From Gemmatimonadaceae bacterium (lineage in GTDB: Bacteria > Gemmatimonadota > Gemmatimonadetes > Gemmatimonadales > Gemmatimonadaceae): a stretch of 56,500 nt of DNA. Position numbers and translations under genes: made by a program. Numbering within the stretch: position 1 is the first letter of the stretch; every line of letters starts with the position of its first letter. Shown here one piece after another: positions 1 to 56,500 of the stretch. The notes beneath the pieces are model-generated. The model saw nothing but the letters and a program-made list of their open reading frames with translations. It had not been told where the DNA came from and did no database searches. The stretch lies in NCBI GenBank assembly GCA_020853635.1, contig JADYYN010000239.1, positions 1 to 56,500 on the forward strand, given 5' to 3'.

Positions 1-32
1 CCCTTCTCACGTCTCTCTTCTCCCCTCTTACA

Positions 33-671
33 TCACGGGAGTACCACGAAGCTCTGCAACCGCGCCACTTCCTTCGCGTTCACATACTTCCCGATCTCCT
101 TCTTGAAGTGCTCCGCCGACGTGAACGGGCGGTACTCCTTGAACTCGCGCAGCATGCGCGGACCGAAGCCGGGGATCGTGTTGAAGTCCTCGTCGCTCGC
201 GGTGTTGATGTCCATCGGCACGAAGGTGTACTGCTCGAGCCGCGCGACCTCCTCGGCGTTCACGTACTTGCCCATCTCCTTGCGGAACACCGCCATGCTC
301 TTGTAAGGGCGGTATTCAAGGAACTCGCGGACCATGCGCGGGCCCATGCTGGGGACGAGCAGGATCTCCTCGCGGGTCGCGGCATTGAGGTTGAGGTGCA
401 CCCAGAGCTTCGGGTACAACTCGGCGCGCTGTTCCTTGCTGAGCTTGGTGCCCAGGAAAGCATCATAGGCCGCCGTGTTGGCGAACGGGCGCGCGGCCAC
501 GAGCTCCTTGGCCAGCGCCGCGGTCATGTGCGGCATGGTCGCGATCTCCGCCTCGGGGGCGGTGTTCGCGTCCTTGATGGTGACCGGCTTGCCCACCTGC
601 GCCTGCAGGAGGCCGGCGGAGAGCGTGAGGGCGGCGAACGCCGCCGCCGAACGGAAGAATCGGGTCGACAT
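33..671 (-). CDS. Secreted protein with three helix-hairpin-helix (ComEA-like) repeats
   Basis: A 212-residue protein with an N-terminal signal peptide (about residues 1-25, ending in LLQAQ). The rest is three consecutive units of about 58 residues (about 31-92, 93-151 and 153-211). Units two and three are clearly homologous: each has an N-A/T-A-x-x-E/D start, a hairpin of the form P-x-M/F-G-P-R-M (108-114 and 168-174), an E-Y-R-P-Y/F stretch and a closing GKYVNA-EVARL segment. Unit one is degenerate. HhH repeats of the ComEA type bind DNA without sequence specificity, and in ComEA one exported copy pulls transforming DNA into the periplasm. Here almost the whole mature protein is HhH units, so exported DNA binding or a purely structural role are both possible. 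It is followed by 673-1113 on the same strand with one base between. Confidence 0.8.
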   Translation of the reverse strand: MSTRFFRSAAAFAALTLSAGLLQAQVGKPVTIKDANTAPEAEIATMPHMTAALAKELVAARPFANTAAYDAFLGTKLSKEQRAELYPKLWVHLNLNAATREEILLVPSMGPRMVREFLEYRPYKSMAVFRKEMGKYVNAEEVARLEQYTFVPMDINTASDEDFNTIPGFGPRMLREFKEYRPFTSAEHFKKEIGKYVNAKEVARLQSFVVLP

Positions 672-672
672 G

Positions 673-1113
673 CTACGAGTCCTTGGAAGAGAGTGCAGGG
701 TGCTTGTACGCGTACAACAGGCCCAACAGGCCGAACTGGACCAACGTGCCGGGCGCGAGCGCCGGCGCTTCGCCGCGGATCACCGACAGCCAGAGATCCA
801 GACCCAAGAGTGAAGGATCGAACTCCCGATCCATCTCATAGTTCCCCTTCAAGTGGAGGAACATCCCGATCGGACCGGCGATCACCAACAGCAGCATCAC
901 TGCCTGGAACACCCGCAGGCTGCGCTTCTCGCCGTCCCACCAGTGCCAGGCGGTCGTCAGCAGCGTGATCGCGAGTAAGCCGAACGGGATGAACTGCGCG
1001 GTGTCCTCGTAGTGCTCCAGCAGCACCAACTCGCCGACCAGTCCGGCGGCACCGATGGTCAACAGCACCAGGAGACCGCGTCGCAACAAGGACAGTTGTT
1101 CGGAGTGCTGCAT
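673..1113 (-). CDS. Small polytopic membrane protein, function unknown
   Basis: A 146-residue hydrophobic protein. Transmembrane segments are seen at about 9-30, 36-58 and 64-86, with a shorter hydrophobic stretch near 125-138. A charged loop (about 87-115) separates the third and fourth segments. I recognise no family. The start was set at the ATG at 1113, which places a short basic segment before the first membrane helix. An in-frame ATG at 1191 would add 26 residues of unremarkable composition and cannot be excluded. Neither start has a strong ribosome binding site. The gene lies directly upstream of the HhH protein on the same strand, so the two are probably co-transcribed. Divergent from the pterin dehydratase gene. 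Confidence 0.65.
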   Translation of the reverse strand: MQHSEQLSLLRRGLLVLLTIGAAGLVGELVLLEHYEDTAQFIPFGLLAITLLTTAWHWWDGEKRSLRVFQAVMLLLVIAGPIGMFLHLKGNYEMDREFDPSLLGLDLWLSVIRGEAPALAPGTLVQFGLLGLLYAYKHPALSSKDS

Positions 1114-1276
1114 GGTATCCGGGATTGGGGGGAACCGACCCGCAGGTGAGACGTCCGCATTGAACGTACGTGAAAACGGTCCCACATTCACGTCTGCCGG
1201 GTACCGTTGGCATGGGTGAGGACTTCCCGGACCCCCGTGTCGACCGCCTCACGCACCCTCCCGCACCGGAGTCACC

Positions 1277-1558
1277 ATGGGAAAGATGCCGCTCCTCACC
1301 GACGAAGTGATCGCGCAGCGACTCACGGCGCTGCCCGGTTGGACTCGCGACGGCGATGCGATCCATCGCACGTTCACCTTCAAGGGATTCCCCGACGCGG
1401 TCGCCTTCGTCGACTCGCTCGTCGCCCCGGCCGAGGCGCTGAATCACCACCCCGACGTCGATATCCGATACAATCGGGTGATCGTCACGTTGTCCACGCA
1501 CGACTCGGGCGGCCTGACGGACCACGACCTGACGCTGGCAGCGCAGATCTCGCGCTAA
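1277..1558 (+). CDS. phhB: 4a-hydroxytetrahydrobiopterin (pterin-4a-carbinolamine) dehydratase
   Basis: A 93-residue protein of the usual length for this family. It carries the conserved core EALNHHPDVDIRYN followed by V-x-L-S-T-H and a late GL-T-x-D-x-x-LA, the pattern that builds the pterin-binding site (HHP plus the second His). The enzyme dehydrates 4a-hydroxytetrahydropterin made by aromatic amino-acid hydroxylases, recycling the cofactor. Some bacterial homologues act only as pterin-scavenging or regulatory proteins, and no aromatic hydroxylase is in the window. The ATG at 1277 is preceded by GGAG at a spacing of five bases, which supports this start. The gene is monocistronic or followed by 1637-2128. 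Confidence 0.9.
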   Translation: MGKMPLLTDEVIAQRLTALPGWTRDGDAIHRTFTFKGFPDAVAFVDSLVAPAEALNHHPDVDIRYNRVIVTLSTHDSGGLTDHDLTLAAQISR

Positions 1559-1636
1559 CGGCGGCACGCGGCACCCCGTCCGCTCAGCTTCGGATGGGAT
1601 TCGGTCGATACTCGAGGCAAGACCACCCTCGAATCG

Positions 1637-2128
1637 ATGCCACGCCGCCTCTCACTCGCGCGCACCTTGGCGCTCCTCGTCGCCGCAGCAACGCCGTGTG
1701 CGACCCTTAGCTCGCAGGCCGTGCCGCGGCTCGTCCGCCTCGCGAGCGCGTCGGCGTCGCTGCAGGCGCAGGTGCAGATCGTCGAGTCGCAGCGTCTGGA
1801 TCTGCATTCCACGGGAAAAGTGGAGCACGTGCGTCGCGACGCCGACTTCGACGAATACGCGCTCACCGTCTCGGTGCGCGCGAACGTGCCGTGGGTGCTC
1901 ACGGTCGCCACACCTCGTGCACACACTCGCCCCGGTGGCGTCCTCATTGAGCCCGCGTCTACGGCCCAGGTCGATGTACTCGCGGCAGCCGACGGTGTGG
2001 TCGCGCGCGGCACCGGACCTCGTGAAGTCACGGTCCGTTGGCGCACGCCGAGCAGCGCACCGCGCTCGACACGCACGCTCGCGGTCGACTGGCCTCAACT
2101 CGCGCTTACGGTCGACGCTCCACGGTGA
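1637..2128 (+). CDS. Secreted hypothetical protein
   Basis: A 163-residue protein with a clear signal peptide (basic start, hydrophobic core about 10-22, Ala/Ser-rich cleavage area). The mature part is predicted to be beta-rich, with alternating V/L and polar residues (for example YALTVSVRANVPWVLTV) like an immunoglobulin or pilin-type sandwich. No family was recognised. Its final 23 bases overlap the end of the usher gene on the opposite strand, so the two genes converge tail to tail. Given this position it may be an extra subunit or tip-like protein of the adjacent chaperone-usher system, but that is inference from position and fold character only. Confidence 0.6.
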   Translation: MPRRLSLARTLALLVAAATPCATLSSQAVPRLVRLASASASLQAQVQIVESQRLDLHSTGKVEHVRRDADFDEYALTVSVRANVPWVLTVATPRAHTRPGGVLIEPASTAQVDVLAAADGVVARGTGPREVTVRWRTPSSAPRSTRTLAVDWPQLALTVDAPR

Positions 2129-4718
2129 TCAGTACGTCCCGCACGCGATCGCCCTCGGCGACGGTGCGGATGGTGAAGCTCGGCCGCGTGCGCATCACCC
2201 ACGGCGAATCGTCCAGCCGCACGGGGTAGAGTCCCGGCGCGAGACCCAGTGCGACGAATCCGCCATCAGTGAACGTCGTCACGGTCGCAACCACCCGCCC
2301 GGTCGCGTCGAGCACACTGAGCGTCAGTCCACCGACGCCCATCGTGGAGTCCGGGCCCGCGAACACCACGCGCCCCTCGACGATGCCACCGGACAACACC
2401 GGCACATCCACACGGCGCACACTGTTGGGCGTCGGTTCGATCTCGATCCGTTCGAACGCCGGCACCCAGAGCGGTGACTCCAGCGTGAGCCGCTCCACCT
2501 CGAGCCGCACGGGCTCGAACGGCAGCACATCCCACACGCGGTACCAACCGTCGGCGTCGCTGGCGGCACTCGCGGCACCCACGCGCACGTTCACACCGGC
2601 CAACGGTTGCTCATCGGCGTCGAACACACCGTTGGCGTTGAGATCGAGGAACACACGCCCACCCACAGCGCCACGGAGCAGCAGCGGCCCGCGCGACAAC
2701 GCGAGCACGCGGCGGTCCGGATCGACGAACACCGCGCCCTGGACCTGATGTGTGCCCCCGTATCCGTTCACGGGGTCATGCTGCGCCGTGGTGATCACAC
2801 GCGCACGCGGGAAGTCGGTGTACATGCGCAGCCCATACCGCGGGCCGCTGCCGGACTGCGCACCCAGCGATACTTCGGCGCGGAAACTGTTGCTGAACGT
2901 CTGTGCGACGGTGAGGTCGAGTGATCGTGATCCGTCGTTCCGCCACTCGGTGTTCACGTACCCCCAGAGCCGCGCATACCACGCGCCCGAACGCGACGAC
3001 GGCGTGGTGAACAACGAGAGGCCGCCAGCCTGACGGTAGAACGACGCCACCCCGGGCCGCGCGATGCGGTCGTACTGCACGAACGGGAACAGTTGCCCGA
3101 TGCGCGTACGTGCGCCGATCGCAACGCGTCCACGCTCCGTCGCACCGATGTCCGCATGTTCGTCGCGCCAACTCACATTCACGAACGCGGCCTCCTGCCA
3201 CCACGAGGGGCGCCAGAACGCCGAGGCCGCCACACGTTCCGCCGCACCGCCAGCCGCACGTCCGAACGGATCGCCGCGAGCCAACGACGTGCGCTCGAGT
3301 TGCACAGCGCGATTGAGTGTCGGTTGCCACCGCATCACGCTGCTCACCTCGCTTCCGAGCTGCGCGAGGGCGAGCGCGGTGAACGATGGGTGCGCGAGCC
3401 ACGAGACACCGGCGTACGGCCGTGCGACGTCGGTGCTCGTGCTGTCGCGTTGCCAGTCGAGACCGGCTCGTGCGGTGAGGTCGCTTCGCAGGCCCACGCG
3501 CAGATCCCCGTTGGCCGCCGCGTCGCACGCGGTGAACCGACAGCTGCCGGCACTCACGCCGTACTCCACGCGGCCGGGCCGCAGGAACTCGGTGGCGGCC
3601 AGCGACACGAAGTGCGAAGCACGCTGCACGAGTCCGCCCGGACCGCGTGCGACGAGATCGACGACATTGGCGCCGTAGCGCGCGGCGATCGGCACGGTGC
3701 TCTGTCCCGCGCGCAACGTATCGACGCGGAGCAAGCGACCGTTCACGAAGCTCTCTACTTCCCACGCACTGTCGCCTGCCGCGCGCACCGGGATCGCTTC
3801 GTAGTCGAGCGCACGGAGGAACGGCGCATTCGTGACCGAGACACCGCGCAGTGTCCGCGCCTGCGGACCGGTGCCGAGTCCGTCGCCCACGCGCAGTTGC
3901 GAGAGCCACGCGCGATCGCGCCACACGCCGAGCCAGGAGCCGGTGGCGTCGGCGCGGCGACCGCCGAAGTCCCCGCCGACGATGCCCTCGAGCGCGCCGC
4001 CGAGCACCGACGCGCCGAGTGTGGTGAGGTAGCTGCTCTCACCGAGCGGGCGACTGTCGTTCAGCGTGAGCAGGTAGTCGAGTGTCCCGCCATCGAGCAG
4101 TGGACGTTCGAGTCCGCGTCGGTCCTCCACGGGACCTTCTTCCGCTGCGACGGCGAGCAATCGGGCGTGCAGCTGCCGACGTCGTGCGGCGGCGACCGGT
4201 GGGAGCGAATCACCGTCGAGCACGAGCACCTCGAGCGCCGCCGGCACGAACTGCAGGCGTGCGCCCACGGCGTCCTCCAGAAGTGCGCGGTCGAGCAACA
4301 GGTCGTCGTCACCGGCGGCGAACTCGGCGACGGTGAGCGCGCGCACGGTGTTGCCCACGGTGAGGGTGCGCGCGGCGCTGTCGAGCGTGATCACACGTTT
4401 GTCACGCGGCCGCACGAATCGCAGCGCCGCGTTGCTTGTAGCCGTGGCCGTGTCGATGACGCCTGTGACGCGCGCACGTTCCACGGCGATGTCGAGCACC
4501 GACAGCACGGCGCGCACCGGCAGCAGCAAGCGATCGCCATCCCGCAGGGCGAAGAGCGTGCCCGAACGGAGTTGGGGAACGATGAGCTCGACGAGCAACG
4601 GCTCGCGGTCCTGAGCGGCAAGCGCGTGAGCGCTGACGACCGTCGCGATGATCGCGCCGGCGCACACCGCACCGGCGCGGCGGACCCACACGCCGACCAG
4701 CGAAGCGAGGTGCCGCAT
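2106..4718 (-). CDS. Divergent fimbrial usher-like outer-membrane protein
   Basis: 870 residues, the usual length of PapC/FimD ushers. It has a signal peptide (about 1-34, ending ALAAQ) and a long beta-rich body. About residues 275-390 contain the usher-type segment: LRVGDGLGTG, then LRGVSVTNAPFLR, a P-V segment, VESFVNG with L-R-x-D-x-L-x-x-G-Q, and finally LRPGRVEYGVSAG. The C-terminal third holds GRVFLDLNANGVFDADEQ and G-V-N-V-R-V, a CnaB/SdrD-like beta domain. Ushers form the outer-membrane pore through which chaperone-subunit complexes are assembled into surface fibres. The ATG at 4718 is chosen over an immediately preceding TTG. The gene lies 31 bases downstream of the chaperone gene. 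Sequence is well diverged from classical ushers, so the call rests on motif order, length and operon context. Confidence 0.72.
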   Translation of the reverse strand: MRHLASLVGVWVRRAGAVCAGAIIATVVSAHALAAQDREPLLVELIVPQLRSGTLFALRDGDRLLLPVRAVLSVLDIAVERARVTGVIDTATATSNAALRFVRPRDKRVITLDSAARTLTVGNTVRALTVAEFAAGDDDLLLDRALLEDAVGARLQFVPAALEVLVLDGDSLPPVAAARRRQLHARLLAVAAEEGPVEDRRGLERPLLDGGTLDYLLTLNDSRPLGESSYLTTLGASVLGGALEGIVGGDFGGRRADATGSWLGVWRDRAWLSQLRVGDGLGTGPQARTLRGVSVTNAPFLRALDYEAIPVRAAGDSAWEVESFVNGRLLRVDTLRAGQSTVPIAARYGANVVDLVARGPGGLVQRASHFVSLAATEFLRPGRVEYGVSAGSCRFTACDAAANGDLRVGLRSDLTARAGLDWQRDSTSTDVARPYAGVSWLAHPSFTALALAQLGSEVSSVMRWQPTLNRAVQLERTSLARGDPFGRAAGGAAERVAASAFWRPSWWQEAAFVNVSWRDEHADIGATERGRVAIGARTRIGQLFPFVQYDRIARPGVASFYRQAGGLSLFTTPSSRSGAWYARLWGYVNTEWRNDGSRSLDLTVAQTFSNSFRAEVSLGAQSGSGPRYGLRMYTDFPRARVITTAQHDPVNGYGGTHQVQGAVFVDPDRRVLALSRGPLLLRGAVGGRVFLDLNANGVFDADEQPLAGVNVRVGAASAASDADGWYRVWDVLPFEPVRLEVERLTLESPLWVPAFERIEIEPTPNSVRRVDVPVLSGGIVEGRVVFAGPDSTMGVGGLTLSVLDATGRVVATVTTFTDGGFVALGLAPGLYPVRLDDSPWVMRTRPSFTIRTVAEGDRVRDVLITVERRP

Positions 4719-4749
4719 CAAGCTGGCCGTGCGCCGGGCCGTGAGGATG

Positions 4750-5664
4750 TCAGCGCGGTGCGATGCGCACCGGCACGACGAGCTCGGCCGCCGGCGTCGG
4801 GAGGATCACGCCCGCGGGAAGATCGGCGCGCTCGGCCCGCGCACGGATACGCAGGCGGTACTCGCCGGGCGCGACGTCGGCCAGCGACAGTTTCGCACGC
4901 GGACGCACCGGGACATAGACGCTCACCGGTTGATCCAACGTCGCGACCGCCGCACCTGCGGTGTTCTCGAGCATGTACGTCACGGTCCCGAGGAACGCCG
5001 CGTTCCCGCCGGGCGCGAGATCCACGCGCACGTCGAGTGTGTCGTTACGCACCGAAGTGTTCGCATTGGCGACCGCGACACTGGAGCTCACCGTGCCCTT
5101 GCGATACAGCAGCGTGGTCACCGCGCGCACCTCCACCGAGAACTCCGTGCGGATCGCTGCCGCATCGGCATCACCTGCGGCCGCCGCGGCGAACTTGGAG
5201 GTGATCGCCAGTCGGGTGAAGTGTTCGCCGTCGCCGAGCGTGGCTGGCGGACGCGCGAGGAACCGCACCGTCTGACGGCCCGCGGCGGGGATGGTGAGTC
5301 GGGCAGGAAACGCTTCGACCCATCCTGTCGCCGCGCGCATGCCCGCCGGTGGCGTGGCGGGCGTCTCCAAACCGAACTGCCCGCTGCTGTCGGTGACCGG
5401 ATACCCGAAGAGCATCTCGATGCGCACTTCGATCGCGCGGTCGCCGGGATTGAACAACTCAAGCGCGCCGGAGCGGACGCGGTGATCGATCAGCAACGTC
5501 GGAGGCGAGACGACGACGCCCTGCGCGCGCGCCCGCGAGGGCCACAACACCGCCGCCAACGCGCTCAGCAGCGTCACGGCGACGAGGGCCGTGTGCGCGA
5601 AGCTCCAGCGACGCGCTGGTCCACGTCCCACGGGATGATCCGAATCGAATGACGTAGTCGACAT
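4750..5664 (-). CDS. Periplasmic PapD-like pilus chaperone
   Basis: A 304-residue protein with an N-terminal membrane-spanning signal (about 24-48) after a charged start. Two beta-sandwich halves follow. The first (about 50-180) begins VVVSPPTLLIDHRV and contains ELFNPGDRAIEVRIEM and PARLTIPAAGRQTVRFLARPP, matching the first immunoglobulin domain of fimbrial chaperones. The chaperone holds subunits by donor-strand complementation and delivers them to the usher. The ATG at 5664 shares one base with the TGA of the gene before it (TGATG), which argues for translational coupling and against the longer open frame reaching 5925. The second half is weakly conserved, and an inserted Ala/Asp-rich loop is visible near 165-180. 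Confidence 0.72.
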   Translation of the reverse strand: MSTTSFDSDHPVGRGPARRWSFAHTALVAVTLLSALAAVLWPSRARAQGVVVSPPTLLIDHRVRSGALELFNPGDRAIEVRIEMLFGYPVTDSSGQFGLETPATPPAGMRAATGWVEAFPARLTIPAAGRQTVRFLARPPATLGDGEHFTRLAITSKFAAAAAGDADAAAIRTEFSVEVRAVTTLLYRKGTVSSSVAVANANTSVRNDTLDVRVDLAPGGNAAFLGTVTYMLENTAGAAVATLDQPVSVYVPVRPRAKLSLADVAPGEYRLRIRARAERADLPAGVILPTPAAELVVPVRIAPR

Positions 5665-6149
5665 CAATTGACCTGGTTCGCGAAAAGCACGATGGACGCG
5701 CGATAGTTGCCCGGCTTCTGATCCGCACCCACCAACACACGTCCGGCGAGGAACACCAACATCCGTCCACTGGGCGGGATCCTGAACTGCTGTCGCAGTC
5801 GCGGGTCGAACGGGATCCGATCGGCAGTGGACTGCGCTGCGGAGAAAGACGCAGAACTGGGGTCGAAGGTCAGCGGGAGCGTGGCCCCCGAGGGACCGTC
5901 GAACGCGGCTGGCAGCGTGAACCACAGTTCGATCGGCGTACCCGGCGGTCCCAACACCTCGAATACCCCGGTGTCGGTGGGAACGCTCCCCTTGGTGAGC
6001 GACGGCATGCCAGGCGCCAGGCGATCGAACGCCAGGGAGCGTACGACGTTCACGCGTAGCGAGGTCTGCGCCTGTGCCGCGGGCGCTGCGAGCGCGATCA
6101 CGACCGCGATCATCGCCACGAGCAGGCGTCGCGCGAGCGGGCCTAGCAC
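5664..6149 (-). CDS. Secreted DUF4402-like fibre subunit (minor)
   Basis: 161 residues with a signal peptide (about 1-28, ending AAQAQ). The mature part is an all-beta domain whose last strand reads VGADQKPGNYRASIVLF, resembling the end of DUF4402/spore-coat-U-type subunits (V-G-A-N-Q-x-P-G-x-Y-x-G). Its start is a GTG at 6149; a later in-frame ATG inside the hydrophobic core would spoil the signal peptide. Its stop overlaps the chaperone start by one base. The gene sits about 180 bases downstream of the first subunit gene, behind a strong hairpin, which fits a minor or adaptor subunit made at lower level than the major one. Confidence 0.65.
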   Translation of the reverse strand: MLGPLARRLLVAMIAVVIALAAPAAQAQTSLRVNVVRSLAFDRLAPGMPSLTKGSVPTDTGVFEVLGPPGTPIELWFTLPAAFDGPSGATLPLTFDPSSASFSAAQSTADRIPFDPRLRQQFRIPPSGRMLVFLAGRVLVGADQKPGNYRASIVLFANQVN

Positions 6150-6248
6150 GAGGGAGCCCGATACGAGAACGCCCGGCAGAGACGAGAGGTCATAACGAGA
6201 GGAAGGTACAGCGGCACTTGGGTCGGTGAGAACGTCGGTCCCGAACGC

Positions 6249-6280
6249 GACGAGACCCGCGCCTGCGCGCGGGTCTCGTC
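6249..6280 (-). terminator. Strong intercistronic hairpin after the major subunit gene
   Basis: A perfect 14-base inverted repeat (6249-6262 and 6267-6280) with a four-base loop. It lies 48 bases past the stop of the first subunit gene and 100 bases before the next start. There is no T-run, so it may act as a partial terminator or as an mRNA-stabilising 3' structure rather than a full stop. Confidence 0.7.
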
Positions 6281-6327
6281 ATCCCAGCAGAGAGGCTCGT
6301 GCAGGGCGATCGCCCCGCAGCGATCCC

Positions 6328-6858
6328 TTAGAGCGTGACGATCTGGATGGTGATCGTGCCGGTGTACGTGCCGGTCACCTGGCCCGCGCCGATCGCGCCG
6401 AGCGTGCCACCGATCCAGACGTAGCCGAGGCCGGTCGCGGAGAGCGACGGAGCGCCGGTCATCGCCGGTCCGACCGTGATCGCCTGCGCGGTGCAGCCCG
6501 CGTTGACGGTCGTGGCGGTGAAGCAGGCCTGGTAGGCCGACATCGGCAGCGTGTTACCGGCCGGGACGTTGAGCGTGGCGGGGAGCGAAGTGAAGGTGAT
6601 CGAGAGGGCCGAGCCAGCGATACCCGTCACATCGAAGCGACCGGCAGTCGCGGCGGACGGCAGCACCGTCGTGGCGGCGGCACCCTGCGCCAACGTACCG
6701 AAACGAACCTGACCAGCGACGCCCGGGGCCGCCGAGACCGCGAGGGCCGCGCCGACGGTGGCCGTGGCGGTCATGTTGCCGCTGACCTGAGCGGAGGCCG
6801 TGCTGGCGGCGAGCATGAGGGCGAGACCGAGACCGGAGAGCGAGGCGAGCTTGCGCAT
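6328..6858 (-). CDS. DUF4402-type major pilus/fibre subunit
   Basis: A 176-residue secreted protein with a textbook signal peptide (MRKLAS start, cleavage after ASAQ at about residue 23). The mature domain is Gly/Ala/Thr-rich and beta-stranded. It includes VRFGTLAQGAAATTVLPS near the start and ends VTGTYTGTITIQIVTL, the pattern of DUF4402 and spore-coat-U subunits. Two Cys residues (in YQACFTA and VNAGCTAQ) could form a disulfide. The start at 6858 is supported by AGGGG about eight bases upstream. As the first gene of the chaperone-usher-like operon with its own downstream hairpin, it is the best candidate for the major structural subunit. Confidence 0.75.
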   Translation of the reverse strand: MRKLASLSGLGLALMLAASTASAQVSGNMTATATVGAALAVSAAPGVAGQVRFGTLAQGAAATTVLPSAATAGRFDVTGIAGSALSITFTSLPATLNVPAGNTLPMSAYQACFTATTVNAGCTAQAITVGPAMTGAPSLSATGLGYVWIGGTLGAIGAGQVTGTYTGTITIQIVTL

Positions 6859-7266
6859 GTCGAAAAACCCCTGTGTAAGTGATGCTGGTTGAGAAAGCAG
6901 TTGGACCGTTGCAACTCGGCGGTGAGACGCAGGGTCCGGAAGTACCGTCACAGGGCGATAATGCCAAAAGCGGGCCAATCGAGCGCATTTTGGTCACCGG
7001 ATCGAAAGGATACAGCGCGCGGCGGCGCTACGTAGATCTTCTGCAACTTATTGTCTAACAATGAGTTACGGCGCATAAATCGGAGACTGTCACGTCGTGT
7101 TGAACGCCCGTCCGACGCCTCGGATACTTGAAGTGGCGGCTCACAGTGTGATAGTACGGCCGGCCAGCGTCGCGTTCGCGGACAGAAAACTTCACCTGTT
7201 CACTTGCGGAATCGCCCGATTTTCTGCACTTCGCCATGGCGGGTTCCCCCAAAAACGGAGTAGGCC
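6859..7266. other. Intergenic divergent promoter region, no gene seen
   Basis: About 400 bases between the minus-strand subunit operon and the plus-strand mscL gene. No convincing gene is seen on either strand. The centre (about 7036-7085) is clearly richer in A+T than the rest of the window. I expect promoters for both flanking genes here but cannot place -35/-10 boxes confidently. Confidence 0.6.
7047..7065. promoter_or_regulatory. Small A+T-rich inverted repeat, possible operator
   Basis: An eight-base inverted repeat (7047-7054 and 7058-7065, one G-T pair) with a three-base spacer. It lies in the A+T-rich centre of the divergent intergenic region. It could be a binding site controlling the subunit operon or mscL; there is no direct evidence beyond symmetry and position. 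Confidence 0.3.
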
Positions 7267-7566
7267 ATGCGGAAAGAGTTCATGGAGTTCCTGAAGAACT
7301 ACGGCGTGATCGGTCTTGCCATCGCCGTGATCATCGGCGGCAAGGCGAACGCGATGGTGAGCACCATGGTCGATGGGCTCCTCATGCCGATCGTGACCGC
7401 CGCCCTGCCGGGCGGCGACTGGCGCACTGCCGCGCTCGACGTCGGCGGGATTCAGCTGGTCTGGGGCCCGTTCATGGGCGCCGTCATCGATTTCGTGATC
7501 GTCGCCTTCATTGTCTTCATCTTCGCGAAGAAGGTCATGAAGGAAGAGACGGTCGCGAAGAAGTGA
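7267..7566 (+). CDS. mscL: Large-conductance mechanosensitive channel (short form)
   Basis: 99 residues. The N-terminal amphipathic segment (MRKEFMEFLKNYG) is followed by a first membrane helix with GLAIAVIIGGKANAMVSTMVDGLLMPIV, matching MscL TM1. A short extracellular loop (about 47-65) leads to TM2, VIDFVIVAFIVFIFAKKVM. MscL is a pore in the inner membrane that opens under hypo-osmotic shock. This version is shorter than the usual 130-150 residues: the periplasmic loop is reduced and the cytoplasmic C-terminal helical bundle is missing. The small-residue pattern in TM1 is also altered (GGKAN). GGAG eight bases upstream supports the ATG. Confidence 0.82.
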   Translation: MRKEFMEFLKNYGVIGLAIAVIIGGKANAMVSTMVDGLLMPIVTAALPGGDWRTAALDVGGIQLVWGPFMGAVIDFVIVAFIVFIFAKKVMKEETVAKK

Positions 7567-7573
7567 GGTCCTG

Positions 7574-7601
7574 CCCCGCCTAGCCTCTGGGCTTGGCGGG
7601 G
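7574..7601. terminator. Hairpin between convergent mscL and sulfatase genes
   Basis: A GC-rich inverted repeat (CCCCGCC at 7574-7580, GGCGGGG at 7595-7601, extended by AGCC/GGCT after one mismatch). It lies just past the mscL stop and partly inside the last codons of the sulfatase gene. Probably a terminator for mscL. Confidence 0.45.
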
Positions 7602-8995
7602 TGCGTTACACGGCGATCCTCGGCGCGGCGGATGGAATCGAGCCGCGCCGAGATCGCGGGTTCTTTGGCTGCGAGGTCCTGCTGCTCGCCGGGATCCCGG
7701 CTCAGGTCGAACAGCGCGAGAGTGTCGCGCATCCAGACCGCCTTCCACTTGCCCTCGAGCACTGCGGACTGCCGCCGGTCGGGTGAGTACCACACCTGAT
7801 ACGGCTGAGGCGTATGCCGCCCGCGACCGGTGAGCACCGGGAGGAACGAGCGGCCGGTGATCTCGGCGGGCGCCGGTTGGCCGGAGGCCTCCACCAGCGT
7901 GGCGTGCATGTCGGTGAAGTCCACGCGCGCGGCCGAGCTCGACCCGGCGCGCACGCGGCCAGGCCAGGCCACGATGCCCGGCACACGCAGCCCCCCTTCA
8001 TATAGATCGCCCTTGAAGCCGCGGTACCCGAGCGTGCCGTTGAACCATCGGCCGATCACATCGCTGGTCCCGTCGTTCGGTCCCTTGAGGAACGTGGCAC
8101 CGTTGTCGGACAGGAAGACGATGATGGTGCGCTCGCTCACGCCGAGTGAGTCGAGCAGCGTGCGGAGCTGCCCGAGTCCCTGGTCGAGGAGATGGATCTG
8201 CGCCGCGTACCCCTTCTTGGGCAGTGACCACGCGCGATCAGCGTAGGGGCCGAGCGTGTTGGTCTCGTATCCGCCGTCGGCGGCGACCGTGCGCGTCTCG
8301 TTATGGATGTGCGGGAGGTTGGTCGCCCAGAACAGGAAGAACGGCTTGGCTGCGTTGGCGCGCACGAAGTCGAACGCGCGGGCCTTCATGAGGTCGGGTG
8401 CGTAGTCGAGTCGTACACTCGCGCTGCCGCTGCCCATGCCGCGCGGGGCGGGGACCACATTGCGGGTGCGCAGCGAGTCAGTCCCGTCGAGTAGGTACTC
8501 GGGGAAGAAGTTGTGCGCGTGGACCTGATCGCGGTAGCCGAAGAACGTGTCGAAGCCCTGCGCCTGCGGCCACGACTCCGGACGACTGTCCCACGAGAGT
8601 CCCCACTTCCCGACGAGCGCGGTCGAGTAGCCCACCTGCTTGAGTCGCTCGGCGAGGGTGATGTCGTCGGGGCGGAGATAGTCGTTGTCGTTGTCATCGA
8701 GCCGGCAGCGTCCGTTGTGGAAGCCGGTCATGAACGAACAGCGCGCGGGGCCGCACACCGCCGCACTCGAGCGGAACTCGGTGAATCGCATGCCGTCGCG
8801 CGCGAGTCGATCGATATTGGGCGTCGCGAGTTCGGTCTGCCCCCACGCGCCCACTTCGCCGATCCCGAGGTCGTCGGCGAGGAGGACGATGATGTTGGGG
8901 GGTGTCTCGCGAGCGGGGGCAGACAGGCGCTGCGGTGCACAACTCAGCGCGAGCGCGGTGTGAACGAGTGTGAGAGCGAAACCGAGTCGGCGCAT
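7580..8995 (-). CDS. Sulfatase (arylsulfatase family, formylglycine type), probable lipoprotein
   Basis: A 471-residue member of the alkaline-phosphatase-superfamily sulfatases. NIIVLLADDLG (34-44) supplies the first metal-binding aspartates. CGPARCSFMTG beginning at Cys81 is the C-x-P-A-R signature whose Cys is matured to formylglycine. KWGLSW and a later FLSDNGAT follow in the order expected for this family. The N-terminal hydrophobic segment ends in ALSC (Cys19), a possible lipobox, so the enzyme is probably exported and membrane-anchored. It hydrolyses sulfate esters; the substrate cannot be told. The ATG at 8995 is preferred over an upstream ATG at 9040, which lies inside the previous gene. 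It begins 26 bases after the permease/peptidase fusion and may be the last gene of that operon. No sulfatase-maturating enzyme is in the window. Confidence 0.88.
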   Translation of the reverse strand: MRRLGFALTLVHTALALSCAPQRLSAPARETPPNIIVLLADDLGIGEVGAWGQTELATPNIDRLARDGMRFTEFRSSAAVCGPARCSFMTGFHNGRCRLDDNDNDYLRPDDITLAERLKQVGYSTALVGKWGLSWDSRPESWPQAQGFDTFFGYRDQVHAHNFFPEYLLDGTDSLRTRNVVPAPRGMGSGSASVRLDYAPDLMKARAFDFVRANAAKPFFLFWATNLPHIHNETRTVAADGGYETNTLGPYADRAWSLPKKGYAAQIHLLDQGLGQLRTLLDSLGVSERTIIVFLSDNGATFLKGPNDGTSDVIGRWFNGTLGYRGFKGDLYEGGLRVPGIVAWPGRVRAGSSSAARVDFTDMHATLVEASGQPAPAEITGRSFLPVLTGRGRHTPQPYQVWYSPDRRQSAVLEGKWKAVWMRDTLALFDLSRDPGEQQDLAAKEPAISARLDSIRRAEDRRVTHPAKPRG

Positions 8996-9021
8996 GGGCG
9001 GGTGGGGGAGGAACGCCGAAC

Positions 9022-12000
9022 TTACGGCGTCACGCCCCACACCGCACGTCCTGCCTGCAGGACCCGCACGTCGGGATCGAACACGAGCGCATCGGGACGC
9101 TCGCGACTCGTGAACGCGATGCGGCGGGTCGCCCCGGCGGCGAGTGACACCCGAAGGTCGGTCGGCATTCGGACATCACCACGCAGAGCCGCAATCTCTA
9201 CGGTTGCCTCCGCGTCGCCGGTGTTCCGCACCATGGCCTCGCAGTCCCAGCCCTCGACGGCGGGGGTGCAGCGCGAGAATTCCACGGAGAACGCCGGCAA
9301 CGCGCGCGACCTAATCCACTGACGCACGAAGCGGTCGACCATCGCGGTGTCGGTCGCGTGCGTGCGCACCGCGGCGACGAACGCCTCGAGGGTCGCAGGC
9401 GGTCCACCGGGCGGATGCGCTGCCACGAGTGCCCGGAGCGCGCGGTCCATACGAGCCGCACCGACCGCGTCCTGCAGCATCCACTGCACCATCGCGCCCT
9501 TCTTCTGGAGCACGGCCTCATGCGACGCCGTTCCCTCGAGTGCCGTGGCGATCGACGGTTCATCGCTCTGGCGTCGGCCCTCGAGGAACTCGCGCTCGAG
9601 TGCGCGCGCGAACGCGATGCGTGCACTGTCGCCGAGGACGGCGGCGTGCAGGCGCAGCGCGGCGAAGTCGGCCATGCCTTCGAGCAGCATGCCGTCGCCC
9701 GGCCCGTCGCCGACGTGCAGCAGGTGTCCCCACCATTGATGCGCGGCTTCATGTGCCGTCACCGCGAACGAGAGATCCCCGAGCGACCCGCGCGCGGTCT
9801 TGAAGCCCATCGTCTCGGACAATGCGATCGCCGACGGATACGCCGTGGCCTGCGTGAACAGTTCGGCGTGCTCGTTCACGCGGAGTTCGGACCATGGCAG
9901 TTCGCCGAACCACTCGCTGTAGTGCCGGCGCGCGGCGGCGAGCGTCGTGCTGATGGCCCGCGCCGGCTCCGCATGGTCCGGATAATGATACACGGCGACG
10001 CCGGCCTCGCGGATCACACGGTACGGTGCCGCCGCGACGGTCACGGCCAACAGCGGCACCGGTGACGTCCAAACGGAACGGCGACGCGCATCCGCGAACG
10101 TTTCCGAGATGAGGTTGCCGACCGCCGACACGACGAACGAGGTCGGCACGTCCACCGTCAGTCGGAGATCGAACGCGCGGCTCCCGTTGAAGCCACCCTC
10201 CGACCCGCGCCCGAACTGCGGAAGTAGGTTGCCACGATGCGTCGAGAGCAGCGCACCGGACGTGTGGATGTAGTTCGCGACGGCGCCGCCGTTCCGGCTC
10301 GCGTGCGCGGGGATGCGTGCGGTGTAGCGGAAGCGGAGCCGGATCGAATCGCGCTGGGCGAGCGCGCGCGGCAGTTGCAGGCGTTCGGCGCCCGCGGTCA
10401 GCGCGAGTCCTTCGTGCGACCATGTGCTGACGTCGACGCCCGGAGGTAGCACGATGGGGAGCGTGCGCACCTCCGCTGTGCCGGTGTTCACCAGCAGGTA
10501 CTCGCCGTCGACGCGCAGGCGCAGCTCCGCAGGGTCGAGCCGCAGCGTGACGTCCATCGCGCGGATCGTCACCGGGAGCGCCTCGGGCGCGACCGCCGCC
10601 AGCGTCTCGCGTGGCGCCTCGATCCGGATGGCGAGGAACCCTGCGGTCAGCACCGGTAGCACGGCCAACGGCAACGCGGCAACCGCGCGCCGCAGCACCA
10701 TCGCGGGGCGCCATCGCGCACGCGCCGCGGCGCGATCATGCACGCGGCGCGTGAACGCGAGGCCAGTCGCGGCGAACGCACACGCTGCGAGCCCGAGCGC
10801 GAGCAATCGATTGGCGACGAGCGCCGGTCCGTGGACCGGGAACGTCCCGAAGTCCGTCCAACGCAACGCACCCCAGAGCGGCCAGTTCGTGAGCCACGTC
10901 AGGCTGCCGCTGATCAACTGCGCCGCGGTCAGCAACAACGCCGCGATGCCCAAGGCGATCGCCGTGCCCCGTTGCGCGGTGGACGCGCTCACGAGCATGA
11001 CGAACGCGATCCACAACACGAACGTCGGGAGGAGCACGGCACCGTACACCAGTGCGAGCGAGGTGAGCCGCACCGTCGGACCACCCTGCGCGAGCGCCAC
11101 GGCGGCCGTCACCGCGGCACAGCCGAGTGTGAGCGTGCCCGCGACGATGAAGGCCGCCATTGCACGACCCGTAAGCAGTGCACCGGTCGCGACCGGCGTC
11201 GCATGGAGGATCGCATCGAAACCGGTGACCCGGTCGCGCTGCATCGATTCGGTCACCAAGGCAAGCAGATACATCGCCACGAGCACCGTCACCACCGGCA
11301 ACGCCCGGACCGCCAAGTCGCCTGCGCTCAGCAGCGTTCGTCCGCCGTACACATCGGGCTCCGCTGCCGCGAGCTCGGGCACGAGCGCAAAGAGCAGGGC
11401 GGCGAACAAGTAGAGCGAGGGCTGACGCGCCACCTCGCGCAACTCCGACCATGCGACGGTGAACACACCGACGAGTGCGCGTGGTGCAGCGTACGCCATG
11501 CCCAGCGCCGTGATCCCCGCGAAGGAAGGTCCCGTGGCAGCCCGCACAGCCTGCGGGATGCCTGAGGTGCTGTCGCGCCCCGCGCTGCGTTGCATGTCGC
11601 GTGCGGCCATCGCGTGTCGCCGCGCGGCCCAGGCGACCGCAAGGGCGGGGAGCGCGAGTGTGACGAGCCGATTGGCCACGAGCAGCGTGTCCACGGCGAG
11701 CCCCGCGTGGTTGTAGTGCGCGAACCCGCGGTCGACGGCGAACAGATGATGCGACAGCCACCGCAGCCCGGTCGGGTCGAGCACCACGAGTACGATGTCG
11801 AGCAGCGGACGGATGTCGGCCGGCCGCCAGTTCCACAGCAAACTGAAGACCAGCACCGAGAGGATCACGGGAATCGCGTACACTGCGATCGCGCGACGTG
11901 TGATGCTGCCGGCCGCGAACGCGATGCCGGCGCACCACCACACGCTGGGCACGACGAACACCAGCACGGGGACGAGATACGCGAGCGGCGACCATGGCCC

Positions 12001-12429
12001 GAGCACGACCCCGCCGGAACCGGATTCGCGGAACGCGATCATCGCGAGCAGATGGAGTCCGATCGCCACGCTCAGGGTCGCTGCGATCCCCAGCAAGCGC
12101 CCCCACGTATCCTCACGCACCGAGAGCGGCGTGCTGCGGACCAGTTCGGCGATCCGCACATCGTCGTCACGGATGATGCCGAGTCCGGCGATGAGGGCGG
12201 TGAAGAACGGATAGGCGAAGAACGCCCCGATCGCGAATGCGGGCGTGAGGGCGTATACCGAGTTCGCAACCGCGCGCGTGCCGCCGATGGTCTCGGCGCC
12301 GCCCGGAATCATCGCGAGCGGATTGATCGAGCTCGTCGTCCCGAGCAACACGATGAGCAGGATCCAGATGGGGGCGCTCGTCATCTGCAGGCGCCATTCA
12401 AGGCGCGCGACCGCCAGGATGCGTGTCAT
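9022..12429 (-). CDS. ABC-2 type permease fused to an M1-family (gluzincin) peptidase domain
   Basis: 1135 residues. About 1-720 is a double ABC-2-like membrane region with roughly twelve hydrophobic segments, in two halves separated by a basic linker near 340. About 740-1120 is an extracytoplasmic M1 aminopeptidase-like domain. It has HEAAH (His893, Glu894, His897) and, 19 residues on, Glu917 in LLEGMADF, giving a complete zinc site. A single-chain fusion of this kind is known in several phyla, but its substrate is undefined. The start at 12429 lies eight bases past the stop of the ABC ATPase gene, its obvious partner. It could export a peptide or lipopeptide and trim it, or act only as a membrane protease. 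The longer frame extending to 12720 overlaps the ATPase and is not used. Confidence 0.85.
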   Translation of the reverse strand: MTRILAVARLEWRLQMTSAPIWILLIVLLGTTSSINPLAMIPGGAETIGGTRAVANSVYALTPAFAIGAFFAYPFFTALIAGLGIIRDDDVRIAELVRSTPLSVREDTWGRLLGIAATLSVAIGLHLLAMIAFRESGSGGVVLGPWSPLAYLVPVLVFVVPSVWWCAGIAFAAGSITRRAIAVYAIPVILSVLVFSLLWNWRPADIRPLLDIVLVVLDPTGLRWLSHHLFAVDRGFAHYNHAGLAVDTLLVANRLVTLALPALAVAWAARRHAMAARDMQRSAGRDSTSGIPQAVRAATGPSFAGITALGMAYAAPRALVGVFTVAWSELREVARQPSLYLFAALLFALVPELAAAEPDVYGGRTLLSAGDLAVRALPVVTVLVAMYLLALVTESMQRDRVTGFDAILHATPVATGALLTGRAMAAFIVAGTLTLGCAAVTAAVALAQGGPTVRLTSLALVYGAVLLPTFVLWIAFVMLVSASTAQRGTAIALGIAALLLTAAQLISGSLTWLTNWPLWGALRWTDFGTFPVHGPALVANRLLALGLAACAFAATGLAFTRRVHDRAAARARWRPAMVLRRAVAALPLAVLPVLTAGFLAIRIEAPRETLAAVAPEALPVTIRAMDVTLRLDPAELRLRVDGEYLLVNTGTAEVRTLPIVLPPGVDVSTWSHEGLALTAGAERLQLPRALAQRDSIRLRFRYTARIPAHASRNGGAVANYIHTSGALLSTHRGNLLPQFGRGSEGGFNGSRAFDLRLTVDVPTSFVVSAVGNLISETFADARRRSVWTSPVPLLAVTVAAAPYRVIREAGVAVYHYPDHAEPARAISTTLAAARRHYSEWFGELPWSELRVNEHAELFTQATAYPSAIALSETMGFKTARGSLGDLSFAVTAHEAAHQWWGHLLHVGDGPGDGMLLEGMADFAALRLHAAVLGDSARIAFARALEREFLEGRRQSDEPSIATALEGTASHEAVLQKKGAMVQWMLQDAVGAARMDRALRALVAAHPPGGPPATLEAFVAAVRTHATDTAMVDRFVRQWIRSRALPAFSVEFSRCTPAVEGWDCEAMVRNTGDAEATVEIAALRGDVRMPTDLRVSLAAGATRRIAFTSRERPDALVFDPDVRVLQAGRAVWGVTP

Positions 12430-12436
12430 GCGCGCG

Positions 12437-13300
12437 TCAGCGCTGCAGGACGAAGTACGCGTCCTCGAGGGTCGGCGCGGTCGCTGTGAATCCCGGTGGT
12501 ATCGCGTAGTCCGGTGCATGGATGCGCACGCGGTTCCGCCCTTCGACGAGCAAGGCCTGTGTGATCCGGTGGTTGACGGCCAGTGTCTCGAGTTCCGCGC
12601 GACCGACCTCCCCCTCGAAGATCGCGCCGTCGATCGCCTGCTTCGCGGCGGCCGGTGTCGTCGTGGTGAGCAGCCGACCCGCGCGCAGCACGGCGAACCG
12701 TGGGCACAGGATCGCGACATCCTCCACGAGGTGCGTGGACAGGATCACCGTGCGTGTCTCGGCAAGCTCCGAGAGCATGCGATACAACCGATTGCGCTCC
12801 TCGGGATCGAGTCCGACGGTCGGTTCGTCGACGATGAGCAGAGCGGGGTCCCCCGCGATCGCTTGTGCGATCCCGAGGCGCTGACGCATGCCTCCCGAGT
12901 AGCCCTTCACCGGGCGATCAGCCGCGTAGGAGAGATTCACGCGGTCGAGCAGCTCCGAACACAGTCGGTCGAGCCCGAGGGGGCTCGTCACGCCCTTGAG
13001 TTCGAGGAGGTGTCGCAAGGTCGCGCGGCCAGAGAGGTTCGGATGGAATCCGAAGTACTGCGGCAAGTAGCCGAGTCGCGCCCAGACCAGTGCGGGGGAA
13101 TGCGTCACGTCGACGCCGTCGAACCGCACCCAGCCGGTGGTCGGCTCGAGGAGTCCGGCCAGGATCCGCATCAGCGTCGTCTTGCCGGCGCCGTTTGGAC
13201 CGAGCAGGCCGAACATCCCGATGGGGATATCGAGGGAGATGTCGTGCAGCGCCGTGACCGGACCGGGATGCACTTTGGAGAGGTTGCGGATCTCGATCAT
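12437..13300 (-). CDS. ABC transporter ATP-binding protein
   Basis: A 287-residue ATPase with Walker A GPNGAGKTT (34-42), signature YSGGMRQRLGIAQA, Walker B LLIVDEPTVGLD and the switch His in ILSTHLVEDV. The C-terminal 70 residues form an extra domain typical of ABC-2 drug/lipid/peptide exporters. It starts at the ATG at 13300 (MIEIRNLSKV); an upstream ATG at 13378 falls inside the previous gene and is rejected. It is seven bases upstream of the permease/peptidase fusion and 31 bases downstream of the DUF4097 lipoprotein gene, so these genes most likely form one transcription unit. Confidence 0.93.
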   Translation of the reverse strand: MIEIRNLSKVHPGPVTALHDISLDIPIGMFGLLGPNGAGKTTLMRILAGLLEPTTGWVRFDGVDVTHSPALVWARLGYLPQYFGFHPNLSGRATLRHLLELKGVTSPLGLDRLCSELLDRVNLSYAADRPVKGYSGGMRQRLGIAQAIAGDPALLIVDEPTVGLDPEERNRLYRMLSELAETRTVILSTHLVEDVAILCPRFAVLRAGRLLTTTTPAAAKQAIDGAIFEGEVGRAELETLAVNHRITQALLVEGRNRVRIHAPDYAIPPGFTATAPTLEDAYFVLQR

Positions 13301-13331
13301 CGCGTCGGCTCCGTCCGCGCGCGGGTTCCGT

Positions 13332-14150
13332 TCAGGGCGCCCGCCCACTCGCGTCGAGCTTCCGCAACGCCACGTCACCGGTGATCGACTTGAGATGCAC
13401 CGCCCGCGCGCCCGTTCCGACGGTAGAGCGCAGCTTCTTGTCGCTCTGTTCGCCTTGGATGGTAAGCGGGAATTCGGACTGCACCTTGCCCATCACCACT
13501 TCCATCTCCACGGAGGCGTCGCTGAGTTCGGTCATGTAGACGAACACATCACCATTCAGCGTCTTGCCGATGATGCTGTCGGTCCCGGTCACTGTCGTCA
13601 TGCGCAGGTCGATATCGCCGTTGAGTGATTCACCCTTCACCGGTCCCACGGCGGTCGCCACAGTCACGTCGCCGTTCATCGTGAACGCGCGCACAGGCGC
13701 CGACGCCGAGATGGTGACATCGCCATCGGCGCCGGCGACGTTCACCTTCACATCGTGGGGCACCCGGATGCGCATCGTCACGCGGATGTCCGGCGAGTCG
13801 TTGCCGAGCTTGATGTTCGCTTCGAACTCCTTCTCGGTGCAGGTGTTGTCACCGATCATCGCGCAGATGAGCGCCCCGTCCGCGGTCGTGGTGCCGGAGA
13901 TCGTCAGGTCCTTGTCGGGGTCGCCACGACGCCACGCGTAGTCGGCGCTCACGTGCACCATCGAGTCGCTACTGGGTTCCACGGTGATATCGCCGCGCAG
14001 ACTGCGCACGCTGAGCGTCTTCCCGGCGGCGACCGCGCCGGACCATTCGAACGCGTCCTTCCGCGTCTGTCTGGGGCCAGAGTTCCCCTCGTCGCACGCG
14101 GTGAGCGTAGTACTGGCGACGAGAACGGCGAGGGCAAGGCGACGAGTCAC
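13332..14150 (-). CDS. DUF4097-type beta-solenoid lipoprotein
   Basis: 272 residues from a GTG start (GGAG seven bases upstream). A lipobox LTAC places the lipid-modified residue at Cys19. The body has a charged N-terminal part with two Cys (ALICAMIGDNTC), then repeating strands with the turn S-x-NGD/M-NGD/L-NGD, as in DUF4097 putative adhesins. Many proteins of this family are encoded beside ECF sigma/anti-sigma genes, and no biochemical role is established. It differs from the two upstream DUF4097 genes by being a lipoprotein. A strong hairpin separates it from them, so it may begin a second transcript that continues into the ABC exporter. Confidence 0.78.
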   Translation of the reverse strand: MTRRLALAVLVASTTLTACDEGNSGPRQTRKDAFEWSGAVAAGKTLSVRSLRGDITVEPSSDSMVHVSADYAWRRGDPDKDLTISGTTTADGALICAMIGDNTCTEKEFEANIKLGNDSPDIRVTMRIRVPHDVKVNVAGADGDVTISASAPVRAFTMNGDVTVATAVGPVKGESLNGDIDLRMTTVTGTDSIIGKTLNGDVFVYMTELSDASVEMEVVMGKVQSEFPLTIQGEQSDKKLRSTVGTGARAVHLKSITGDVALRKLDASGRAP

Positions 14151-14189
14151 GGTCGAGCTCCGATGGCGGGGACACGGGAATCTACGGCG

Positions 14190-14223
14190 CGGGGGCGATG
14201 CCGGTTTCCCGGCATCGCCCCCG
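14190..14223 (-). terminator. Strong hairpin inside the DUF4097 cluster
   Basis: A perfect 15-base inverted repeat (14190-14204 and 14209-14223) with a four-base loop in the 120-base gap between two DUF4097 genes. No clear T-run follows. It is a candidate terminator or attenuator dividing the sigma-factor operon into a 5' regulatory half and a 3' transport half. Confidence 0.65.
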
Positions 14224-14270
14224 TGTCATTCCCTGCGCGTTCCGTGCGCAGACTCGCCGAACATCCCGTT

Positions 14271-15065
14271 CTATAGTTTGCGCAACCGGATGCTGCCGTT
14301 CACGGTGCTCGCGCGCAGACGTGCACCACCGGAGCCCATCTTCGCGCGGATCTTCCGCGGGTTGATCCGGCCATCGATCGTGAGTGGGAAGTCCGACGAC
14401 ACGCGACCGTTCACGGTGCTGAGATCCACGTCGGCGTTGGCGCCCTCTTCCATCTCGATGGTGATCGAACCGTTCACGGTGGAGTACTTGAGGTCTTCGC
14501 TGTTCTTCATGCTGGTGCGGACGGTGATGCTCCCGTTCACGGTCGTCGCTTCCACGCGACCTTGGGTGGACCGCGCTTCGACGTCGCCGTTGACGGTGCT
14601 GGCGTCCACGTCACCGCTTGTGCCATCCACCACCATCTCGCCGTTCACTGTGCCGGCGACCACACGCGCGTTGGCCGGGATCCGCACGACGAAGTGCACC
14701 GAGACGTCGTTGCGGTCGTTCCAACGGTTGTTGTTGTTGTTGGAGGAGTGGTAGCCGTCCTCATCACAGGTCGCGCGCTCGTTCCAGAACGCGCAGATGA
14801 TGATGTCGCCGCCGTTGGCGCCCTGACGGGCCTCGATCCGCACGTCATCCGGATCGCCGCGCCGCCACCGCTTCTCGGCGCGGACCTCGACGGTGTTGCC
14901 GCTGCCCTGCTCGAACCGCACCGCGCCGTTCACGTTGCGCAGGTACACGGTGCGCCCGTTGCCGAGCGTGCCCTTCCAGTTCCAGGTCGTCGATTCCTGC
15001 GCGGCCACCGGTGCCGCGAGGAGGGCACCCGCGAAGACGGCGCCGAGGAGAAGATTGGTCTTCAT
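14271..15065 (-). CDS. Secreted DUF4097 protein with TVNG repeats
   Basis: 264 residues: signal peptide (cleavage near AAPVAAQ, about residue 22), a loop of consecutive asparagines and charged residues with two Cys (IICAFWNERATC), then a beta-solenoid. The motif T-V-N-G occurs at least six times at intervals of about 16-20 residues, each marking a turn. The final residues again read TVNGSIRLRKL. Start: the ATG at 15065 has GGAG eight bases upstream; an in-frame GTG at 15074 is less likely. The gene begins six bases beyond the previous stop. Such right-handed parallel beta structures often serve as surface or periplasmic scaffolds; no enzymatic residues are obvious. Confidence 0.78.
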   Translation of the reverse strand: MKTNLLLGAVFAGALLAAPVAAQESTTWNWKGTLGNGRTVYLRNVNGAVRFEQGSGNTVEVRAEKRWRRGDPDDVRIEARQGANGGDIIICAFWNERATCDEDGYHSSNNNNNRWNDRNDVSVHFVVRIPANARVVAGTVNGEMVVDGTSGDVDASTVNGDVEARSTQGRVEATTVNGSITVRTSMKNSEDLKYSTVNGSITIEMEEGANADVDLSTVNGRVSSDFPLTIDGRINPRKIRAKMGSGGARLRASTVNGSIRLRKL

Positions 15066-15070
15066 GTGGT

Positions 15071-16018
15071 TCACTCCGGGGTGCTGCGCGCACTCGCGCG
15101 TCGAATGGTGATGTCGCCGCTGAACGTCTCGGCGGTGATCCGTGCTCCGCCATTGCCTACGGTGAACTGCATGCGGCGGTTCCGTCCGCCGACGTTCCCG
15201 CCCGGCTGCAGCGTGAGCGGGAAGTCACTGGAGATGTCGCCGCTCCACGTTTCCATCTCCAAGCTCGCACTCAGGTTGGACGGTACGGTGAGATACACAT
15301 CGCCGGAGTGCGAGTTGATGCGCATGTCCCCCTGCGCCGCGAGCGAGCCTGAGTAGGTGATGGTGCCCGACACACTCTCCGAACGCATGGAGTTGAGTCG
15401 GCCGCGACTGATCGTCACGTCACCGCTCACCGACTCCGTGGCGGCCGATCCACTGACATCATCCGCATCGATGTCACCGCTCACGGTCTCGATGTCGATG
15501 CGGCCGTTGAGACGCCGCACATCGATGTCGCCCGAGACGGAGCTCAGTTCGATGATGCCGCTCGCCTCATCGACATAGAGCTCGCCGCTGATGGTGCTCG
15601 CCATGACCTCGCCGCCGGTGCCGCGTACGGAGACGTCACCCGAGACCGCGGTCGCGCGTACCCGGACGCCGGGCGGCACTACCACCTCGTATCGTGTCTC
15701 GCCCAGGCGACCGCTCACGGAGCGCGCTTCGATGGAGACGCGCGAGCGCGTGAGTGTCGACTCGAGGCGCCCCCGCTCAGTCGTCGCGAGGATGCGAATT
15801 TCGTTGGACGTTCCGGTGGTGACGCGGATCTCGCCGCTCACCAAGCCGAGGCTCACCGAGCCGGTGCGGTCGAACGTGAAGGTGGTGTCGATGCGCTGCC
15901 GCCCGGACTGCGCCTCGAGCACTCGCGGCGCAGCGACTGAGAACATCGTCGACAGTGCAGTCGCCGCCACGAGGAGTGCGCCGTACGTCGGGCGCGCGAG
16001 AGGGATGGTGATGGTCAT
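15071..16018 (-). CDS. Secreted DUF4097 protein with SVSGD repeats
   Basis: 315 residues: N-terminal hydrophobic export signal (cleavage near VLEAQ, about residue 37), then about a dozen short strands whose turns read S-V-S-G-D/E or close variants (for example VSGEIRV, VSGDVSV, ISGELYV, VSGDIDV). This is the DUF4097 beta-solenoid in a very regular form. The mature protein is Ser/Gly/Asp-rich with no Cys. It starts 13 bases past the anti-sigma stop and ends six bases before the next DUF4097 gene, so it is firmly within the ECF operon. It may be a cell-envelope protein produced when the sigma factor is released, but nothing shows what it binds. Confidence 0.78.
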   Translation of the reverse strand: MTITIPLARPTYGALLVAATALSTMFSVAAPRVLEAQSGRQRIDTTFTFDRTGSVSLGLVSGEIRVTTGTSNEIRILATTERGRLESTLTRSRVSIEARSVSGRLGETRYEVVVPPGVRVRATAVSGDVSVRGTGGEVMASTISGELYVDEASGIIELSSVSGDIDVRRLNGRIDIETVSGDIDADDVSGSAATESVSGDVTISRGRLNSMRSESVSGTITYSGSLAAQGDMRINSHSGDVYLTVPSNLSASLEMETWSGDISSDFPLTLQPGGNVGGRNRRMQFTVGNGGARITAETFSGDITIRRASARSTPE

Positions 16019-16031
16019 GAGGTGGTCCTGG

Positions 16032-16694
16032 TCAGATCCCCGCCGGCATGGTGGCCGATGCGCGGAGTAGGGTGAGCTTGGAGGTGTAGGAACGGGAGAG
16101 CTGCGTAGCGAGGAACTGACTCGCCGGGTCCTTGAGCAGCGCCGCGCGACTCTCGGCGATGGCGGTGTCGATCACTGCGAGGTTACGCTCGAGCACCGCG
16201 ACCGTCGCGGAATCGAGTGTGCTGCGCCGTGTCTCGAGCAGCCGCTGCATCGCAGCGATCTCGGTGTCCATGGCGCGGAACTCCTCATCGTACTTGACGA
16301 GGCGCACGCTCGGCTCGATGCCATCGATGGTGCTCGGCGCGCCATCCGCGGCACGGTCGGCATCGGTGGAAACTGCGGCGATGGCCGGTGCCGAGTCCGC
16401 AGCCGAGGTCGCGAGCTGCCACGTGATGCCTGACGTCACCGCGATGAGCATCGATGCGGCGAGTGCGACACGCAGCATCGTCGAGCGGGACCAGCGCGTC
16501 GGCAGCGGCGCCGCCACTCGTGTGTCGAGCCGTGCATCGATCCCCGCCCACAGGTCACGGCTCGGCGTGAGCACCGGGAGTGCTGCCGCCGCCGCACTGA
16601 TCTGTTCGAGCTCCGCCCAGACGGTCGTGCACTCGGCGCAATCCGCGCGGTGCCGCTCGTCGGTGACGTCATGGGTGTCTCGGTATTCGGTCAT
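16032..16694 (-). CDS. Membrane-anchored anti-sigma factor (zinc-binding type)
   Basis: 220 residues. The cytoplasmic N-terminus carries H-R-A-D-C-A-E-C (an HxxxCxxC zinc motif), a single membrane helix lies at about 87-107 (LRVALAASMLIAVTSGI), and the periplasmic part is helical and rich in Ala/Leu with many charged residues (coiled-coil-like from about 150 on). This is the layout of anti-sigma factors that hold an ECF sigma factor at the membrane. Its ATG shares one base with the sigma stop (TGATG), a strong sign of coupled, roughly equimolar synthesis. The frame extends further upstream inside the sigma gene, but that extension is not used. Confidence 0.82.
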   Translation of the reverse strand: MTEYRDTHDVTDERHRADCAECTTVWAELEQISAAAAALPVLTPSRDLWAGIDARLDTRVAAPLPTRWSRSTMLRVALAASMLIAVTSGITWQLATSAADSAPAIAAVSTDADRAADGAPSTIDGIEPSVRLVKYDEEFRAMDTEIAAMQRLLETRRSTLDSATVAVLERNLAVIDTAIAESRAALLKDPASQFLATQLSRSYTSKLTLLRASATMPAGI

Positions 16695-17257
16695 CAGCTC
16701 AACATCCTCCGCAGAAGCATTCGGGCGCGGTGCAGCTGGGCCTTGCATCCTCCAGCCGTCACGCCGAGCATCTCGCCGATCTCTTCGTGGGTATAACCTT
16801 CGACGTCATGCAGGACGAAGACCTTCTTCGCCCCCGGTGGCAGTGTCGCGATCGCTTGTTCGAGATCGAGTGAGAGTCCGGGCACCGGCAGCGGTCGCAC
16901 ATCGTGGTACGCGATCGTGTCCATGTCCTCCACACCTTCATCGTGTCGATCCCGTCGGCGTCCCTCGGCTTCGCGGTCGTTGAGGACCACGTTCACCGCG
17001 AGACGGTGGAGCCAGGTACTGAACTGCGAATCCCCGCGGAACGTCCCGAGTTTCTCCCAGGCTCGGACGAAGGCGTCCTGCGTGAGTTCCTCGGCCCGGC
17101 TCCGGTCTCCGACCATACGGACGCAGACCGAGAAGACGCGGTCCACGTTCGCCCGGTAGAGTCGTTCGAAGGCGCGGCGATCGCCGTTGCGGGCGAGCGC
17201 GACGTCGTCGAGCGGCACGTCGGGGGTGCTGGAGAGTGGGGTCAGTGGGAGGGTCAC
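16694..17257 (-). CDS. ECF RNA polymerase sigma factor
   Basis: 187 residues from a GTG at 17257. Region 2 reads FERLYRANVDRVFSVCVRMV then AEELTQDAFVRAWEKLGTFRG, and region 4 contains GYTHEEIGEMLGVTAGGCKA with LHRARMLLRRML at the end. This is a complete sigma-70 family ECF factor of typical size. The open frame continues to 17437, but that extension is Pro/Arg-rich and unlike any sigma N-terminus. No strong ribosome binding site is seen before the GTG, so the exact start is the least certain point. It heads a run of same-strand genes down to the sulfatase and is paired with the anti-sigma factor immediately after it. Confidence 0.88.
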   Translation of the reverse strand: MTLPLTPLSSTPDVPLDDVALARNGDRRAFERLYRANVDRVFSVCVRMVGDRSRAEELTQDAFVRAWEKLGTFRGDSQFSTWLHRLAVNVVLNDREAEGRRRDRHDEGVEDMDTIAYHDVRPLPVPGLSLDLEQAIATLPPGAKKVFVLHDVEGYTHEEIGEMLGVTAGGCKAQLHRARMLLRRMLS

Positions 17258-17391
17258 GCGGCGCCGTGTGGGTCTTCGCAGGATAAGACGGGGCGGCGCC
17301 CGGAAGGGTTTGAACGCGTGCTGGACCGCGGCCTGACACCTCACGCATGAGGGGGCGGCCGGGATAACGTTCAGGCATCGTGGCGCCGAGC

Positions 17392-17418
17392 GGAACCCTG
17401 CGGAGGGATGAGCCGTAG
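17392..17418 (+). promoter_or_regulatory. Possible ECF-type promoter
   Basis: GGAACC at 17392-17397 and CGTAG at 17414-17418, separated by 16 bases, resemble the -35/-10 pair of ECF sigma promoters. They lie about 35 bases upstream of the gene at 17452, back to back with the ECF sigma gene. Such a short match can occur by chance in GC-rich DNA. Confidence 0.35.
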
Positions 17419-17451
17419 GGACGGCGAGGCCCAACACCTGCCGGAGAGCGC

Positions 17452-18021
17452 ATGTCGACCGATTTCGCCACCCAGAACATCGCCCAGGCCACCGCGCCAG
17501 CCGCCCCCGCGGTGCCGCAGGCGCCGGTCATCCCACCGCTGCCGCGTCGGGCGGGTGCGTCGACCGGTGGTGCCGCGCCCGTGGCGCCCGCGCAGGGATC
17601 CGGCGGGAGTGCGGGCGGTGCTGCCGGCGAGCAAGCCCCCGCGCAGGGACAGCCGGCGAGCCCGAGCACGGATCAGCAACTTGAGAAGATCGCGAACGAC
17701 GCGCTGCGCGACGCGACCGGGAGCCGCGGCGACCAGTGGAACCCCGACGACGTGATCCCTAAGGAAGTTGTGCCCATCGTCGGCATGTCGCTCGCGATGG
17801 TCGTGACGATCTTCATCGGCTGGCCGATCGCGCGGGCGATTGCGCGCCGCATGGACTCGCGCGCGCTGGTGGGCACGGTGCAGGCGAAGGAGCTGCAGCC
17901 GCAGATCCGTCAGCTGCAGCAGTCGATCGACGCGATGGCGATCGAACTCGAACGACTCGGCGAGGCGCAGCGGTATCAGTCGAAGCTGCTGGCGGAGCGC
18001 TCCGAGGTGAAGCGGGGCTGA
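17452..18021 (+). CDS. Membrane protein with disordered N-terminus and coiled-coil tail
   Basis: 189 residues. Residues 1-80 are almost entirely Ala/Pro/Gly/Gln (low complexity). A helix lies at about 105-128 (VVPIVGMSLAMVVTIFIGWPIA), followed by a basic stop-transfer patch and a charged coiled coil (about 140-189: KELQPQIRQLQQSIDAMAIE). I recognise no family. GGAG five bases before the ATG and a possible ECF promoter upstream support expression. Its last 209 bases overlap the 3' end of the helicase gene on the other strand; this strand shows the stronger codon bias (G/C in third position), so the gene is likely real. Confidence 0.68.
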   Translation: MSTDFATQNIAQATAPAAPAVPQAPVIPPLPRRAGASTGGAAPVAPAQGSGGSAGGAAGEQAPAQGQPASPSTDQQLEKIANDALRDATGSRGDQWNPDDVIPKEVVPIVGMSLAMVVTIFIGWPIARAIARRMDSRALVGTVQAKELQPQIRQLQQSIDAMAIELERLGEAQRYQSKLLAERSEVKRG

Positions 18022-20161
18022 GCAGGAGGAGGCGGACGAGCCGTGCGGGGTAGGGACTCGTCGCGCCCGCTTCGGTCGAGCTGACCGACGCTGCGGGGCG
18101 TGGGTTCGGCGGAACGGCACGGTCGCGCAGCAGCGTCTCGGTGGCACCGACGAGATCGTGAAGCGCTCCGCGTTCGCGCGCGGTGAGTAGTGCACGCACT
18201 TCGGCTTCGCGTGCACGCTCAAGATGGTCGCCGACTCGAGCTCGCAATCGCTGCAATCGCATCGCGAGCGCCGGTCGTTGCAATGTCGGCGCCGCGGCGA
18301 GTTCGGCGTCGAGTGCCTGGTGCAGTCGCGCGAGCGTGCGCGGGACCCCGCCCAACAGCCGACGCGCCGCCTCCCGTGTGACGACGCGTTTGAGTACGCG
18401 ACGGGCTGCGATAGACGCCTCTCGGGCCTCGAGGCAGTGCGCGCGGTGTGCCGCGTGTGTTTCAAGCAGCGTGGCGATACGCGTAGGGCGCGTGGTCACC
18501 CGCCACGCGTCTCGGTGACGCCACGCGCCGACGAACTTCGTACCGCTCGCGTCGCGCAACGCCGCGATGAATGCGGTGATGTGCGGCCTCTCGGTGCACT
18601 TCACCTCGGCGCGATCCTCCGCGCATTTTGAGTCCCGCGACGTCCGCACGGCCAGCGCCGATTCGATCCGTCGCCACGCCGAGGACTGTTCCACCGCCCC
18701 AGCTGCCACACGGGACTTGCGCCGCAAACGCGCGCCGAGGCGCAGCAACGCGCGGGTATCCTCATGCTGGGCGAACCGCACTACATACACTGAGTCCGCG
18801 CGCTGTCCGATGCGCGCGACTCGGCCACGTCGTTGCGCGATCCGCGCCGGCGTCCAGGGCAGGTCGGCGTGCACCATGATGCTCGCGCCTTGGAGCTCGA
18901 TGCCTTCGGAGACGACATCCGTCGCGAGCAGCAGGCGGATGCCGCGAGGGTCGGCCGCATCGAAGGTGCGCGCATCGGGGCCGAGTGCGCGGAGCACCTC
19001 GGTGCGCGTCCATCGACCGGAGGCGGCGCGCACGCGCGTGCCGGTGATCGTGACCACCCCGGGCTCCGCGCGCAGAGCAGCGGAAAGTGCGCGAATGGTA
19101 TCGGCGTGACGGGCGAAGACCACCACGCGCTCGCTGGGATGCTCGCGGAGCAGTTGTCGCAGTGCCGTGGCGCGCGCGGCCGTGTCGGCAGTGATCGCTG
19201 TGGCGATCCGCCGGCGGAGCGCACGCACGGCGTCGAGGTGGGCATCGAGTTGCCGGCGCGCGGCCGCGAGGTCGAAATCCGGTGAGTCATCCGGCCGCTC
19301 GTCGAGCGCAGCGAACGAGAGCTGCACCACATCGTCGGTGAGCACCCATCGGGCGATCGCCGCACGCGAGGGCGAGCGTCCGGCGCTGAGCAGTGCGTCG
19401 AACGCAACCCCGCGCTGCAGCCGACGCCGTAACGCGGCATCGAGTGCCGCGAGACTCGACTGCCAGGCCAACGCCAGCGACATCACGATGAGCGGCAGTG
19501 CGGCGCGACCCTCGGCGGCAGGCAGGGGCGCGGGGAGCGCGCGGAGGGCCTCCGCGAGTCCTTCGACCTGCGGTGCCCCGGCCAGCGGAGGGAGCGACAC
19601 CACACGCGCGTGCAGTGCGGTCTCCTCGTGTGTGCGCACGATGATCCGTGACAGTGCCGCCGCATTCAGCTCGTACGCTCGTTCGCCGAGGAACAGCGCG
19701 AGCAGGTGATCACGATCGGCCAGACGGTTGATCACCGGCGTCGCGGTGAGCAGCAGGACGGGACGCCCGACGCAGAGCTCAGCGACGGCGCGGTACCGTC
19801 GCGTGGTGGGCGAGCGCACGTGATGCGCTTCGTCGATGATCAACAGGCTCGTCTCGCGCGCCACCGATGTCGAGCGACTCAGGGCTTCCATGCTGGTGAA
19901 TCGGATGCTGGTCGCGGCGCGCGCCGCCGCGTGCTCCCATTGATCGCGCAAGGCCGCCGGAGCGACGACGTCGGTCACGGCGCGGGCCGTCGTGCGAGCC
20001 GCCACGTGTGCCGCCAGGTGTGCCGCTGCAAGCGCGATCACCGTCTTCCCGCTGCCGGGGCTGTCGGCGCAGAGTGCGCCACCGAACTCCGTGAGCGAGC
20101 GGTGCAGTGCATCGAGTGTGCGCGTTTGGGCATCGCGCAAGGTGTACGCGCCCACACGCAT
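17813..20161 (-). CDS. SNF2/RapA-like superfamily 2 helicase, partner of the adjacent DNA methylase
   Basis: 782 residues. Motif I is SPGSGKT (34-40), motif II DEAH (110-113) in LLIIDEAHHVRS, motif III LLLTATPVINRLADRD (137-152), and the C-terminal RecA domain has LLLATDVVSEGIELQG, then DLPWTPARIAQRRGRVARIG. The spacing and wording are those of SNF2/RapA translocases rather than DEAD-box RNA helicases. The start at 20161 lies four bases beyond the methylase stop. The last 70 or so codons lie over the gene on the other strand and have poor codon bias, so the functional protein may end earlier or its original stop was lost. The pair resembles the DrmD/DrmMI or type I/ISP logic of defence systems, but no nuclease is recognisable. 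Confidence 0.82.
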   Translation of the reverse strand: MRVGAYTLRDAQTRTLDALHRSLTEFGGALCADSPGSGKTVIALAAAHLAAHVAARTTARAVTDVVAPAALRDQWEHAAARAATSIRFTSMEALSRSTSVARETSLLIIDEAHHVRSPTTRRYRAVAELCVGRPVLLLTATPVINRLADRDHLLALFLGERAYELNAAALSRIIVRTHEETALHARVVSLPPLAGAPQVEGLAEALRALPAPLPAAEGRAALPLIVMSLALAWQSSLAALDAALRRRLQRGVAFDALLSAGRSPSRAAIARWVLTDDVVQLSFAALDERPDDSPDFDLAAARRQLDAHLDAVRALRRRIATAITADTAARATALRQLLREHPSERVVVFARHADTIRALSAALRAEPGVVTITGTRVRAASGRWTRTEVLRALGPDARTFDAADPRGIRLLLATDVVSEGIELQGASIMVHADLPWTPARIAQRRGRVARIGQRADSVYVVRFAQHEDTRALLRLGARLRRKSRVAAGAVEQSSAWRRIESALAVRTSRDSKCAEDRAEVKCTERPHITAFIAALRDASGTKFVGAWRHRDAWRVTTRPTRIATLLETHAAHRAHCLEAREASIAARRVLKRVVTREAARRLLGGVPRTLARLHQALDAELAAAPTLQRPALAMRLQRLRARVGDHLERAREAEVRALLTARERGALHDLVGATETLLRDRAVPPNPRPAASVSSTEAGATSPYPARLVRLLLLSPASPRSAPPAASTDTAAPRRVVRVRSPSRRSTAAADGSAAAAPSPAPCPPARASPCGAQSPARSASR

Positions 20162-20165
20162 GGGC

Positions 20166-23100
20166 TCAGCCCTCGACGAGCGCCGCGATCGCCGCGGCGG
20201 AGATCCCGAAGCACTCCGCGACGGCGGCATCGAGGGCATCGTCACTGGGCGGCTCACCGGACGCTGCCGCGCGTCCGATCGGCGCGAGACGAGCGCGTGC
20301 GAGCGGCCAATCGCGGGGGATCGGTAGCCTCGCACAGGTCCACCCAAGAAAACGGCGATACCCACCGCGCGCCGGCTCAGCGACGGCGGCGAGCCATGCC
20401 CCGGCGATCCGCGAGTTGAGCAGCGCGGCCAAGGCATGTGCATCCTCGTCCGATGCCGTGCGGACGACGTAGCAGGTGTTGAGCGGCACTGTGGGATCGC
20501 CGGCCGGGAGCACACTCGCTCGCGGCGTCAGCCCGATGTCGGCCCACACCACACGGGCACGGTCGTGTCGTGCGGCCTCCGTGCGAAACAACGACCACCA
20601 GCGCGCGCCACGGCCATCGCTGCGTGCCTCGAGTTCGCGGCGCCAATGTGACAGCCAGCGCCGCGACTTGGGCGCCAACTCCGCCACCGGGCCGCCGCGC
20701 ACGTCATGGGTCCAGACGATCGCGTCACGCGTCTCGGCATGCAGTCGCCACGCTGCGAGGTCTTCGCCGCGTGCCAGTGGCCGGAGCATGGCGCCCTCCA
20801 CGAGTTGTTCGCGGTCGCCGCTGCGCACAAGGACGTCGTCGCCGTGCACCGCGACCGGTCGCACGACGAACGCGGCGTTGCATCCACTCTTCACGCCGAG
20901 CAACGGACGTCCGAGCGGCGACTCGGCGAGCGCGGTGCCGCGCGCGGTCAGCAGATCGAAGGCCTCACGCGCCGCGGGCGTAAGGAGCAGCCACGGTGCG
21001 CCCGGCGTCTGATCGAGCGCGAGTGTCTCGATGGGCGCGGACCACGTCATGGACTCCGGCGCGTCATGCCGTGTGATCTGCACGAGTGGAGCGGGAGCAG
21101 CCGGCTGATGCACCATGCGCACCTCTGGCGCCGATCGCCGTGCGATGATCGCCGACGGATACACCACCGCATCGAACCCGGTGTGCGACGCGCTCCAGTC
21201 GTCAATGGAGACGAGACGACACTCGCGGAGCAGGAATCGTCGGACGCCGCCGCCGGCGAGTGCTCCCCACAGCTTGGATGGAAGCAGCAGAGCGAGGACC
21301 CCCTGCGGCGCCAGCAGCTGCACACTGCGCTCCGTGAACAGTGCGGAGAGATCCACCTGCGACGAGAACCCGCGTCCGGCTCCCGCAGACTCGGCGCCGG
21401 CTTCCCACGCCGCCGCGCGTGCCGTCTCGAACCGTGCACGCAGTCGTTCGCGCGTCGCAGCCGGCACGGCGTGCGGGCGCACCCACGGCGGGTTGCCGAG
21501 CACGAGATCGAACCCGCCACGGGCAGCGATCTCGGGGAAGTGCGTCGCGAACGAGAACGGCAGTGCGCCGCCTTCGCGGAGTCGCCGCACGTCAGCGCGC
21601 AGTTGACGCGATTCCACGCGGAGCGCGGCGAGTGCCGCGCGCTGTGCTGTGTCCGCACCGCGCCGTGTCAGGAAGAGATCCGGCGAGCGCGCGGCGATCA
21701 GCAGTTCACGCCGTGCCTCCGCACAGCGCGTGAGCTGTGCGCGCAGGTGTGCGATGGCACGTGCGCGCTCAGCGCGGTCGAGGGCTCGTGCGAGCGTGCG
21801 CTTGCGTTGACCGCTCGCGCGCGCGTAGCGCAGCCGCATCGTCGCCAGCGCGTGGCTGCTTCCCTCCGTCGCGCCGACGAACCCGTCGCCGGCGAGGGCG
21901 TCGCCCTCGCGCACGTTGCGGTCGAGGTTGGGCAGCGGCGGCAGTCGCATGGGGTCGTCGTACTCCTCCTCCACGACGACGGCAAGCCAGAGGCGCAGTT
22001 GGCAGAGCCACACCGCGATGGGGTCGAGGTCCACGCCGAAGATGCACTGCGTGAGCACCTCGCGTCGGATCGCGCCGAGTGGTCTGGGATCACCGGCGGC
22101 ACGGAGGCGAGCGGCCAAGGACTCGAGCGCGTGCACGAGGAACGCGCCCGAGCCACAGGCGGGATCGATCACCCTCGGCAGGGCGCACGTTGTCGCGGCA
22201 TCGACGGCGTGCGCCGCCAACGCCGACTCCGTGATGCGCACGATGAGCGCATGCGGTGTGTAGAACGCACCGCGCGATTGCCGCGTGGGCGCCGCCATCA
22301 GGGATTCGAACGCCCGGCCGAGCATCTCTGGGTCGACGGCGGCGTCGGAGACGAGCGCGCTTGTCTCTCGTGCGGTGAGGCGATAGTGCGCGAGCAGTCC
22401 GCCGATCACTTCCGCGATGGCATCGTCGGTGAAGCGCAGGTCGCGGTGTCGTCGCTCGAGCGGACTGCGTGCGAAGAGGCCGCCGTTGAGGAAGGGAACA
22501 CGCCCGAACGCCCGTGCCGCCGCGGCGCGCTTGGAGATCGGCGTGTTGAGCGTGCCGAAGAACAGCGGCTCGAGCATGCGGACATGCAGGCCGCGTCCGC
22601 CGGCGAGTCGCTCCATGTGGTGGCGCAGGAACGCCCGATCGCGGTCGAGCCAACCCTTCGACTCGAGGAATGCGAGGAAGAGCAGGCGCGAGGTGACGAG
22701 CAGCGCCAGAACGCGGCGGTCCTCGCGTCCGGCGCTGCCGGTGGCCGTGGTCGCGAGCACGTCGACGGCCCGTTCGAGGTCGCGATAGAAGCGGCGCGAG
22801 AGTGCATCGCGACCGAGTGCCTCGCGCCAGCGCGCGTGCGTGAGGGCATCATCGTCGGATGCGACAGCGGCGAGCGCGGCGAACGATTCGGCGTCGCTGG
22901 CGCGGAGGTGTCGTGGGTTCACCTGGAGCGACGGCAGGGGGCCGCGTGCGTCAGCGGCGGGAACGCACAACACCGTGTCGCGGGACGGTGCCCGGACGAT
23001 CAGCAGCCAACGCGAACGCGGAAAACATCGGACAGCGGCTCGCGCGAGTGCCAACGCGACGGTCGCGTCCTCCACGCCGTCCGCGAGGAGTGCACGCAAG

Positions 23101-23312
23101 TCCCCGGTGCCCGCCGCGAGTTGCACGGTGAATCGCCGGCCATCGGCACGCGCGGGCTCGCGAGCTGGCTCGGGCAGCCCGGCTTCGCGGAACAGGGCGC
23201 GTCGCTCCGGTGGCGGCAGGCGCACGGGCGCGGCGAACCCGAGTGCCGAACTCAGTTCGGCGAGTGGACCATCTCTGGTGAGGAGGCGCGCGGCATCGCG
23301 AGGCGTGAGCAC
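20166..23312 (-). CDS. Eco57I-like N6-adenine DNA methyltransferase (large, type IIG/PglX-like)
   Basis: 1048 residues from a GTG. RGAFYTPHALI (347-357) is motif X, DPACGSGAF (383-391) motif I with the S-adenosylmethionine loop, and NPPW (607-610) the catalytic motif IV. About 400-600 contains a helical insertion. The C-terminal 400 residues, with LLLPSKLWG and G-V-K-S-G-C-N, look like the target-recognition part of Eco57I-like/PglX enzymes. The N-terminal 170 residues include RWLLIVRAPSRDTVLCVP, which in relatives precedes the helical linker LLVTSRLLFLAFLESKGWL. I see no PD-(D/E)xK catalytic triad in it. It modifies adenine in a specific DNA sequence, giving self-recognition to a restriction-like system. 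It is coupled to the helicase (four-base gap) and 37 bases past the HAD gene. Confidence 0.88.
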   Translation of the reverse strand: MLTPRDAARLLTRDGPLAELSSALGFAAPVRLPPPERRALFREAGLPEPAREPARADGRRFTVQLAAGTGDLRALLADGVEDATVALALARAAVRCFPRSRWLLIVRAPSRDTVLCVPAADARGPLPSLQVNPRHLRASDAESFAALAAVASDDDALTHARWREALGRDALSRRFYRDLERAVDVLATTATGSAGREDRRVLALLVTSRLLFLAFLESKGWLDRDRAFLRHHMERLAGGRGLHVRMLEPLFFGTLNTPISKRAAAARAFGRVPFLNGGLFARSPLERRHRDLRFTDDAIAEVIGGLLAHYRLTARETSALVSDAAVDPEMLGRAFESLMAAPTRQSRGAFYTPHALIVRITESALAAHAVDAATTCALPRVIDPACGSGAFLVHALESLAARLRAAGDPRPLGAIRREVLTQCIFGVDLDPIAVWLCQLRLWLAVVVEEEYDDPMRLPPLPNLDRNVREGDALAGDGFVGATEGSSHALATMRLRYARASGQRKRTLARALDRAERARAIAHLRAQLTRCAEARRELLIAARSPDLFLTRRGADTAQRAALAALRVESRQLRADVRRLREGGALPFSFATHFPEIAARGGFDLVLGNPPWVRPHAVPAATRERLRARFETARAAAWEAGAESAGAGRGFSSQVDLSALFTERSVQLLAPQGVLALLLPSKLWGALAGGGVRRFLLRECRLVSIDDWSASHTGFDAVVYPSAIIARRSAPEVRMVHQPAAPAPLVQITRHDAPESMTWSAPIETLALDQTPGAPWLLLTPAAREAFDLLTARGTALAESPLGRPLLGVKSGCNAAFVVRPVAVHGDDVLVRSGDREQLVEGAMLRPLARGEDLAAWRLHAETRDAIVWTHDVRGGPVAELAPKSRRWLSHWRRELEARSDGRGARWWSLFRTEAARHDRARVVWADIGLTPRASVLPAGDPTVPLNTCYVVRTASDEDAHALAALLNSRIAGAWLAAVAEPARGGYRRFLGWTCARLPIPRDWPLARARLAPIGRAAASGEPPSDDALDAAVAECFGISAAAIAALVEG

Positions 23313-23349
23313 GTGCGCAGCATCGCACGCTCAGTCCCGCGCACCGACA

Positions 23350-24006
23350 TCACCGCATTGCGAGCCGGTCCACGAGCGCGCGAACGTCGTCGAATCCGTT
23401 CAACCAGTACCGCGGATGCGCGGTCTCGAGCTGGGCGCGCGAGAACGGCCCCCAGAGCGCCGCCGCCGTCGCGACGCCGGCCGCGTTGCCAGCGTGCATG
23501 TCGTGCGTGGAGTCGCCGATGAACAGCGCCTCCGCGGGCGGGATGTCGCCGAGCAGCGTGAGTGCGTGCCACACCGGTTCGGGCTCCGGTTTGTGCTTCG
23601 TGGTCGCATCGATGCCGACGACGGCGGTGAAGCAGTCGTCCACGCCGATCCACTTGAGCGAGCGTCGCGCGCCGTATTCGAGCTTGCTGGTGACGACGGC
23701 GAGCGGATACCCTGCCGCGTGCAGCGCGCGCACCGTGTCGACCGCGCCGGGATACGCGTGCGTCTTCGCATCGTGGTTGGCGAACTGGTACTCGCGGTAC
23801 CTCGCACGGAGCGCGAGCACGTCCTCGTCATCGCGGGCCCAGGTGCGCAGCATCGCATCGAGCGGCGTGCCGATGCCGGCGATCCACTCATCGAGCGGCG
23901 GTTGGACGTCACGCCCTTCGAAGGCGTAGACCATGGAAGTGACGAGCAGGTCGATCGAGTCGATCAGCGTACCGTCGAGGTCGAACAGGATGGCGGGGCG
24001 GGGCAT
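23350..24006 (-). CDS. HAD-superfamily phosphatase (phosphoglycolate phosphatase/PpaX-like)
   Basis: 218 residues. Motif I FDLDGTLIDS (8-17) carries the nucleophile and acid/base aspartates, motif II is VVTSK, the conserved Lys sits in HKPEPEP, and motif IV is FIGDSTHDMHAGNAAGV. The helical cap after motif I places it in HAD subfamily I, with phosphoglycolate phosphatase and pyrophosphatase PpaX as closest models. The substrate is not decided by sequence. It starts four bases after the glycosyltransferase stop. Confidence 0.88.
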   Translation of the reverse strand: MPRPAILFDLDGTLIDSIDLLVTSMVYAFEGRDVQPPLDEWIAGIGTPLDAMLRTWARDDEDVLALRARYREYQFANHDAKTHAYPGAVDTVRALHAAGYPLAVVTSKLEYGARRSLKWIGVDDCFTAVVGIDATTKHKPEPEPVWHALTLLGDIPPAEALFIGDSTHDMHAGNAAGVATAAALWGPFSRAQLETAHPRYWLNGFDDVRALVDRLAMR

Positions 24007-24010
24007 CCGC

Positions 24011-25186
24011 TCAATCTATCATGTCGTAGGTCCGTCCCTTCCATCCCACGCGCATCCCGCGCATGGCCGCCTCCGCACAGATACCGGCGAACACGAGGCA
24101 GCCGAGGGGATAGGTCAATGCCCAGAGCGGCGACAACTGCGAGAAGCCGTACACGGCCATCCAGTAGACCAGGCTCACGCCGGTCACCACGGCGCCGAAC
24201 AGCAGCGCGCCGTCGCCCAGCACACCGGACAACGCGAGGACGAGGATGACCACCGGTACCACGGGCAGCAGTGCGGGGATCGGGAACACCCAAGGGAGGA
24301 TGCGCCGCCCCACCGGACCCAGCCGCAGCGTATCGCGACCGGCGGCGTACACGTTCTTCCCCCAGCCGCGGCGGATCTCGCCGAGCGACGTGTACATCCG
24401 GGTGCTCATGTGTTCACGGGCGAGCACCATGTGCGCCCCCAGTCCCGCCTCGGTGAATCGCTGGGCCAATCGCAGATCCTCGGCGACGTGGCCGCGGACG
24501 CTCTCGTGTCCGCCGAGCTGCTCGTAGTGATCGCGTCGCACAAGGATGAACTGGCCATTGGCGATCTTGTCGATGGGATCGGTGGACTCGCTCATCGTCT
24601 CGAGGCCGCCGTAGCGCGAGAGCAGGATGCTGAACACCACCGGTTGGACGACCTTCTCCCAGAACGACACCATCTCCTGTCGGCCGGCGATGGTGAAGAG
24701 CGAAGCCCCGCGCTGCTCGAGCGCCGTGACGCTGCGCGCGAGGAGTTGCGGGCCGTGAGCGGTGTCGGCATCGGTGAAGCAGAACAACGATCCGCGCGCG
24801 GCGGCCGCGCCGCTGTGACACGCCCACTGTTTGCCGAACCATCCGCCGGGCAGCGGCGGCGCGTCGATCACACGCACGCGTCCGACACTCGCTGGCTCCG
24901 AAGCGATGCCGCGCACGATCGCGCCCGTGCCGTCGGTGGAGTGATCGTCAACGACGATCACCTCGAGCGACCCATACGCGCCGCTGAGCACGCTGCGGAC
25001 ACAACGTTCGATGTTGTGCGCTTCATTGCGTGCCGGGATGATCACGGACACCAGCGGCGCGTCACCGCCGGTGCGCGGCGCGTACGCGTCGAGCGAGACG
25101 GTACGTCGAAAGCGCCAGACGACCACGAGGATCGGCAGCACCGCCAGCACGGCGAGTGTGAACGCCAGAGGATGCGATGCGATCAC
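24011..25186 (-). CDS. Membrane-bound family 2 glycosyltransferase
   Basis: 391 residues. After an N-terminal membrane helix comes VSVIIPARNEAHNIERCV, then IVVDDHSTDGT, FTDADTAH (the DxD metal/nucleotide site), a G-G-x-x-S region and AEDLRLAQRF with RMYTSLGEIRRGWGKN. Three or four membrane helices end the protein (about 300-380). The pattern fits the GT2 subset that includes CrtQ-like and hopanoid-associated enzymes acting on lipid acceptors at the cytoplasmic face. Start: a GTG at 25186 overlapping the symporter stop (GTGA). The much longer open frame to 26524 is antisense shadow. Acceptor unknown. Confidence 0.85.
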   Translation of the reverse strand: MIASHPLAFTLAVLAVLPILVVVWRFRRTVSLDAYAPRTGGDAPLVSVIIPARNEAHNIERCVRSVLSGAYGSLEVIVVDDHSTDGTGAIVRGIASEPASVGRVRVIDAPPLPGGWFGKQWACHSGAAAARGSLFCFTDADTAHGPQLLARSVTALEQRGASLFTIAGRQEMVSFWEKVVQPVVFSILLSRYGGLETMSESTDPIDKIANGQFILVRRDHYEQLGGHESVRGHVAEDLRLAQRFTEAGLGAHMVLAREHMSTRMYTSLGEIRRGWGKNVYAAGRDTLRLGPVGRRILPWVFPIPALLPVVPVVILVLALSGVLGDGALLFGAVVTGVSLVYWMAVYGFSQLSPLWALTYPLGCLVFAGICAEAAMRGMRVGWKGRTYDMID

Positions 25187-26442
25187 GCGGTGGGGTCGGC
25201 GATCGCGTCCTCGCCACGTGCGAGGATCACACTCGCCGCGAGCGTGCCCGTCACGTTCGTCGTCGTGCGGAACATGTCCGGGATCGTGTCTGCACCGAGT
25301 AACACGCCGAGTCCTTCCACCGGGATCCCGGCGCCGAGCAGCACCGGCACCATCACGATGATGGACCCGCCCGGGATCCCGGGCACCGAGAACGACGTGA
25401 CGACCGAGGTCACCGTGATGCCGAGGAGTTGCGACGCGTCGAGGTCGACGCCGTACAAGCGCGCGACGAACAGGACGCCCACCGTCTGCCCGATCCCCGC
25501 GCCCGTACGGAACAACGTCGCCGAGAGCGGGATCAGCACGCTGCCGATGGTCGGTGGCAAGCGCAGGGTCTCGCGCACGCTCTCGAGCAGTGCCGGCAGC
25601 GCAGCGAGCGACGAACGCGAACTGAACGCGATCGACTGTGCCGGCAAGGCGGCGCGCGCAAAGCGCGCCAGCGGCACGCGGCCGAGCACCACCGCCGCCG
25701 GATACAGCACCACTGCGACGAACACGACGCAGAGGCCGCAGACGATCACGATATAGCCGCCGATCGCGCGCAAGGCATCGAGCCCCATCGTGGCGGCGAG
25801 CGGCACCGCCAACGCGAACACGCCCAGCGGCGCCCAGTCGAGGATCGCCCGCACGAGGACGAGCGACGCATCCATCACGCCCTCGACCACCCGCACCACG
25901 GCGGCCCGTCGCGCAGCGGCGACGCGCAGCAAGGCGAGGCCGAAGGTGATCGAGAAGACGATCAACGGCAACATCGCGCCGTCCACGGCGGCTCGGATGG
26001 GATTCGACGGGACCAGCGCAACCAGCCACTGTCCGATGGTCGGCACGGACTTGGCCTGCTCGCCCGCCGCGGCACCCGCGCCGGCCGCACTCGCGCGCAA
26101 CGCGTCGACCGCCGCGGGGTCCAGTGTGAGCGACCCCAGTAGCGGCCCGCCCGCCAACACCCCGAGCGCCGAGGCCATCGTCAACACGATCACGAACAGC
26201 ACCATCGCGCGCGCACCGAGGCGTCCGACGGCGCGCGCATCGGGGGCTGCGGTGACGCCGGCGACCAAGCTCGACATCACCAGCGGTATCACCGTCATGC
26301 GGATGGCGTTCACGAACAACGTCCCTACGGGCTGCAGCACCGATAGCGCGGTGGTCGCGAGCGCGCTCTCGTTCCCGCCCAAGGCGAGTCCGAGCGCGAC
26401 TCCCGCGACCAACGCGATCAGGACCTTTGCCGTGAGTGACAT
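25183..26442 (-). CDS. Dicarboxylate/amino acid:cation symporter (DAACS family)
   Basis: 419 residues with at least eight membrane segments and the family's re-entrant signatures: SSRSSLAALPALLE in place of the Ser-rich hairpin, FRTGAGIGQT where relatives have NMDGTxxxQ, and PGIPGGSIIV for the second hairpin. NVTGTLAASVI near the end matches the last helix with its Na+/substrate Asn. These proteins import C4-dicarboxylates or acidic amino acids with Na+ or H+. The changed TM7 motif (R instead of the usual N before the D/T) suggests an altered cation or substrate. The gene heads the five-gene minus-strand run that ends with the helicase and is divergent from the ABC ATPase at 26524. Confidence 0.88.
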   Translation of the reverse strand: MSLTAKVLIALVAGVALGLALGGNESALATTALSVLQPVGTLFVNAIRMTVIPLVMSSLVAGVTAAPDARAVGRLGARAMVLFVIVLTMASALGVLAGGPLLGSLTLDPAAVDALRASAAGAGAAAGEQAKSVPTIGQWLVALVPSNPIRAAVDGAMLPLIVFSITFGLALLRVAAARRAAVVRVVEGVMDASLVLVRAILDWAPLGVFALAVPLAATMGLDALRAIGGYIVIVCGLCVVFVAVVLYPAAVVLGRVPLARFARAALPAQSIAFSSRSSLAALPALLESVRETLRLPPTIGSVLIPLSATLFRTGAGIGQTVGVLFVARLYGVDLDASQLLGITVTSVVTSFSVPGIPGGSIIVMVPVLLGAGIPVEGLGVLLGADTIPDMFRTTTNVTGTLAASVILARGEDAIADPTA

Positions 26443-26523
26443 CGTTCATAAAGATGTCGCGCGGCAGGTCCCCCGCACTACCTTTATCGGCGATTCGTCC
26501 CCTTCCACTCCGCCATCCGCCCA

Positions 26524-27258
26524 ATGATTTCGGTCCAGTCCCTGACCAAGCGCTACGGAGACTTTACGGCGGTCGACGGCATCTCCTTCGACGTCGCCCC
26601 GGGCGAGGTGCTCGGTCTCGTGGGACCGAACGGGGCGGGGAAGACCACCACGCTACGCTGTCTCGCCGGCATCATCGCGCCGAGCACCGGTGCGGTGCTG
26701 CTCGGTGGGTACGATCTGCAGCAGTCGCCGGTCGACGCCAAGCGGACGCTCGCGTTCATCCCTGACGAACCGCACCTGTTCGACTATCTCACGGTCGAGG
26801 AGCACCTGCGCTTCATCGCGCGGGTCTACGGCGTGGCCGATGTGGAGCAGCGCATCGGGCCGGTGCTCGAGGAACTCGAACTCGCCGACAAGCGGCGCAG
26901 CCTGCCCGATGAGCTCTCGCGCGGCATGAAGCAGAAGCTGGCGATCGCCTGCGGGCTGCTGCACGAACCCAAGACCCTGGTGCTCGACGAACCGCTCACG
27001 GGTCTCGATCCGGGCGGCATGCGCCGGATGCGCGCGACGATCGCGGCGCGTGCGCGCGCGGGCACGGCGGTGGTGCTCAGCTCGCACCTGCTCACACTCG
27101 TTGAGGAACTCTGCACCAAGATCTTCGTCATCCGCCGCGGCCGGTGCGTCGCGTACGGATCGCTCGCGCAGATCGTGGAGTCGCATCCCGAGCTCGTCGG
27201 CCGGTCGCTCGAGGATGTGTTCCTCGCGCTCACCGGTGAGGGTGAATCCGCCCCGTGA
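26524..27258 (+). CDS. ABC transporter ATP-binding protein
   Basis: A 244-residue ATPase: Walker A GPNGAGKTT, signature ELSRGMKQKLAIACGLLHEP, Walker B LVLDEPLTGLDP and switch His in VLSSHLLTLVEELC. The class resembles the ATPases of ABC-2 exporters (for example CcmA/EcsA-like). It overlaps the permease gene by one to four bases (GTGATG), so the two form a transporter. Substrate unknown. Confidence 0.93.
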   Translation: MISVQSLTKRYGDFTAVDGISFDVAPGEVLGLVGPNGAGKTTTLRCLAGIIAPSTGAVLLGGYDLQQSPVDAKRTLAFIPDEPHLFDYLTVEEHLRFIARVYGVADVEQRIGPVLEELELADKRRSLPDELSRGMKQKLAIACGLLHEPKTLVLDEPLTGLDPGGMRRMRATIAARARAGTAVVLSSHLLTLVEELCTKIFVIRRGRCVAYGSLAQIVESHPELVGRSLEDVFLALTGEGESAP

Positions 27259-28961
27259 TGGGCGCGCTCTGGTATCTGATCTGGACGCAGACGCGCAACC
27301 GCGTCGTGCGTCAGGCCAAGCGGCTCAAACAGCCGAAGTATGCGGTCGCGTTCGTGCTCGGGTTGGCCTACTTCTGGTTCCTGTTCTTCAGTCCCACGCA
27401 GACCGACGGTCGTGCGCCGATCTCGGACGACCTCCTCATGATCGTGCTGCCGGTGATCTTCGTCGTCACGATCGCGCTCACGTGGCTGTTGGGGTCGGAT
27501 CGCAGTGCCCTCGCGTTCACGCGACCCGAAGTCGCGATGTTGTTCCCGGCACCGATCTCGCGTCGGACGCTGGTGCTCTATCGCATCCTGCACTCGCAGT
27601 TCGCGGCGCTGTTCTCGACGATCATCTGGATGCTGATCCTCCGGAAGAGCACGTCCGATCTCCCTGCGTTCGCGCGGGCGATCAGCGTGTGGCTCGTGTT
27701 CACTACGCTCAGCATGCATCGGCTCGGCGTGGCACTCTCGCGCGCCGGCGTCCTCGAACGCAGGTCGCGGAACCTGCTCAAGTTCACGCCGGCGCTCGGC
27801 GTCCTCCTCGCGGTCGTGGCGACCATCGCGCACAGCGTGCGACGCGATTGGACTCTGCTCACCGAGGCCGACGGGTTGCGCGCGTTGGGCACGCAGGTAC
27901 TCAGCACGCTCGAACTGCCGCCCGCCGGGATCGCGCTGCTCCCGGTGCGGCTGATCTTCGAGCCGCTCGTCGCCAGCGGGCTCGGCGAATGGGCGCTGGC
28001 GATGGTCCCGGCGCTGCTCATCCTCGTGCTGCACGTGTGGTGGGTACTCGCCACCGAGACGGCGTTCGAAGAGGCGGCGGCGGAGGTCTCGGAGAAGCAG
28101 GCCAACGATCTCGCTGAGGTGCGCGCGCGCATGCACGGCGTCGCCAAGGCCAAGCAGAAGGACGTCGGCCGGACGATCCCACTGGCACCCATCGGATGGC
28201 CGGGCATGGCGATCCTCTGGAAGAACGCGGTCTGGGTGATGCGCACCAACCAGATCCGGAGCCTACTGCTCGCGCCAGCCATCGTCGTGTTCGGAGCGAT
28301 CGTCTTCGGAGACGGTGGGTCCATCAGCACCATCATCGGCGCCGTCGCGGCCGCGCTCGGGAGTCTGCTGTTGTTCTTCGGGCCCGGAACGATGCGCAAC
28401 GATCTGCGCGCCGACCTGCAGCGGCTCCCACTGTTGCGCACGCTCCCGATCCCAGGCAACGAACTCGTCGCCGCCGAGGTGTTGACGGGGACCCTCGCGC
28501 TCACGGTGCCGCAGTTCATCCTGCTCGGCGTCGCGGTGTGGATGCTCCGCGGGAACTCGATCGCCCAGTTCACTGACCCGATGCGGGTGGCCACCATCGT
28601 CACCTTGCTGCCGCTGTTGTTCTCGCTCAATGCGATCAACTTCGCGCTGCACAACGGGCTCGCGGTGATGTTCCCCGGTTGGGTGCGACTCGGTGAGAAG
28701 ACCGCTGGGGGATTCGAGATGATGGGGCAGGGGATCCTCACCAGCGTCGGTACGCTGCTGGCTCTGGTGCTGCTGCTCATCCTGCCCTCCATCATCGGTC
28801 TCTCGGTCGGTGGCGCGCTGTACGCGCTCACCCAGTCGCTCACGCTCGCCATCGTGGCGGGTGGACTCGCCACGTCAATCGGACTCGGGACTGAGGCGTG
28901 GTTGCTCATCCTCGCGGTCGGACGCTCGCTCGACAAACTGGAGCCGCTCCAAGTGGCGTGA
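27258..28961 (+). CDS. ABC-2 type exporter permease (EcsB-like, large)
   Basis: A 567-residue membrane protein with roughly twelve hydrophobic segments. The basic N-terminus (TQTRNRVVRQAKRLKQPKYA) precedes the first helix, and a long cytoplasmic loop with many E/A/K residues lies near 260-300. The ATG at 27258 overlaps the ATPase stop as TGATG; a GTG three bases earlier is also possible. Fusion-like length suggests that one chain provides both halves of the channel. The final residues reach a strong hairpin at 28964. I cannot name the cargo. Confidence 0.85.
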   Translation: MGALWYLIWTQTRNRVVRQAKRLKQPKYAVAFVLGLAYFWFLFFSPTQTDGRAPISDDLLMIVLPVIFVVTIALTWLLGSDRSALAFTRPEVAMLFPAPISRRTLVLYRILHSQFAALFSTIIWMLILRKSTSDLPAFARAISVWLVFTTLSMHRLGVALSRAGVLERRSRNLLKFTPALGVLLAVVATIAHSVRRDWTLLTEADGLRALGTQVLSTLELPPAGIALLPVRLIFEPLVASGLGEWALAMVPALLILVLHVWWVLATETAFEEAAAEVSEKQANDLAEVRARMHGVAKAKQKDVGRTIPLAPIGWPGMAILWKNAVWVMRTNQIRSLLLAPAIVVFGAIVFGDGGSISTIIGAVAAALGSLLLFFGPGTMRNDLRADLQRLPLLRTLPIPGNELVAAEVLTGTLALTVPQFILLGVAVWMLRGNSIAQFTDPMRVATIVTLLPLLFSLNAINFALHNGLAVMFPGWVRLGEKTAGGFEMMGQGILTSVGTLLALVLLLILPSIIGLSVGGALYALTQSLTLAIVAGGLATSIGLGTEAWLLILAVGRSLDKLEPLQVA

Positions 28962-28963
28962 GT

Positions 28964-28986
28964 CGGGGGCGCCGAGAGCGCCCCCG
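28964..28986. terminator. Bidirectional terminator between convergent genes
   Basis: A nine-base perfect inverted repeat (28964-28972 and 28978-28986) with a five-base loop, between the permease stop and the TlpA-like gene stop. No T-run follows, as is common in this GC-rich DNA. Confidence 0.7.
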
Positions 28987-28996
28987 CCGTCAAGCG

Positions 28997-29524
28997 TCAC
29001 ATCACGCCGAGTACTTTCTTCACCGCCGCGTCGATATCCTGCGACTCGCCGACGCCGGTGTAGACCACCTTGCCGGTCCCATCGAGCACCACCACATAGC
29101 TCGTGTGCGGCACCTGGAACGCCTTGGTCGCCGCGTCGCTGCGATCGAAGACGTACATGCCGCCCATCTTGTTCGCCTCGATGTGCAACTTCTGTCGCTC
29201 CGGCGACTGGTTGGCCGATACACCCACGCCCACGAACTTCACCTTGCCGTCGTACTTGCTGCGCGCGGCGGCCATCGACGGTTCGAGCTTGCGGCAGAGC
29301 GGGCACCAGGTCGCCCAGAACTCCAGCACCACGGGCGTGCCCTTACCATAGATGTCGCCGAGGTCCATCGGCTTGCCGTCCAGCGACTCGACCATCGCGG
29401 CCGGTGCCATCGTGCCGACCGCGATGCCGGCTTCCTGGGCGCGGGCGGTCGCGAGGGGGGCGCTCAGTGCGAGCACAGCGAAGGTGGCGAGCGCGGTGAC
29501 GCCGCGGAGCGAAGAAGTCGTCAT
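28997..29524 (-). CDS. Secreted TlpA/ResA-like thiol-disulfide protein
   Basis: 175 residues. The signal peptide (about 1-31) is followed by GTPVVLEFWATWCPLCRKL, the thioredoxin-fold active site with a C-P-L-C pair at about 79-82. Later the family's cis-Pro sits in VPHTSYVVVLD. Such periplasmic proteins reduce or isomerise disulfides, often for cytochrome c maturation or oxidative stress. The gene is divergent from the second ECF sigma gene, with a long palindrome between them. No cytochrome maturation genes are in the window, so the partner is open. Confidence 0.9.
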   Translation of the reverse strand: MTTSSLRGVTALATFAVLALSAPLATARAQEAGIAVGTMAPAAMVESLDGKPMDLGDIYGKGTPVVLEFWATWCPLCRKLEPSMAAARSKYDGKVKFVGVGVSANQSPERQKLHIEANKMGGMYVFDRSDAATKAFQVPHTSYVVVLDGTGKVVYTGVGESQDIDAAVKKVLGVM

Positions 29525-29597
29525 GGTCCTGGTGATTGAAGGGGCGGCCACCCACCCCGGGCGGCACGACTCCACCCGGTAGCGACGAGCCCCCCGG

Positions 29598-29615
29598 CGA
29601 GTTCCCGGGAACTCG
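29598..29615. promoter_or_regulatory. 18-base perfect palindrome with back-to-back GGAAC
   Basis: An 18-base perfect palindrome in the divergent region between the TlpA-like and ECF genes. It is nested in a larger stem (GACGAG at 29584-29589 pairs with CTCGTC at 29624-29629). Each half carries GGAAC, the ECF -35 consensus, facing outward. It could be an operator or a pair of promoter elements, but the -10 spacing is not canonical. Confidence 0.45.
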
Positions 29616-29666
29616 GGCGGGCCCTCGTCACTAGTGCCCCCAGTGACCCGGTCGCCAACTTCCACC

Positions 29667-30239
29667 ATGCCCGACGCCGTACCGGACTTCAATACCGTCG
29701 CCCTGCCGCACCTCGACGCGGTCGCCCGCGTCGCGCGTGCGCTCACGCGGGACGCGGCCGACGCCGACGATCTCGTGCAGGAGACCTTCCTGCGCGCGCT
29801 ACGGCACTGGAACACGTTCGTGCCCGGTTCGGATTGCAAGCGCTGGCTCGCGACGATCTGTCGCAACGCCTTCCTCGCCAACAAGGCACGATCCGAGGTC
29901 GTCATCGCGTCCGAGGATGAGACGCTCGAGATCCTTGGTGCGGTGCAGGTGCATCGTGATGCGCGCGCGGTGGGGCTGAACGATCTGTTCGACCGGTTGG
30001 AACTGGGACCCGCCATCCGCGCGAGTCTCGAGCGGCTGGAGCCCATGTTCCGCGATGTGGTGACGCTGTACGACGTCGAAGGCTTCTCGTACGAGGAGAT
30101 CGCCGAACTCCTCATGATTCCGCTCGGCACCGTGCGCTCGCGGCTGTATCGCGCGCGCCGGCAGCTGCAGGAGATGTTGCTCACTCACGCCATCGATCGC
30201 GGCTTCGCCGTCGCGAATCCCTCAGGACCTCGCTCATGA
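29667..30239 (+). CDS. ECF RNA polymerase sigma factor (second)
   Basis: 190 residues: region 2 with RDAADADDLVQETFLRALRHW and NTFVPGSDCKRWLATICRNAFL, region 4 with EGFSYEEIAELLMIPLGTVR then SRLYRARRQLQEML. This is the ECF group that usually pairs with small zinc anti-sigma factors. The ATG at 29667 is preferred; an in-frame GTG at 29634 would add 11 residues. The stop overlaps the anti-sigma ATG by four bases (ATGA). Confidence 0.9.
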   Translation: MPDAVPDFNTVALPHLDAVARVARALTRDAADADDLVQETFLRALRHWNTFVPGSDCKRWLATICRNAFLANKARSEVVIASEDETLEILGAVQVHRDARAVGLNDLFDRLELGPAIRASLERLEPMFRDVVTLYDVEGFSYEEIAELLMIPLGTVRSRLYRARRQLQEMLLTHAIDRGFAVANPSGPRS

Positions 30240-30496
30240 CCCTTACTGTGCTCGCCCCACTCGGCTGCGATGAGGTCGTGCGTCAGTTGTGGCCGCACCT
30301 CGACGGCGCGCTGCCGGAGAGCGAACGTGCCCGCATCGTCGCGCACCTTGAAGCCTGCCAGGGCTGTCGCTCGCACTACGACTTCGCGGCCGCCTTCCTC
30401 GAGGCCGTCCGGAAGTCGCATGCCCCGGATGAGTTCGCCTCGCTGCGGTTCCGCGTGGCGGCCGCCCTTCGGGCTGAGGGCACTGCCAGCCGCTGA
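30236..30496 (+). CDS. Soluble zinc-finger anti-sigma factor
   Basis: 86 residues with HLEACQGCR, the HxxxCxxC zinc motif (His37-Cys41-Cys44 region), and no membrane helix. This is the ZAS class of cytoplasmic anti-sigma factor; in relatives such as RsrA, thiol oxidation releases the sigma factor. The ATGA overlap with the sigma gene indicates coupling. Its placement between a thioredoxin-like protein and a rhodanese fits a thiol-stress role, which is inference. Confidence 0.85.
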   Translation: MTLTVLAPLGCDEVVRQLWPHLDGALPESERARIVAHLEACQGCRSHYDFAAAFLEAVRKSHAPDEFASLRFRVAAALRAEGTASR

Positions 30497-30575
30497 GCAG
30501 GCGCCGCGGGGGCACACGCTGACAGGACCCAGTCGGGGCGATAGCTTCAAGGGTCTCCAACCCCGACAGACTCCC

Positions 30576-30938
30576 ATGGCCAACAAGTCCGGCGCCGACC
30601 TCATCGCCGAAGCCAAGACCCGCATCCGCGAAGTCTCCGCCACCGACGTCGCCAAGACGCTCGGCACGCCAAATGCACCCGTGCTCCTCGATGTACGCGA
30701 GCCCAACGAGACCAATCTCGGGCGCATACCGGGTGCGATCGTCATCCCGCGCGGCACGATGGAGACCAAGATCGAAGCCGTCATCCCGCGCGACGCGAAC
30801 CTCGTGATCTATTGCGCGGGCGGGAACCGCTCCGCACTCGCCGCGGACACGCTGCAGCAGATGGGCTACCAGCACGTTGCCTCGATGGCCGGTGGCTGGG
30901 GCGCGTGGATGGGCATCAACGGCGCGGTCGAAGGGTGA
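30576..30938 (+). CDS. Single-domain rhodanese sulfurtransferase
   Basis: 120 residues. LLDVREPNETNLGRIPGAI is the rhodanese entry motif, and the catalytic Cys lies in IYCAGGNRSAL, a six-residue active-site loop typical of sulfur-transferring forms. The closing MAGGWGAWMG is conserved. It probably moves persulfide sulfur. The gene begins 79 bases after the anti-sigma stop and is followed at once by the Nudix gene. Confidence 0.9.
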   Translation: MANKSGADLIAEAKTRIREVSATDVAKTLGTPNAPVLLDVREPNETNLGRIPGAIVIPRGTMETKIEAVIPRDANLVIYCAGGNRSALAADTLQQMGYQHVASMAGGWGAWMGINGAVEG

Positions 30939-30939
30939 G

Positions 30940-31548
30940 TTGAGCGACCCCGCGTCGTCGGCACACGCGGAGCGCCTCGCGCGACTTGCCGAGGCGCTCA
31001 GTACCCATACACCGACGCTCGCCGAGCGCGACGAGCCCTTCAAGGAAGCGGCGGTCGCGCTCGTCTTGCGTCCGCGGGGCGATGACGATTGCGATCTGCT
31101 TCTGATCCGCCGAGCTGTGCGCGCGGGTGATCCGTGGAGCGGACAGATCGGCTTGCCTGGCGGGCGCTTCGACGCCGCTGATGATTCGTTGGAGACCACG
31201 GCGATCCGCGAGACGATGGAGGAGGTGGGCCTCGACTTGCGATTGCACGGACGTCGGCTCGGCATGCTCGATGAACTGCGCCCGCGCACACCGGTCCTCC
31301 CGCCGATCATCGTGCGGCCCTTCGTGTACATGGTGGCTGCGGAACTCCCGCCCCTCGTGTTCAGCGAGGAGGTCGCCGAGGCGCGCTGGGTCGCACTCGG
31401 CGCGCTGTTCGTGCCGGAAGCGCGCGTGGAGACGTCCGTGACCGTGCGCGAGCTGCGGATGCGCGTGCAGGCGTACGTGCACGAGGACTTCACCGTGTGG
31501 GGGATGACCGAGCGCATCCTCGACGGATTGCACAGATTGTGGCGATGA
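30940..31548 (+). CDS. Nudix hydrolase (CoA pyrophosphatase-like)
   Basis: About 202 residues. The Nudix box is LPGGRFDAADDSLETTAIRE followed by TMEEVGL, with the spacing of the CoA/NADH pyrophosphatase subgroup, and PPIIVRPFVYM matches the following conserved strand. It would cleave CoA or a similar nucleoside diphosphate derivative. The start is uncertain: the reading frame begins inside the rhodanese gene, and a TTG at 30940 directly after that stop is the most economical choice (AAGGGTGAG upstream). The stop overlaps the PAP2 start (ATGA). Confidence 0.82.
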   Translation: MSDPASSAHAERLARLAEALSTHTPTLAERDEPFKEAAVALVLRPRGDDDCDLLLIRRAVRAGDPWSGQIGLPGGRFDAADDSLETTAIRETMEEVGLDLRLHGRRLGMLDELRPRTPVLPPIIVRPFVYMVAAELPPLVFSEEVAEARWVALGALFVPEARVETSVTVRELRMRVQAYVHEDFTVWGMTERILDGLHRLWR

Positions 31549-32177
31549 CGTCCTCGACTGCTTCGCAGGAGATGTATCGCCCCGCACTCGCGTGGCGTGC
31601 GTTGGGTCTCACGCTGGCGCTGACGGCGTTGGCGTTGTTCGCCGACCAGTGGGCGTATCACGCGTGGCACGACCCCAAGGTCTACGAGCGCGATTGGGGT
31701 CGGCTGTTGCGCGTCATGGGATTCCTCGGCACGTGGGTCGCGCTGGCGGTTGCGATCGCATTGCAGGAAGGCCGTGACCTCGCGCAGCGTCCGCTCGCCA
31801 GGCGCCGCGCGTGGCTTCTCATCGGCTCGGCAGCACTTGGTGGGCTCGCGGCGGAGATCCTCAAGCTCGTGATCCGCCGTGAGCGCCCGGCGGTACATGA
31901 GGGACTCTACGGCTTCCGCGATTTCGCCGATCGGATGTTCAGCACCTCGGGCCTTGCCATGCCGAGTTCGCACACGCTGGTGGCGTTCGCGGGAGCGGCG
32001 ATGTTGGCGCGACTGTATCCGAGGGCGCGCTGGGTGGGCTATGTGCTCGCGGCAGGCTGTGGTGTGTCGCGCGTGATGGCGCGTGCGCACTTCGTCAGTG
32101 ATGTGGTACTGGCGGCAGGCTGTGGGTGGATCGTCGCGTTCCTGCTGGCCAAGCGGTGGTCACCTGTGACGGAGTAG
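31545..32177 (+). CDS. PAP2-type membrane phosphatase
   Basis: 210 residues with five to six membrane helices. The three phosphatase motifs are complete: KLVIRRERP (Kx6RP), PSSHT with the catalytic His, and SRVMARAHFVSD (SRx5HxxxD). Bacterial members dephosphorylate phosphatidate, undecaprenyl diphosphate or phosphatidylglycerophosphate at the outer face of the inner membrane. The start overlaps the Nudix stop (ATGA). Substrate cannot be assigned. Confidence 0.9.
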   Translation: MTSSTASQEMYRPALAWRALGLTLALTALALFADQWAYHAWHDPKVYERDWGRLLRVMGFLGTWVALAVAIALQEGRDLAQRPLARRRAWLLIGSAALGGLAAEILKLVIRRERPAVHEGLYGFRDFADRMFSTSGLAMPSSHTLVAFAGAAMLARLYPRARWVGYVLAAGCGVSRVMARAHFVSDVVLAAGCGWIVAFLLAKRWSPVTE

Positions 32178-32200
32178 GTCATCAGAAGGTACGACAGGTC

Positions 32201-32683
32201 ATGAGACACATCCTGCGATTGCTCTCTGCGATGGTCCTCGTGACCGCCGCCTGCGATGGCGATTCCGTGCTGGGCACGGCCCCGGAGATCCTGGAACTCT
32301 CAGCCGCGCGCGAGCGCTGGGCAGACAGCGAACCGGCCGAATATCAGTTCAACTACACGCGTTCGTGTTTCTGCCCGGCGCTCACGAACGTCCGCGTGAC
32401 GGTGCGAAACGGCGTCGTGATCAGCGCACGTGTCATCGCCACCGGAGTAGAGCTGGCGCCGGCTGAGCGTGCAAACATCCCGACCATCGATGGCCTGTTC
32501 GATGTCATCGAGTCCGCCATCGACCAGCGCGCGCACGAACTCCGCGTCCAGTATGACGCGCAGATGGGCTTCCCGATGTCGATCGCGCTCGACTACCGCG
32601 AGATGATCGCCGATGACGAGATCTACTACGAGGTGAAGGAAGTCATGTCGACCGCTGCGTGCTGCAGCGAGGGCCGGATGTGA
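32201..32683 (+). CDS. DUF6174-like lipoprotein
   Basis: 160 residues. A short hydrophobic leader ends in VTAAC (Cys18), a lipobox-like site. The mature part starts with a W-x-x-x-x-PxxYxFxY pattern (ERWADSEPAEYQFNYTRSCFCP) with a pair of Cys, then VTVRNGVV and a helix IDGLFDVIESAID, the layout of DUF6174. Two more Cys sit near the end (ACCSE). Function unknown. It follows PAP2 by 23 bases and ends at a hairpin. Confidence 0.78.
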   Translation: MRHILRLLSAMVLVTAACDGDSVLGTAPEILELSAARERWADSEPAEYQFNYTRSCFCPALTNVRVTVRNGVVISARVIATGVELAPAERANIPTIDGLFDVIESAIDQRAHELRVQYDAQMGFPMSIALDYREMIADDEIYYEVKEVMSTAACCSEGRM

Positions 32684-32686
32684 GAA

Positions 32687-32708
32687 AGGCCGCCCGTACG
32701 GGCGGCCT
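32687..32708. terminator. Bidirectional terminator hairpin
   Basis: A 10-base perfect inverted repeat (32687-32696 and 32699-32708) between the convergent lipoprotein and S9 peptidase genes. On the minus strand it is followed by TTTCTCA, a short T-rich tail. Good terminator candidate. Confidence 0.75.
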
Positions 32709-32730
32709 CCTCACATCTCCCATCTTCCAT

Positions 32731-35703
32731 CTACATCGCGATCTTCTTCTCCGGCACCTTCGCCTTCGGATCCAACAGCGGTTTTCTCGAACGCAGGTGC
32801 TCTTCCATCTTGAGCCGCGGCACGCCGTCCTGCATCCACTCCGGCGCCGGCTTGCCCTGCAGGAAGTGATCGAACCACTCCTGCATGCGCATCGCGTAAT
32901 CCTTCTGGTTGATCGGACGCGCGAGGCCGTGGTTCTCGCCCACGTACTCGAGCAGCACGACGTCCTTCCCGAGTTCGCGCAGCGTGTTGTAGTACGTGAT
33001 GCCCTGATTGAAGTCCACCGCGCCGTCACGATCGTTGTGCAGGATCATGAACGGGATCTTCAGATCGTTCGCGAAACGGTTGGGTGAGTTGCGCAGGTAG
33101 GCGTCCGGATCCTTGGCGTAGCTCGAGCGGAAGCGCCCCTGACTGGAGATGAAGATCGGCTGGTTGGCCGAGCCCGAGTTCCAATACACGGAGCTGAACA
33201 TCGACACCATGTCGGTGAGCGGTGCGCCGGCGATGGCCGTCTTGAAGATGTTCGTCTGGGTGGTGATGAAGCTGGTCTGGTAGCCGCCCCAGCTGTGGCC
33301 CTGCAGCGCGACGTTCGCCGAATCCACGATGCCTGAGGCGATGGCGGCCTTCACCGCGGGGACCACGCACCACACCGCCGAACGGCCTGGATCATCGAGC
33401 TTGTACGTGATGTCGGGCATGAAGTACGCGTAGCCCTTCGACGTGTACACGCTCGGGTTGGCGTACCGCGTCGCGTTGGGCTGCGCGTACGCATGGAAGC
33501 CCTGCGAGAGCTTCTCATAGATGTAGGTGAGCGTCGGGTACTTCTTGCCTTCCTCGTAACCCGCCGGAAGGAACAGCGCGCCCTGCAGCTTGTCGCCGTT
33601 GTTGTCGCAGGTGTAGTCGATGAGTCGCGCGCCGGCGCTCCACGCCACGTCCTTTTGCTGCGGATTAGCATCAGTCACGCGACGCGTGTTCGTGAGACCG
33701 GCGTCGGCGATGTACCAGTCGGGGAACATGACGAAAGTCTGCCGCGTGAACGCCCACACATCCGTGTCACGCGCCTTGCGGTAGTCCACCTTGTTGTCTT
33801 CCCACGCGAGCGTGCGGGTGCCGCCCTTCATCGCGTCGATCGTGACGAGTCCTTCCTTCTTGGTGCGTTCACCGTAGGTCTCGACGTACATCGGTTTGCT
33901 CAGGTCGATGCCCTTCTCACGGAACGGCGCTGCGACGCGGCCTTGGTACCGCACGCCCGTCGCCTTGCCGTTGCCCGTGATGTTGAGTGCGGCGCCGCCG
34001 GCGACGGGGAAGCGCCACAGGTCCCAGTTGTCGCGCAGGATCACGTAGCGCGAGTCGCGCGACCAGCCGAACGGCGGCGCGGCGGGAGGTTTCACCACGT
34101 TGTGGTCGTCCTCATCGTCCCAGAACGTCGCGGCCACGCCGTCAGTGATGCGCTTCGAGGTGCGGGTGGCGAACTCATAGATGTTCCAGTGGCCGTCATC
34201 GTACCAGGCCGCGCGCGCGCCGTCGGGTGAGAGCAGCTGTTGGAACGCCCCTCCTGGATTCTGGATGCCCTTCGCGATCATGTGCCGCGCGCCCGTCGTC
34301 GCGTCGATCGCGTACAGATCGCGCAGCGCACGGCCGTCGACGCTGGCCTGGCGCTCGTACGGCGTGAGATCCGCGCCGAGCGCCCATTTGTCACTGGTGC
34401 CGACCGCGACCGTGCGTACGTCGTCGTCGGTGAGTTTCACCACCTTGCTCGCCGCTGCGTGGTACACCGACAGGTAGTTGAAGCTCTTGTCCGCATTCTC
34501 CTGCACCTGCTGCTGGCTCTGCAGGCGCGGGTCCTTCCAGTGCCACAGGATCAGCGACGGTGTCTCTTCATCCTGCCGTGCGGGCGCGATCTGACCGCCC
34601 GCGCCTGCGCCGGGGGCGGGCGCGTTGCCACCGCCGCTCACGGGAGCGGCAGTCGAGGCCGGCACCGCGGGTCTCGGTGCGCGCAGTCCGAAGTAGATGG
34701 CTGATTGTGCGTCGTTCCACTTGGGCGATCGGTCCGCGCTGATGACCAAGCCGCCGGTGATGCCGCTGGTCTTTTCGTCGACTGCCACCATCGTGGGCTT
34801 TGTCGCGACCTTGGTCCAGCCGAGCACGGTGCTCAGTGTGTCCTTGGTGGCCGAGTCGATGCGTGTGCGCAGCACGGTAAGCGCATCGCCGCTATCGGCC
34901 CATGTGAGACGGCGATACATCGCCTTGTCGCCGTCCAGTGCGCGTACCACGCCGCTGGTCATGTCGCGGAGTTGTACGCTGTTGCCGAGCATATCACGCT
35001 GATCGATGGTGTAGGCGAGCATCGCGCCCGATTCATCGAATGCGTACTCACCGATGCCGGCGAGTGTGACCGGCGCGCCGCCTGCGAGATCGACGAGCAT
35101 GATCACCGAGCCGCTCGCGGCCGCACCGCCGCCGGTCCCGCCCGCCGGCGCGTCCGGAGGCATGAGTTGCAGCGCGATGACGTTGGAGCGGTCACCGGCG
35201 AATCGGAAGCTGCGCACCCGTTCGAACTCGCGCTTCGTGCCGGTGGTCAGTTCGATCACGCCGAGCTTCGTCGGTAGCGTGCGACGGTCTTTGCGCGCCT
35301 TTTTCGCGTCCTCGGCGGAGGGATAGACCGTGTAGGCGACCCATCTGTTGTTCCCCGAGATCGCGACAGCGGTGCTCCCGAAGCCGCTCGGTGCTTCGCC
35401 GACCGGGATGCGGGTCTCGGTCGCGTTGGCGGCAGTGCTCCGCACCACGAACTCCGCGTCGCCTTCGTTGGGGGCGAGGACGTAGGCGAGGTAGCGGCCG
35501 TCGTTGGAGAGGGTGGGGAAGCGGATGCTCTTCCACGAGAGCAGGTCTTCCATCGTCAGGGCACGCTTGGCCGCGGCGGCCGCCGGCGTCGGCGTTTGTG
35601 CAGCGAGCGGTGTCGCCGTGAGGCCGAGGACGAAGGCGGCGGCGAGGGCGAGGGGGGTCGCGAGTGCACGGTGCTGCGTGCGGCTCGGGGCGAGGGCGGA
35701 CAT
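32731..35703 (-). CDS. Secreted S9-family (prolyl oligopeptidase-like) serine peptidase
   Basis: 990 residues. The signal peptide is about 1-36 (ATPLALAAAFVLGLTATPLAAQ). About 40-720 is a beta-propeller-like region with repeated strand motifs and an Ala/Pro/Gly-rich low-complexity loop near 360. The C-terminal alpha/beta-hydrolase domain contains GHSWGGYQT (catalytic Ser), HNDRDGAVDF (Asp) and GENHGLARP (His). Such enzymes cut short proline-containing or acylated peptides in the periplasm or outside. The ATG at 35703 gives the best signal peptide; an ATG at 35730 would add nine residues. It ends before a strong hairpin at 32687-32708. Confidence 0.9.
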   Translation of the reverse strand: MSALAPSRTQHRALATPLALAAAFVLGLTATPLAAQTPTPAAAAAKRALTMEDLLSWKSIRFPTLSNDGRYLAYVLAPNEGDAEFVVRSTAANATETRIPVGEAPSGFGSTAVAISGNNRWVAYTVYPSAEDAKKARKDRRTLPTKLGVIELTTGTKREFERVRSFRFAGDRSNVIALQLMPPDAPAGGTGGGAAASGSVIMLVDLAGGAPVTLAGIGEYAFDESGAMLAYTIDQRDMLGNSVQLRDMTSGVVRALDGDKAMYRRLTWADSGDALTVLRTRIDSATKDTLSTVLGWTKVATKPTMVAVDEKTSGITGGLVISADRSPKWNDAQSAIYFGLRAPRPAVPASTAAPVSGGGNAPAPGAGAGGQIAPARQDEETPSLILWHWKDPRLQSQQQVQENADKSFNYLSVYHAAASKVVKLTDDDVRTVAVGTSDKWALGADLTPYERQASVDGRALRDLYAIDATTGARHMIAKGIQNPGGAFQQLLSPDGARAAWYDDGHWNIYEFATRTSKRITDGVAATFWDDEDDHNVVKPPAAPPFGWSRDSRYVILRDNWDLWRFPVAGGAALNITGNGKATGVRYQGRVAAPFREKGIDLSKPMYVETYGERTKKEGLVTIDAMKGGTRTLAWEDNKVDYRKARDTDVWAFTRQTFVMFPDWYIADAGLTNTRRVTDANPQQKDVAWSAGARLIDYTCDNNGDKLQGALFLPAGYEEGKKYPTLTYIYEKLSQGFHAYAQPNATRYANPSVYTSKGYAYFMPDITYKLDDPGRSAVWCVVPAVKAAIASGIVDSANVALQGHSWGGYQTSFITTQTNIFKTAIAGAPLTDMVSMFSSVYWNSGSANQPIFISSQGRFRSSYAKDPDAYLRNSPNRFANDLKIPFMILHNDRDGAVDFNQGITYYNTLRELGKDVVLLEYVGENHGLARPINQKDYAMRMQEWFDHFLQGKPAPEWMQDGVPRLKMEEHLRSRKPLLDPKAKVPEKKIAM

Positions 35704-35785
35704 GCGCGGGCTCCGTGGGGACGTGAACATCGAAAGTCGCGCCTCGGTGGCGTGGGCGCAATCGGCCGTGCAAGTTGACGCGTCC

Positions 35786-36904
35786 ATGTACTCCCACTGC
35801 CATCGCTGCGACCGCTCGTTCGGTAGCAACTCCGAGCTACCTCACCTCCCAGTCGGACGACGGATCGCCTTCGATGCGAACCGCGGCCGGCTCTGGGTGA
35901 TCTGTCCCCGATGCGAGCAGTGGAACCTCGCGCCGCTCGATACCCGTTGGGAGGCGATCGAGGACTGCAAGCGGCTGGCCGCCACCGCGGAGAGTCGCGT
36001 CGATGCAACCGGCCTTGGTATCGCGCGCACGGCAGGTGGGTTGACCCTGTTGATCGCGACCGGTGTGTCACGCACCGACATCGCCAACTGGCGCTACGGG
36101 CGTCGCCTCACACACCGCCGGTACATCCTGTGGTGGATCGCGACGGCGTCGGCGCTGCTCATCCTGGCGCTCGGCTGGCTCGTCGGCGTCGAGGCAGGGT
36201 CTGGCGTCGTCGGCTTCACGGTGTTGGCATTCGGCGTCATCTGGTTCCGGCAGCTGTGGGCGAAGCCCCCGCGTCCGTGGGTGCGTGTGCGACGCGCCCG
36301 CGTGCGTCCCGCGCTGGTGTGGGGATGGCAGCTCCACGCGATCCGGTTCGCACCGCCGAAACGCGATTCGCCACCGGTCCTGTTGGTTCCGGATGGCCGT
36401 GGCGAGTCGAGGCTCACCGGTCACGCCGCCGCACGATTCCTCGCCGAGTTCCTCCCGCAGGTGAACGGTGTGGATTGCCTCGACGCGTCCATCGCCGGCG
36501 CGGTCGAGCGGGTGGATCGCGCGGAGCGAGGCGCGGCCTCGTTCGGACTGTCGCGTCGATCGCGACGTCGTCAGGCCGCGCGGAAGTTGCGCAGGAAGCG
36601 ATCCGAGTCGCACGACTCGCCGATCGCGGCGGTGACATCACCCGCCCCGGAGAAGATGCGTCCGTGGGAGAAGCTCGCGGATTCGGCGGACGGTCGCCCG
36701 GTGCTCTCCCTCGCGCCCGAGCTTCGTCTCGCACTGGAGATGGCAGTCACGGAGGAGATGGAGCGTCTCGCGCTCGCCGAGGATGCAATCGCATCGACGG
36801 ATGGGTGGGTGCAGGAGGAGGAGATCGGTGCGATTGCGGACGATCTCACCGTGCCGGATTGGGTGCAGGAGCGGATCGACGCGATGAAGCGGCCCCGGTC
36901 ATGA
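35786..36904 (+). CDS. Membrane protein with N-terminal zinc ribbon, function unknown
   Basis: 372 residues. Near the N-terminus C-H-R-C and later C-P-R-C (within the first 45 residues) make a zinc-ribbon-like pair. Two membrane helices at about 112-155 follow, and the cytoplasmic C-terminal half is highly charged with a basic RRSRRRQAARKLRRKR stretch at about 250-270 and an acidic end. No enzyme family recognised. Divergent from the S9 peptidase gene (82 bases between starts). Confidence 0.65.
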   Translation: MYSHCHRCDRSFGSNSELPHLPVGRRIAFDANRGRLWVICPRCEQWNLAPLDTRWEAIEDCKRLAATAESRVDATGLGIARTAGGLTLLIATGVSRTDIANWRYGRRLTHRRYILWWIATASALLILALGWLVGVEAGSGVVGFTVLAFGVIWFRQLWAKPPRPWVRVRRARVRPALVWGWQLHAIRFAPPKRDSPPVLLVPDGRGESRLTGHAAARFLAEFLPQVNGVDCLDASIAGAVERVDRAERGAASFGLSRRSRRRQAARKLRRKRSESHDSPIAAVTSPAPEKMRPWEKLADSADGRPVLSLAPELRLALEMAVTEEMERLALAEDAIASTDGWVQEEEIGAIADDLTVPDWVQERIDAMKRPRS

Positions 36905-36974
36905 AGCTCTCATCGCGACGTCATCGTCCCGCAATCCCGCCACAACACCACCCTTAGTCGCGGGTGCCACTCTT

Positions 36975-36999
36975 CCTCGCAACTCTCACCCTTGCGAGG
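36975..36999 (+). promoter_or_regulatory. Hairpin covering the ribosome binding site of exbD
   Basis: An eight-base perfect inverted repeat (36975-36982 and 36992-36999) with a nine-base loop. Its 3' arm contains the GAGG Shine-Dalgarno element that sits five bases before the GTG at 37005. Folded, it would hide the site; this suggests regulated translation. Confidence 0.5.
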
Positions 37000-37004
37000 T
37001 TATC

Positions 37005-37415
37005 GTGCACCGTGACCAGACACCGCGCGTCGCACCGGTCCCCAACGTCACGCCGATGATCGACGTGATGTTGGTGCTGCTCTGCATCTTCATGATCGTC
37101 ACACCGGCGCTGACCAACGGCGTCGTCGCGACCCCGCCGGAGGCGGAGCAGCTGCGCGATCACCCGGAGGCGCCGGAGGATCACACGCTGGCCCTCGACG
37201 TGAACGGCGTGATGTATGTCGATCGCGTGCGGGTCGCGGAGTCGGAACTCGCGGAGGTGCTGCGTCGGTCCTTCCCGCCGGGTGCGACCGATCGGGTCCT
37301 GTACGTCCGGGCGCACAAGGAGCTCGAGTACCGCCATGTACGTGATGCACTCGATGTGGCTCGTGAGAGCGGTGTGGCAGTGGTGGGACTCGTGTCGGAA
37401 CAGAAGCGACGGTAG
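37005..37415 (+). CDS. exbD: ExbD/TolR-type biopolymer transport protein
   Basis: 136 residues. The N-terminal VPNVTPMIDVMLVLLCIFMIVTP (about 12-34) is the characteristic membrane helix with the conserved Asp that carries protons. The periplasmic domain follows, with LDVNGVMYVDRVRV. ExbD works with ExbB (and TonB) or TolQ to energise outer-membrane transport. No ExbB, TolQ or TonB gene lies in the window, so this copy is separated from its motor partner. A GTG start with GAGG upstream is used. Confidence 0.9.
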   Translation: MHRDQTPRVAPVPNVTPMIDVMLVLLCIFMIVTPALTNGVVATPPEAEQLRDHPEAPEDHTLALDVNGVMYVDRVRVAESELAEVLRRSFPPGATDRVLYVRAHKELEYRHVRDALDVARESGVAVVGLVSEQKRR

Positions 37416-37476
37416 GGGTGGCGTGGACGCAGTATCTTCTCGAAGCCCTAGCACGGACGGAGCGTACCTCGAGCGC

Positions 37477-38427
37477 ATGACCCACCGATTTCGTCAGATC
37501 GCTTTCGCCGGCCTGGTCATCGTCGTGGCGGCAGGGGCCGCCGCGCTGGCGCTCATCTGGGCCCCCGACCGCAGCGTCGCCGAGCTCTCCGCACGCTGGG
37601 CCCCACCGCCGTCCACCTTCATCCGCGTCGGCGACCACACGCTCCACCTCCGCGACGAAGGCCCGCGCTACTCGCTGCCGCCCATCGTTCTGCTCCACGG
37701 CACGTCCGCCAGCCTGCACACTTGGGACGGTTGGGTCGACTCACTCATCCCCACGCGACGCGTCGTGCGCTTCGACCTGCCGGGTTTCGGTCTCACCGGA
37801 CCCGCGCCCGACGATGACTATCGCATCATCACGTACGCCAAGCTGGTCGTCGCCGTGCTCGATACGCTGCGCATCCCGCGCGCGATCCTCGCCGGCAACT
37901 CCCTTGGCGGGGAGATCGCGGCGCGGGTGAGCAGCCTCGCGCCGGATCGCGTCGCGGCGCTTGGGCTCGTGGACCCCGCAGGATTCCCGATCGACTATGT
38001 GTCGATCCCCATCGGGTTCAAACTGGCGCGCGATCCCGTCGCGGCACCACTGCTCAAGCATGTCCTGCCGCGACACATCGTGCGCTCGAGTGTCGAGAAC
38101 GTCTACGGCGATCCCACGCGCGTCACGGACGCCTTGGTCGATCGATACTTCGAACTCACGCTGCGCGAGGGCAATCGTGCGGCACTGCCGATCCGTTTCG
38201 CACAGGAGTCGAACGGTGCCGACACGGCGTTCTTCTCGGCGATCACCGCGCCCACGCTCATCCTCTGGGGCGACAAGGATCGGCTCATCCCGCCCGACCA
38301 CAGCGCGCGGTGGTTGCGCGCGGTCAAGGGGAGTACACTCGTCCGCTACCCGCAACTCGGTCATGTGCCCCATGAAGAAGGCCCGGCCGAAACGCTCCGC
38401 GACGTACGAAAGTTCCTCGCACGATAG
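37477..38427 (+). CDS. Alpha/beta-hydrolase, membrane-anchored
   Basis: 316 residues with an N-terminal membrane helix (about 8-29). The fold markers are PPIVLLHGTSAS (oxyanion), AGNSLGGEIA (nucleophile Ser), LILWGDKDRLIP (Asp) and QLGHVPHEEGP (His). This is the general hydrolase/haloperoxidase-like family; the substrate is not determined. Sits between exbD and the porin gene, all on the same strand. Confidence 0.85.
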   Translation: MTHRFRQIAFAGLVIVVAAGAAALALIWAPDRSVAELSARWAPPPSTFIRVGDHTLHLRDEGPRYSLPPIVLLHGTSASLHTWDGWVDSLIPTRRVVRFDLPGFGLTGPAPDDDYRIITYAKLVVAVLDTLRIPRAILAGNSLGGEIAARVSSLAPDRVAALGLVDPAGFPIDYVSIPIGFKLARDPVAAPLLKHVLPRHIVRSSVENVYGDPTRVTDALVDRYFELTLREGNRAALPIRFAQESNGADTAFFSAITAPTLILWGDKDRLIPPDHSARWLRAVKGSTLVRYPQLGHVPHEEGPAETLRDVRKFLAR

Positions 38428-38485
38428 CGTATTCGCGCTCGCGGTGCCCTGCCCGCGCGAGGTGCACGCTTGCTAGCATTCGAGC

Positions 38486-39715
38486 ATGAACGCATCACGC
38501 CACGCTTCCCTCGCCCTCGCGCTGCTCGGTGTCTCGCTCGGAGCCCCCTCCGGCGTTCCGCTCTACGCGCAGGACGAACCGCCACTGCGCGGCGAAGCGT
38601 CCGTCCTCACGCTCTCCACGCGCAACGACGTCGCCGTCACGCTCAGCGGATACATCCAGGTCGATGGTCGATGGCTCTCGGGCGCGACACAGCGTCTTCC
38701 CGACGGCATCCTCCTCCGCCGCGCGCGCTTCATCGTCGACGCGGAGCTGCCCACGGGGTGGCATCTGCGGCTCCAGCCTGACTTCGGGCAAGGCCGCGTG
38801 CTCGTGCAGGACGCCTACGCGGGACTCGAACGTGGCGGCCTGACGCTGCGCGCGGGGCGGTTCCGCCCTAACTACGGCGTCGAGCGCATGCAGTCCTCGA
38901 GCACGTTGCTCTTCCCGGAACGTTCGCTGATCAACTCACTCGTGCCGAGTCGATCGTTGGGCGCGCAACTGCGCTGGAACCGCGGCGCGTGGACCGTGAC
39001 CACCGGCGGGTTCTGCACGCCGATCGGCACGGACGCCGCAGCCATCGACACCGACGGTGACGTCGAGGCGACGATCGGATCCGGGCACGACCTGCTGCTT
39101 CGGACGGCGTGGGCGTGGCGGCGCGAGGCACGGTACATCGACGCACAGGTCTCATGGCTCGAAGGTCGCGAGCGCGGCTCACTCGAATCACCGGCGATGG
39201 CGCGCATTCTCACCGTGGGGCAACAGCCCATCGCGGCCTTCCGGAACGATGGCAGCGTCGTGGGCACGGTCACGTCGGCCGGCACACGTCGCCGCGCGTC
39301 GGCGGGGGCTGTGGTCGGGTCGGGTCGGTCTATGCTCGCACTCGAAGGCGCGCTGCTCTCGCAACGCGGTGCCTTGAACGGCGTGGACGGTACCGTAATG
39401 ACCATGGGATACGTCGTGCGCAGCAATCGTGTGTGGAACGGCCGGCAGCTTCCGTCGCAGGAGATCCAGCCTGACTCACCGCGCGGGGCGATCGAGTTCG
39501 GCCTGCGCGCCGGCGCACTCGGCACTTGGGGCGACGGCGCGGGTACGCTGCTCAGTGCACGGTCCCAACGACGCGCCACCAGCGCCGGACTGGCGCTGGG
39601 GTGGATCCCGGGCACGCTCACGCGCATGTCGGTCGCCTACGACGTCACGGCGACGGATCGGTTGCGCCGGGTGCGGGAACACGCGCTGATGGTGCGGGTG
39701 CAGCAGGGGTTCTAG
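38486..39715 (+). CDS. Phosphate-selective-type porin (OprO/OprP family)
   Basis: 409 residues. Signal peptide about 1-29 (ending PLYAQ). The body shows alternating beta strands, with LSGYIQVDGRWL near the start and the RRARFIVDAEL and LRLQPDFGQG segments typical of the family's first strands. It ends in a C-terminal aromatic (QQGF), the outer-membrane assembly signal. Probably forms a barrel for anions such as phosphate or polyphosphate. Starts 58 bases after the hydrolase; ends 37 bases before the HMG-CoA reductase gene. Confidence 0.82.
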   Translation: MNASRHASLALALLGVSLGAPSGVPLYAQDEPPLRGEASVLTLSTRNDVAVTLSGYIQVDGRWLSGATQRLPDGILLRRARFIVDAELPTGWHLRLQPDFGQGRVLVQDAYAGLERGGLTLRAGRFRPNYGVERMQSSSTLLFPERSLINSLVPSRSLGAQLRWNRGAWTVTTGGFCTPIGTDAAAIDTDGDVEATIGSGHDLLLRTAWAWRREARYIDAQVSWLEGRERGSLESPAMARILTVGQQPIAAFRNDGSVVGTVTSAGTRRRASAGAVVGSGRSMLALEGALLSQRGALNGVDGTVMTMGYVVRSNRVWNGRQLPSQEIQPDSPRGAIEFGLRAGALGTWGDGAGTLLSARSQRRATSAGLALGWIPGTLTRMSVAYDVTATDRLRRVREHALMVRVQQGF

Positions 39716-39752
39716 TAGCGACGTCGGCGCGGGACCACCAACTTTCCGACAC

Positions 39753-41039
39753 ATGCCCATCTCCTACGATCGCGCCCGCGAGCTCGCCCTGCGTTTGAGC
39801 CGCGGGCTCTCGCTCGACGTCCTCAAGGATCGCCTCGCGCCGCGTGACCCGGAGCAGCACCCGGCGCCGCCGCGCGTACCCGGCGCCTCGCAGTGGAGCG
39901 CCGAGGCACGCGCGAGCCGGATCGAGTTCCTCGAGGCACGCGCCGGTGAGCTTCCCGCCCTCGATGCACGCGCGGCGGCCGTCGATCCGGCCACGCTTAA
40001 GGGCAACATCGAGAACTACATCGGGATGACGCAGATCCCGACCGGCGTGATCGGACCGCTGCGCATCAACGGATTGCACGCGTCGGGCGACTACTACGTG
40101 CCGCTCGCGACCTCCGAGGGTGCACTCGTCGCGAGCTTCGACCGAGGAGCGCGACTGATCACCGAGTCGGGTGGTGTGGCGACGCTCGTCACGACGGAGC
40201 AGGTGCAGCGCGCGCCGGGCTTCGTGTTCGCGTCGATCGCCGAGGCCGCACTGTTCGCGGCGTGGTGCGTGGAACAGTTCGAGCGCTTCCGCGAGGTGGC
40301 AGCGACTGCGACCAAACATGGCCAGTTGGTGGATATGCAGGCGCACATCGAAGCCAATCACGTCTACCTGATCTTCGCGTTCTACACCGGTGATGCCGCC
40401 GGGCAGAACATGGTCACGTTCTGCACGGCTGCCGTTTGCGCCGATCTGCTCGAACGCACGCCGGTCACCCCGGTCACGTGGTTCCTCGAAGCGAACATGT
40501 CGGGCGACAAGAAGGCGACGGCGCTGAGCTTCATCTCCACCCGCGGTCGCAATGCCACCGCCGAAGTACGGCTACCCGCCGCACTCGTCGAGAAACGACT
40601 GCACACTACGCCGGCGCGCATGGCGCAGTACTGGCGGATGAGCTTCATCGGCGGCGTGCAGAGCGGATCGATCGGCGTGAGCGGGCACATCTCCAACGGT
40701 ATCGCCGCGCTCTTCCTTGCCACGGGACAGGACGTCGCCTGCGTGAGCGAGGCGAGCGTTGGCATCACGCGCATGGAGGTCGAGGACGACGGTTCGCTCT
40801 ACGCCGCGGTGAGTCTGCCCAACCTCATCGTCGGCACGGTGGGTGGCGGCACGCGCCTCCCCACCGCGGCGGAGTGCCTGCGCATCCTCGACTGCATCGG
40901 CGCGGACCGGGCGTCGCGCTTGGCGGAGAGCTGCGCGGCGGTGGCGCTGGCGGGCGAACTCTCCATCGTCGGTGCACTCTGCGCTGGCGACTTCGCGCGG
41001 GCCCACGCGGTGTACGGACGCAGCAAGTCCGGCAAATGA
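39753..41039 (+). CDS. Class I-like hydroxymethylglutaryl-CoA reductase
   Basis: 428 residues. Motifs run in order: ENYIGMTQIPTGVIGPL (87-103), ATSEGALVASFDRG (119-132, catalytic Glu122), TGDAAGQNMVTFCT (212-225), MSGDKKATALSF (catalytic Lys at 253 or 254), ATGQD (Asp327) and a final ARAHAVYGR (His418). All four catalytic positions are present. VGTVGGGTRLPT resembles class I enzymes, while several insertions are unlike eukaryotic or archaeal types. It converts HMG-CoA to mevalonate with NAD(P)H. No other mevalonate-pathway gene is in the window. The stop overlaps the UbiA start (ATGA), tying it to the prenyltransferase. Confidence 0.9.
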   Translation: MPISYDRARELALRLSRGLSLDVLKDRLAPRDPEQHPAPPRVPGASQWSAEARASRIEFLEARAGELPALDARAAAVDPATLKGNIENYIGMTQIPTGVIGPLRINGLHASGDYYVPLATSEGALVASFDRGARLITESGGVATLVTTEQVQRAPGFVFASIAEAALFAAWCVEQFERFREVAATATKHGQLVDMQAHIEANHVYLIFAFYTGDAAGQNMVTFCTAAVCADLLERTPVTPVTWFLEANMSGDKKATALSFISTRGRNATAEVRLPAALVEKRLHTTPARMAQYWRMSFIGGVQSGSIGVSGHISNGIAALFLATGQDVACVSEASVGITRMEVEDDGSLYAAVSLPNLIVGTVGGGTRLPTAAECLRILDCIGADRASRLAESCAAVALAGELSIVGALCAGDFARAHAVYGRSKSGK

Positions 41040-41983
41040 CCACCAAGGCCGATGCGCGTCCTCGCGCGTCGCTGTTGCATCGGCTCGCGGTATATCAGCG
41101 CGAGCGCTTTCCGCTCGCTGCGTATATCCCTCTCATCGCGATCGCGGCCACCGCTGGGATGGCCTGGTCACGCGCCGCTCGCGGTGCGGAAGGGTTTGTA
41201 ACGGGCGCGCACTGGGGCACCGGTGCGCTGACGATGCTGGTGATGTTCTTTCTCCTGCGCGTCGCGGATGAACACAAGGACGCCGCACTCGATCGGGTCG
41301 CGCGTCCTGAGCTCCCGGTGCCGCGTGGTCTCGTCTCGCTCGCCGAGCTGCGGGTGGTCGGCGGGGTGCTCGCGCTCGTCGTCGTCGCATTGAATGCGTG
41401 GGTCGCACCTGCACTGCTGCTTCCGCTGCTCGTCGTCGCGACGTGGGCCGCGCTGATGACCAAGGAGTTCTTCGTCGCCGAGTGGCTGCGGGCGCGGCAC
41501 GGACTGTATCTGCTCAGCCATATGGTGGTGATGCCGCTCATTCTTGGGTACGCGTCCGCAGTGGATTGGCTCGTCGAGAGCGGCGCAGCGCCACGGATGC
41601 TCGCCGTCTTCCTCGCAGCCACGTACGCGAACGGGCTCGTGCTCGAGATCGGCCGGAAGCTGCGTGATCCCGCGGCGGAACGGCCCGGCGTGGAGACCTA
41701 CTCCGCCGTGTGGGGGCGCGGGAACGCCACGGCGCTATGGACGCTCGCCTTGTTCGCAGCGGCGATGCTGACCGCGTGGGCGATGACGGTCGCGGGGCTC
41801 TCAGCCGTGACGAGTTTCGCGGTCGGCATGCTGGCGGCACTACTGCTCGCACTGCCGGCTCGCGCGCTGCTCGCGGGGCGTCCGGGCAGTGGGAAACGGA
41901 TCGAGCGGGTGAGCGGTGTCTGGAACCTGTTCGCATACGTGTTGCTGGCGCTGCCGTGGGCAATGCGCGAGGCCGGGCGATGA
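41036..41983 (+). CDS. UbiA-type membrane prenyltransferase
   Basis: 315 residues with about nine membrane helices. The first aspartate-rich site reads RVADEHKDAALDRVARPELP with the following VPRGLVSLAEL, and the second EIGRKLRDPAAERPGVETYS. These are the two Mg/diphosphate-binding motifs of the UbiA superfamily, in a variant wording (DExxDxxxD; EIGRKxR) shared with little-studied members. It would transfer a prenyl group to an aromatic or polar acceptor at the membrane. It begins four bases inside the HMG-CoA reductase gene and ends four bases inside the dikinase gene. Acceptor unknown. Confidence 0.85.
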   Translation: MTTKADARPRASLLHRLAVYQRERFPLAAYIPLIAIAATAGMAWSRAARGAEGFVTGAHWGTGALTMLVMFFLLRVADEHKDAALDRVARPELPVPRGLVSLAELRVVGGVLALVVVALNAWVAPALLLPLLVVATWAALMTKEFFVAEWLRARHGLYLLSHMVVMPLILGYASAVDWLVESGAAPRMLAVFLAATYANGLVLEIGRKLRDPAAERPGVETYSAVWGRGNATALWTLALFAAAMLTAWAMTVAGLSAVTSFAVGMLAALLLALPARALLAGRPGSGKRIERVSGVWNLFAYVLLALPWAMREAGR

Positions 41984-44655
41984 GTGCTGTCCACCGCGAC
42001 ACGCCGCGCGCTCGCGCACTCGACGGCACCACGCTCGGCGGCAAAGCATCGAACCTGCTTCGCGTGCAGGCGGCTGGGCTCCCTCATCAGGTACCGCGGT
42101 GGTTCGCGATTCCCGCCGAGGTGCATCAGCGGCTGGTCCTGCATGGCCCGCTGCCCGCCCATGCCGACGCCACCGAGCGACGGCGGCAGCAGGTGCTCGC
42201 GATGGACGTGCCGCGCGAACTGCGCGAGGCGGTGCAGAAGGAACTCGCGCGTGTCCGTCTGCACGGCATCGCGCTCGCCGTGCGGTCGTCAGCCACCATC
42301 GAAGACGGAGCTGCCGCATCGTTCGCCGGCCAGTTCGAGACGGTGTTGGGTGTGGTGGCCACCGCCGACGATGACGCCGCGCTGTGGGATGCGGTGCGTC
42401 GTGTGTGGGCCTCGGCGTTCGGACGACATGCGCTCGCGTATGCAGGCGGTTCCGCACTCGGTGCTCCTCAGCCGATGGCGGTGGTGATCCAGGAGCTCGT
42501 CGATGCACGCGCTGCCGGGGTCGCGTTCTCCATCGACCCGATGAGCGGCGATGCAGAGATCGCGGTAGTGAGCGCCGTCATCGGTTTGGGCGAGTCGCTG
42601 GTCTCCGGCGCACAGGACGCCGACACCTGGCGTGTGGAGGGGCGCGGTGCTCAGACGCGCCTCACCGCGACGATCGCCGAGAAGACGCACGCGCTCGTGC
42701 GCAGCGCAGATGGCAACACCGTGACGGTCGAGATCGCGCCGGCCGAGCGCATGCGCCCTGCGCTCAGCGACGCCGAGGTGCGCGCCGTCGCCGACGCCGC
42801 GCGCGAGTTGGCCTATGCGCTCGGCGGCCCACAGGACATGGAGTGGGCGTTCTCTCGTGGCGATGGTCGCTTGTTGATCCTGCAGACTCGCCCGGTGACG
42901 GCCACGGGCACCAAGCTGCCGACCGGCGAGATCCGCGTCTGGGACAACAGCAACATCATCGAGAGTTACGGCGGTCTCACCTCACCGCTCACGTTCAGCT
43001 TCGCGCGGAGCGTGTACGAGGACGTGTACATCCAGTTCTGCCGACTGGTCGGCGTGAGCGAGTCGCTGATCGGTGACTACCGCCATGTGTTCGCGCACAT
43101 GCTCGGGCTCATCCGCGGCCGCGTGTACTACAACCTGCTCAACTGGTATCGCGTGCTCGCGATGCTGCCGGGCTACGCCTTCAACCGCGAGTTCATGGAG
43201 CGGATGATGGGCGTGCGCGAGAAGCTCGCTGAACCACCTGACCCGCCGCCCGCGGCCAACCGTTGGGTGGATCTCTCGCGCTTGGTGCGCACCGTCGTGC
43301 GGCTCGTGCTGGCCAATCGCGCGCTCGCGACCGAAGTGCCAGCGTTCCATGCGCGCGTGTCGGCGGCACTCGATCCGCTCGCCGGAGAGGACCTCTCGGC
43401 CCGGTCGCCGGAAGAGCTGCTGCGACTGTACCGGCGGCTCGAGGACTCGTTGCTGCGGCACTGGCAGCCGCCGCTGGTGAACGACTTCTTCGCCATGATC
43501 TGGTTCGGTGTGCTCGGCCGACTGGTCGAGCGCTGGTTGCCGACCGAGCCACCGACGCTCGTGAACGACCTGCTCTGTGGGGAAGGTGGCATCGTCTCCA
43601 CCGAGCCCGCTCGTCGTGTGATGGCGCTCGCGCGCATCGTGCACGACGATCCCGCGCTCACGGCGATGTTCGCCGCCGAGCCCGATGACGCGGGACTCGC
43701 CAAGCGCATCGCGTCCGACGAGGCGGCGCGCGCACTGCGCCAGGCACTCGACGAGTATCTGCGTCGCTTCGGCGATCGCTGCATGAGTGAACTCAAGCTC
43801 GAGACCGTGACACCGTCCGAGGACCCCGCGTGGGTGGTGATGATGATCCGCGCGTACGTCATCGGTGGCGCGACGGCACCCGAGGCCGGGCAGGAGCGCG
43901 AACGCGCCATCCGAGCGGCGGCAGAACGGCGCGTAGAGGCGGGTCTGGGTGGATTCCGAGAGTGGGTGTTCCACCGAGTCCTCGCGAGCGCTCGTGTGCG
44001 TATCCGCGACCGCGAGAATCTGCGATTCGAACGCACGCGTGTGTTCGGGGTGGTGCGCCGGATCTTCGTCGCGTTCGGGAAACATCTCGCAACTGCTCGA
44101 CGCATCGACGACGCGCGCGACATCTTCTGGCTCACTCGCGACGAAGTGTTCAGCGAGGTCGAGGGCACCTCGACGACGCGTGACCTGCGCGCGCTCGTCG
44201 AAGTGCGGCGCACGGAGTACGCACGCTACGCGTCGGAAGCCGCGCCGCCCGACCGATTCACCACACGCGGCATGCCGGGCGACGCCATTCCCACGGCGAC
44301 CAATGCGGCCGTCGCATCTGGCGCGGACCTCAAGGGGATCGGATGCTGCCCCGGTGTCGTTCGCGCTCCCGTGCGCGTCGTGCTCGATCCATCGCATGCC
44401 GGCGACCTGCGCGGGCGCATCCTCGTGGCGGAACGGACCGATCCAGGCTGGACGCTCCTGTTCCCCACGTCGTCGGGCCTGCTCGTGCAGCGCGGGAGTC
44501 TGCTCAGCCACTCGGCGATCGTGGCGCGGGAGATGGGCATCCCGTGTGTCGTCGCGATCCCAGGTCTGCTTGATACCTTGGTCGATGGTGAGATCGTCGA
44601 GATGGACGGCACGACCGGTGTGGTGCGCCGCCTGAACACCGCGGCCACGGCATGA
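41980..44655 (+). CDS. PEP-synthase-like dikinase with rifampicin-phosphotransferase layout
   Basis: 891 residues. The N-terminal ATP-grasp domain has LGGKASNL, VRSSATIEDGAAASFAGQFE (101-120) and DMEWAF...LQTRPV. A long helical middle (about 320-770) has no PEP-synthase counterpart. The C-terminal swivelling domain contains GSLLSHSAIVAREMG with the phosphorylated His at about 844. The C-terminal PEP/pyruvate TIM barrel is missing. This ATP-domain/substrate-domain/His-domain order is that of rifampicin phosphotransferase: ATP gives AMP, phosphate and a phosphorylated alcohol. The middle domain should choose the substrate. The prenyltransferase and CTP-kinase-like neighbours make a prenol or lipid alcohol conceivable; antibiotic phosphorylation is the alternative. 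Confidence 0.85.
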   Translation: MSAVHRDTPRARALDGTTLGGKASNLLRVQAAGLPHQVPRWFAIPAEVHQRLVLHGPLPAHADATERRRQQVLAMDVPRELREAVQKELARVRLHGIALAVRSSATIEDGAAASFAGQFETVLGVVATADDDAALWDAVRRVWASAFGRHALAYAGGSALGAPQPMAVVIQELVDARAAGVAFSIDPMSGDAEIAVVSAVIGLGESLVSGAQDADTWRVEGRGAQTRLTATIAEKTHALVRSADGNTVTVEIAPAERMRPALSDAEVRAVADAARELAYALGGPQDMEWAFSRGDGRLLILQTRPVTATGTKLPTGEIRVWDNSNIIESYGGLTSPLTFSFARSVYEDVYIQFCRLVGVSESLIGDYRHVFAHMLGLIRGRVYYNLLNWYRVLAMLPGYAFNREFMERMMGVREKLAEPPDPPPAANRWVDLSRLVRTVVRLVLANRALATEVPAFHARVSAALDPLAGEDLSARSPEELLRLYRRLEDSLLRHWQPPLVNDFFAMIWFGVLGRLVERWLPTEPPTLVNDLLCGEGGIVSTEPARRVMALARIVHDDPALTAMFAAEPDDAGLAKRIASDEAARALRQALDEYLRRFGDRCMSELKLETVTPSEDPAWVVMMIRAYVIGGATAPEAGQERERAIRAAAERRVEAGLGGFREWVFHRVLASARVRIRDRENLRFERTRVFGVVRRIFVAFGKHLATARRIDDARDIFWLTRDEVFSEVEGTSTTRDLRALVEVRRTEYARYASEAAPPDRFTTRGMPGDAIPTATNAAVASGADLKGIGCCPGVVRAPVRVVLDPSHAGDLRGRILVAERTDPGWTLLFPTSSGLLVQRGSLLSHSAIVAREMGIPCVVAIPGLLDTLVDGEIVEMDGTTGVVRRLNTAATA

Positions 44656-45749
44656 GCCAGACGGAGATCGGCGCGCGGGCCAAGTTCGACTTCATCCGCT
44701 ACGCGAGTGTGTGGGAGGATGCCGATATCCTCTGTGAGGCGCTCCGTCCGAGTGTCGCTGGCGGGCGCATCCTCTCCATCGCGTCGGCCGGCGACAATGT
44801 GCTGGCGATGCTCACGCTCGATCCGGCGGAGATTGTCGCGGTCGACCTCAGTGCGCCGCAACTCGCTGCTGTCGAGCTGCGCATGGTCGCGTTCGGCGAG
44901 CTCGATCGCGATGCGTTGCTGGCGTTCTTGGGCGTCACTCCCGCAGCGGACCGCGCACGCACCTACGCGGCGTTGCGAGGCGCACTCAGCGAGCGTGCCC
45001 GGGAGTTCTGGGACCGCCACCCCGAGGCGATTGCACTCGGCGCGGCGCATGCGGGGAAGTTCGAACGCTTCTTCGGCATCTTCCGGCGCCTTGTGCTCCC
45101 GCTCGTGCACGGTCGGCGCACCGTCGAGTCGCTGCTCGTGCCTCGCGACGCGTCCGGGCGCGAGCGCTTCTATGTGGAGCGGTGGGACTCGCTGCGCTGG
45201 CGTCTCATCTTCCGCTTGTTCTTCAGTCGATTCGTGATGGGCCGCCTCGGACGCGATCCCGAGTTCTTCGCGCACGTGGAGGGCAGTGTGGGCGAGCGCA
45301 TCCTCGCGCGCACGCGCCACGCGCTCACGGCACTCGAGACGCACAGCAACCCGTATCTCACGTACATCCTCACCGGCAACTTCGCGGCCGATGCGCTGCC
45401 GATGTACCTGCGGCCCGAGCACTACGCGACCATCCGCGACCGGCTGAGCCGCGTCACGTTGCTGCAGTCCGCGGCCGAGCAGGCACCGGGCCGGTTCGAC
45501 GGGTTCAATCTGTCGGACATCTTCGAGTACATGAGTCCGTCGGGTCACGTCGAGTCGTACCGGGCGTTCGCCGCGCTCGCACAACCCGGGGCGCGCTTCG
45601 CGTACTGGAATCTGCTCGCGCCGCGAGGCGTCCCTGATGCGCTGCGCCCGGGGATCATGCCGCTGCGCGACGTCGCTGAGCGGCTGCACCAGCGCGATCG
45701 GGCGTGGTTCTACGGCGCATTCCATGTGGATGAGGTCGCCCGCACGTGA
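44652..45749 (+). CDS. BtaA-like DUF3419 protein
   Basis: 365 residues. The S-adenosylmethionine site is ILSIASAGDNVLAML (40-54) followed by AVDLSAPQLAAVELR. NLSDIFEYMS and FAYWNLLAPR follow in the order of DUF3419. Characterised members (BtaA) transfer the 3-amino-3-carboxypropyl group of S-adenosylmethionine to diacylglycerol, the first step to betaine lipids. No BtaB-type N-methyltransferase is nearby, so the product may stay unmethylated or be modified by another enzyme. Start and stop overlap neighbours by four bases (ATGA, GTGA). Confidence 0.83.
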   Translation: MSQTEIGARAKFDFIRYASVWEDADILCEALRPSVAGGRILSIASAGDNVLAMLTLDPAEIVAVDLSAPQLAAVELRMVAFGELDRDALLAFLGVTPAADRARTYAALRGALSERAREFWDRHPEAIALGAAHAGKFERFFGIFRRLVLPLVHGRRTVESLLVPRDASGRERFYVERWDSLRWRLIFRLFFSRFVMGRLGRDPEFFAHVEGSVGERILARTRHALTALETHSNPYLTYILTGNFAADALPMYLRPEHYATIRDRLSRVTLLQSAAEQAPGRFDGFNLSDIFEYMSPSGHVESYRAFAALAQPGARFAYWNLLAPRGVPDALRPGIMPLRDVAERLHQRDRAWFYGAFHVDEVART

Positions 45750-47191
45750 CGCAGGTACTCCGAACCGAGTTGGTCAATGCGGCGTTCATCGGCGCGGCGT
45801 TCCTGGCGATCTTCGTCGCCGCTGAATTGTGGCGGAAGACGAGCGCACCGCCGGTGGAGTGGACGCGGAAGCTGGTGCACTTCGGTGGTGGCGTGGTCGC
45901 GGCCTTCTTCCCGTGGTTGGTCCGCAGTCACTGGACGGTACTGGCGCTCGGCGCGGCGTTCCTCGCCATCCTGTGGGGATCACGCCGCACGGGGTTGCTG
46001 CAGAGTGTGCATGGCGTTGCGAGGTCTTCCGAAGGTGGCATCTATTTCCCGATAGCGATCTACCTTGTCTATTTGATCGGGTCCGGCCATCCGGTGTCGT
46101 ACTTCGTCTCCGTGCTCGTGCTCGTCGTTTCGGATGCGGCCGCTGCCGTGCTCGGGTCCGCGTATGGGCGGCTGCACTTCGACGTCGAACGTGACAAGCG
46201 GAGCCTCGAAGGGTCGACGGTGTTCTTCGTGTCGACGTTCCTCATCGTTCACCTTTCACTGCTGCTGCTCACCGACACGGACCGCCTGCTCAGCGTACTG
46301 GTGGCCGCGCAGATCGCCCTTGTGGTCACGCTGGTCGAGGCGATCAGCATCGAAGGCAACGACAACATCCTCGTCCCGCTCGCGACCTACTTCCTGCTCT
46401 ACAAGCTCACCCAGCAGACGACGGAGATGCTGCAGGTCCAGCTGCTCGCGCAGCTGGCGATCATTGCGATCGTCGGGCTGGCCGCGTGGCGCATCCCGTT
46501 CGTGAGTGGCAGTGGTGCCGCCGCGCTCACGCTGTTCGTGTACGGCGCCTACGCACTCGGCGGCCCGGAATGGACCGTGGGTCCGGTGGTCGGCATCGCG
46601 GCGTTCGGATTGTTGTTCGCGCGACGCACGACGGAGTCCGGCGCGCGCAGTCCGCGCTATCAGGTGATCGCGGCCTTCTATATCTGTGTCGTGCCCACAC
46701 TGCTGTATTTCGCGAACAACCTGTTCGAGTCCATCCTCCGGCGACCGCTCTGGCTGGCCGAGGGCGATCCGTTCTACCCGGTGTTCCTCGGTGCGTGTGC
46801 GGCGCAGGTGGCGATCGTCGCATGGAATCTGGAGCCGAGCACGGGAGGCAGCGCGCTCGGCATGCCGGGATGGACACCGGATGAGACCACGCCAAAGTCG
46901 ATGAGCAGCCTGACGTCAGCACCACACGAGTGGTCGCTCGCGATCGGCTTTGCGGTCGCCGCCGCGCTGGTCATCATCGGGCCGGGTTTGTACGCGCATG
47001 TGATGACGCTCCGCGCGGTCGAGGTGGCGACAGCAGTTGCGCTCCTCGGTCCGGCGATCTACCACGCGATGCGGCATCTGCCGCAGTGGCCCAAACACCC
47101 GCCGTGGAACGCACGGCTCGCGACGGCGAGCGTCGCCGTCGCGAGTATCATCGTGATCGCGGTCTGGCTGAACGTGTTGCCGGCCCGCTAG
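45746..47191 (+). CDS. Phytol/dolichol kinase-like membrane protein with extra C-terminal membrane domain
   Basis: 481 residues, about 13-14 membrane helices. The N-terminal half has WTRKLVHFGGGV (40-50), VSDAAAAVLGSAYGR (128-142), RDKRSLEGSTVFF (149-161) and VEAISIEGNDNILVP (197-211): the motifs of CTP-dependent phytol kinase, dolichol kinase and related cytidylyltransferases. Phytol kinase of about 200-230 residues would end here. The rest (about 225-481) is a second membrane domain, with no matching family recognised. It starts from a GTG that overlaps the BtaA-like stop (GTGA). It may phosphorylate or activate a polyprenol in the same pathway as the upstream dikinase. Converges with the acyl-CoA ligase one base away. 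Confidence 0.78.
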   Translation: MTQVLRTELVNAAFIGAAFLAIFVAAELWRKTSAPPVEWTRKLVHFGGGVVAAFFPWLVRSHWTVLALGAAFLAILWGSRRTGLLQSVHGVARSSEGGIYFPIAIYLVYLIGSGHPVSYFVSVLVLVVSDAAAAVLGSAYGRLHFDVERDKRSLEGSTVFFVSTFLIVHLSLLLLTDTDRLLSVLVAAQIALVVTLVEAISIEGNDNILVPLATYFLLYKLTQQTTEMLQVQLLAQLAIIAIVGLAAWRIPFVSGSGAAALTLFVYGAYALGGPEWTVGPVVGIAAFGLLFARRTTESGARSPRYQVIAAFYICVVPTLLYFANNLFESILRRPLWLAEGDPFYPVFLGACAAQVAIVAWNLEPSTGGSALGMPGWTPDETTPKSMSSLTSAPHEWSLAIGFAVAAALVIIGPGLYAHVMTLRAVEVATAVALLGPAIYHAMRHLPQWPKHPPWNARLATASVAVASIIVIAVWLNVLPAR

Positions 47192-47192
47192 T

Positions 47193-48821
47193 CTATCCGC
47201 GCAGCAGGGCCCGCAGCGCTTCGGTGTCGGTCTTTGAAGCGTGGCGAGGATCGCGCGGGATCGTCGACACTGCGCGCAGTTCATCCACCGGATGCGGCGC
47301 GACCATCGCGATGAGCTCTGCGCGGAACGCGGCGTCGAGTGGGCGGTCCGTCTCCACGACGAGCACGGCGCGCTGTTGGCCCGGTTCACCCGTGCCGAGG
47401 TACGCGGCATGACGCACCGATTCGTGCGCGAGTGCCCGCGTCTCCGCCGGCAGCCCCCACCACACGGCGTCCGCACGGCGCACGCGCTCACGCACGCGTC
47501 CCATCAGCCAGAGTCGTCCTTCGGCGTCGATGCGACCGCCATCACCCGTGCGATGCCACACGCGATCTCCCTCGCGCAGTTTCGCGGCCCGCTCTGCCGC
47601 CGGGTCGTTGAGATAGCCGCGCAGCACATGCGCTCCGGACACGACGATCTCACCGGTCCGCCCGCGCGGCAGCTCAAGCGCACTGATCCCTCCCGCGCGG
47701 AGATCGATCACACCGTCCGCGACCTGAAGGATGCGGACATCGACCTGAGGCACCGGCGCTCCGACGCAGATGCCACCGCGTTCGCCCGCGCTCGCAGGCA
47801 GGTCGTCGACGCGCGATGTGTCACGTGCGTCGAGCAGTGCACGCATCTCGATCCCGCTGATCGGTTCAGCTTCCGTACTGCCATAGACCACGTGCGCCTC
47901 ACCGGCGACCTGCGCGGCGAGACGCCGTGCGAGCGGCGGAAGTACCGGCGCGCCGCCGGTGAACAGCGCACGCACCGGGATCTTCTCGCCGCGGCGTTCC
48001 GCGTAGCCGACCAGTCGCTCGTAGAACGCCGGCGATCCCGACGTCGTCGTCACCCGCTCAGCGACCATCTGCGTCCAGACGCGTGCGGGGTCGATCTCCG
48101 CCGGTCGACGCGGATCGAAATCCGGGATCACACTCGGCACACCGAGCGCGAGGTTGTTGAGCACGAAGATCGGCAACGTGGGCATGTCGATGTCATCGTC
48201 GCGGAGGCCGAGGTGCGCGGCGAGTGCCTCGTGCTGCGCCCATAGGAACGCGTGTGTGCGCACGGCGGCCTTGGGTGCGCCGGTGCTGCCGGTGGTGAAC
48301 GTGATGAGTGCGGGATCGTCGGGCTCGGCGCGGGTCGGGGCGCAGGGTGACGCCGAGCGCAGCCCGCCGGCACCGGCCACGAAGTGATGTGCGACGCCGC
48401 GCAGCGCCGGGGAGACGATGCGGAGCAACTGCGCCTTCCACGACCCCACGAAGGCCTTGGGCGCTGCGGCACGCACGGCGTTGTCGAGTCGCTTGCGGTC
48501 GGCCCATGCATCCACGAACACGGCAGTTGCTCCCGCGTGCAGCACCCCGAGCAGAACCGCGTACAGTTCTGCGGACATCGGGACCAGGATGAGCACGCGG
48601 TCACCGTGTCCGACACCGTAGCCGCGGAGCGACGCACCGACCGTGGCGACGCGTTCCGCGAGCTGCGCGAACGTGACGCGCGTCGCACGGCCTCGGTGGT
48701 ACTCGATGATCGCCGCACGCTCCGGATGCATCGCCGCACGCGCGATGAGTCGCGCGGCGATGTTCGCGTCAGTGGGAGTTGTGTGACGCGTGTCGTCTGC
48801 TGCGCTCAACGCGTCGCCCAT
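47193..48821 (-). CDS. AMP-dependent acyl-CoA ligase, OleC-like
   Basis: 542 residues of the ANL superfamily: ATP loop TFTTGSTGAPKAAVRTH, VYGSTEAEP, HRTGDGGRIDAEG and the C-terminal catalytic Lys in DPRHASKTD. The wording (FTTGSTGAPKAAVRTH, and PRHxSKxD) is that of OleC/beta-lactone-synthetase and related long-chain acyl ligases rather than acetyl-CoA synthetase. It activates a carboxylate as adenylate and thioester, or closes a beta-hydroxy acid to a beta-lactone. No OleA, OleB or OleD gene is in the window. Starts 16 bases inside the end of the GNAT gene, so the two are coupled. Confidence 0.86.
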   Translation of the reverse strand: MGDALSAADDTRHTTPTDANIAARLIARAAMHPERAAIIEYHRGRATRVTFAQLAERVATVGASLRGYGVGHGDRVLILVPMSAELYAVLLGVLHAGATAVFVDAWADRKRLDNAVRAAAPKAFVGSWKAQLLRIVSPALRGVAHHFVAGAGGLRSASPCAPTRAEPDDPALITFTTGSTGAPKAAVRTHAFLWAQHEALAAHLGLRDDDIDMPTLPIFVLNNLALGVPSVIPDFDPRRPAEIDPARVWTQMVAERVTTTSGSPAFYERLVGYAERRGEKIPVRALFTGGAPVLPPLARRLAAQVAGEAHVVYGSTEAEPISGIEMRALLDARDTSRVDDLPASAGERGGICVGAPVPQVDVRILQVADGVIDLRAGGISALELPRGRTGEIVVSGAHVLRGYLNDPAAERAAKLREGDRVWHRTGDGGRIDAEGRLWLMGRVRERVRRADAVWWGLPAETRALAHESVRHAAYLGTGEPGQQRAVLVVETDRPLDAAFRAELIAMVAPHPVDELRAVSTIPRDPRHASKTDTEALRALLRG

Positions 48822-49804
48822 TCGTAGAGCACGTAGCGCCGGAACCGGCTCGCCGTGCGCTCGCTCATGCGTTTGGACACGTTGCTGACGTGCATCAGCG
48901 CGTGGATCACGGCGCGATGTCCCTTCGCGACCGCGAGGCTGCGAGTGCGGTCCACCAAGAGTGCGCCGAGCCCGAGCCCGCGGAGCGCAGGGGCGGTCAC
49001 GAGCGTCTTGAGGACCACACGGCCCGGTGCACCGTGAGCTGCGCCGAGCGGATCGACGAATGCGAACACGAACCCCACGAGCGCACCGGACGCGTCACGC
49101 GCGAGCTGGACGAAGTCGGGGTCGAGGATCGGTCGCATGGGCGTGTACATCGCGAGGAACTCCTCGCGGTCGATCGGGCGGTAGTACGGATTGTCGACGA
49201 AGGACTCGAGGCTGAGCGCATGGATCTCGCCCAGGACCTCGACGAACCGATCGATCGCGAGCGGCTCGATGCGGATGCCTGCATCGGCGACCTTCGCCAC
49301 CGCCGGGGCGGCCTTGGGGTCGACGATCGTCAAGTCTCGCTGGATGCGGCTCTCGTATTCGACGATCGGCACGAAGCCCGCGGCCTCGAAGTACTCGGGA
49401 TACTTCAGTGAGTTGGTCGGCTCGCTCAGATACGGCGGCTCCGACGCCTCGGCCGGTGAAGAAGCCGCCGAGACGAAGCGGTACCGCGCCCACGTGCTGC
49501 CGTTCATAGGCCCGATGACACGCGTGGCGCCTTCGCGCACGAGCGTCGCCGCTGCTTCGCGCAACAACGCGACCGCCGCGTCCGCATCGCACGCCCCGAA
49601 GTGCCCGATCAGACCACACTCACCTGCCACACCACGGAAGTCGTCACGCCGATACGTCGCCAGCCCGGCGACGACCGCCGCACCGCGTCGAGCGAGCCAG
49701 CACTCCGCGCTCGGCTCGACCGGCTCAAGCTGGCCCTGCGCGAGCAGGAACTCGTCCAGTTCCGCAGGGCTCGCGTGACGGACGATCTGCAACGCGTTCG
49801 TCAC
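48806..49804 (-). CDS. GNAT-like acyltransferase, paired with the acyl-CoA ligase
   Basis: 332 residues from a GTG. The fold shows an N-terminal half with GLIGHFGACDADAAVALLRE and IGPMNGSTWARYRFV, and a C-terminal GNAT core with VLKTLVTAPALRGLGLGALL (acyl-CoA pyrophosphate loop). This doubled layout is seen in GNAT proteins near lipid genes. The last 16 bases overlap the ligase gene. Together they could move an activated acyl group onto an amine; the acceptor might be the aminocarboxypropyl group made by the BtaA-like protein on the other strand, but this is inference only. The start is not certain. Confidence 0.72.
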   Translation of the reverse strand: MTNALQIVRHASPAELDEFLLAQGQLEPVEPSAECWLARRGAAVVAGLATYRRDDFRGVAGECGLIGHFGACDADAAVALLREAAATLVREGATRVIGPMNGSTWARYRFVSAASSPAEASEPPYLSEPTNSLKYPEYFEAAGFVPIVEYESRIQRDLTIVDPKAAPAVAKVADAGIRIEPLAIDRFVEVLGEIHALSLESFVDNPYYRPIDREEFLAMYTPMRPILDPDFVQLARDASGALVGFVFAFVDPLGAAHGAPGRVVLKTLVTAPALRGLGLGALLVDRTRSLAVAKGHRAVIHALMHVSNVSKRMSERTASRFRRYVLYEWATR

Positions 49805-49832
49805 ACCGGCTCGGATGACCGCCGGGTCCGCC

Positions 49833-50486
49833 TCACCGCGCGAAGCAATAGAACAACCCGTTCCCACCCGTCGCCACCAGATTCGCCTGACTGCACCCGC
49901 GCGACCCGTGCGCCGAGTTCCACGAGGTCGGCCGCACGCCGCCGCCCTGCTTGTCGTGGTGCCCCACCATCGCCGAACCGCTCCCGGCGGTGCTGCTCGT
50001 CCAGTTGCCGCAGGTGGTGTCGAGCGTATCAGTCGCCACGCGCCCGTCGGGCAGCGACCCGGTGAGGATGTCATGCTGGTTCGGTGTGTCGCCGCGGCCG
50101 TTCACCGGCTCGCCTTTCTCATTGAGGCTGTTCGCCTTGCCGAGTAGGTTGGCATCGCTGTGCAACACGTCGACGTCCTGCGCGACGAGCACCCCCTTCG
50201 CGTTGTACCACGGACCCTTGCCGATGCGATCCCGGGCGTGGACAACCGCCTGTCCGTCCTTCGCCACGGCGCTGAGGTACGCCCGCCACTCCTTCCCGGT
50301 CACCCCGGCAGCCTCGGCCAGGGTATGACAGTGGCGGTCGGCCCCGGCCAACCCACCCAGGTCCGCGCCGTTCCCCGTGCCGATACTGGTGATGAAGAAG
50401 CTCATGGTCGCCCGCCCCTGCGGCGCCGAGGGGGCACCGACCACGAGCACCGCGCCGGTGAGGGCCAACATCTTCATCGCGCGCAT
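49833..50486 (-). CDS. Secreted protein with endostatin/lectin-like (DUF1554-type) fold
   Basis: 217 residues. Signal-like start (about 1-27), then SFFITSIGTGNGADLGGLAG, CHTLAEAAGVTGKEWRAYLS, DRIGKGPWYNAKG and a final GSRGCSQANL with GLFYCFAR. Several Cys at the expected disulfide positions and WRAYLS match bacterial lectin-like or endostatin-like domains common in Gram-negative secreted proteins. It probably binds carbohydrate or a cell surface. GGAG six bases before the ATG supports the start. Confidence 0.78.
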   Translation of the reverse strand: MRAMKMLALTGAVLVVGAPSAPQGRATMSFFITSIGTGNGADLGGLAGADRHCHTLAEAAGVTGKEWRAYLSAVAKDGQAVVHARDRIGKGPWYNAKGVLVAQDVDVLHSDANLLGKANSLNEKGEPVNGRGDTPNQHDILTGSLPDGRVATDTLDTTCGNWTSSTAGSGSAMVGHHDKQGGGVRPTSWNSAHGSRGCSQANLVATGGNGLFYCFAR

Positions 50487-50591
50487 CGTTCACTCCGTGT
50501 GATCGTAAGGTGAGCCAGCAACCGCCAGCCGATTGCGCTACAATAGCCCAGCGTCCCACGACGCGCGAGTTCCGACCGCAGGAGTCCACCA

Positions 50592-51314
50592 GTGCCCCGA
50601 CCCAAGAAGAAGACCAGTGCCCACGTGATCCCGATGCCGCGCCCGGAAGCCGATGCACAGCTCACCGGGCAGGCTGAGGACTACCTGAAGGCCATCTATG
50701 AACTTGAGCGCGGGGACCGCGCTGCCGGGACCAACGACATCGCGGCCCGGCTCGGCATCGCCGCGGCGAGTGTGAGCGGCATGGTGCAGCGCCTCGCCAG
50801 GCTGGGATTGGTGCAGGCGGAGCGTTACCGCGGTGCGCGCCTGAGCCCCGCTGGGCGGTCCGCGGCCCTTCGGCTCATCCGTCGCCATCGCATCATCGAG
50901 TCGTACCTCGTGCAGCGGCTCGGGTACGGCTGGGACGATGTGCATGAGGAAGCGGAGCGCATGGAGCACGCGGCCAGCGATGAGCTGATCGCGCGCATGG
51001 CCGAAGCGATCGGCAACCCCACTGAGGACCCCCACGGCGCCCCCATCCCGTCGCCCACGGGCGAGGTGGACGAGACCACGCTCGGTAGCATCGCGGACCT
51101 CCCGGAGGGCCAGACGGCTCGGGTGGTCCGGATGTCGGATCGTGATCCGGAGTTCCTGCGGTACCTGGACGGGATGGGGATCCGCCCGGGCGTGCGGGTG
51201 CAACTCCTTACGAGGGAACCATTTGAGGGCCCGCTCACTCTTCTGGTTGACGGCAGCACGCGGACGATGGGCACTTCTACGGCGACGCGGGTATTCATAA
51301 GGGTCGAGCCGTAG
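50592..51314 (+). CDS. DtxR/MntR-type metal-dependent transcription regulator
   Basis: 240 residues from a GTG with GGAG eight bases upstream. The N-terminus has the family's winged helix (TGQAEDYLKAIYEL, TNDIAARLGIAAASVSGMVQ, LARLGLVQAERYRGARLS), followed by the dimerisation/metal part (LIRRHRIIESYLVQRLGYGWDDVHEEAERMEH) and a C-terminal SH3-like FeoA domain (about 165-240). It represses metal-uptake genes when bound by Fe2+ or Mn2+. An extra basic N-terminal tail of about 20 residues is present. Its targets are not visible in the window; the YceI gene follows 33 bases later. Confidence 0.92.
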   Translation: MPRPKKKTSAHVIPMPRPEADAQLTGQAEDYLKAIYELERGDRAAGTNDIAARLGIAAASVSGMVQRLARLGLVQAERYRGARLSPAGRSAALRLIRRHRIIESYLVQRLGYGWDDVHEEAERMEHAASDELIARMAEAIGNPTEDPHGAPIPSPTGEVDETTLGSIADLPEGQTARVVRMSDRDPEFLRYLDGMGIRPGVRVQLLTREPFEGPLTLLVDGSTRTMGTSTATRVFIRVEP

Positions 51315-51347
51315 TTAACCTGTCACCTGCTTTGGAGTGAGATAGTC

Positions 51348-51917
51348 ATGAACAAGTGGATCACCGCGTTCGTCGCGGCGCCGGTACTGGCTGCGGCGTC
51401 CGCCGCCATCGCCCCGAAGGCCTTCGGGCGCGACGTCGCGCACTCGCAGATCAACTTCGTCGCCGAGTCGCAGCTCGTGGATGCGCACGGCACGTTCGAT
51501 AGCTGGGACGCGACGATCATGTTCGACGCCGAGAAGGTCGAGGCGTCGTCGGTGGTCATCACCATCGATGCGAAGAGCATCAACACCCGCATCGCGCAGC
51601 GTGACAATCACCTCAAGAGCAACGACTTCTTCGCGACGGACTCGTTCCCGCAGATCACGTTCAAGTCGACGATCATCAACAAGCTCGCCGACGACCGGGT
51701 GAACATCACCGGCGATCTCACCATGCGCGGCCGGACCAAGACCATCACGATCCCCACCCGCCTCACCCAGGTGAACGCCGAGCGCAACGTCTGGCGCGTG
51801 AAGGGCACCACGGTGATCAACCGTGAGGACTTCGGCGTGTCGTACCAGTCGGCGATGAACAAGATCAGTTCCGAGGTGCAACTGCAGTTCGACATCGCGT
51901 TCGGGGAGAAGAAGTAG
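51348..51917 (+). CDS. YceI family periplasmic lipid-binding protein
   Basis: 189 residues. Signal peptide (about 1-27), then the lipocalin-like barrel with S-Q-I-N-F-V-A, F-D-S-W-D-A-T and the core DNHLKSNDFFATDSFPQITF, followed by GDLTMRGRTKTITIPTRL and FGVSYQSA. YceI proteins bind polyprenyl-type lipids in the periplasm. The isoprenoid theme of the upstream cluster makes a common ligand conceivable. Ends at a strong hairpin. Confidence 0.92.
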   Translation: MNKWITAFVAAPVLAAASAAIAPKAFGRDVAHSQINFVAESQLVDAHGTFDSWDATIMFDAEKVEASSVVITIDAKSINTRIAQRDNHLKSNDFFATDSFPQITFKSTIINKLADDRVNITGDLTMRGRTKTITIPTRLTQVNAERNVWRVKGTTVINREDFGVSYQSAMNKISSEVQLQFDIAFGEKK

Positions 51918-51934
51918 CTCCGACACGCAAGGCT

Positions 51935-51967
51935 CGCGGGGCGTGCCCGGAACGGGGACGCCCCGCG
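51935..51967 (+). terminator. Terminator after the YceI gene
   Basis: A 10-base perfect inverted repeat (51935-51944 and 51958-51967) with an inner CCCG/CGGG stem, followed by TGTAGTTTGTAG. It separates the YceI gene from the ABC operon. Confidence 0.7.
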
Positions 51968-51983
51968 TGTAGTTTGTAGGGAC

Positions 51984-52850
51984 GTGTTCCCCCTCCCGCT
52001 TCTTCGGGTCCTCGCGCTCGCCGCGGCCCTCCAGCAATCGACGCCGTCGGCCACCTCGCCGATCGCGCCGCCGCGGGACTCCGGTGCGGCCATCCGCAGC
52101 ATCACCATCGACGAACGCCTCGCCGCCGCGGCCGGACTTTCGGTCGGCGATCGCGTGCTGCTCGCCCCCGCCGCCGGCGCCGTCGGAGACTCGGTGGTCA
52201 TCGCCGCCATCACGCGTCGCGGGGCGGACCCGTCGGAAGTCGCGCGCAGCGAGTACCGCGTGCGATTGCATCTCGACCATCTGGAGACGCTCACCCGGTC
52301 CGGTGATCGCGTGGGCCGCTTCGCGGTGCAGTCGCGCGAGGAAGCGGATCCCTCCGCGGTGTCCGCCGCGATCAACGAAGCGGCCTTCGGATTCCGCGCG
52401 TATCCCGCCGCAGAAGTGGCAGTGGAGACCAGCGCGACGTTCCGCGTGGTGAATCGCTTCCATCGTGCGATCGGCGTCATCACCATCGTCGCCAGCGCGA
52501 TTTTCCTGCTCTGCATCACGCTGCTCAAGGTCGACGAACGCCGACGCGACGTGGGCGCGCTGCGCCTCATCGGCATGAGCCGCAGCTCGGTCGTGCGCGC
52601 GGTGGTGCTCGAAGCCTCGCTCGTGTCGCTCATCGGCAGCATCATGGGCGCCGGGCTGGGCTGGTTCGCGTCGTGGGTGGTGAACTGGTACTACCAGGGC
52701 GTGTACGCCACACCGCTGCGCTTCGCGATCGTCACACCGAGTATCGTCGTGTTTGCGGTGACGCTCTCGCTCGGGCTTGGAGTCATTGCGGGGCTGCTCG
52801 CGGCGCAGCGCCTGGTGCGCCGCGCGCCGCTGGAGTTGATCGGCCGATGA
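51984..52850 (+). CDS. FtsX-type ABC permease (short form)
   Basis: 288 residues from a GTG directly after the terminator. An N-terminal hydrophobic segment (about 5-17) is followed by a periplasmic domain (about 25-150) and a C-terminal membrane domain with three helices containing ALRLIGMSRSSVVRAVVLEA, the FtsX hallmark. The protein is about 100 residues shorter than usual. It is the first of four genes that overlap by four bases each. The system resembles LolCDE/MacB/AttEFGH, which extract lipids or export peptides without a substrate channel. A weak start is possible. Confidence 0.78.
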   Translation: MFPLPLLRVLALAAALQQSTPSATSPIAPPRDSGAAIRSITIDERLAAAAGLSVGDRVLLAPAAGAVGDSVVIAAITRRGADPSEVARSEYRVRLHLDHLETLTRSGDRVGRFAVQSREEADPSAVSAAINEAAFGFRAYPAAEVAVETSATFRVVNRFHRAIGVITIVASAIFLLCITLLKVDERRRDVGALRLIGMSRSSVVRAVVLEASLVSLIGSIMGAGLGWFASWVVNWYYQGVYATPLRFAIVTPSIVVFAVTLSLGLGVIAGLLAAQRLVRRAPLELIGR

Positions 52851-54073
52851 TGCTGCGCCTCGCACTCGCCACGTTGTCACGGCGTCGTGCACGCACGGCG
52901 CTCACCACCGCAGGTGTCGCGGTCGCCGCGGCGATGTTGCTCGACATGGTCATGCTGGGCTCAGGTATGCGCGAGAGCTTCCGCGGGTTCATCGAGCAAC
53001 AAGGGTTCCAGATCCGCCTCACACCGCGCGGCACCATGCCGTTCGACTCTGAAGCGACGGTCGGCGGCGGCGCGGCGTTGGTGCAGGCGGTCTCGGCGGA
53101 CCCGGACGTGGTGAAGGTCGCGCCGCTCATCGGGTCGAAGATCTTCTCGCGCGTCACGGCAGCCTCTACGTCCGCGAACACTCCGCCTTCAGGTGCCGAC
53201 TCTGTCGTCGCCGCCTTCGTACTCGGTGTCGTCCCCGCCGTGCAGGGTGACTACCTCATCGTCGAAGGTCGCGAGCTTGCGGCGCCCGACGAGATGGTTG
53301 TGAACGCAAGTTATCTCGCCGCCACCGGATTCGCCGTCGGCGACACGGTGCAGATCGCCGCCGGGTACGACGCGCAGATGCGGCGGTTCGCCGGCACCCG
53401 CACGGTACGCATCGTCGCGCGCGCCCGGTTCGTGATGCTCGGAGGTACGGAGCGCGCGGCAGCGCTGCCGCTCGAGACGGTACAGGCGATGGGTGGGCCC
53501 GAGCGCGCGGACCGCGTGTCGGTGGTGATGGTCGCCACTCGCCCCGGTGCGGACATCGAGACCGTGCGCCTCCGCCTCGAGGCCGCCGATGCGCGCGTCA
53601 GCGCACTCTCCACCGCCGCCGCACTCAAGTTCGTCGATGAACGACTCGGCTACTTCCGTCAGCTGGCGTTCATTCTCGCCACGGTGTCGCTCGCCGTGGG
53701 ATTCCTGCTCGTGACCACACTGGTGACCGTCTCGGTGAACGAACGCATCGGCGAGATCGCGGTGATGCGAGCGATCGGCGTGGCGCGCTGGCGTATCGTG
53801 GCACAGGTGATGGCCGAGGGCGTCGCGCTCTCGTTGGTGGGTGCGACGATCGGACTCGGCTTAGGGCTCATCACCGCGAAGTGGCTCAATGGCATCTTGG
53901 CGGCGTTCCCGGGACTGCCGGCCGCATTCGACTTCTTCTATTTCGAACCGGCGGCGGCATTCCGCTCGCTGGGACTCTTGGTGCTCTGCGGGATCGCGGC
54001 GGGGGTCTGGCCGGCGTGGCGTGCCGCCACGTTGCCCATCGCGAAGACCCTGCGTGAGGAGGCAGTGGCATGA
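52847..54073 (+). CDS. FtsX-type ABC permease (full length)
   Basis: 408 residues with the four-helix MacB/LolC plan: first helix at about 15-38, periplasmic domain (about 45-270), and three C-terminal helices with VMRAIGVARWRIVAQVMAEG. It overlaps the previous stop (ATGA) and the ATPase start. Together with the short permease it probably forms a heterodimeric membrane complex. Confidence 0.88.
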   Translation: MMLRLALATLSRRRARTALTTAGVAVAAAMLLDMVMLGSGMRESFRGFIEQQGFQIRLTPRGTMPFDSEATVGGGAALVQAVSADPDVVKVAPLIGSKIFSRVTAASTSANTPPSGADSVVAAFVLGVVPAVQGDYLIVEGRELAAPDEMVVNASYLAATGFAVGDTVQIAAGYDAQMRRFAGTRTVRIVARARFVMLGGTERAAALPLETVQAMGGPERADRVSVVMVATRPGADIETVRLRLEAADARVSALSTAAALKFVDERLGYFRQLAFILATVSLAVGFLLVTTLVTVSVNERIGEIAVMRAIGVARWRIVAQVMAEGVALSLVGATIGLGLGLITAKWLNGILAAFPGLPAAFDFFYFEPAAAFRSLGLLVLCGIAAGVWPAWRAATLPIAKTLREEAVA

Positions 54074-54801
54074 GGGAGATCGTGCTCGCGGCGCGCGATG
54101 TGCGGCGCGACTATCCGGTGGTGGGTGAACCCGTGCACGCGGTGCGCGGTATCTCGCTCGATGTCGCGGCCGGTGACTGGGTCGCCGTCGTCGGTCCCTC
54201 GGGCTGTGGCAAGTCCACGTTGCTCAACCTGCTCGGCGCGATCGATCGGCCGACCGCGGGCTCCATCTCGATCCGCGGCAAGGACGTCGCGCGCATGAAC
54301 GACGCCGAGGCGACCAGGTTCCGGCTCACCGGCATCGGCTTCGTGTTCCAGCGATTCTATCTCATGCCCACACTCACCGCGTCCGAGAACGTCGAGCTGC
54401 CGATGAGCGAGGCGAAGGTGCCGCGTGCGCAGCGTGTGGCACGCGCGCGTGAGTTGCTCACCTACGTGGGACTCGGCGCGCGCGCGGATCACCGACCGTA
54501 TCAACTCTCCGGTGGTGAACAGCAGCGCGTGGCGATCGCGCGTGCACTGGCGAACCAACCGGCGCTGCTGCTCGCCGACGAACCCACCGGTGAACTCGAC
54601 GCGCGCACCGGCACCGAGATGATCGCATTGTTCGACCGACTCAATCGCGACGGCACCACCATCGTCACGGTCACCCACGACGAGGAGCTCGCGCAGGCCG
54701 CGCGTCGGGTGGTGCACATGAAGGACGGCGCGATCGTCGATCAGGTCGTGCGGCGTCCGCTCGGCGACGACGCTCCTGCGGCGCGTGGGGCCACGGCGTG
54801 A
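54070..54801 (+). CDS. LolD/MacB-type ABC ATPase
   Basis: 243 residues: Walker A GPSGCGKSTLLNLLG, signature LSGGEQQRVAIARALANQP, Walker B LLLADEPTGELD and switch His in VTVTHDEELA. The GEQQR and ADEPTGELD wording is that of the LolD/MacB/FtsE group that works with FtsX-type permeases. Both ends overlap neighbours by four bases (ATGA, GTGA). Confidence 0.95.
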   Translation: MREIVLAARDVRRDYPVVGEPVHAVRGISLDVAAGDWVAVVGPSGCGKSTLLNLLGAIDRPTAGSISIRGKDVARMNDAEATRFRLTGIGFVFQRFYLMPTLTASENVELPMSEAKVPRAQRVARARELLTYVGLGARADHRPYQLSGGEQQRVAIARALANQPALLLADEPTGELDARTGTEMIALFDRLNRDGTTIVTVTHDEELAQAARRVVHMKDGAIVDQVVRRPLGDDAPAARGATA

Positions 54802-56285
54802 TCACCACGCTCGCGCTCCGCGGGTTGCTCGACCGTCCTTGGCGGTCGCTGTTCCTGCTGGGCGGCTTCGGGCTCGGCGTCGGTGTGATGATCACACTGC
54901 TCGCGATCGGCGAAGCGATGGTGCTGCAGTCCAAGGACGAGAAGCTCGTCGGTGGCGGTGATGTCACCGTGTTGCCCGAGGGCTTGGACCTCGAGGTGAT
55001 GAAGACCGGTGGTGTGGGCGGGATGTTCGTGTCCATCGCCAATGCGCGTTTCGTCCATCGCCAGCTGCTCGCCGCGCCGCGGCTTGCGGACCGTGTGGCC
55101 GCGGTGGCGCCGCAGACCGACGGCGTGCTGCTCTATCTCCGCAGCGGGAGCACGGAGTACCCCGTGCGCGCGATGGGTGAACTTCCGGCGGCGACGCGTG
55201 CGGTCGGTGCGGCACCGACCATCGTGTCCGGAACGTGGGTGGACGACGAACACGATCGTCGCTGGCAGCAACCCAAGCCCGACGAGTTGTTGCACGAGAT
55301 CGATCGATTCCACATCACGCCGGCGAGCCTGAGCGAAGCCGAGCGTGCGACGTGGGGCGAGTGGCACTACTTCAACGTGATCAATGATGCGCGCACGCGA
55401 TGGGCGTTCTTGACGCTCGCCGTGGGCGGCGATGTACCGAACGGCACGTGGGGCGGGCAGGTGCTGCTTACTGTGCACGAGAAGGGCAGGGCGGCGCGCC
55501 GCTTCGAACGTGTGGTGGCGCCGCGCGACGTGCGGCTCGATACAACTCGTGCCGACCTCGCACTCGGCGCGGATCGTGTGGAGGTCCTGCCTGACGGACG
55601 CTACCTTGTGACGGCCGAAGCGCGCGAGGTCGGCACCGGGGTGCGCGCTACGGTGTCGCTCATGGTGACACCGACGCCGGGCGCGTATTTCCCCGGCACG
55701 AGCATCGGCGGCGACGCGCTGGTGAGCGGATATGCGGTGCCGGGCCTGCGTGCGTCGGCGGTAGGATCGCTGTGCATCGCCGGTGTCTGCGAGACCTTCG
55801 ATGGTGCGCAGTCGTATCACGACCACAACTGGGGTGTGTGGCGCGACGTCGAGTGGGAGTGGGGCGCGGGGCGCGCGGGTGCGTACACGCTGCTGTACGG
55901 TCGCGTGCTGCGTTCGAGTGCCGACGATGTACGTGAGCCGATCTTCGTGTACCTCGTCGACTCGCTTGGCTTTCGCGCGCTGTTCCGTCCGACGGATATT
56001 CGTTATGAGGACACGCGCAGCATCACGGTGGATGGTGTGCGCGTACGGGTGCCGGCCCGTGCGACGCTCGAGGACGTACGCGGGACGGACACGCTACGTA
56101 TCGTGCTCGACATCGAGGATGCCGTGGGCAGCGATGTGCGGCGGGACCGCCGCGGGCCGGGCGCGCGCGTGGCGCGCGCCAAGCCCTATTTCATCCAGAT
56201 GATGGGGACGGCGACCCTCTCCGGGCGGTTGAACGGGGTGCCGCTCCAGGGGAGCGGCACCGGGTTCTTCGAGACGTACCGCTAG
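54798..56285 (+). CDS. Membrane-anchored protein: MacB-like N-terminus fused to an AttH/CrtC-like domain
   Basis: 495 residues from a GTG. Residues 1-75 hold a membrane helix (LFLLGGFGLGVGVMITLLAI) and the beginning of a MacB-type periplasmic domain, but the three C-terminal FtsX helices are missing. From about 170 onward the protein is a lipocalin-like AttH/hydroxyneurosporene-hydratase-type domain with SYHDHNWGVWRDVEWEWG, the conserved DHxW and W-x-W block. In the Agrobacterium AttEFGH system an ATPase, two permeases and AttH are encoded together; here AttH has been joined to a permease N-terminus. Substrate unknown. It ends in a 10-base tandem repeat. Confidence 0.75.
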   Translation: MITTLALRGLLDRPWRSLFLLGGFGLGVGVMITLLAIGEAMVLQSKDEKLVGGGDVTVLPEGLDLEVMKTGGVGGMFVSIANARFVHRQLLAAPRLADRVAAVAPQTDGVLLYLRSGSTEYPVRAMGELPAATRAVGAAPTIVSGTWVDDEHDRRWQQPKPDELLHEIDRFHITPASLSEAERATWGEWHYFNVINDARTRWAFLTLAVGGDVPNGTWGGQVLLTVHEKGRAARRFERVVAPRDVRLDTTRADLALGADRVEVLPDGRYLVTAEAREVGTGVRATVSLMVTPTPGAYFPGTSIGGDALVSGYAVPGLRASAVGSLCIAGVCETFDGAQSYHDHNWGVWRDVEWEWGAGRAGAYTLLYGRVLRSSADDVREPIFVYLVDSLGFRALFRPTDIRYEDTRSITVDGVRVRVPARATLEDVRGTDTLRIVLDIEDAVGSDVRRDRRGPGARVARAKPYFIQMMGTATLSGRLNGVPLQGSGTGFFETYR

Positions 56286-56288
56286 GCG

Positions 56289-56318
56289 CGAGCCCTACCG
56301 AGCCTTACCGAGCCTTAC
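56289..56318. repeat. Three tandem 10-base repeats
   Basis: CGAGCCCTAC once, then CGAGCCTTAC twice, back to back between the convergent genes. The last unit contains the stop codon of the minus-strand partial gene. Such short repeats are prone to slippage. Confidence 0.85.
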
Positions 56319-56500
56319 GGCTGGCGTGCGAGCGCACGCAGGCTCTGGTGGAGATACTCCACGCGACCGTCACTCCCGCGCACGAGGAGCAGCGTGATCT
56401 TGTCGCCCATCGGCGGGGTGAGCACCAAACGATCATCACCGGCGAGCGCCGCGGGCAGCACCCCAGGTCCCTGACGGAACTTGAGTGCGCCGTTCTCTTC
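56315..56500 (-). CDS. C-terminal fragment of an unknown gene, cut by the window edge
   Basis: The minus strand reads open from base 56500 to a TAA at 56315, giving the last 61 residues of a protein. The sequence includes LKFRQGPGVLPAALAGDD, LVLTPPMGDKITLLLVRG and ends LRALARQP. The beta-strand/turn pattern with strong codon bias makes it a real gene end. The family cannot be told from this part; a C-terminal domain of a serine hydrolase is one possibility. It converges with the AttH-like gene. Confidence 0.65.
   Translation of the reverse strand, partial: EENGALKFRQGPGVLPAALAGDDRLVLTPPMGDKITLLLVRGSDGRVEYLHQSLRALARQP

Follow-up and report, generated by a model that had tools for sequence, protein, structure and literature searches.

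Analysis of the 56,500-nucleotide window, the whole stretch of Gemmatimonadaceae DNA studied here, revealed five ORFs on the + strand at 39753-47191, overlapping by four bases at all four junctions (ATGA at 41036, 41980 and 44652; GTGA at 45746), as the initial annotation had described. These overlaps, together with the same gene order in other genomes, indicate that the five genes are very likely one transcription unit, although they do not prove the fixed stoichiometry that had been read from them. Nor does the unit stop at five genes. Two genes on the − strand, convergent with the operon and previously overlooked, belong to the same unit and encode an AMP-forming ligase and a tandem GNAT acyltransferase, giving seven genes in all (Table 1).

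Table 1. Genes of the seven-gene unit and the evidence for their assignment
Gene product	Coordinates	Strand	Evidence
HMGR-fold reductase	39753..41039	+	PF00368 367 bits; residue comparison
UbiA-like membrane transferase	41036..41983	+	Pfam 26.7 bits, below cut-off of 34.2; alignment; solved relative
Dikinase-like protein	41980..44655	+	Pfam PPDK_N/PEP-utilizers, strong match; His844 alignment
DUF3419 protein, BtaA family	44652..45749	+	PF11899 192 bits; alignment with conserved residues, set against a BtaA-family protein encoded beside a methyltransferase
Kinase-like membrane protein, GTG start	45746..47191	+	Dolichol/phytol-kinase-type motifs; 44-row alignment; model
AMP-forming ligase, OleC-like	47193..48821	−	PF00501 178 bits; NCBIfam PRK09274 410 bits, under cut-off of 478
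Tandem GNAT acyltransferase	48806..~49804	−	PF00583 28 bits; tblastn extent; model; Foldseek

The family names originally proposed proved unequally secure. The HMGR, DUF3419 and PPDK_N/PEP-utilizers assignments were strong in Pfam, whereas the UbiA-like transferase fell below the cut-off and the kinase-like protein had neither a Pfam match nor a PDB sequence match. The name of the latter therefore rests on conserved motifs (RKxxH, DAxAAxxG, EGS and GxDNxxxP, with E38, R41, K42, H45, D130, G137, E155, G156, D206, N207 and P211 invariant in 44 rows) that we take to be the signature of the dolichol/phytol kinase family. Its structure model (pLDDT 91) gave no Foldseek match at an E value of 0.001 or below, CdsA (4q2e) appearing at rank 23 with a probability of 0.66. 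A VTE6-like second domain suspected by eye in its C-terminal half was discarded, having no Pfam support up to an E value of 10. The dikinase comprises an ATP-binding domain, a middle part without assignment and a C-terminal phospho-His domain, and Pfam recognises no PEP/pyruvate barrel in it; His844 is present in 59 of 60 aligned rows, the remaining row being a gap. The UbiA-like protein is nearest to DGGGP and chlorophyll synthases, its family profile matching DGGGP synthase (6m31, the nearest solved relative) at an E value of 4.6e-5, and it carries the motifs DExKDxxxD and ExxRKxRxPxxE, with D78, D82 and D86 of the first Asp-rich motif invariant in 28 rows.

The ligase has a C-terminal DxRHxxK motif, with Lys530 in 58 of 59 rows. 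The GNAT ORF is open to 50074 but conserved only from ~49804, making its true start uncertain; its model (pLDDT 89.6) matched tandem GNATs in Foldseek. A weak match to YghO (35 bits, 21%), which we take to be a bCerS relative, stood among general GNAT matches, and a ceramide-synthase identity was not adopted. By family, the DUF3419 protein is a predicted SAM 3-amino-3-carboxypropyl (acp) transferase, and BtaA is listed among acp transferases (PMC10491745). No solved relative of the DUF3419 protein was found by sequence. Four DUF3419 relatives (L017-L020) occur without the other genes of the unit and further DUF3419 proteins lie in different neighbourhoods, so its acceptor in the cluster is a guess.

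Co-inheritance of the seven genes

Conservation was assessed in the best 80 of at least 542 confirmed relatives, a sample that leans to cluster-type proteins. Of the 32 loci flanked by at least 9 kb in both directions, 21 contained all seven genes; this count, like the neighbour-family census, omits genes cut off by a contig end. The other 11 loci lacked one or more genes, HMGR among them (L026, L030, L043, L070, L071, L078 and L082). Complete sets are spread over at least 11 named phyla; the DUF3419 clade reaches 20. Across 39 complete loci the protein trees co-vary, with tree-distance rho values of 0.68-0.92, the GNAT-ligase pair giving the maximum (0.92); for none of the 21 gene pairs did any of 300 permutations reach the observed value. 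In common gene orders GNAT adjoins the ligase and UbiA adjoins the dikinase. The seven genes thus travel and diverge together, and they almost certainly represent one co-inherited pathway; conservation of gene order, which the initial annotation had asked to see, was found both within the genus and in other phyla, supporting its idea of one conserved pathway. The DUF3419 tree contains 31 phylum changes against a minimum of 19, and one complete set is carried on a plasmid, suggesting that the unit has passed between phyla. Only 3 of 17 genomes of the genus are positive, scored by the DUF3419 gene of the cluster, and this patchiness in a set that is complete in so many phyla suggests a transferable lipid.

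A formyltransferase gene was found in 5 of 26 GNAT-less loci, many of which are short contigs, and in 0 of 57 GNAT-bearing loci; L079 has neither gene. Genes for P450, sulfotransferase, MFS and MMPL proteins, accessory to lipids, lie near some clusters. For each of these families Pfam was applied to a few representatives (P450 in 3 of 8 loci, sulfotransferase in 1 of 6, MFS in 1 of 4, MMPL in 2 of 4 and formyltransferase in 1 of 5).

The HMGR-fold reductase and the mevalonate question

Residue comparison covered 51 of the 55 loci having an HMGR ORF of 380 aa or more. The catalytic residues Glu559, Lys691, Asp767 and His866 are retained in all 51 rows, and Met657 is replaced in every one. None of the 51 cluster rows has Lys735, which we take to contact the HMG carboxylate, while all 7 reference or mevalonate rows have it; the 8ecg Lys aligns one column off, and cluster rows have no Lys in either column. 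The window protein has Met at the Lys735 position and Gln at that of Met657. Cluster HMGRs form a separate branch with support of 100/99, in a tree with long branches for L122, L125 and 8ecg. Loss of Lys735 alone, a residue whose role was not found in the literature searched, is no proof of a new substrate. Of four Lys735-less relatives of the cluster HMGRs, all have an ABC1 kinase gene nearby and two a WS/DGAT gene; others occur in unlike settings, in an acyl-CoA carboxylase operon and alone in Vibrio. At L039 and L079 a fatty-acid-type acyl-CoA ligase, additional to the core ligase, adjoins HMGR, its ORF ending within ~5 bases of the HMGR start.

The reductase had been described as mevalonate-making, a claim that the genomic context does not support. 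None of 10 own and nearby genomes yielded an HMG-CoA synthase, and 9 of them have DXR; the own genome, 84% complete, has DXR and no detected HMG-CoA synthase. In a further 30 genomes with the cluster, DXR was found in 26 and HMG-CoA synthase in 3 (in four of the 30, L030, L070, L071 and L082, the fetched locus had no HMGR). Each of those three encodes a second HMGR that has Lys735, besides the cluster HMGR that does not. In cells with both enzymes, the cluster HMGR and that of the mevalonate pathway are distinct. By family count the own genome contains two GHMP kinases, as does each of the four cluster-less relatives searched, indicating no mevalonate-type kinases beyond those of a MEP cell; the cluster-bearing G032 has four and G026 one. 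A route in which this enzyme turns HMG-CoA from leucine breakdown into mevalonate for a dedicated isoprenoid chain, later attached by UbiA to a head group, would suit the intact catalytic residues and the prenyltransferase family of UbiA. Nevertheless, we rejected such a supply as very improbable, given the undetected HMG-CoA synthase, the DXR and GHMP kinase counts, the loss of Lys735, the separate canonical HMGRs of the three mevalonate-route hosts and the lack of any mevalonate-using enzyme among conserved neighbours of the cluster. Very probably the cluster homologue acts on a substrate other than HMG-CoA, and we lean towards a fatty or isoprenoid acyl-CoA, a view favoured by the ABC1 kinase, WS/DGAT and additional acyl-CoA ligase genes near such HMGRs.

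Proposed pathway and its alternatives

We propose, with a probability of about 0.5, that the seven genes are best explained as a lipid-biosynthesis unit, its product probably an amino-acid-headed lipid. The AMP ligase would make an acyl-CoA for four-electron reduction to an alcohol by the HMGR-fold enzyme. Activation of an alcohol, perhaps to the diphosphate, may fall to the kinase-like membrane protein together with the phospho-His dikinase, and UbiA would transfer the activated chain as an alkyl or prenyl group. DUF3419 would then move the acp group of SAM onto a lipid hydroxyl to form the type of homoserine ether present in DGTS lipids; GNAT would acylate the new amine, a role that the formyltransferase may serve in some lineages. 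The predicted product is an N-acyl (or N-formyl) homoserine-ether lipid, which some hosts may modify (P450, sulfotransferase) and export (MMPL, MFS). Judged from the sequences, acp transfer followed by N-acylation is somewhat favoured, in line with the listing of BtaA as an acp transferase and with the formyltransferase genes of GNAT-less loci, whereas it is rather doubtful that the whole scheme runs in the order proposed. The earlier suggestion of an aminocarboxypropyl-bearing lipid is still the best guess. DGTS synthesis by the cluster was set aside for want of a clear BtaB: when the methyltransferase adjoining a DUF3419 gene in Rhizobium was taken as BtaB, only generic methyltransferase-like matches of at most 36.6 bits were obtained, in 9 of 10 genomes, and the conserved neighbours of the cluster included no prominent methyltransferase family.

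Two other readings rearrange the same enzymes. The OleC-like ligase could activate the carboxylate of a homoserine ether already N-acylated as protection, for reduction by the HMGR-fold enzyme to an amino alcohol resembling ceramide, which the kinase would phosphorylate. This head-group reduction sets ligase, reductase, GNAT or formyltransferase and kinase on one chemical line, agrees with the four-electron thioester reductions of HMGR, and fits both the adjoining GNAT and ligase genes and their top tree correlation; we consider it unlikely, since it does not account for UbiA and the dikinase, and both the extra ligase beside HMGR at two loci and the WS/DGAT genes near sister HMGRs point to chain reduction. 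Alternatively, in a prenol salvage like that of plant VTE5/VTE6/VTE2, kinase and dikinase would form a prenyl diphosphate for transfer by UbiA, with DUF3419 and GNAT only decorating the acceptor. The phytol/dolichol type of the kinase motifs, the nearest relatives of UbiA and its position next to the dikinase agree with salvage, but the core has no isoprenoid-specific gene and the dikinase, presumably of another family than VTE6, counts against it, making this reading improbable.

As the initial annotation had supposed, the literature search found no described pathway with this combination among the matches listed, those on DUF3419 concerning by title algae, plant betaine lipids, an anther smut and a picoalga. 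The novelty is at the pathway level, every enzyme belonging to or resembling a known family. More broadly, N-acyl or N-formyl homoserine-ether lipids may extend across many phyla, with the tail alcohol supplied by an HMGR branch turned alcohol-forming acyl-CoA reductase, the Lys735-less branch also covering annotated HMG-CoA reductases near wax-ester-synthase genes and elsewhere; we offer this tentatively, as a possibility. If true, it would add a major bacterial lipid class so far without description. Many MEP-route bacteria are annotated with HMG-CoA reductase, and the Lys735 state offers a simple residue test for a branch that we predict does different chemistry. The lipid structure could be within reach of ordinary lipidomics in cluster-bearing isolates such as Natronospirillum operosum and Methylomonas sp. 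SURF-1.

Comparison with known systems

The cluster shares with class I HMG-CoA reductases a fold family and catalytic residues, but its HMGR lacks Lys735 and Met657 and forms its own branch. Its dikinase resembles rifampin phosphotransferase and the PigC-RedH type in combining ATP-binding and C-terminal phospho-His domains without a Pfam pyruvate barrel, yet scores far under the NCBIfam cut-offs (RedH, 342 of 1350 bits; Rph, 279 of 999 bits). The ligase is of the same group as the olefin beta-lactone synthetase OleC (OlefBLtnSynXan, 259 bits) but does not reach the cut-off of 900, and no other Ole gene is labelled in the core. Plant phytol kinase and VTE2-type salvage likewise pairs prenol-kinase-type motifs with a UbiA transferase, to which the cluster adds acp-transfer, GNAT, ligase and HMGR genes. 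Finally, BtaA-BtaB synthesis of the betaine lipid DGTS also relies on a DUF3419 enzyme, which its family marks as an acp transferase acting on lipid, and the Rhizobium leguminosarum protein encoded beside a methyltransferase gene is 27% identical to the cluster DUF3419; in contrast, the cluster is without a clear BtaB partner and carries six other conserved genes.

Gene set in the window

The five ORFs of the operon and their four 4-base overlaps were as the initial annotation described. Searches of Pfam and NCBIfam placed the first four operon proteins as HMG-CoA reductase (HMGR), UbiA (below cut-off), PPDK_N with C-terminal PEP-utilizers, and DUF3419, and gave no family match for the fifth, kinase-like protein. 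An AMP-forming ligase and a GNAT complete a set of seven genes.

Features of the window and of two other fetched loci
Record	Feature	Coordinates	Strand	Remark
Window	HMGR-like	39753-41039	+	
Window	UbiA-like	41036-41983	+	
Window	Dikinase-like	41980-44655	+	
Window	DUF3419	44652-45749	+	
Window	Kinase-like	45746-47191	+	
Window	AMP-forming ligase	47193-48821	-	convergent with operon
Window	GNAT	48806 to about 49804	-	convergent with operon
Window	Endostatin-like ORF	49833-50486		directly upstream of GNAT, overlapping the over-long N-terminus of its ORF; 27.6 bits, under Pfam cut-off 29.4
Window	525-aa ORF	51315-52892		strand opposite to permease/ATPase pair; no Pfam match
Window	Tandem MacB/FtsX-type permease and ABC ATPase genes	52673-54801		
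L079 (Omnitrophota cluster)	1441-aa CoA-dehydratase/benzoyl-CoA-reductase activase-type protein	12459-16784		between kinase and ligase genes
L122 (Sinorhizobium plasmid)	Operon in which acyl-CoA carboxylase subunit genes flank an HMGR-like gene	1031-10727		HMGR-like gene adjoins indolepyruvate ferredoxin oxidoreductase gene

Conservation and transfer of the seven genes

The seven-gene set is one co-inherited, transferred pathway, because its genes co-occur, phylum changes mark its tree, its protein trees correlate and one copy lies on a plasmid. DUF3419 relatives occur in 10/99 genomes of the order (own counted) and 3/17 of the genus. Among the nine other order genomes fetched, three loci (L012, L013, L016) carry all seven genes, L015 carries six, with HMGR absent, L014 (a 3.3 kb contig) carries three, and four more distant DUF3419 relatives (L017-L020) are without the remaining genes. 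Among 84,980 species genomes scanned, at least 542 DUF3419 relatives were confirmed, the best 80 of which were fetched. Of the 32 loci flanked by 9 kb or more on each side, 21 have the complete set; the remaining 11 have six genes (5), five (4), four (1) or DUF3419 only (1). The commonest order (22/80 loci) is HMGR-UbiA-dikinase-DUF3419-kinase-GNAT-ligase on a single strand. The window and its nearest relatives differ in that the GNAT and ligase genes run the opposite way. No additional core family emerged when the ORFs of 83 loci were clustered; by their coordinates, the remaining large components were judged antisense or out-of-frame shadows of the set's own genes.

The 77 DUF3419 rows carrying a phylum name span 20 phyla, 11 of them with complete loci, and the DUF3419 tree has 31 phylum changes against a minimum of 19. 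Across 39 complete loci the seven protein tree distances correlate pairwise (rho 0.68-0.92), with 0/300 permutations reaching the observed correlation in every one of 21 protein pairs. In the isolate Roseinatronobacter sp. S2 the set lies on a 137 kb plasmid, where HMGR spans the record start.

The HMGR homologue and its substrate

The initial annotation, which joined a mevalonate-derived prenyl chain to a polar lipid or aminocarboxypropyl head group, was half right: a single pathway stands, with seven genes instead of five and not through mevalonate. Its mevalonate-making reductase is contradicted by the search result for HMG-CoA synthase, the mevalonate-route marker, found in none of the 10 own and nearby genomes, and by DXR, the MEP-route marker, in nine, the exception (G026) being 78% complete, as well as by the cluster HMGRs themselves. 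The own genome, four cluster-less relatives and cluster-bearing G003, G008 and G034 have two GHMP kinases each, while cluster-bearing G026 has one and G032 four. Among 30 cluster-bearing genomes reached via other loci, 26 have DXR and three have HMG-CoA synthase; these three lack DXR and each has two HMGRs, and one further genome shows neither marker. Lys735, which we take to be the residue holding the HMG carboxylate, is lost from all 51 cluster HMGRs, its position being Met, Val, Ile, Phe, Leu or Thr. Compared against PDB 6hr7 and 8ecg, all 51 have Met657 replaced by Gln and conserve Glu559, Arg590, Asp690, Lys691, Lys692, His752, Asn755, Asp767 and His866. Lys735 is present in the second HMGR of each of the three mevalonate genomes and in HMGRs from two mevalonate operons of Streptomyces, and the HMGR tree splits seven Lys735 rows from 27 others (support 100/99). 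Judged by sequence, the cluster HMGR is very probably not the mevalonate enzyme.

The simplest reading is that it would reduce a long-chain acyl-CoA to the alcohol. Two loci, L039 and L079, have an acyl-CoA ligase ORF whose end lies about 5 bases or less from the start of HMGR. The ligase of L039 has its best match among long-chain fatty acid ligases (338 bits, under the cut-off of 476), and that of L079 is 43% identical to it. Non-cluster HMGR-likes in four relatives also lack Lys735, all with an ABC1 kinase gene nearby (three by Pfam, the fourth by similarity) and two with a WS/DGAT gene; one of these genomes, G032, has a cluster without HMGR. A further Lys735-less HMGR-like lies some kilobases from AMP-binding protein and SDR genes in Alteromonas, another is inside an acyl-CoA carboxylase operon in Sinorhizobium, and one in Vibrio has no neighbours of these kinds.

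L116-L119 hold a second HMGR-like group without Lys735, whose members carry an additional N-terminal domain, identified as PF25653 for L116 and L118. ABC1 kinase genes lie near them, as do WS/DGAT genes in L116 and L118 and patatin genes in L116 and L119. L120, L124 and L127 are Photobacterium and Vibrio HMGR-like genes. The first two lack Lys735 and nest in the cluster-type clade, and their 13-15 kb surroundings showed no other member of the seven-gene set; the annotated neighbours of L127 are unrelated.

Proposed amine and chain arms, and comparison with known systems

DUF3419 is the BtaA family, and a passage of PMC10491745 names BtaA as an aminocarboxypropyl transferase. Such a transfer would leave a free amino group. 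The predicted GNAT structure is a tandem GNAT, its best structural matches including mycothiol synthase and glucosamine N-acetyltransferase, and a GNAT profile detects the protein in 57/83 loci. A formyltransferase relative occurs in 0/57 GNAT-bearing loci and in 5/26 GNAT-less ones (L027, L032, L033 partial, L035, L073); many of the 26 are short contigs, so that gene absence there carries little weight. The five formyltransferase loci fall in two separate regions of the DUF3419 tree, and replacement of the N-acyltransferase by a formyltransferase would be consistent with a free amino group. L079 has neither, with the CoA-dehydratase-type activase in place. DUF3419 genes also occur on plasmids in other company. 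In Rhizobium (L103) the neighbours are genes for ketoacyl-ACP synthase III, an MBL-fold protein and a 'CoF synthetase'; in Mycobacterium riyadhense (L104) they encode an iron-containing redox enzyme and a GNAT.

The UbiA-like protein has UbiA motifs, with DGGGP synthase as nearest solved relative, and fits a putative prenyl- or alkyl-diphosphate transferase. The kinase-like protein gave a confident helical model with no significant structural match; its motifs are presumably of the dolichol/phytol kinase family type. The dikinase keeps its phospho-His in 59/60 rows (the remaining row is a gap), and Pfam did not match a pyruvate barrel. Any order of action among these three is one that we infer. 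ORF clustering also gave accessory families, Pfam-checked on examples, of P450 (8 loci), sulfotransferase (6), MFS (4) and MMPL (4), which fit a modified, exported lipid.

The enzyme families are already known; a description of the seven combined was not found in the searchable literature, with most subscription journals outside its reach. By a defining test for each, the seven-gene pathway falls outside the mevalonate route and its HMGR homologue outside the true HMGRs, and in contrast to the betaine-lipid route, with its BtaB, the pathway carries no clear BtaB; for these reasons we assign it to no known system.
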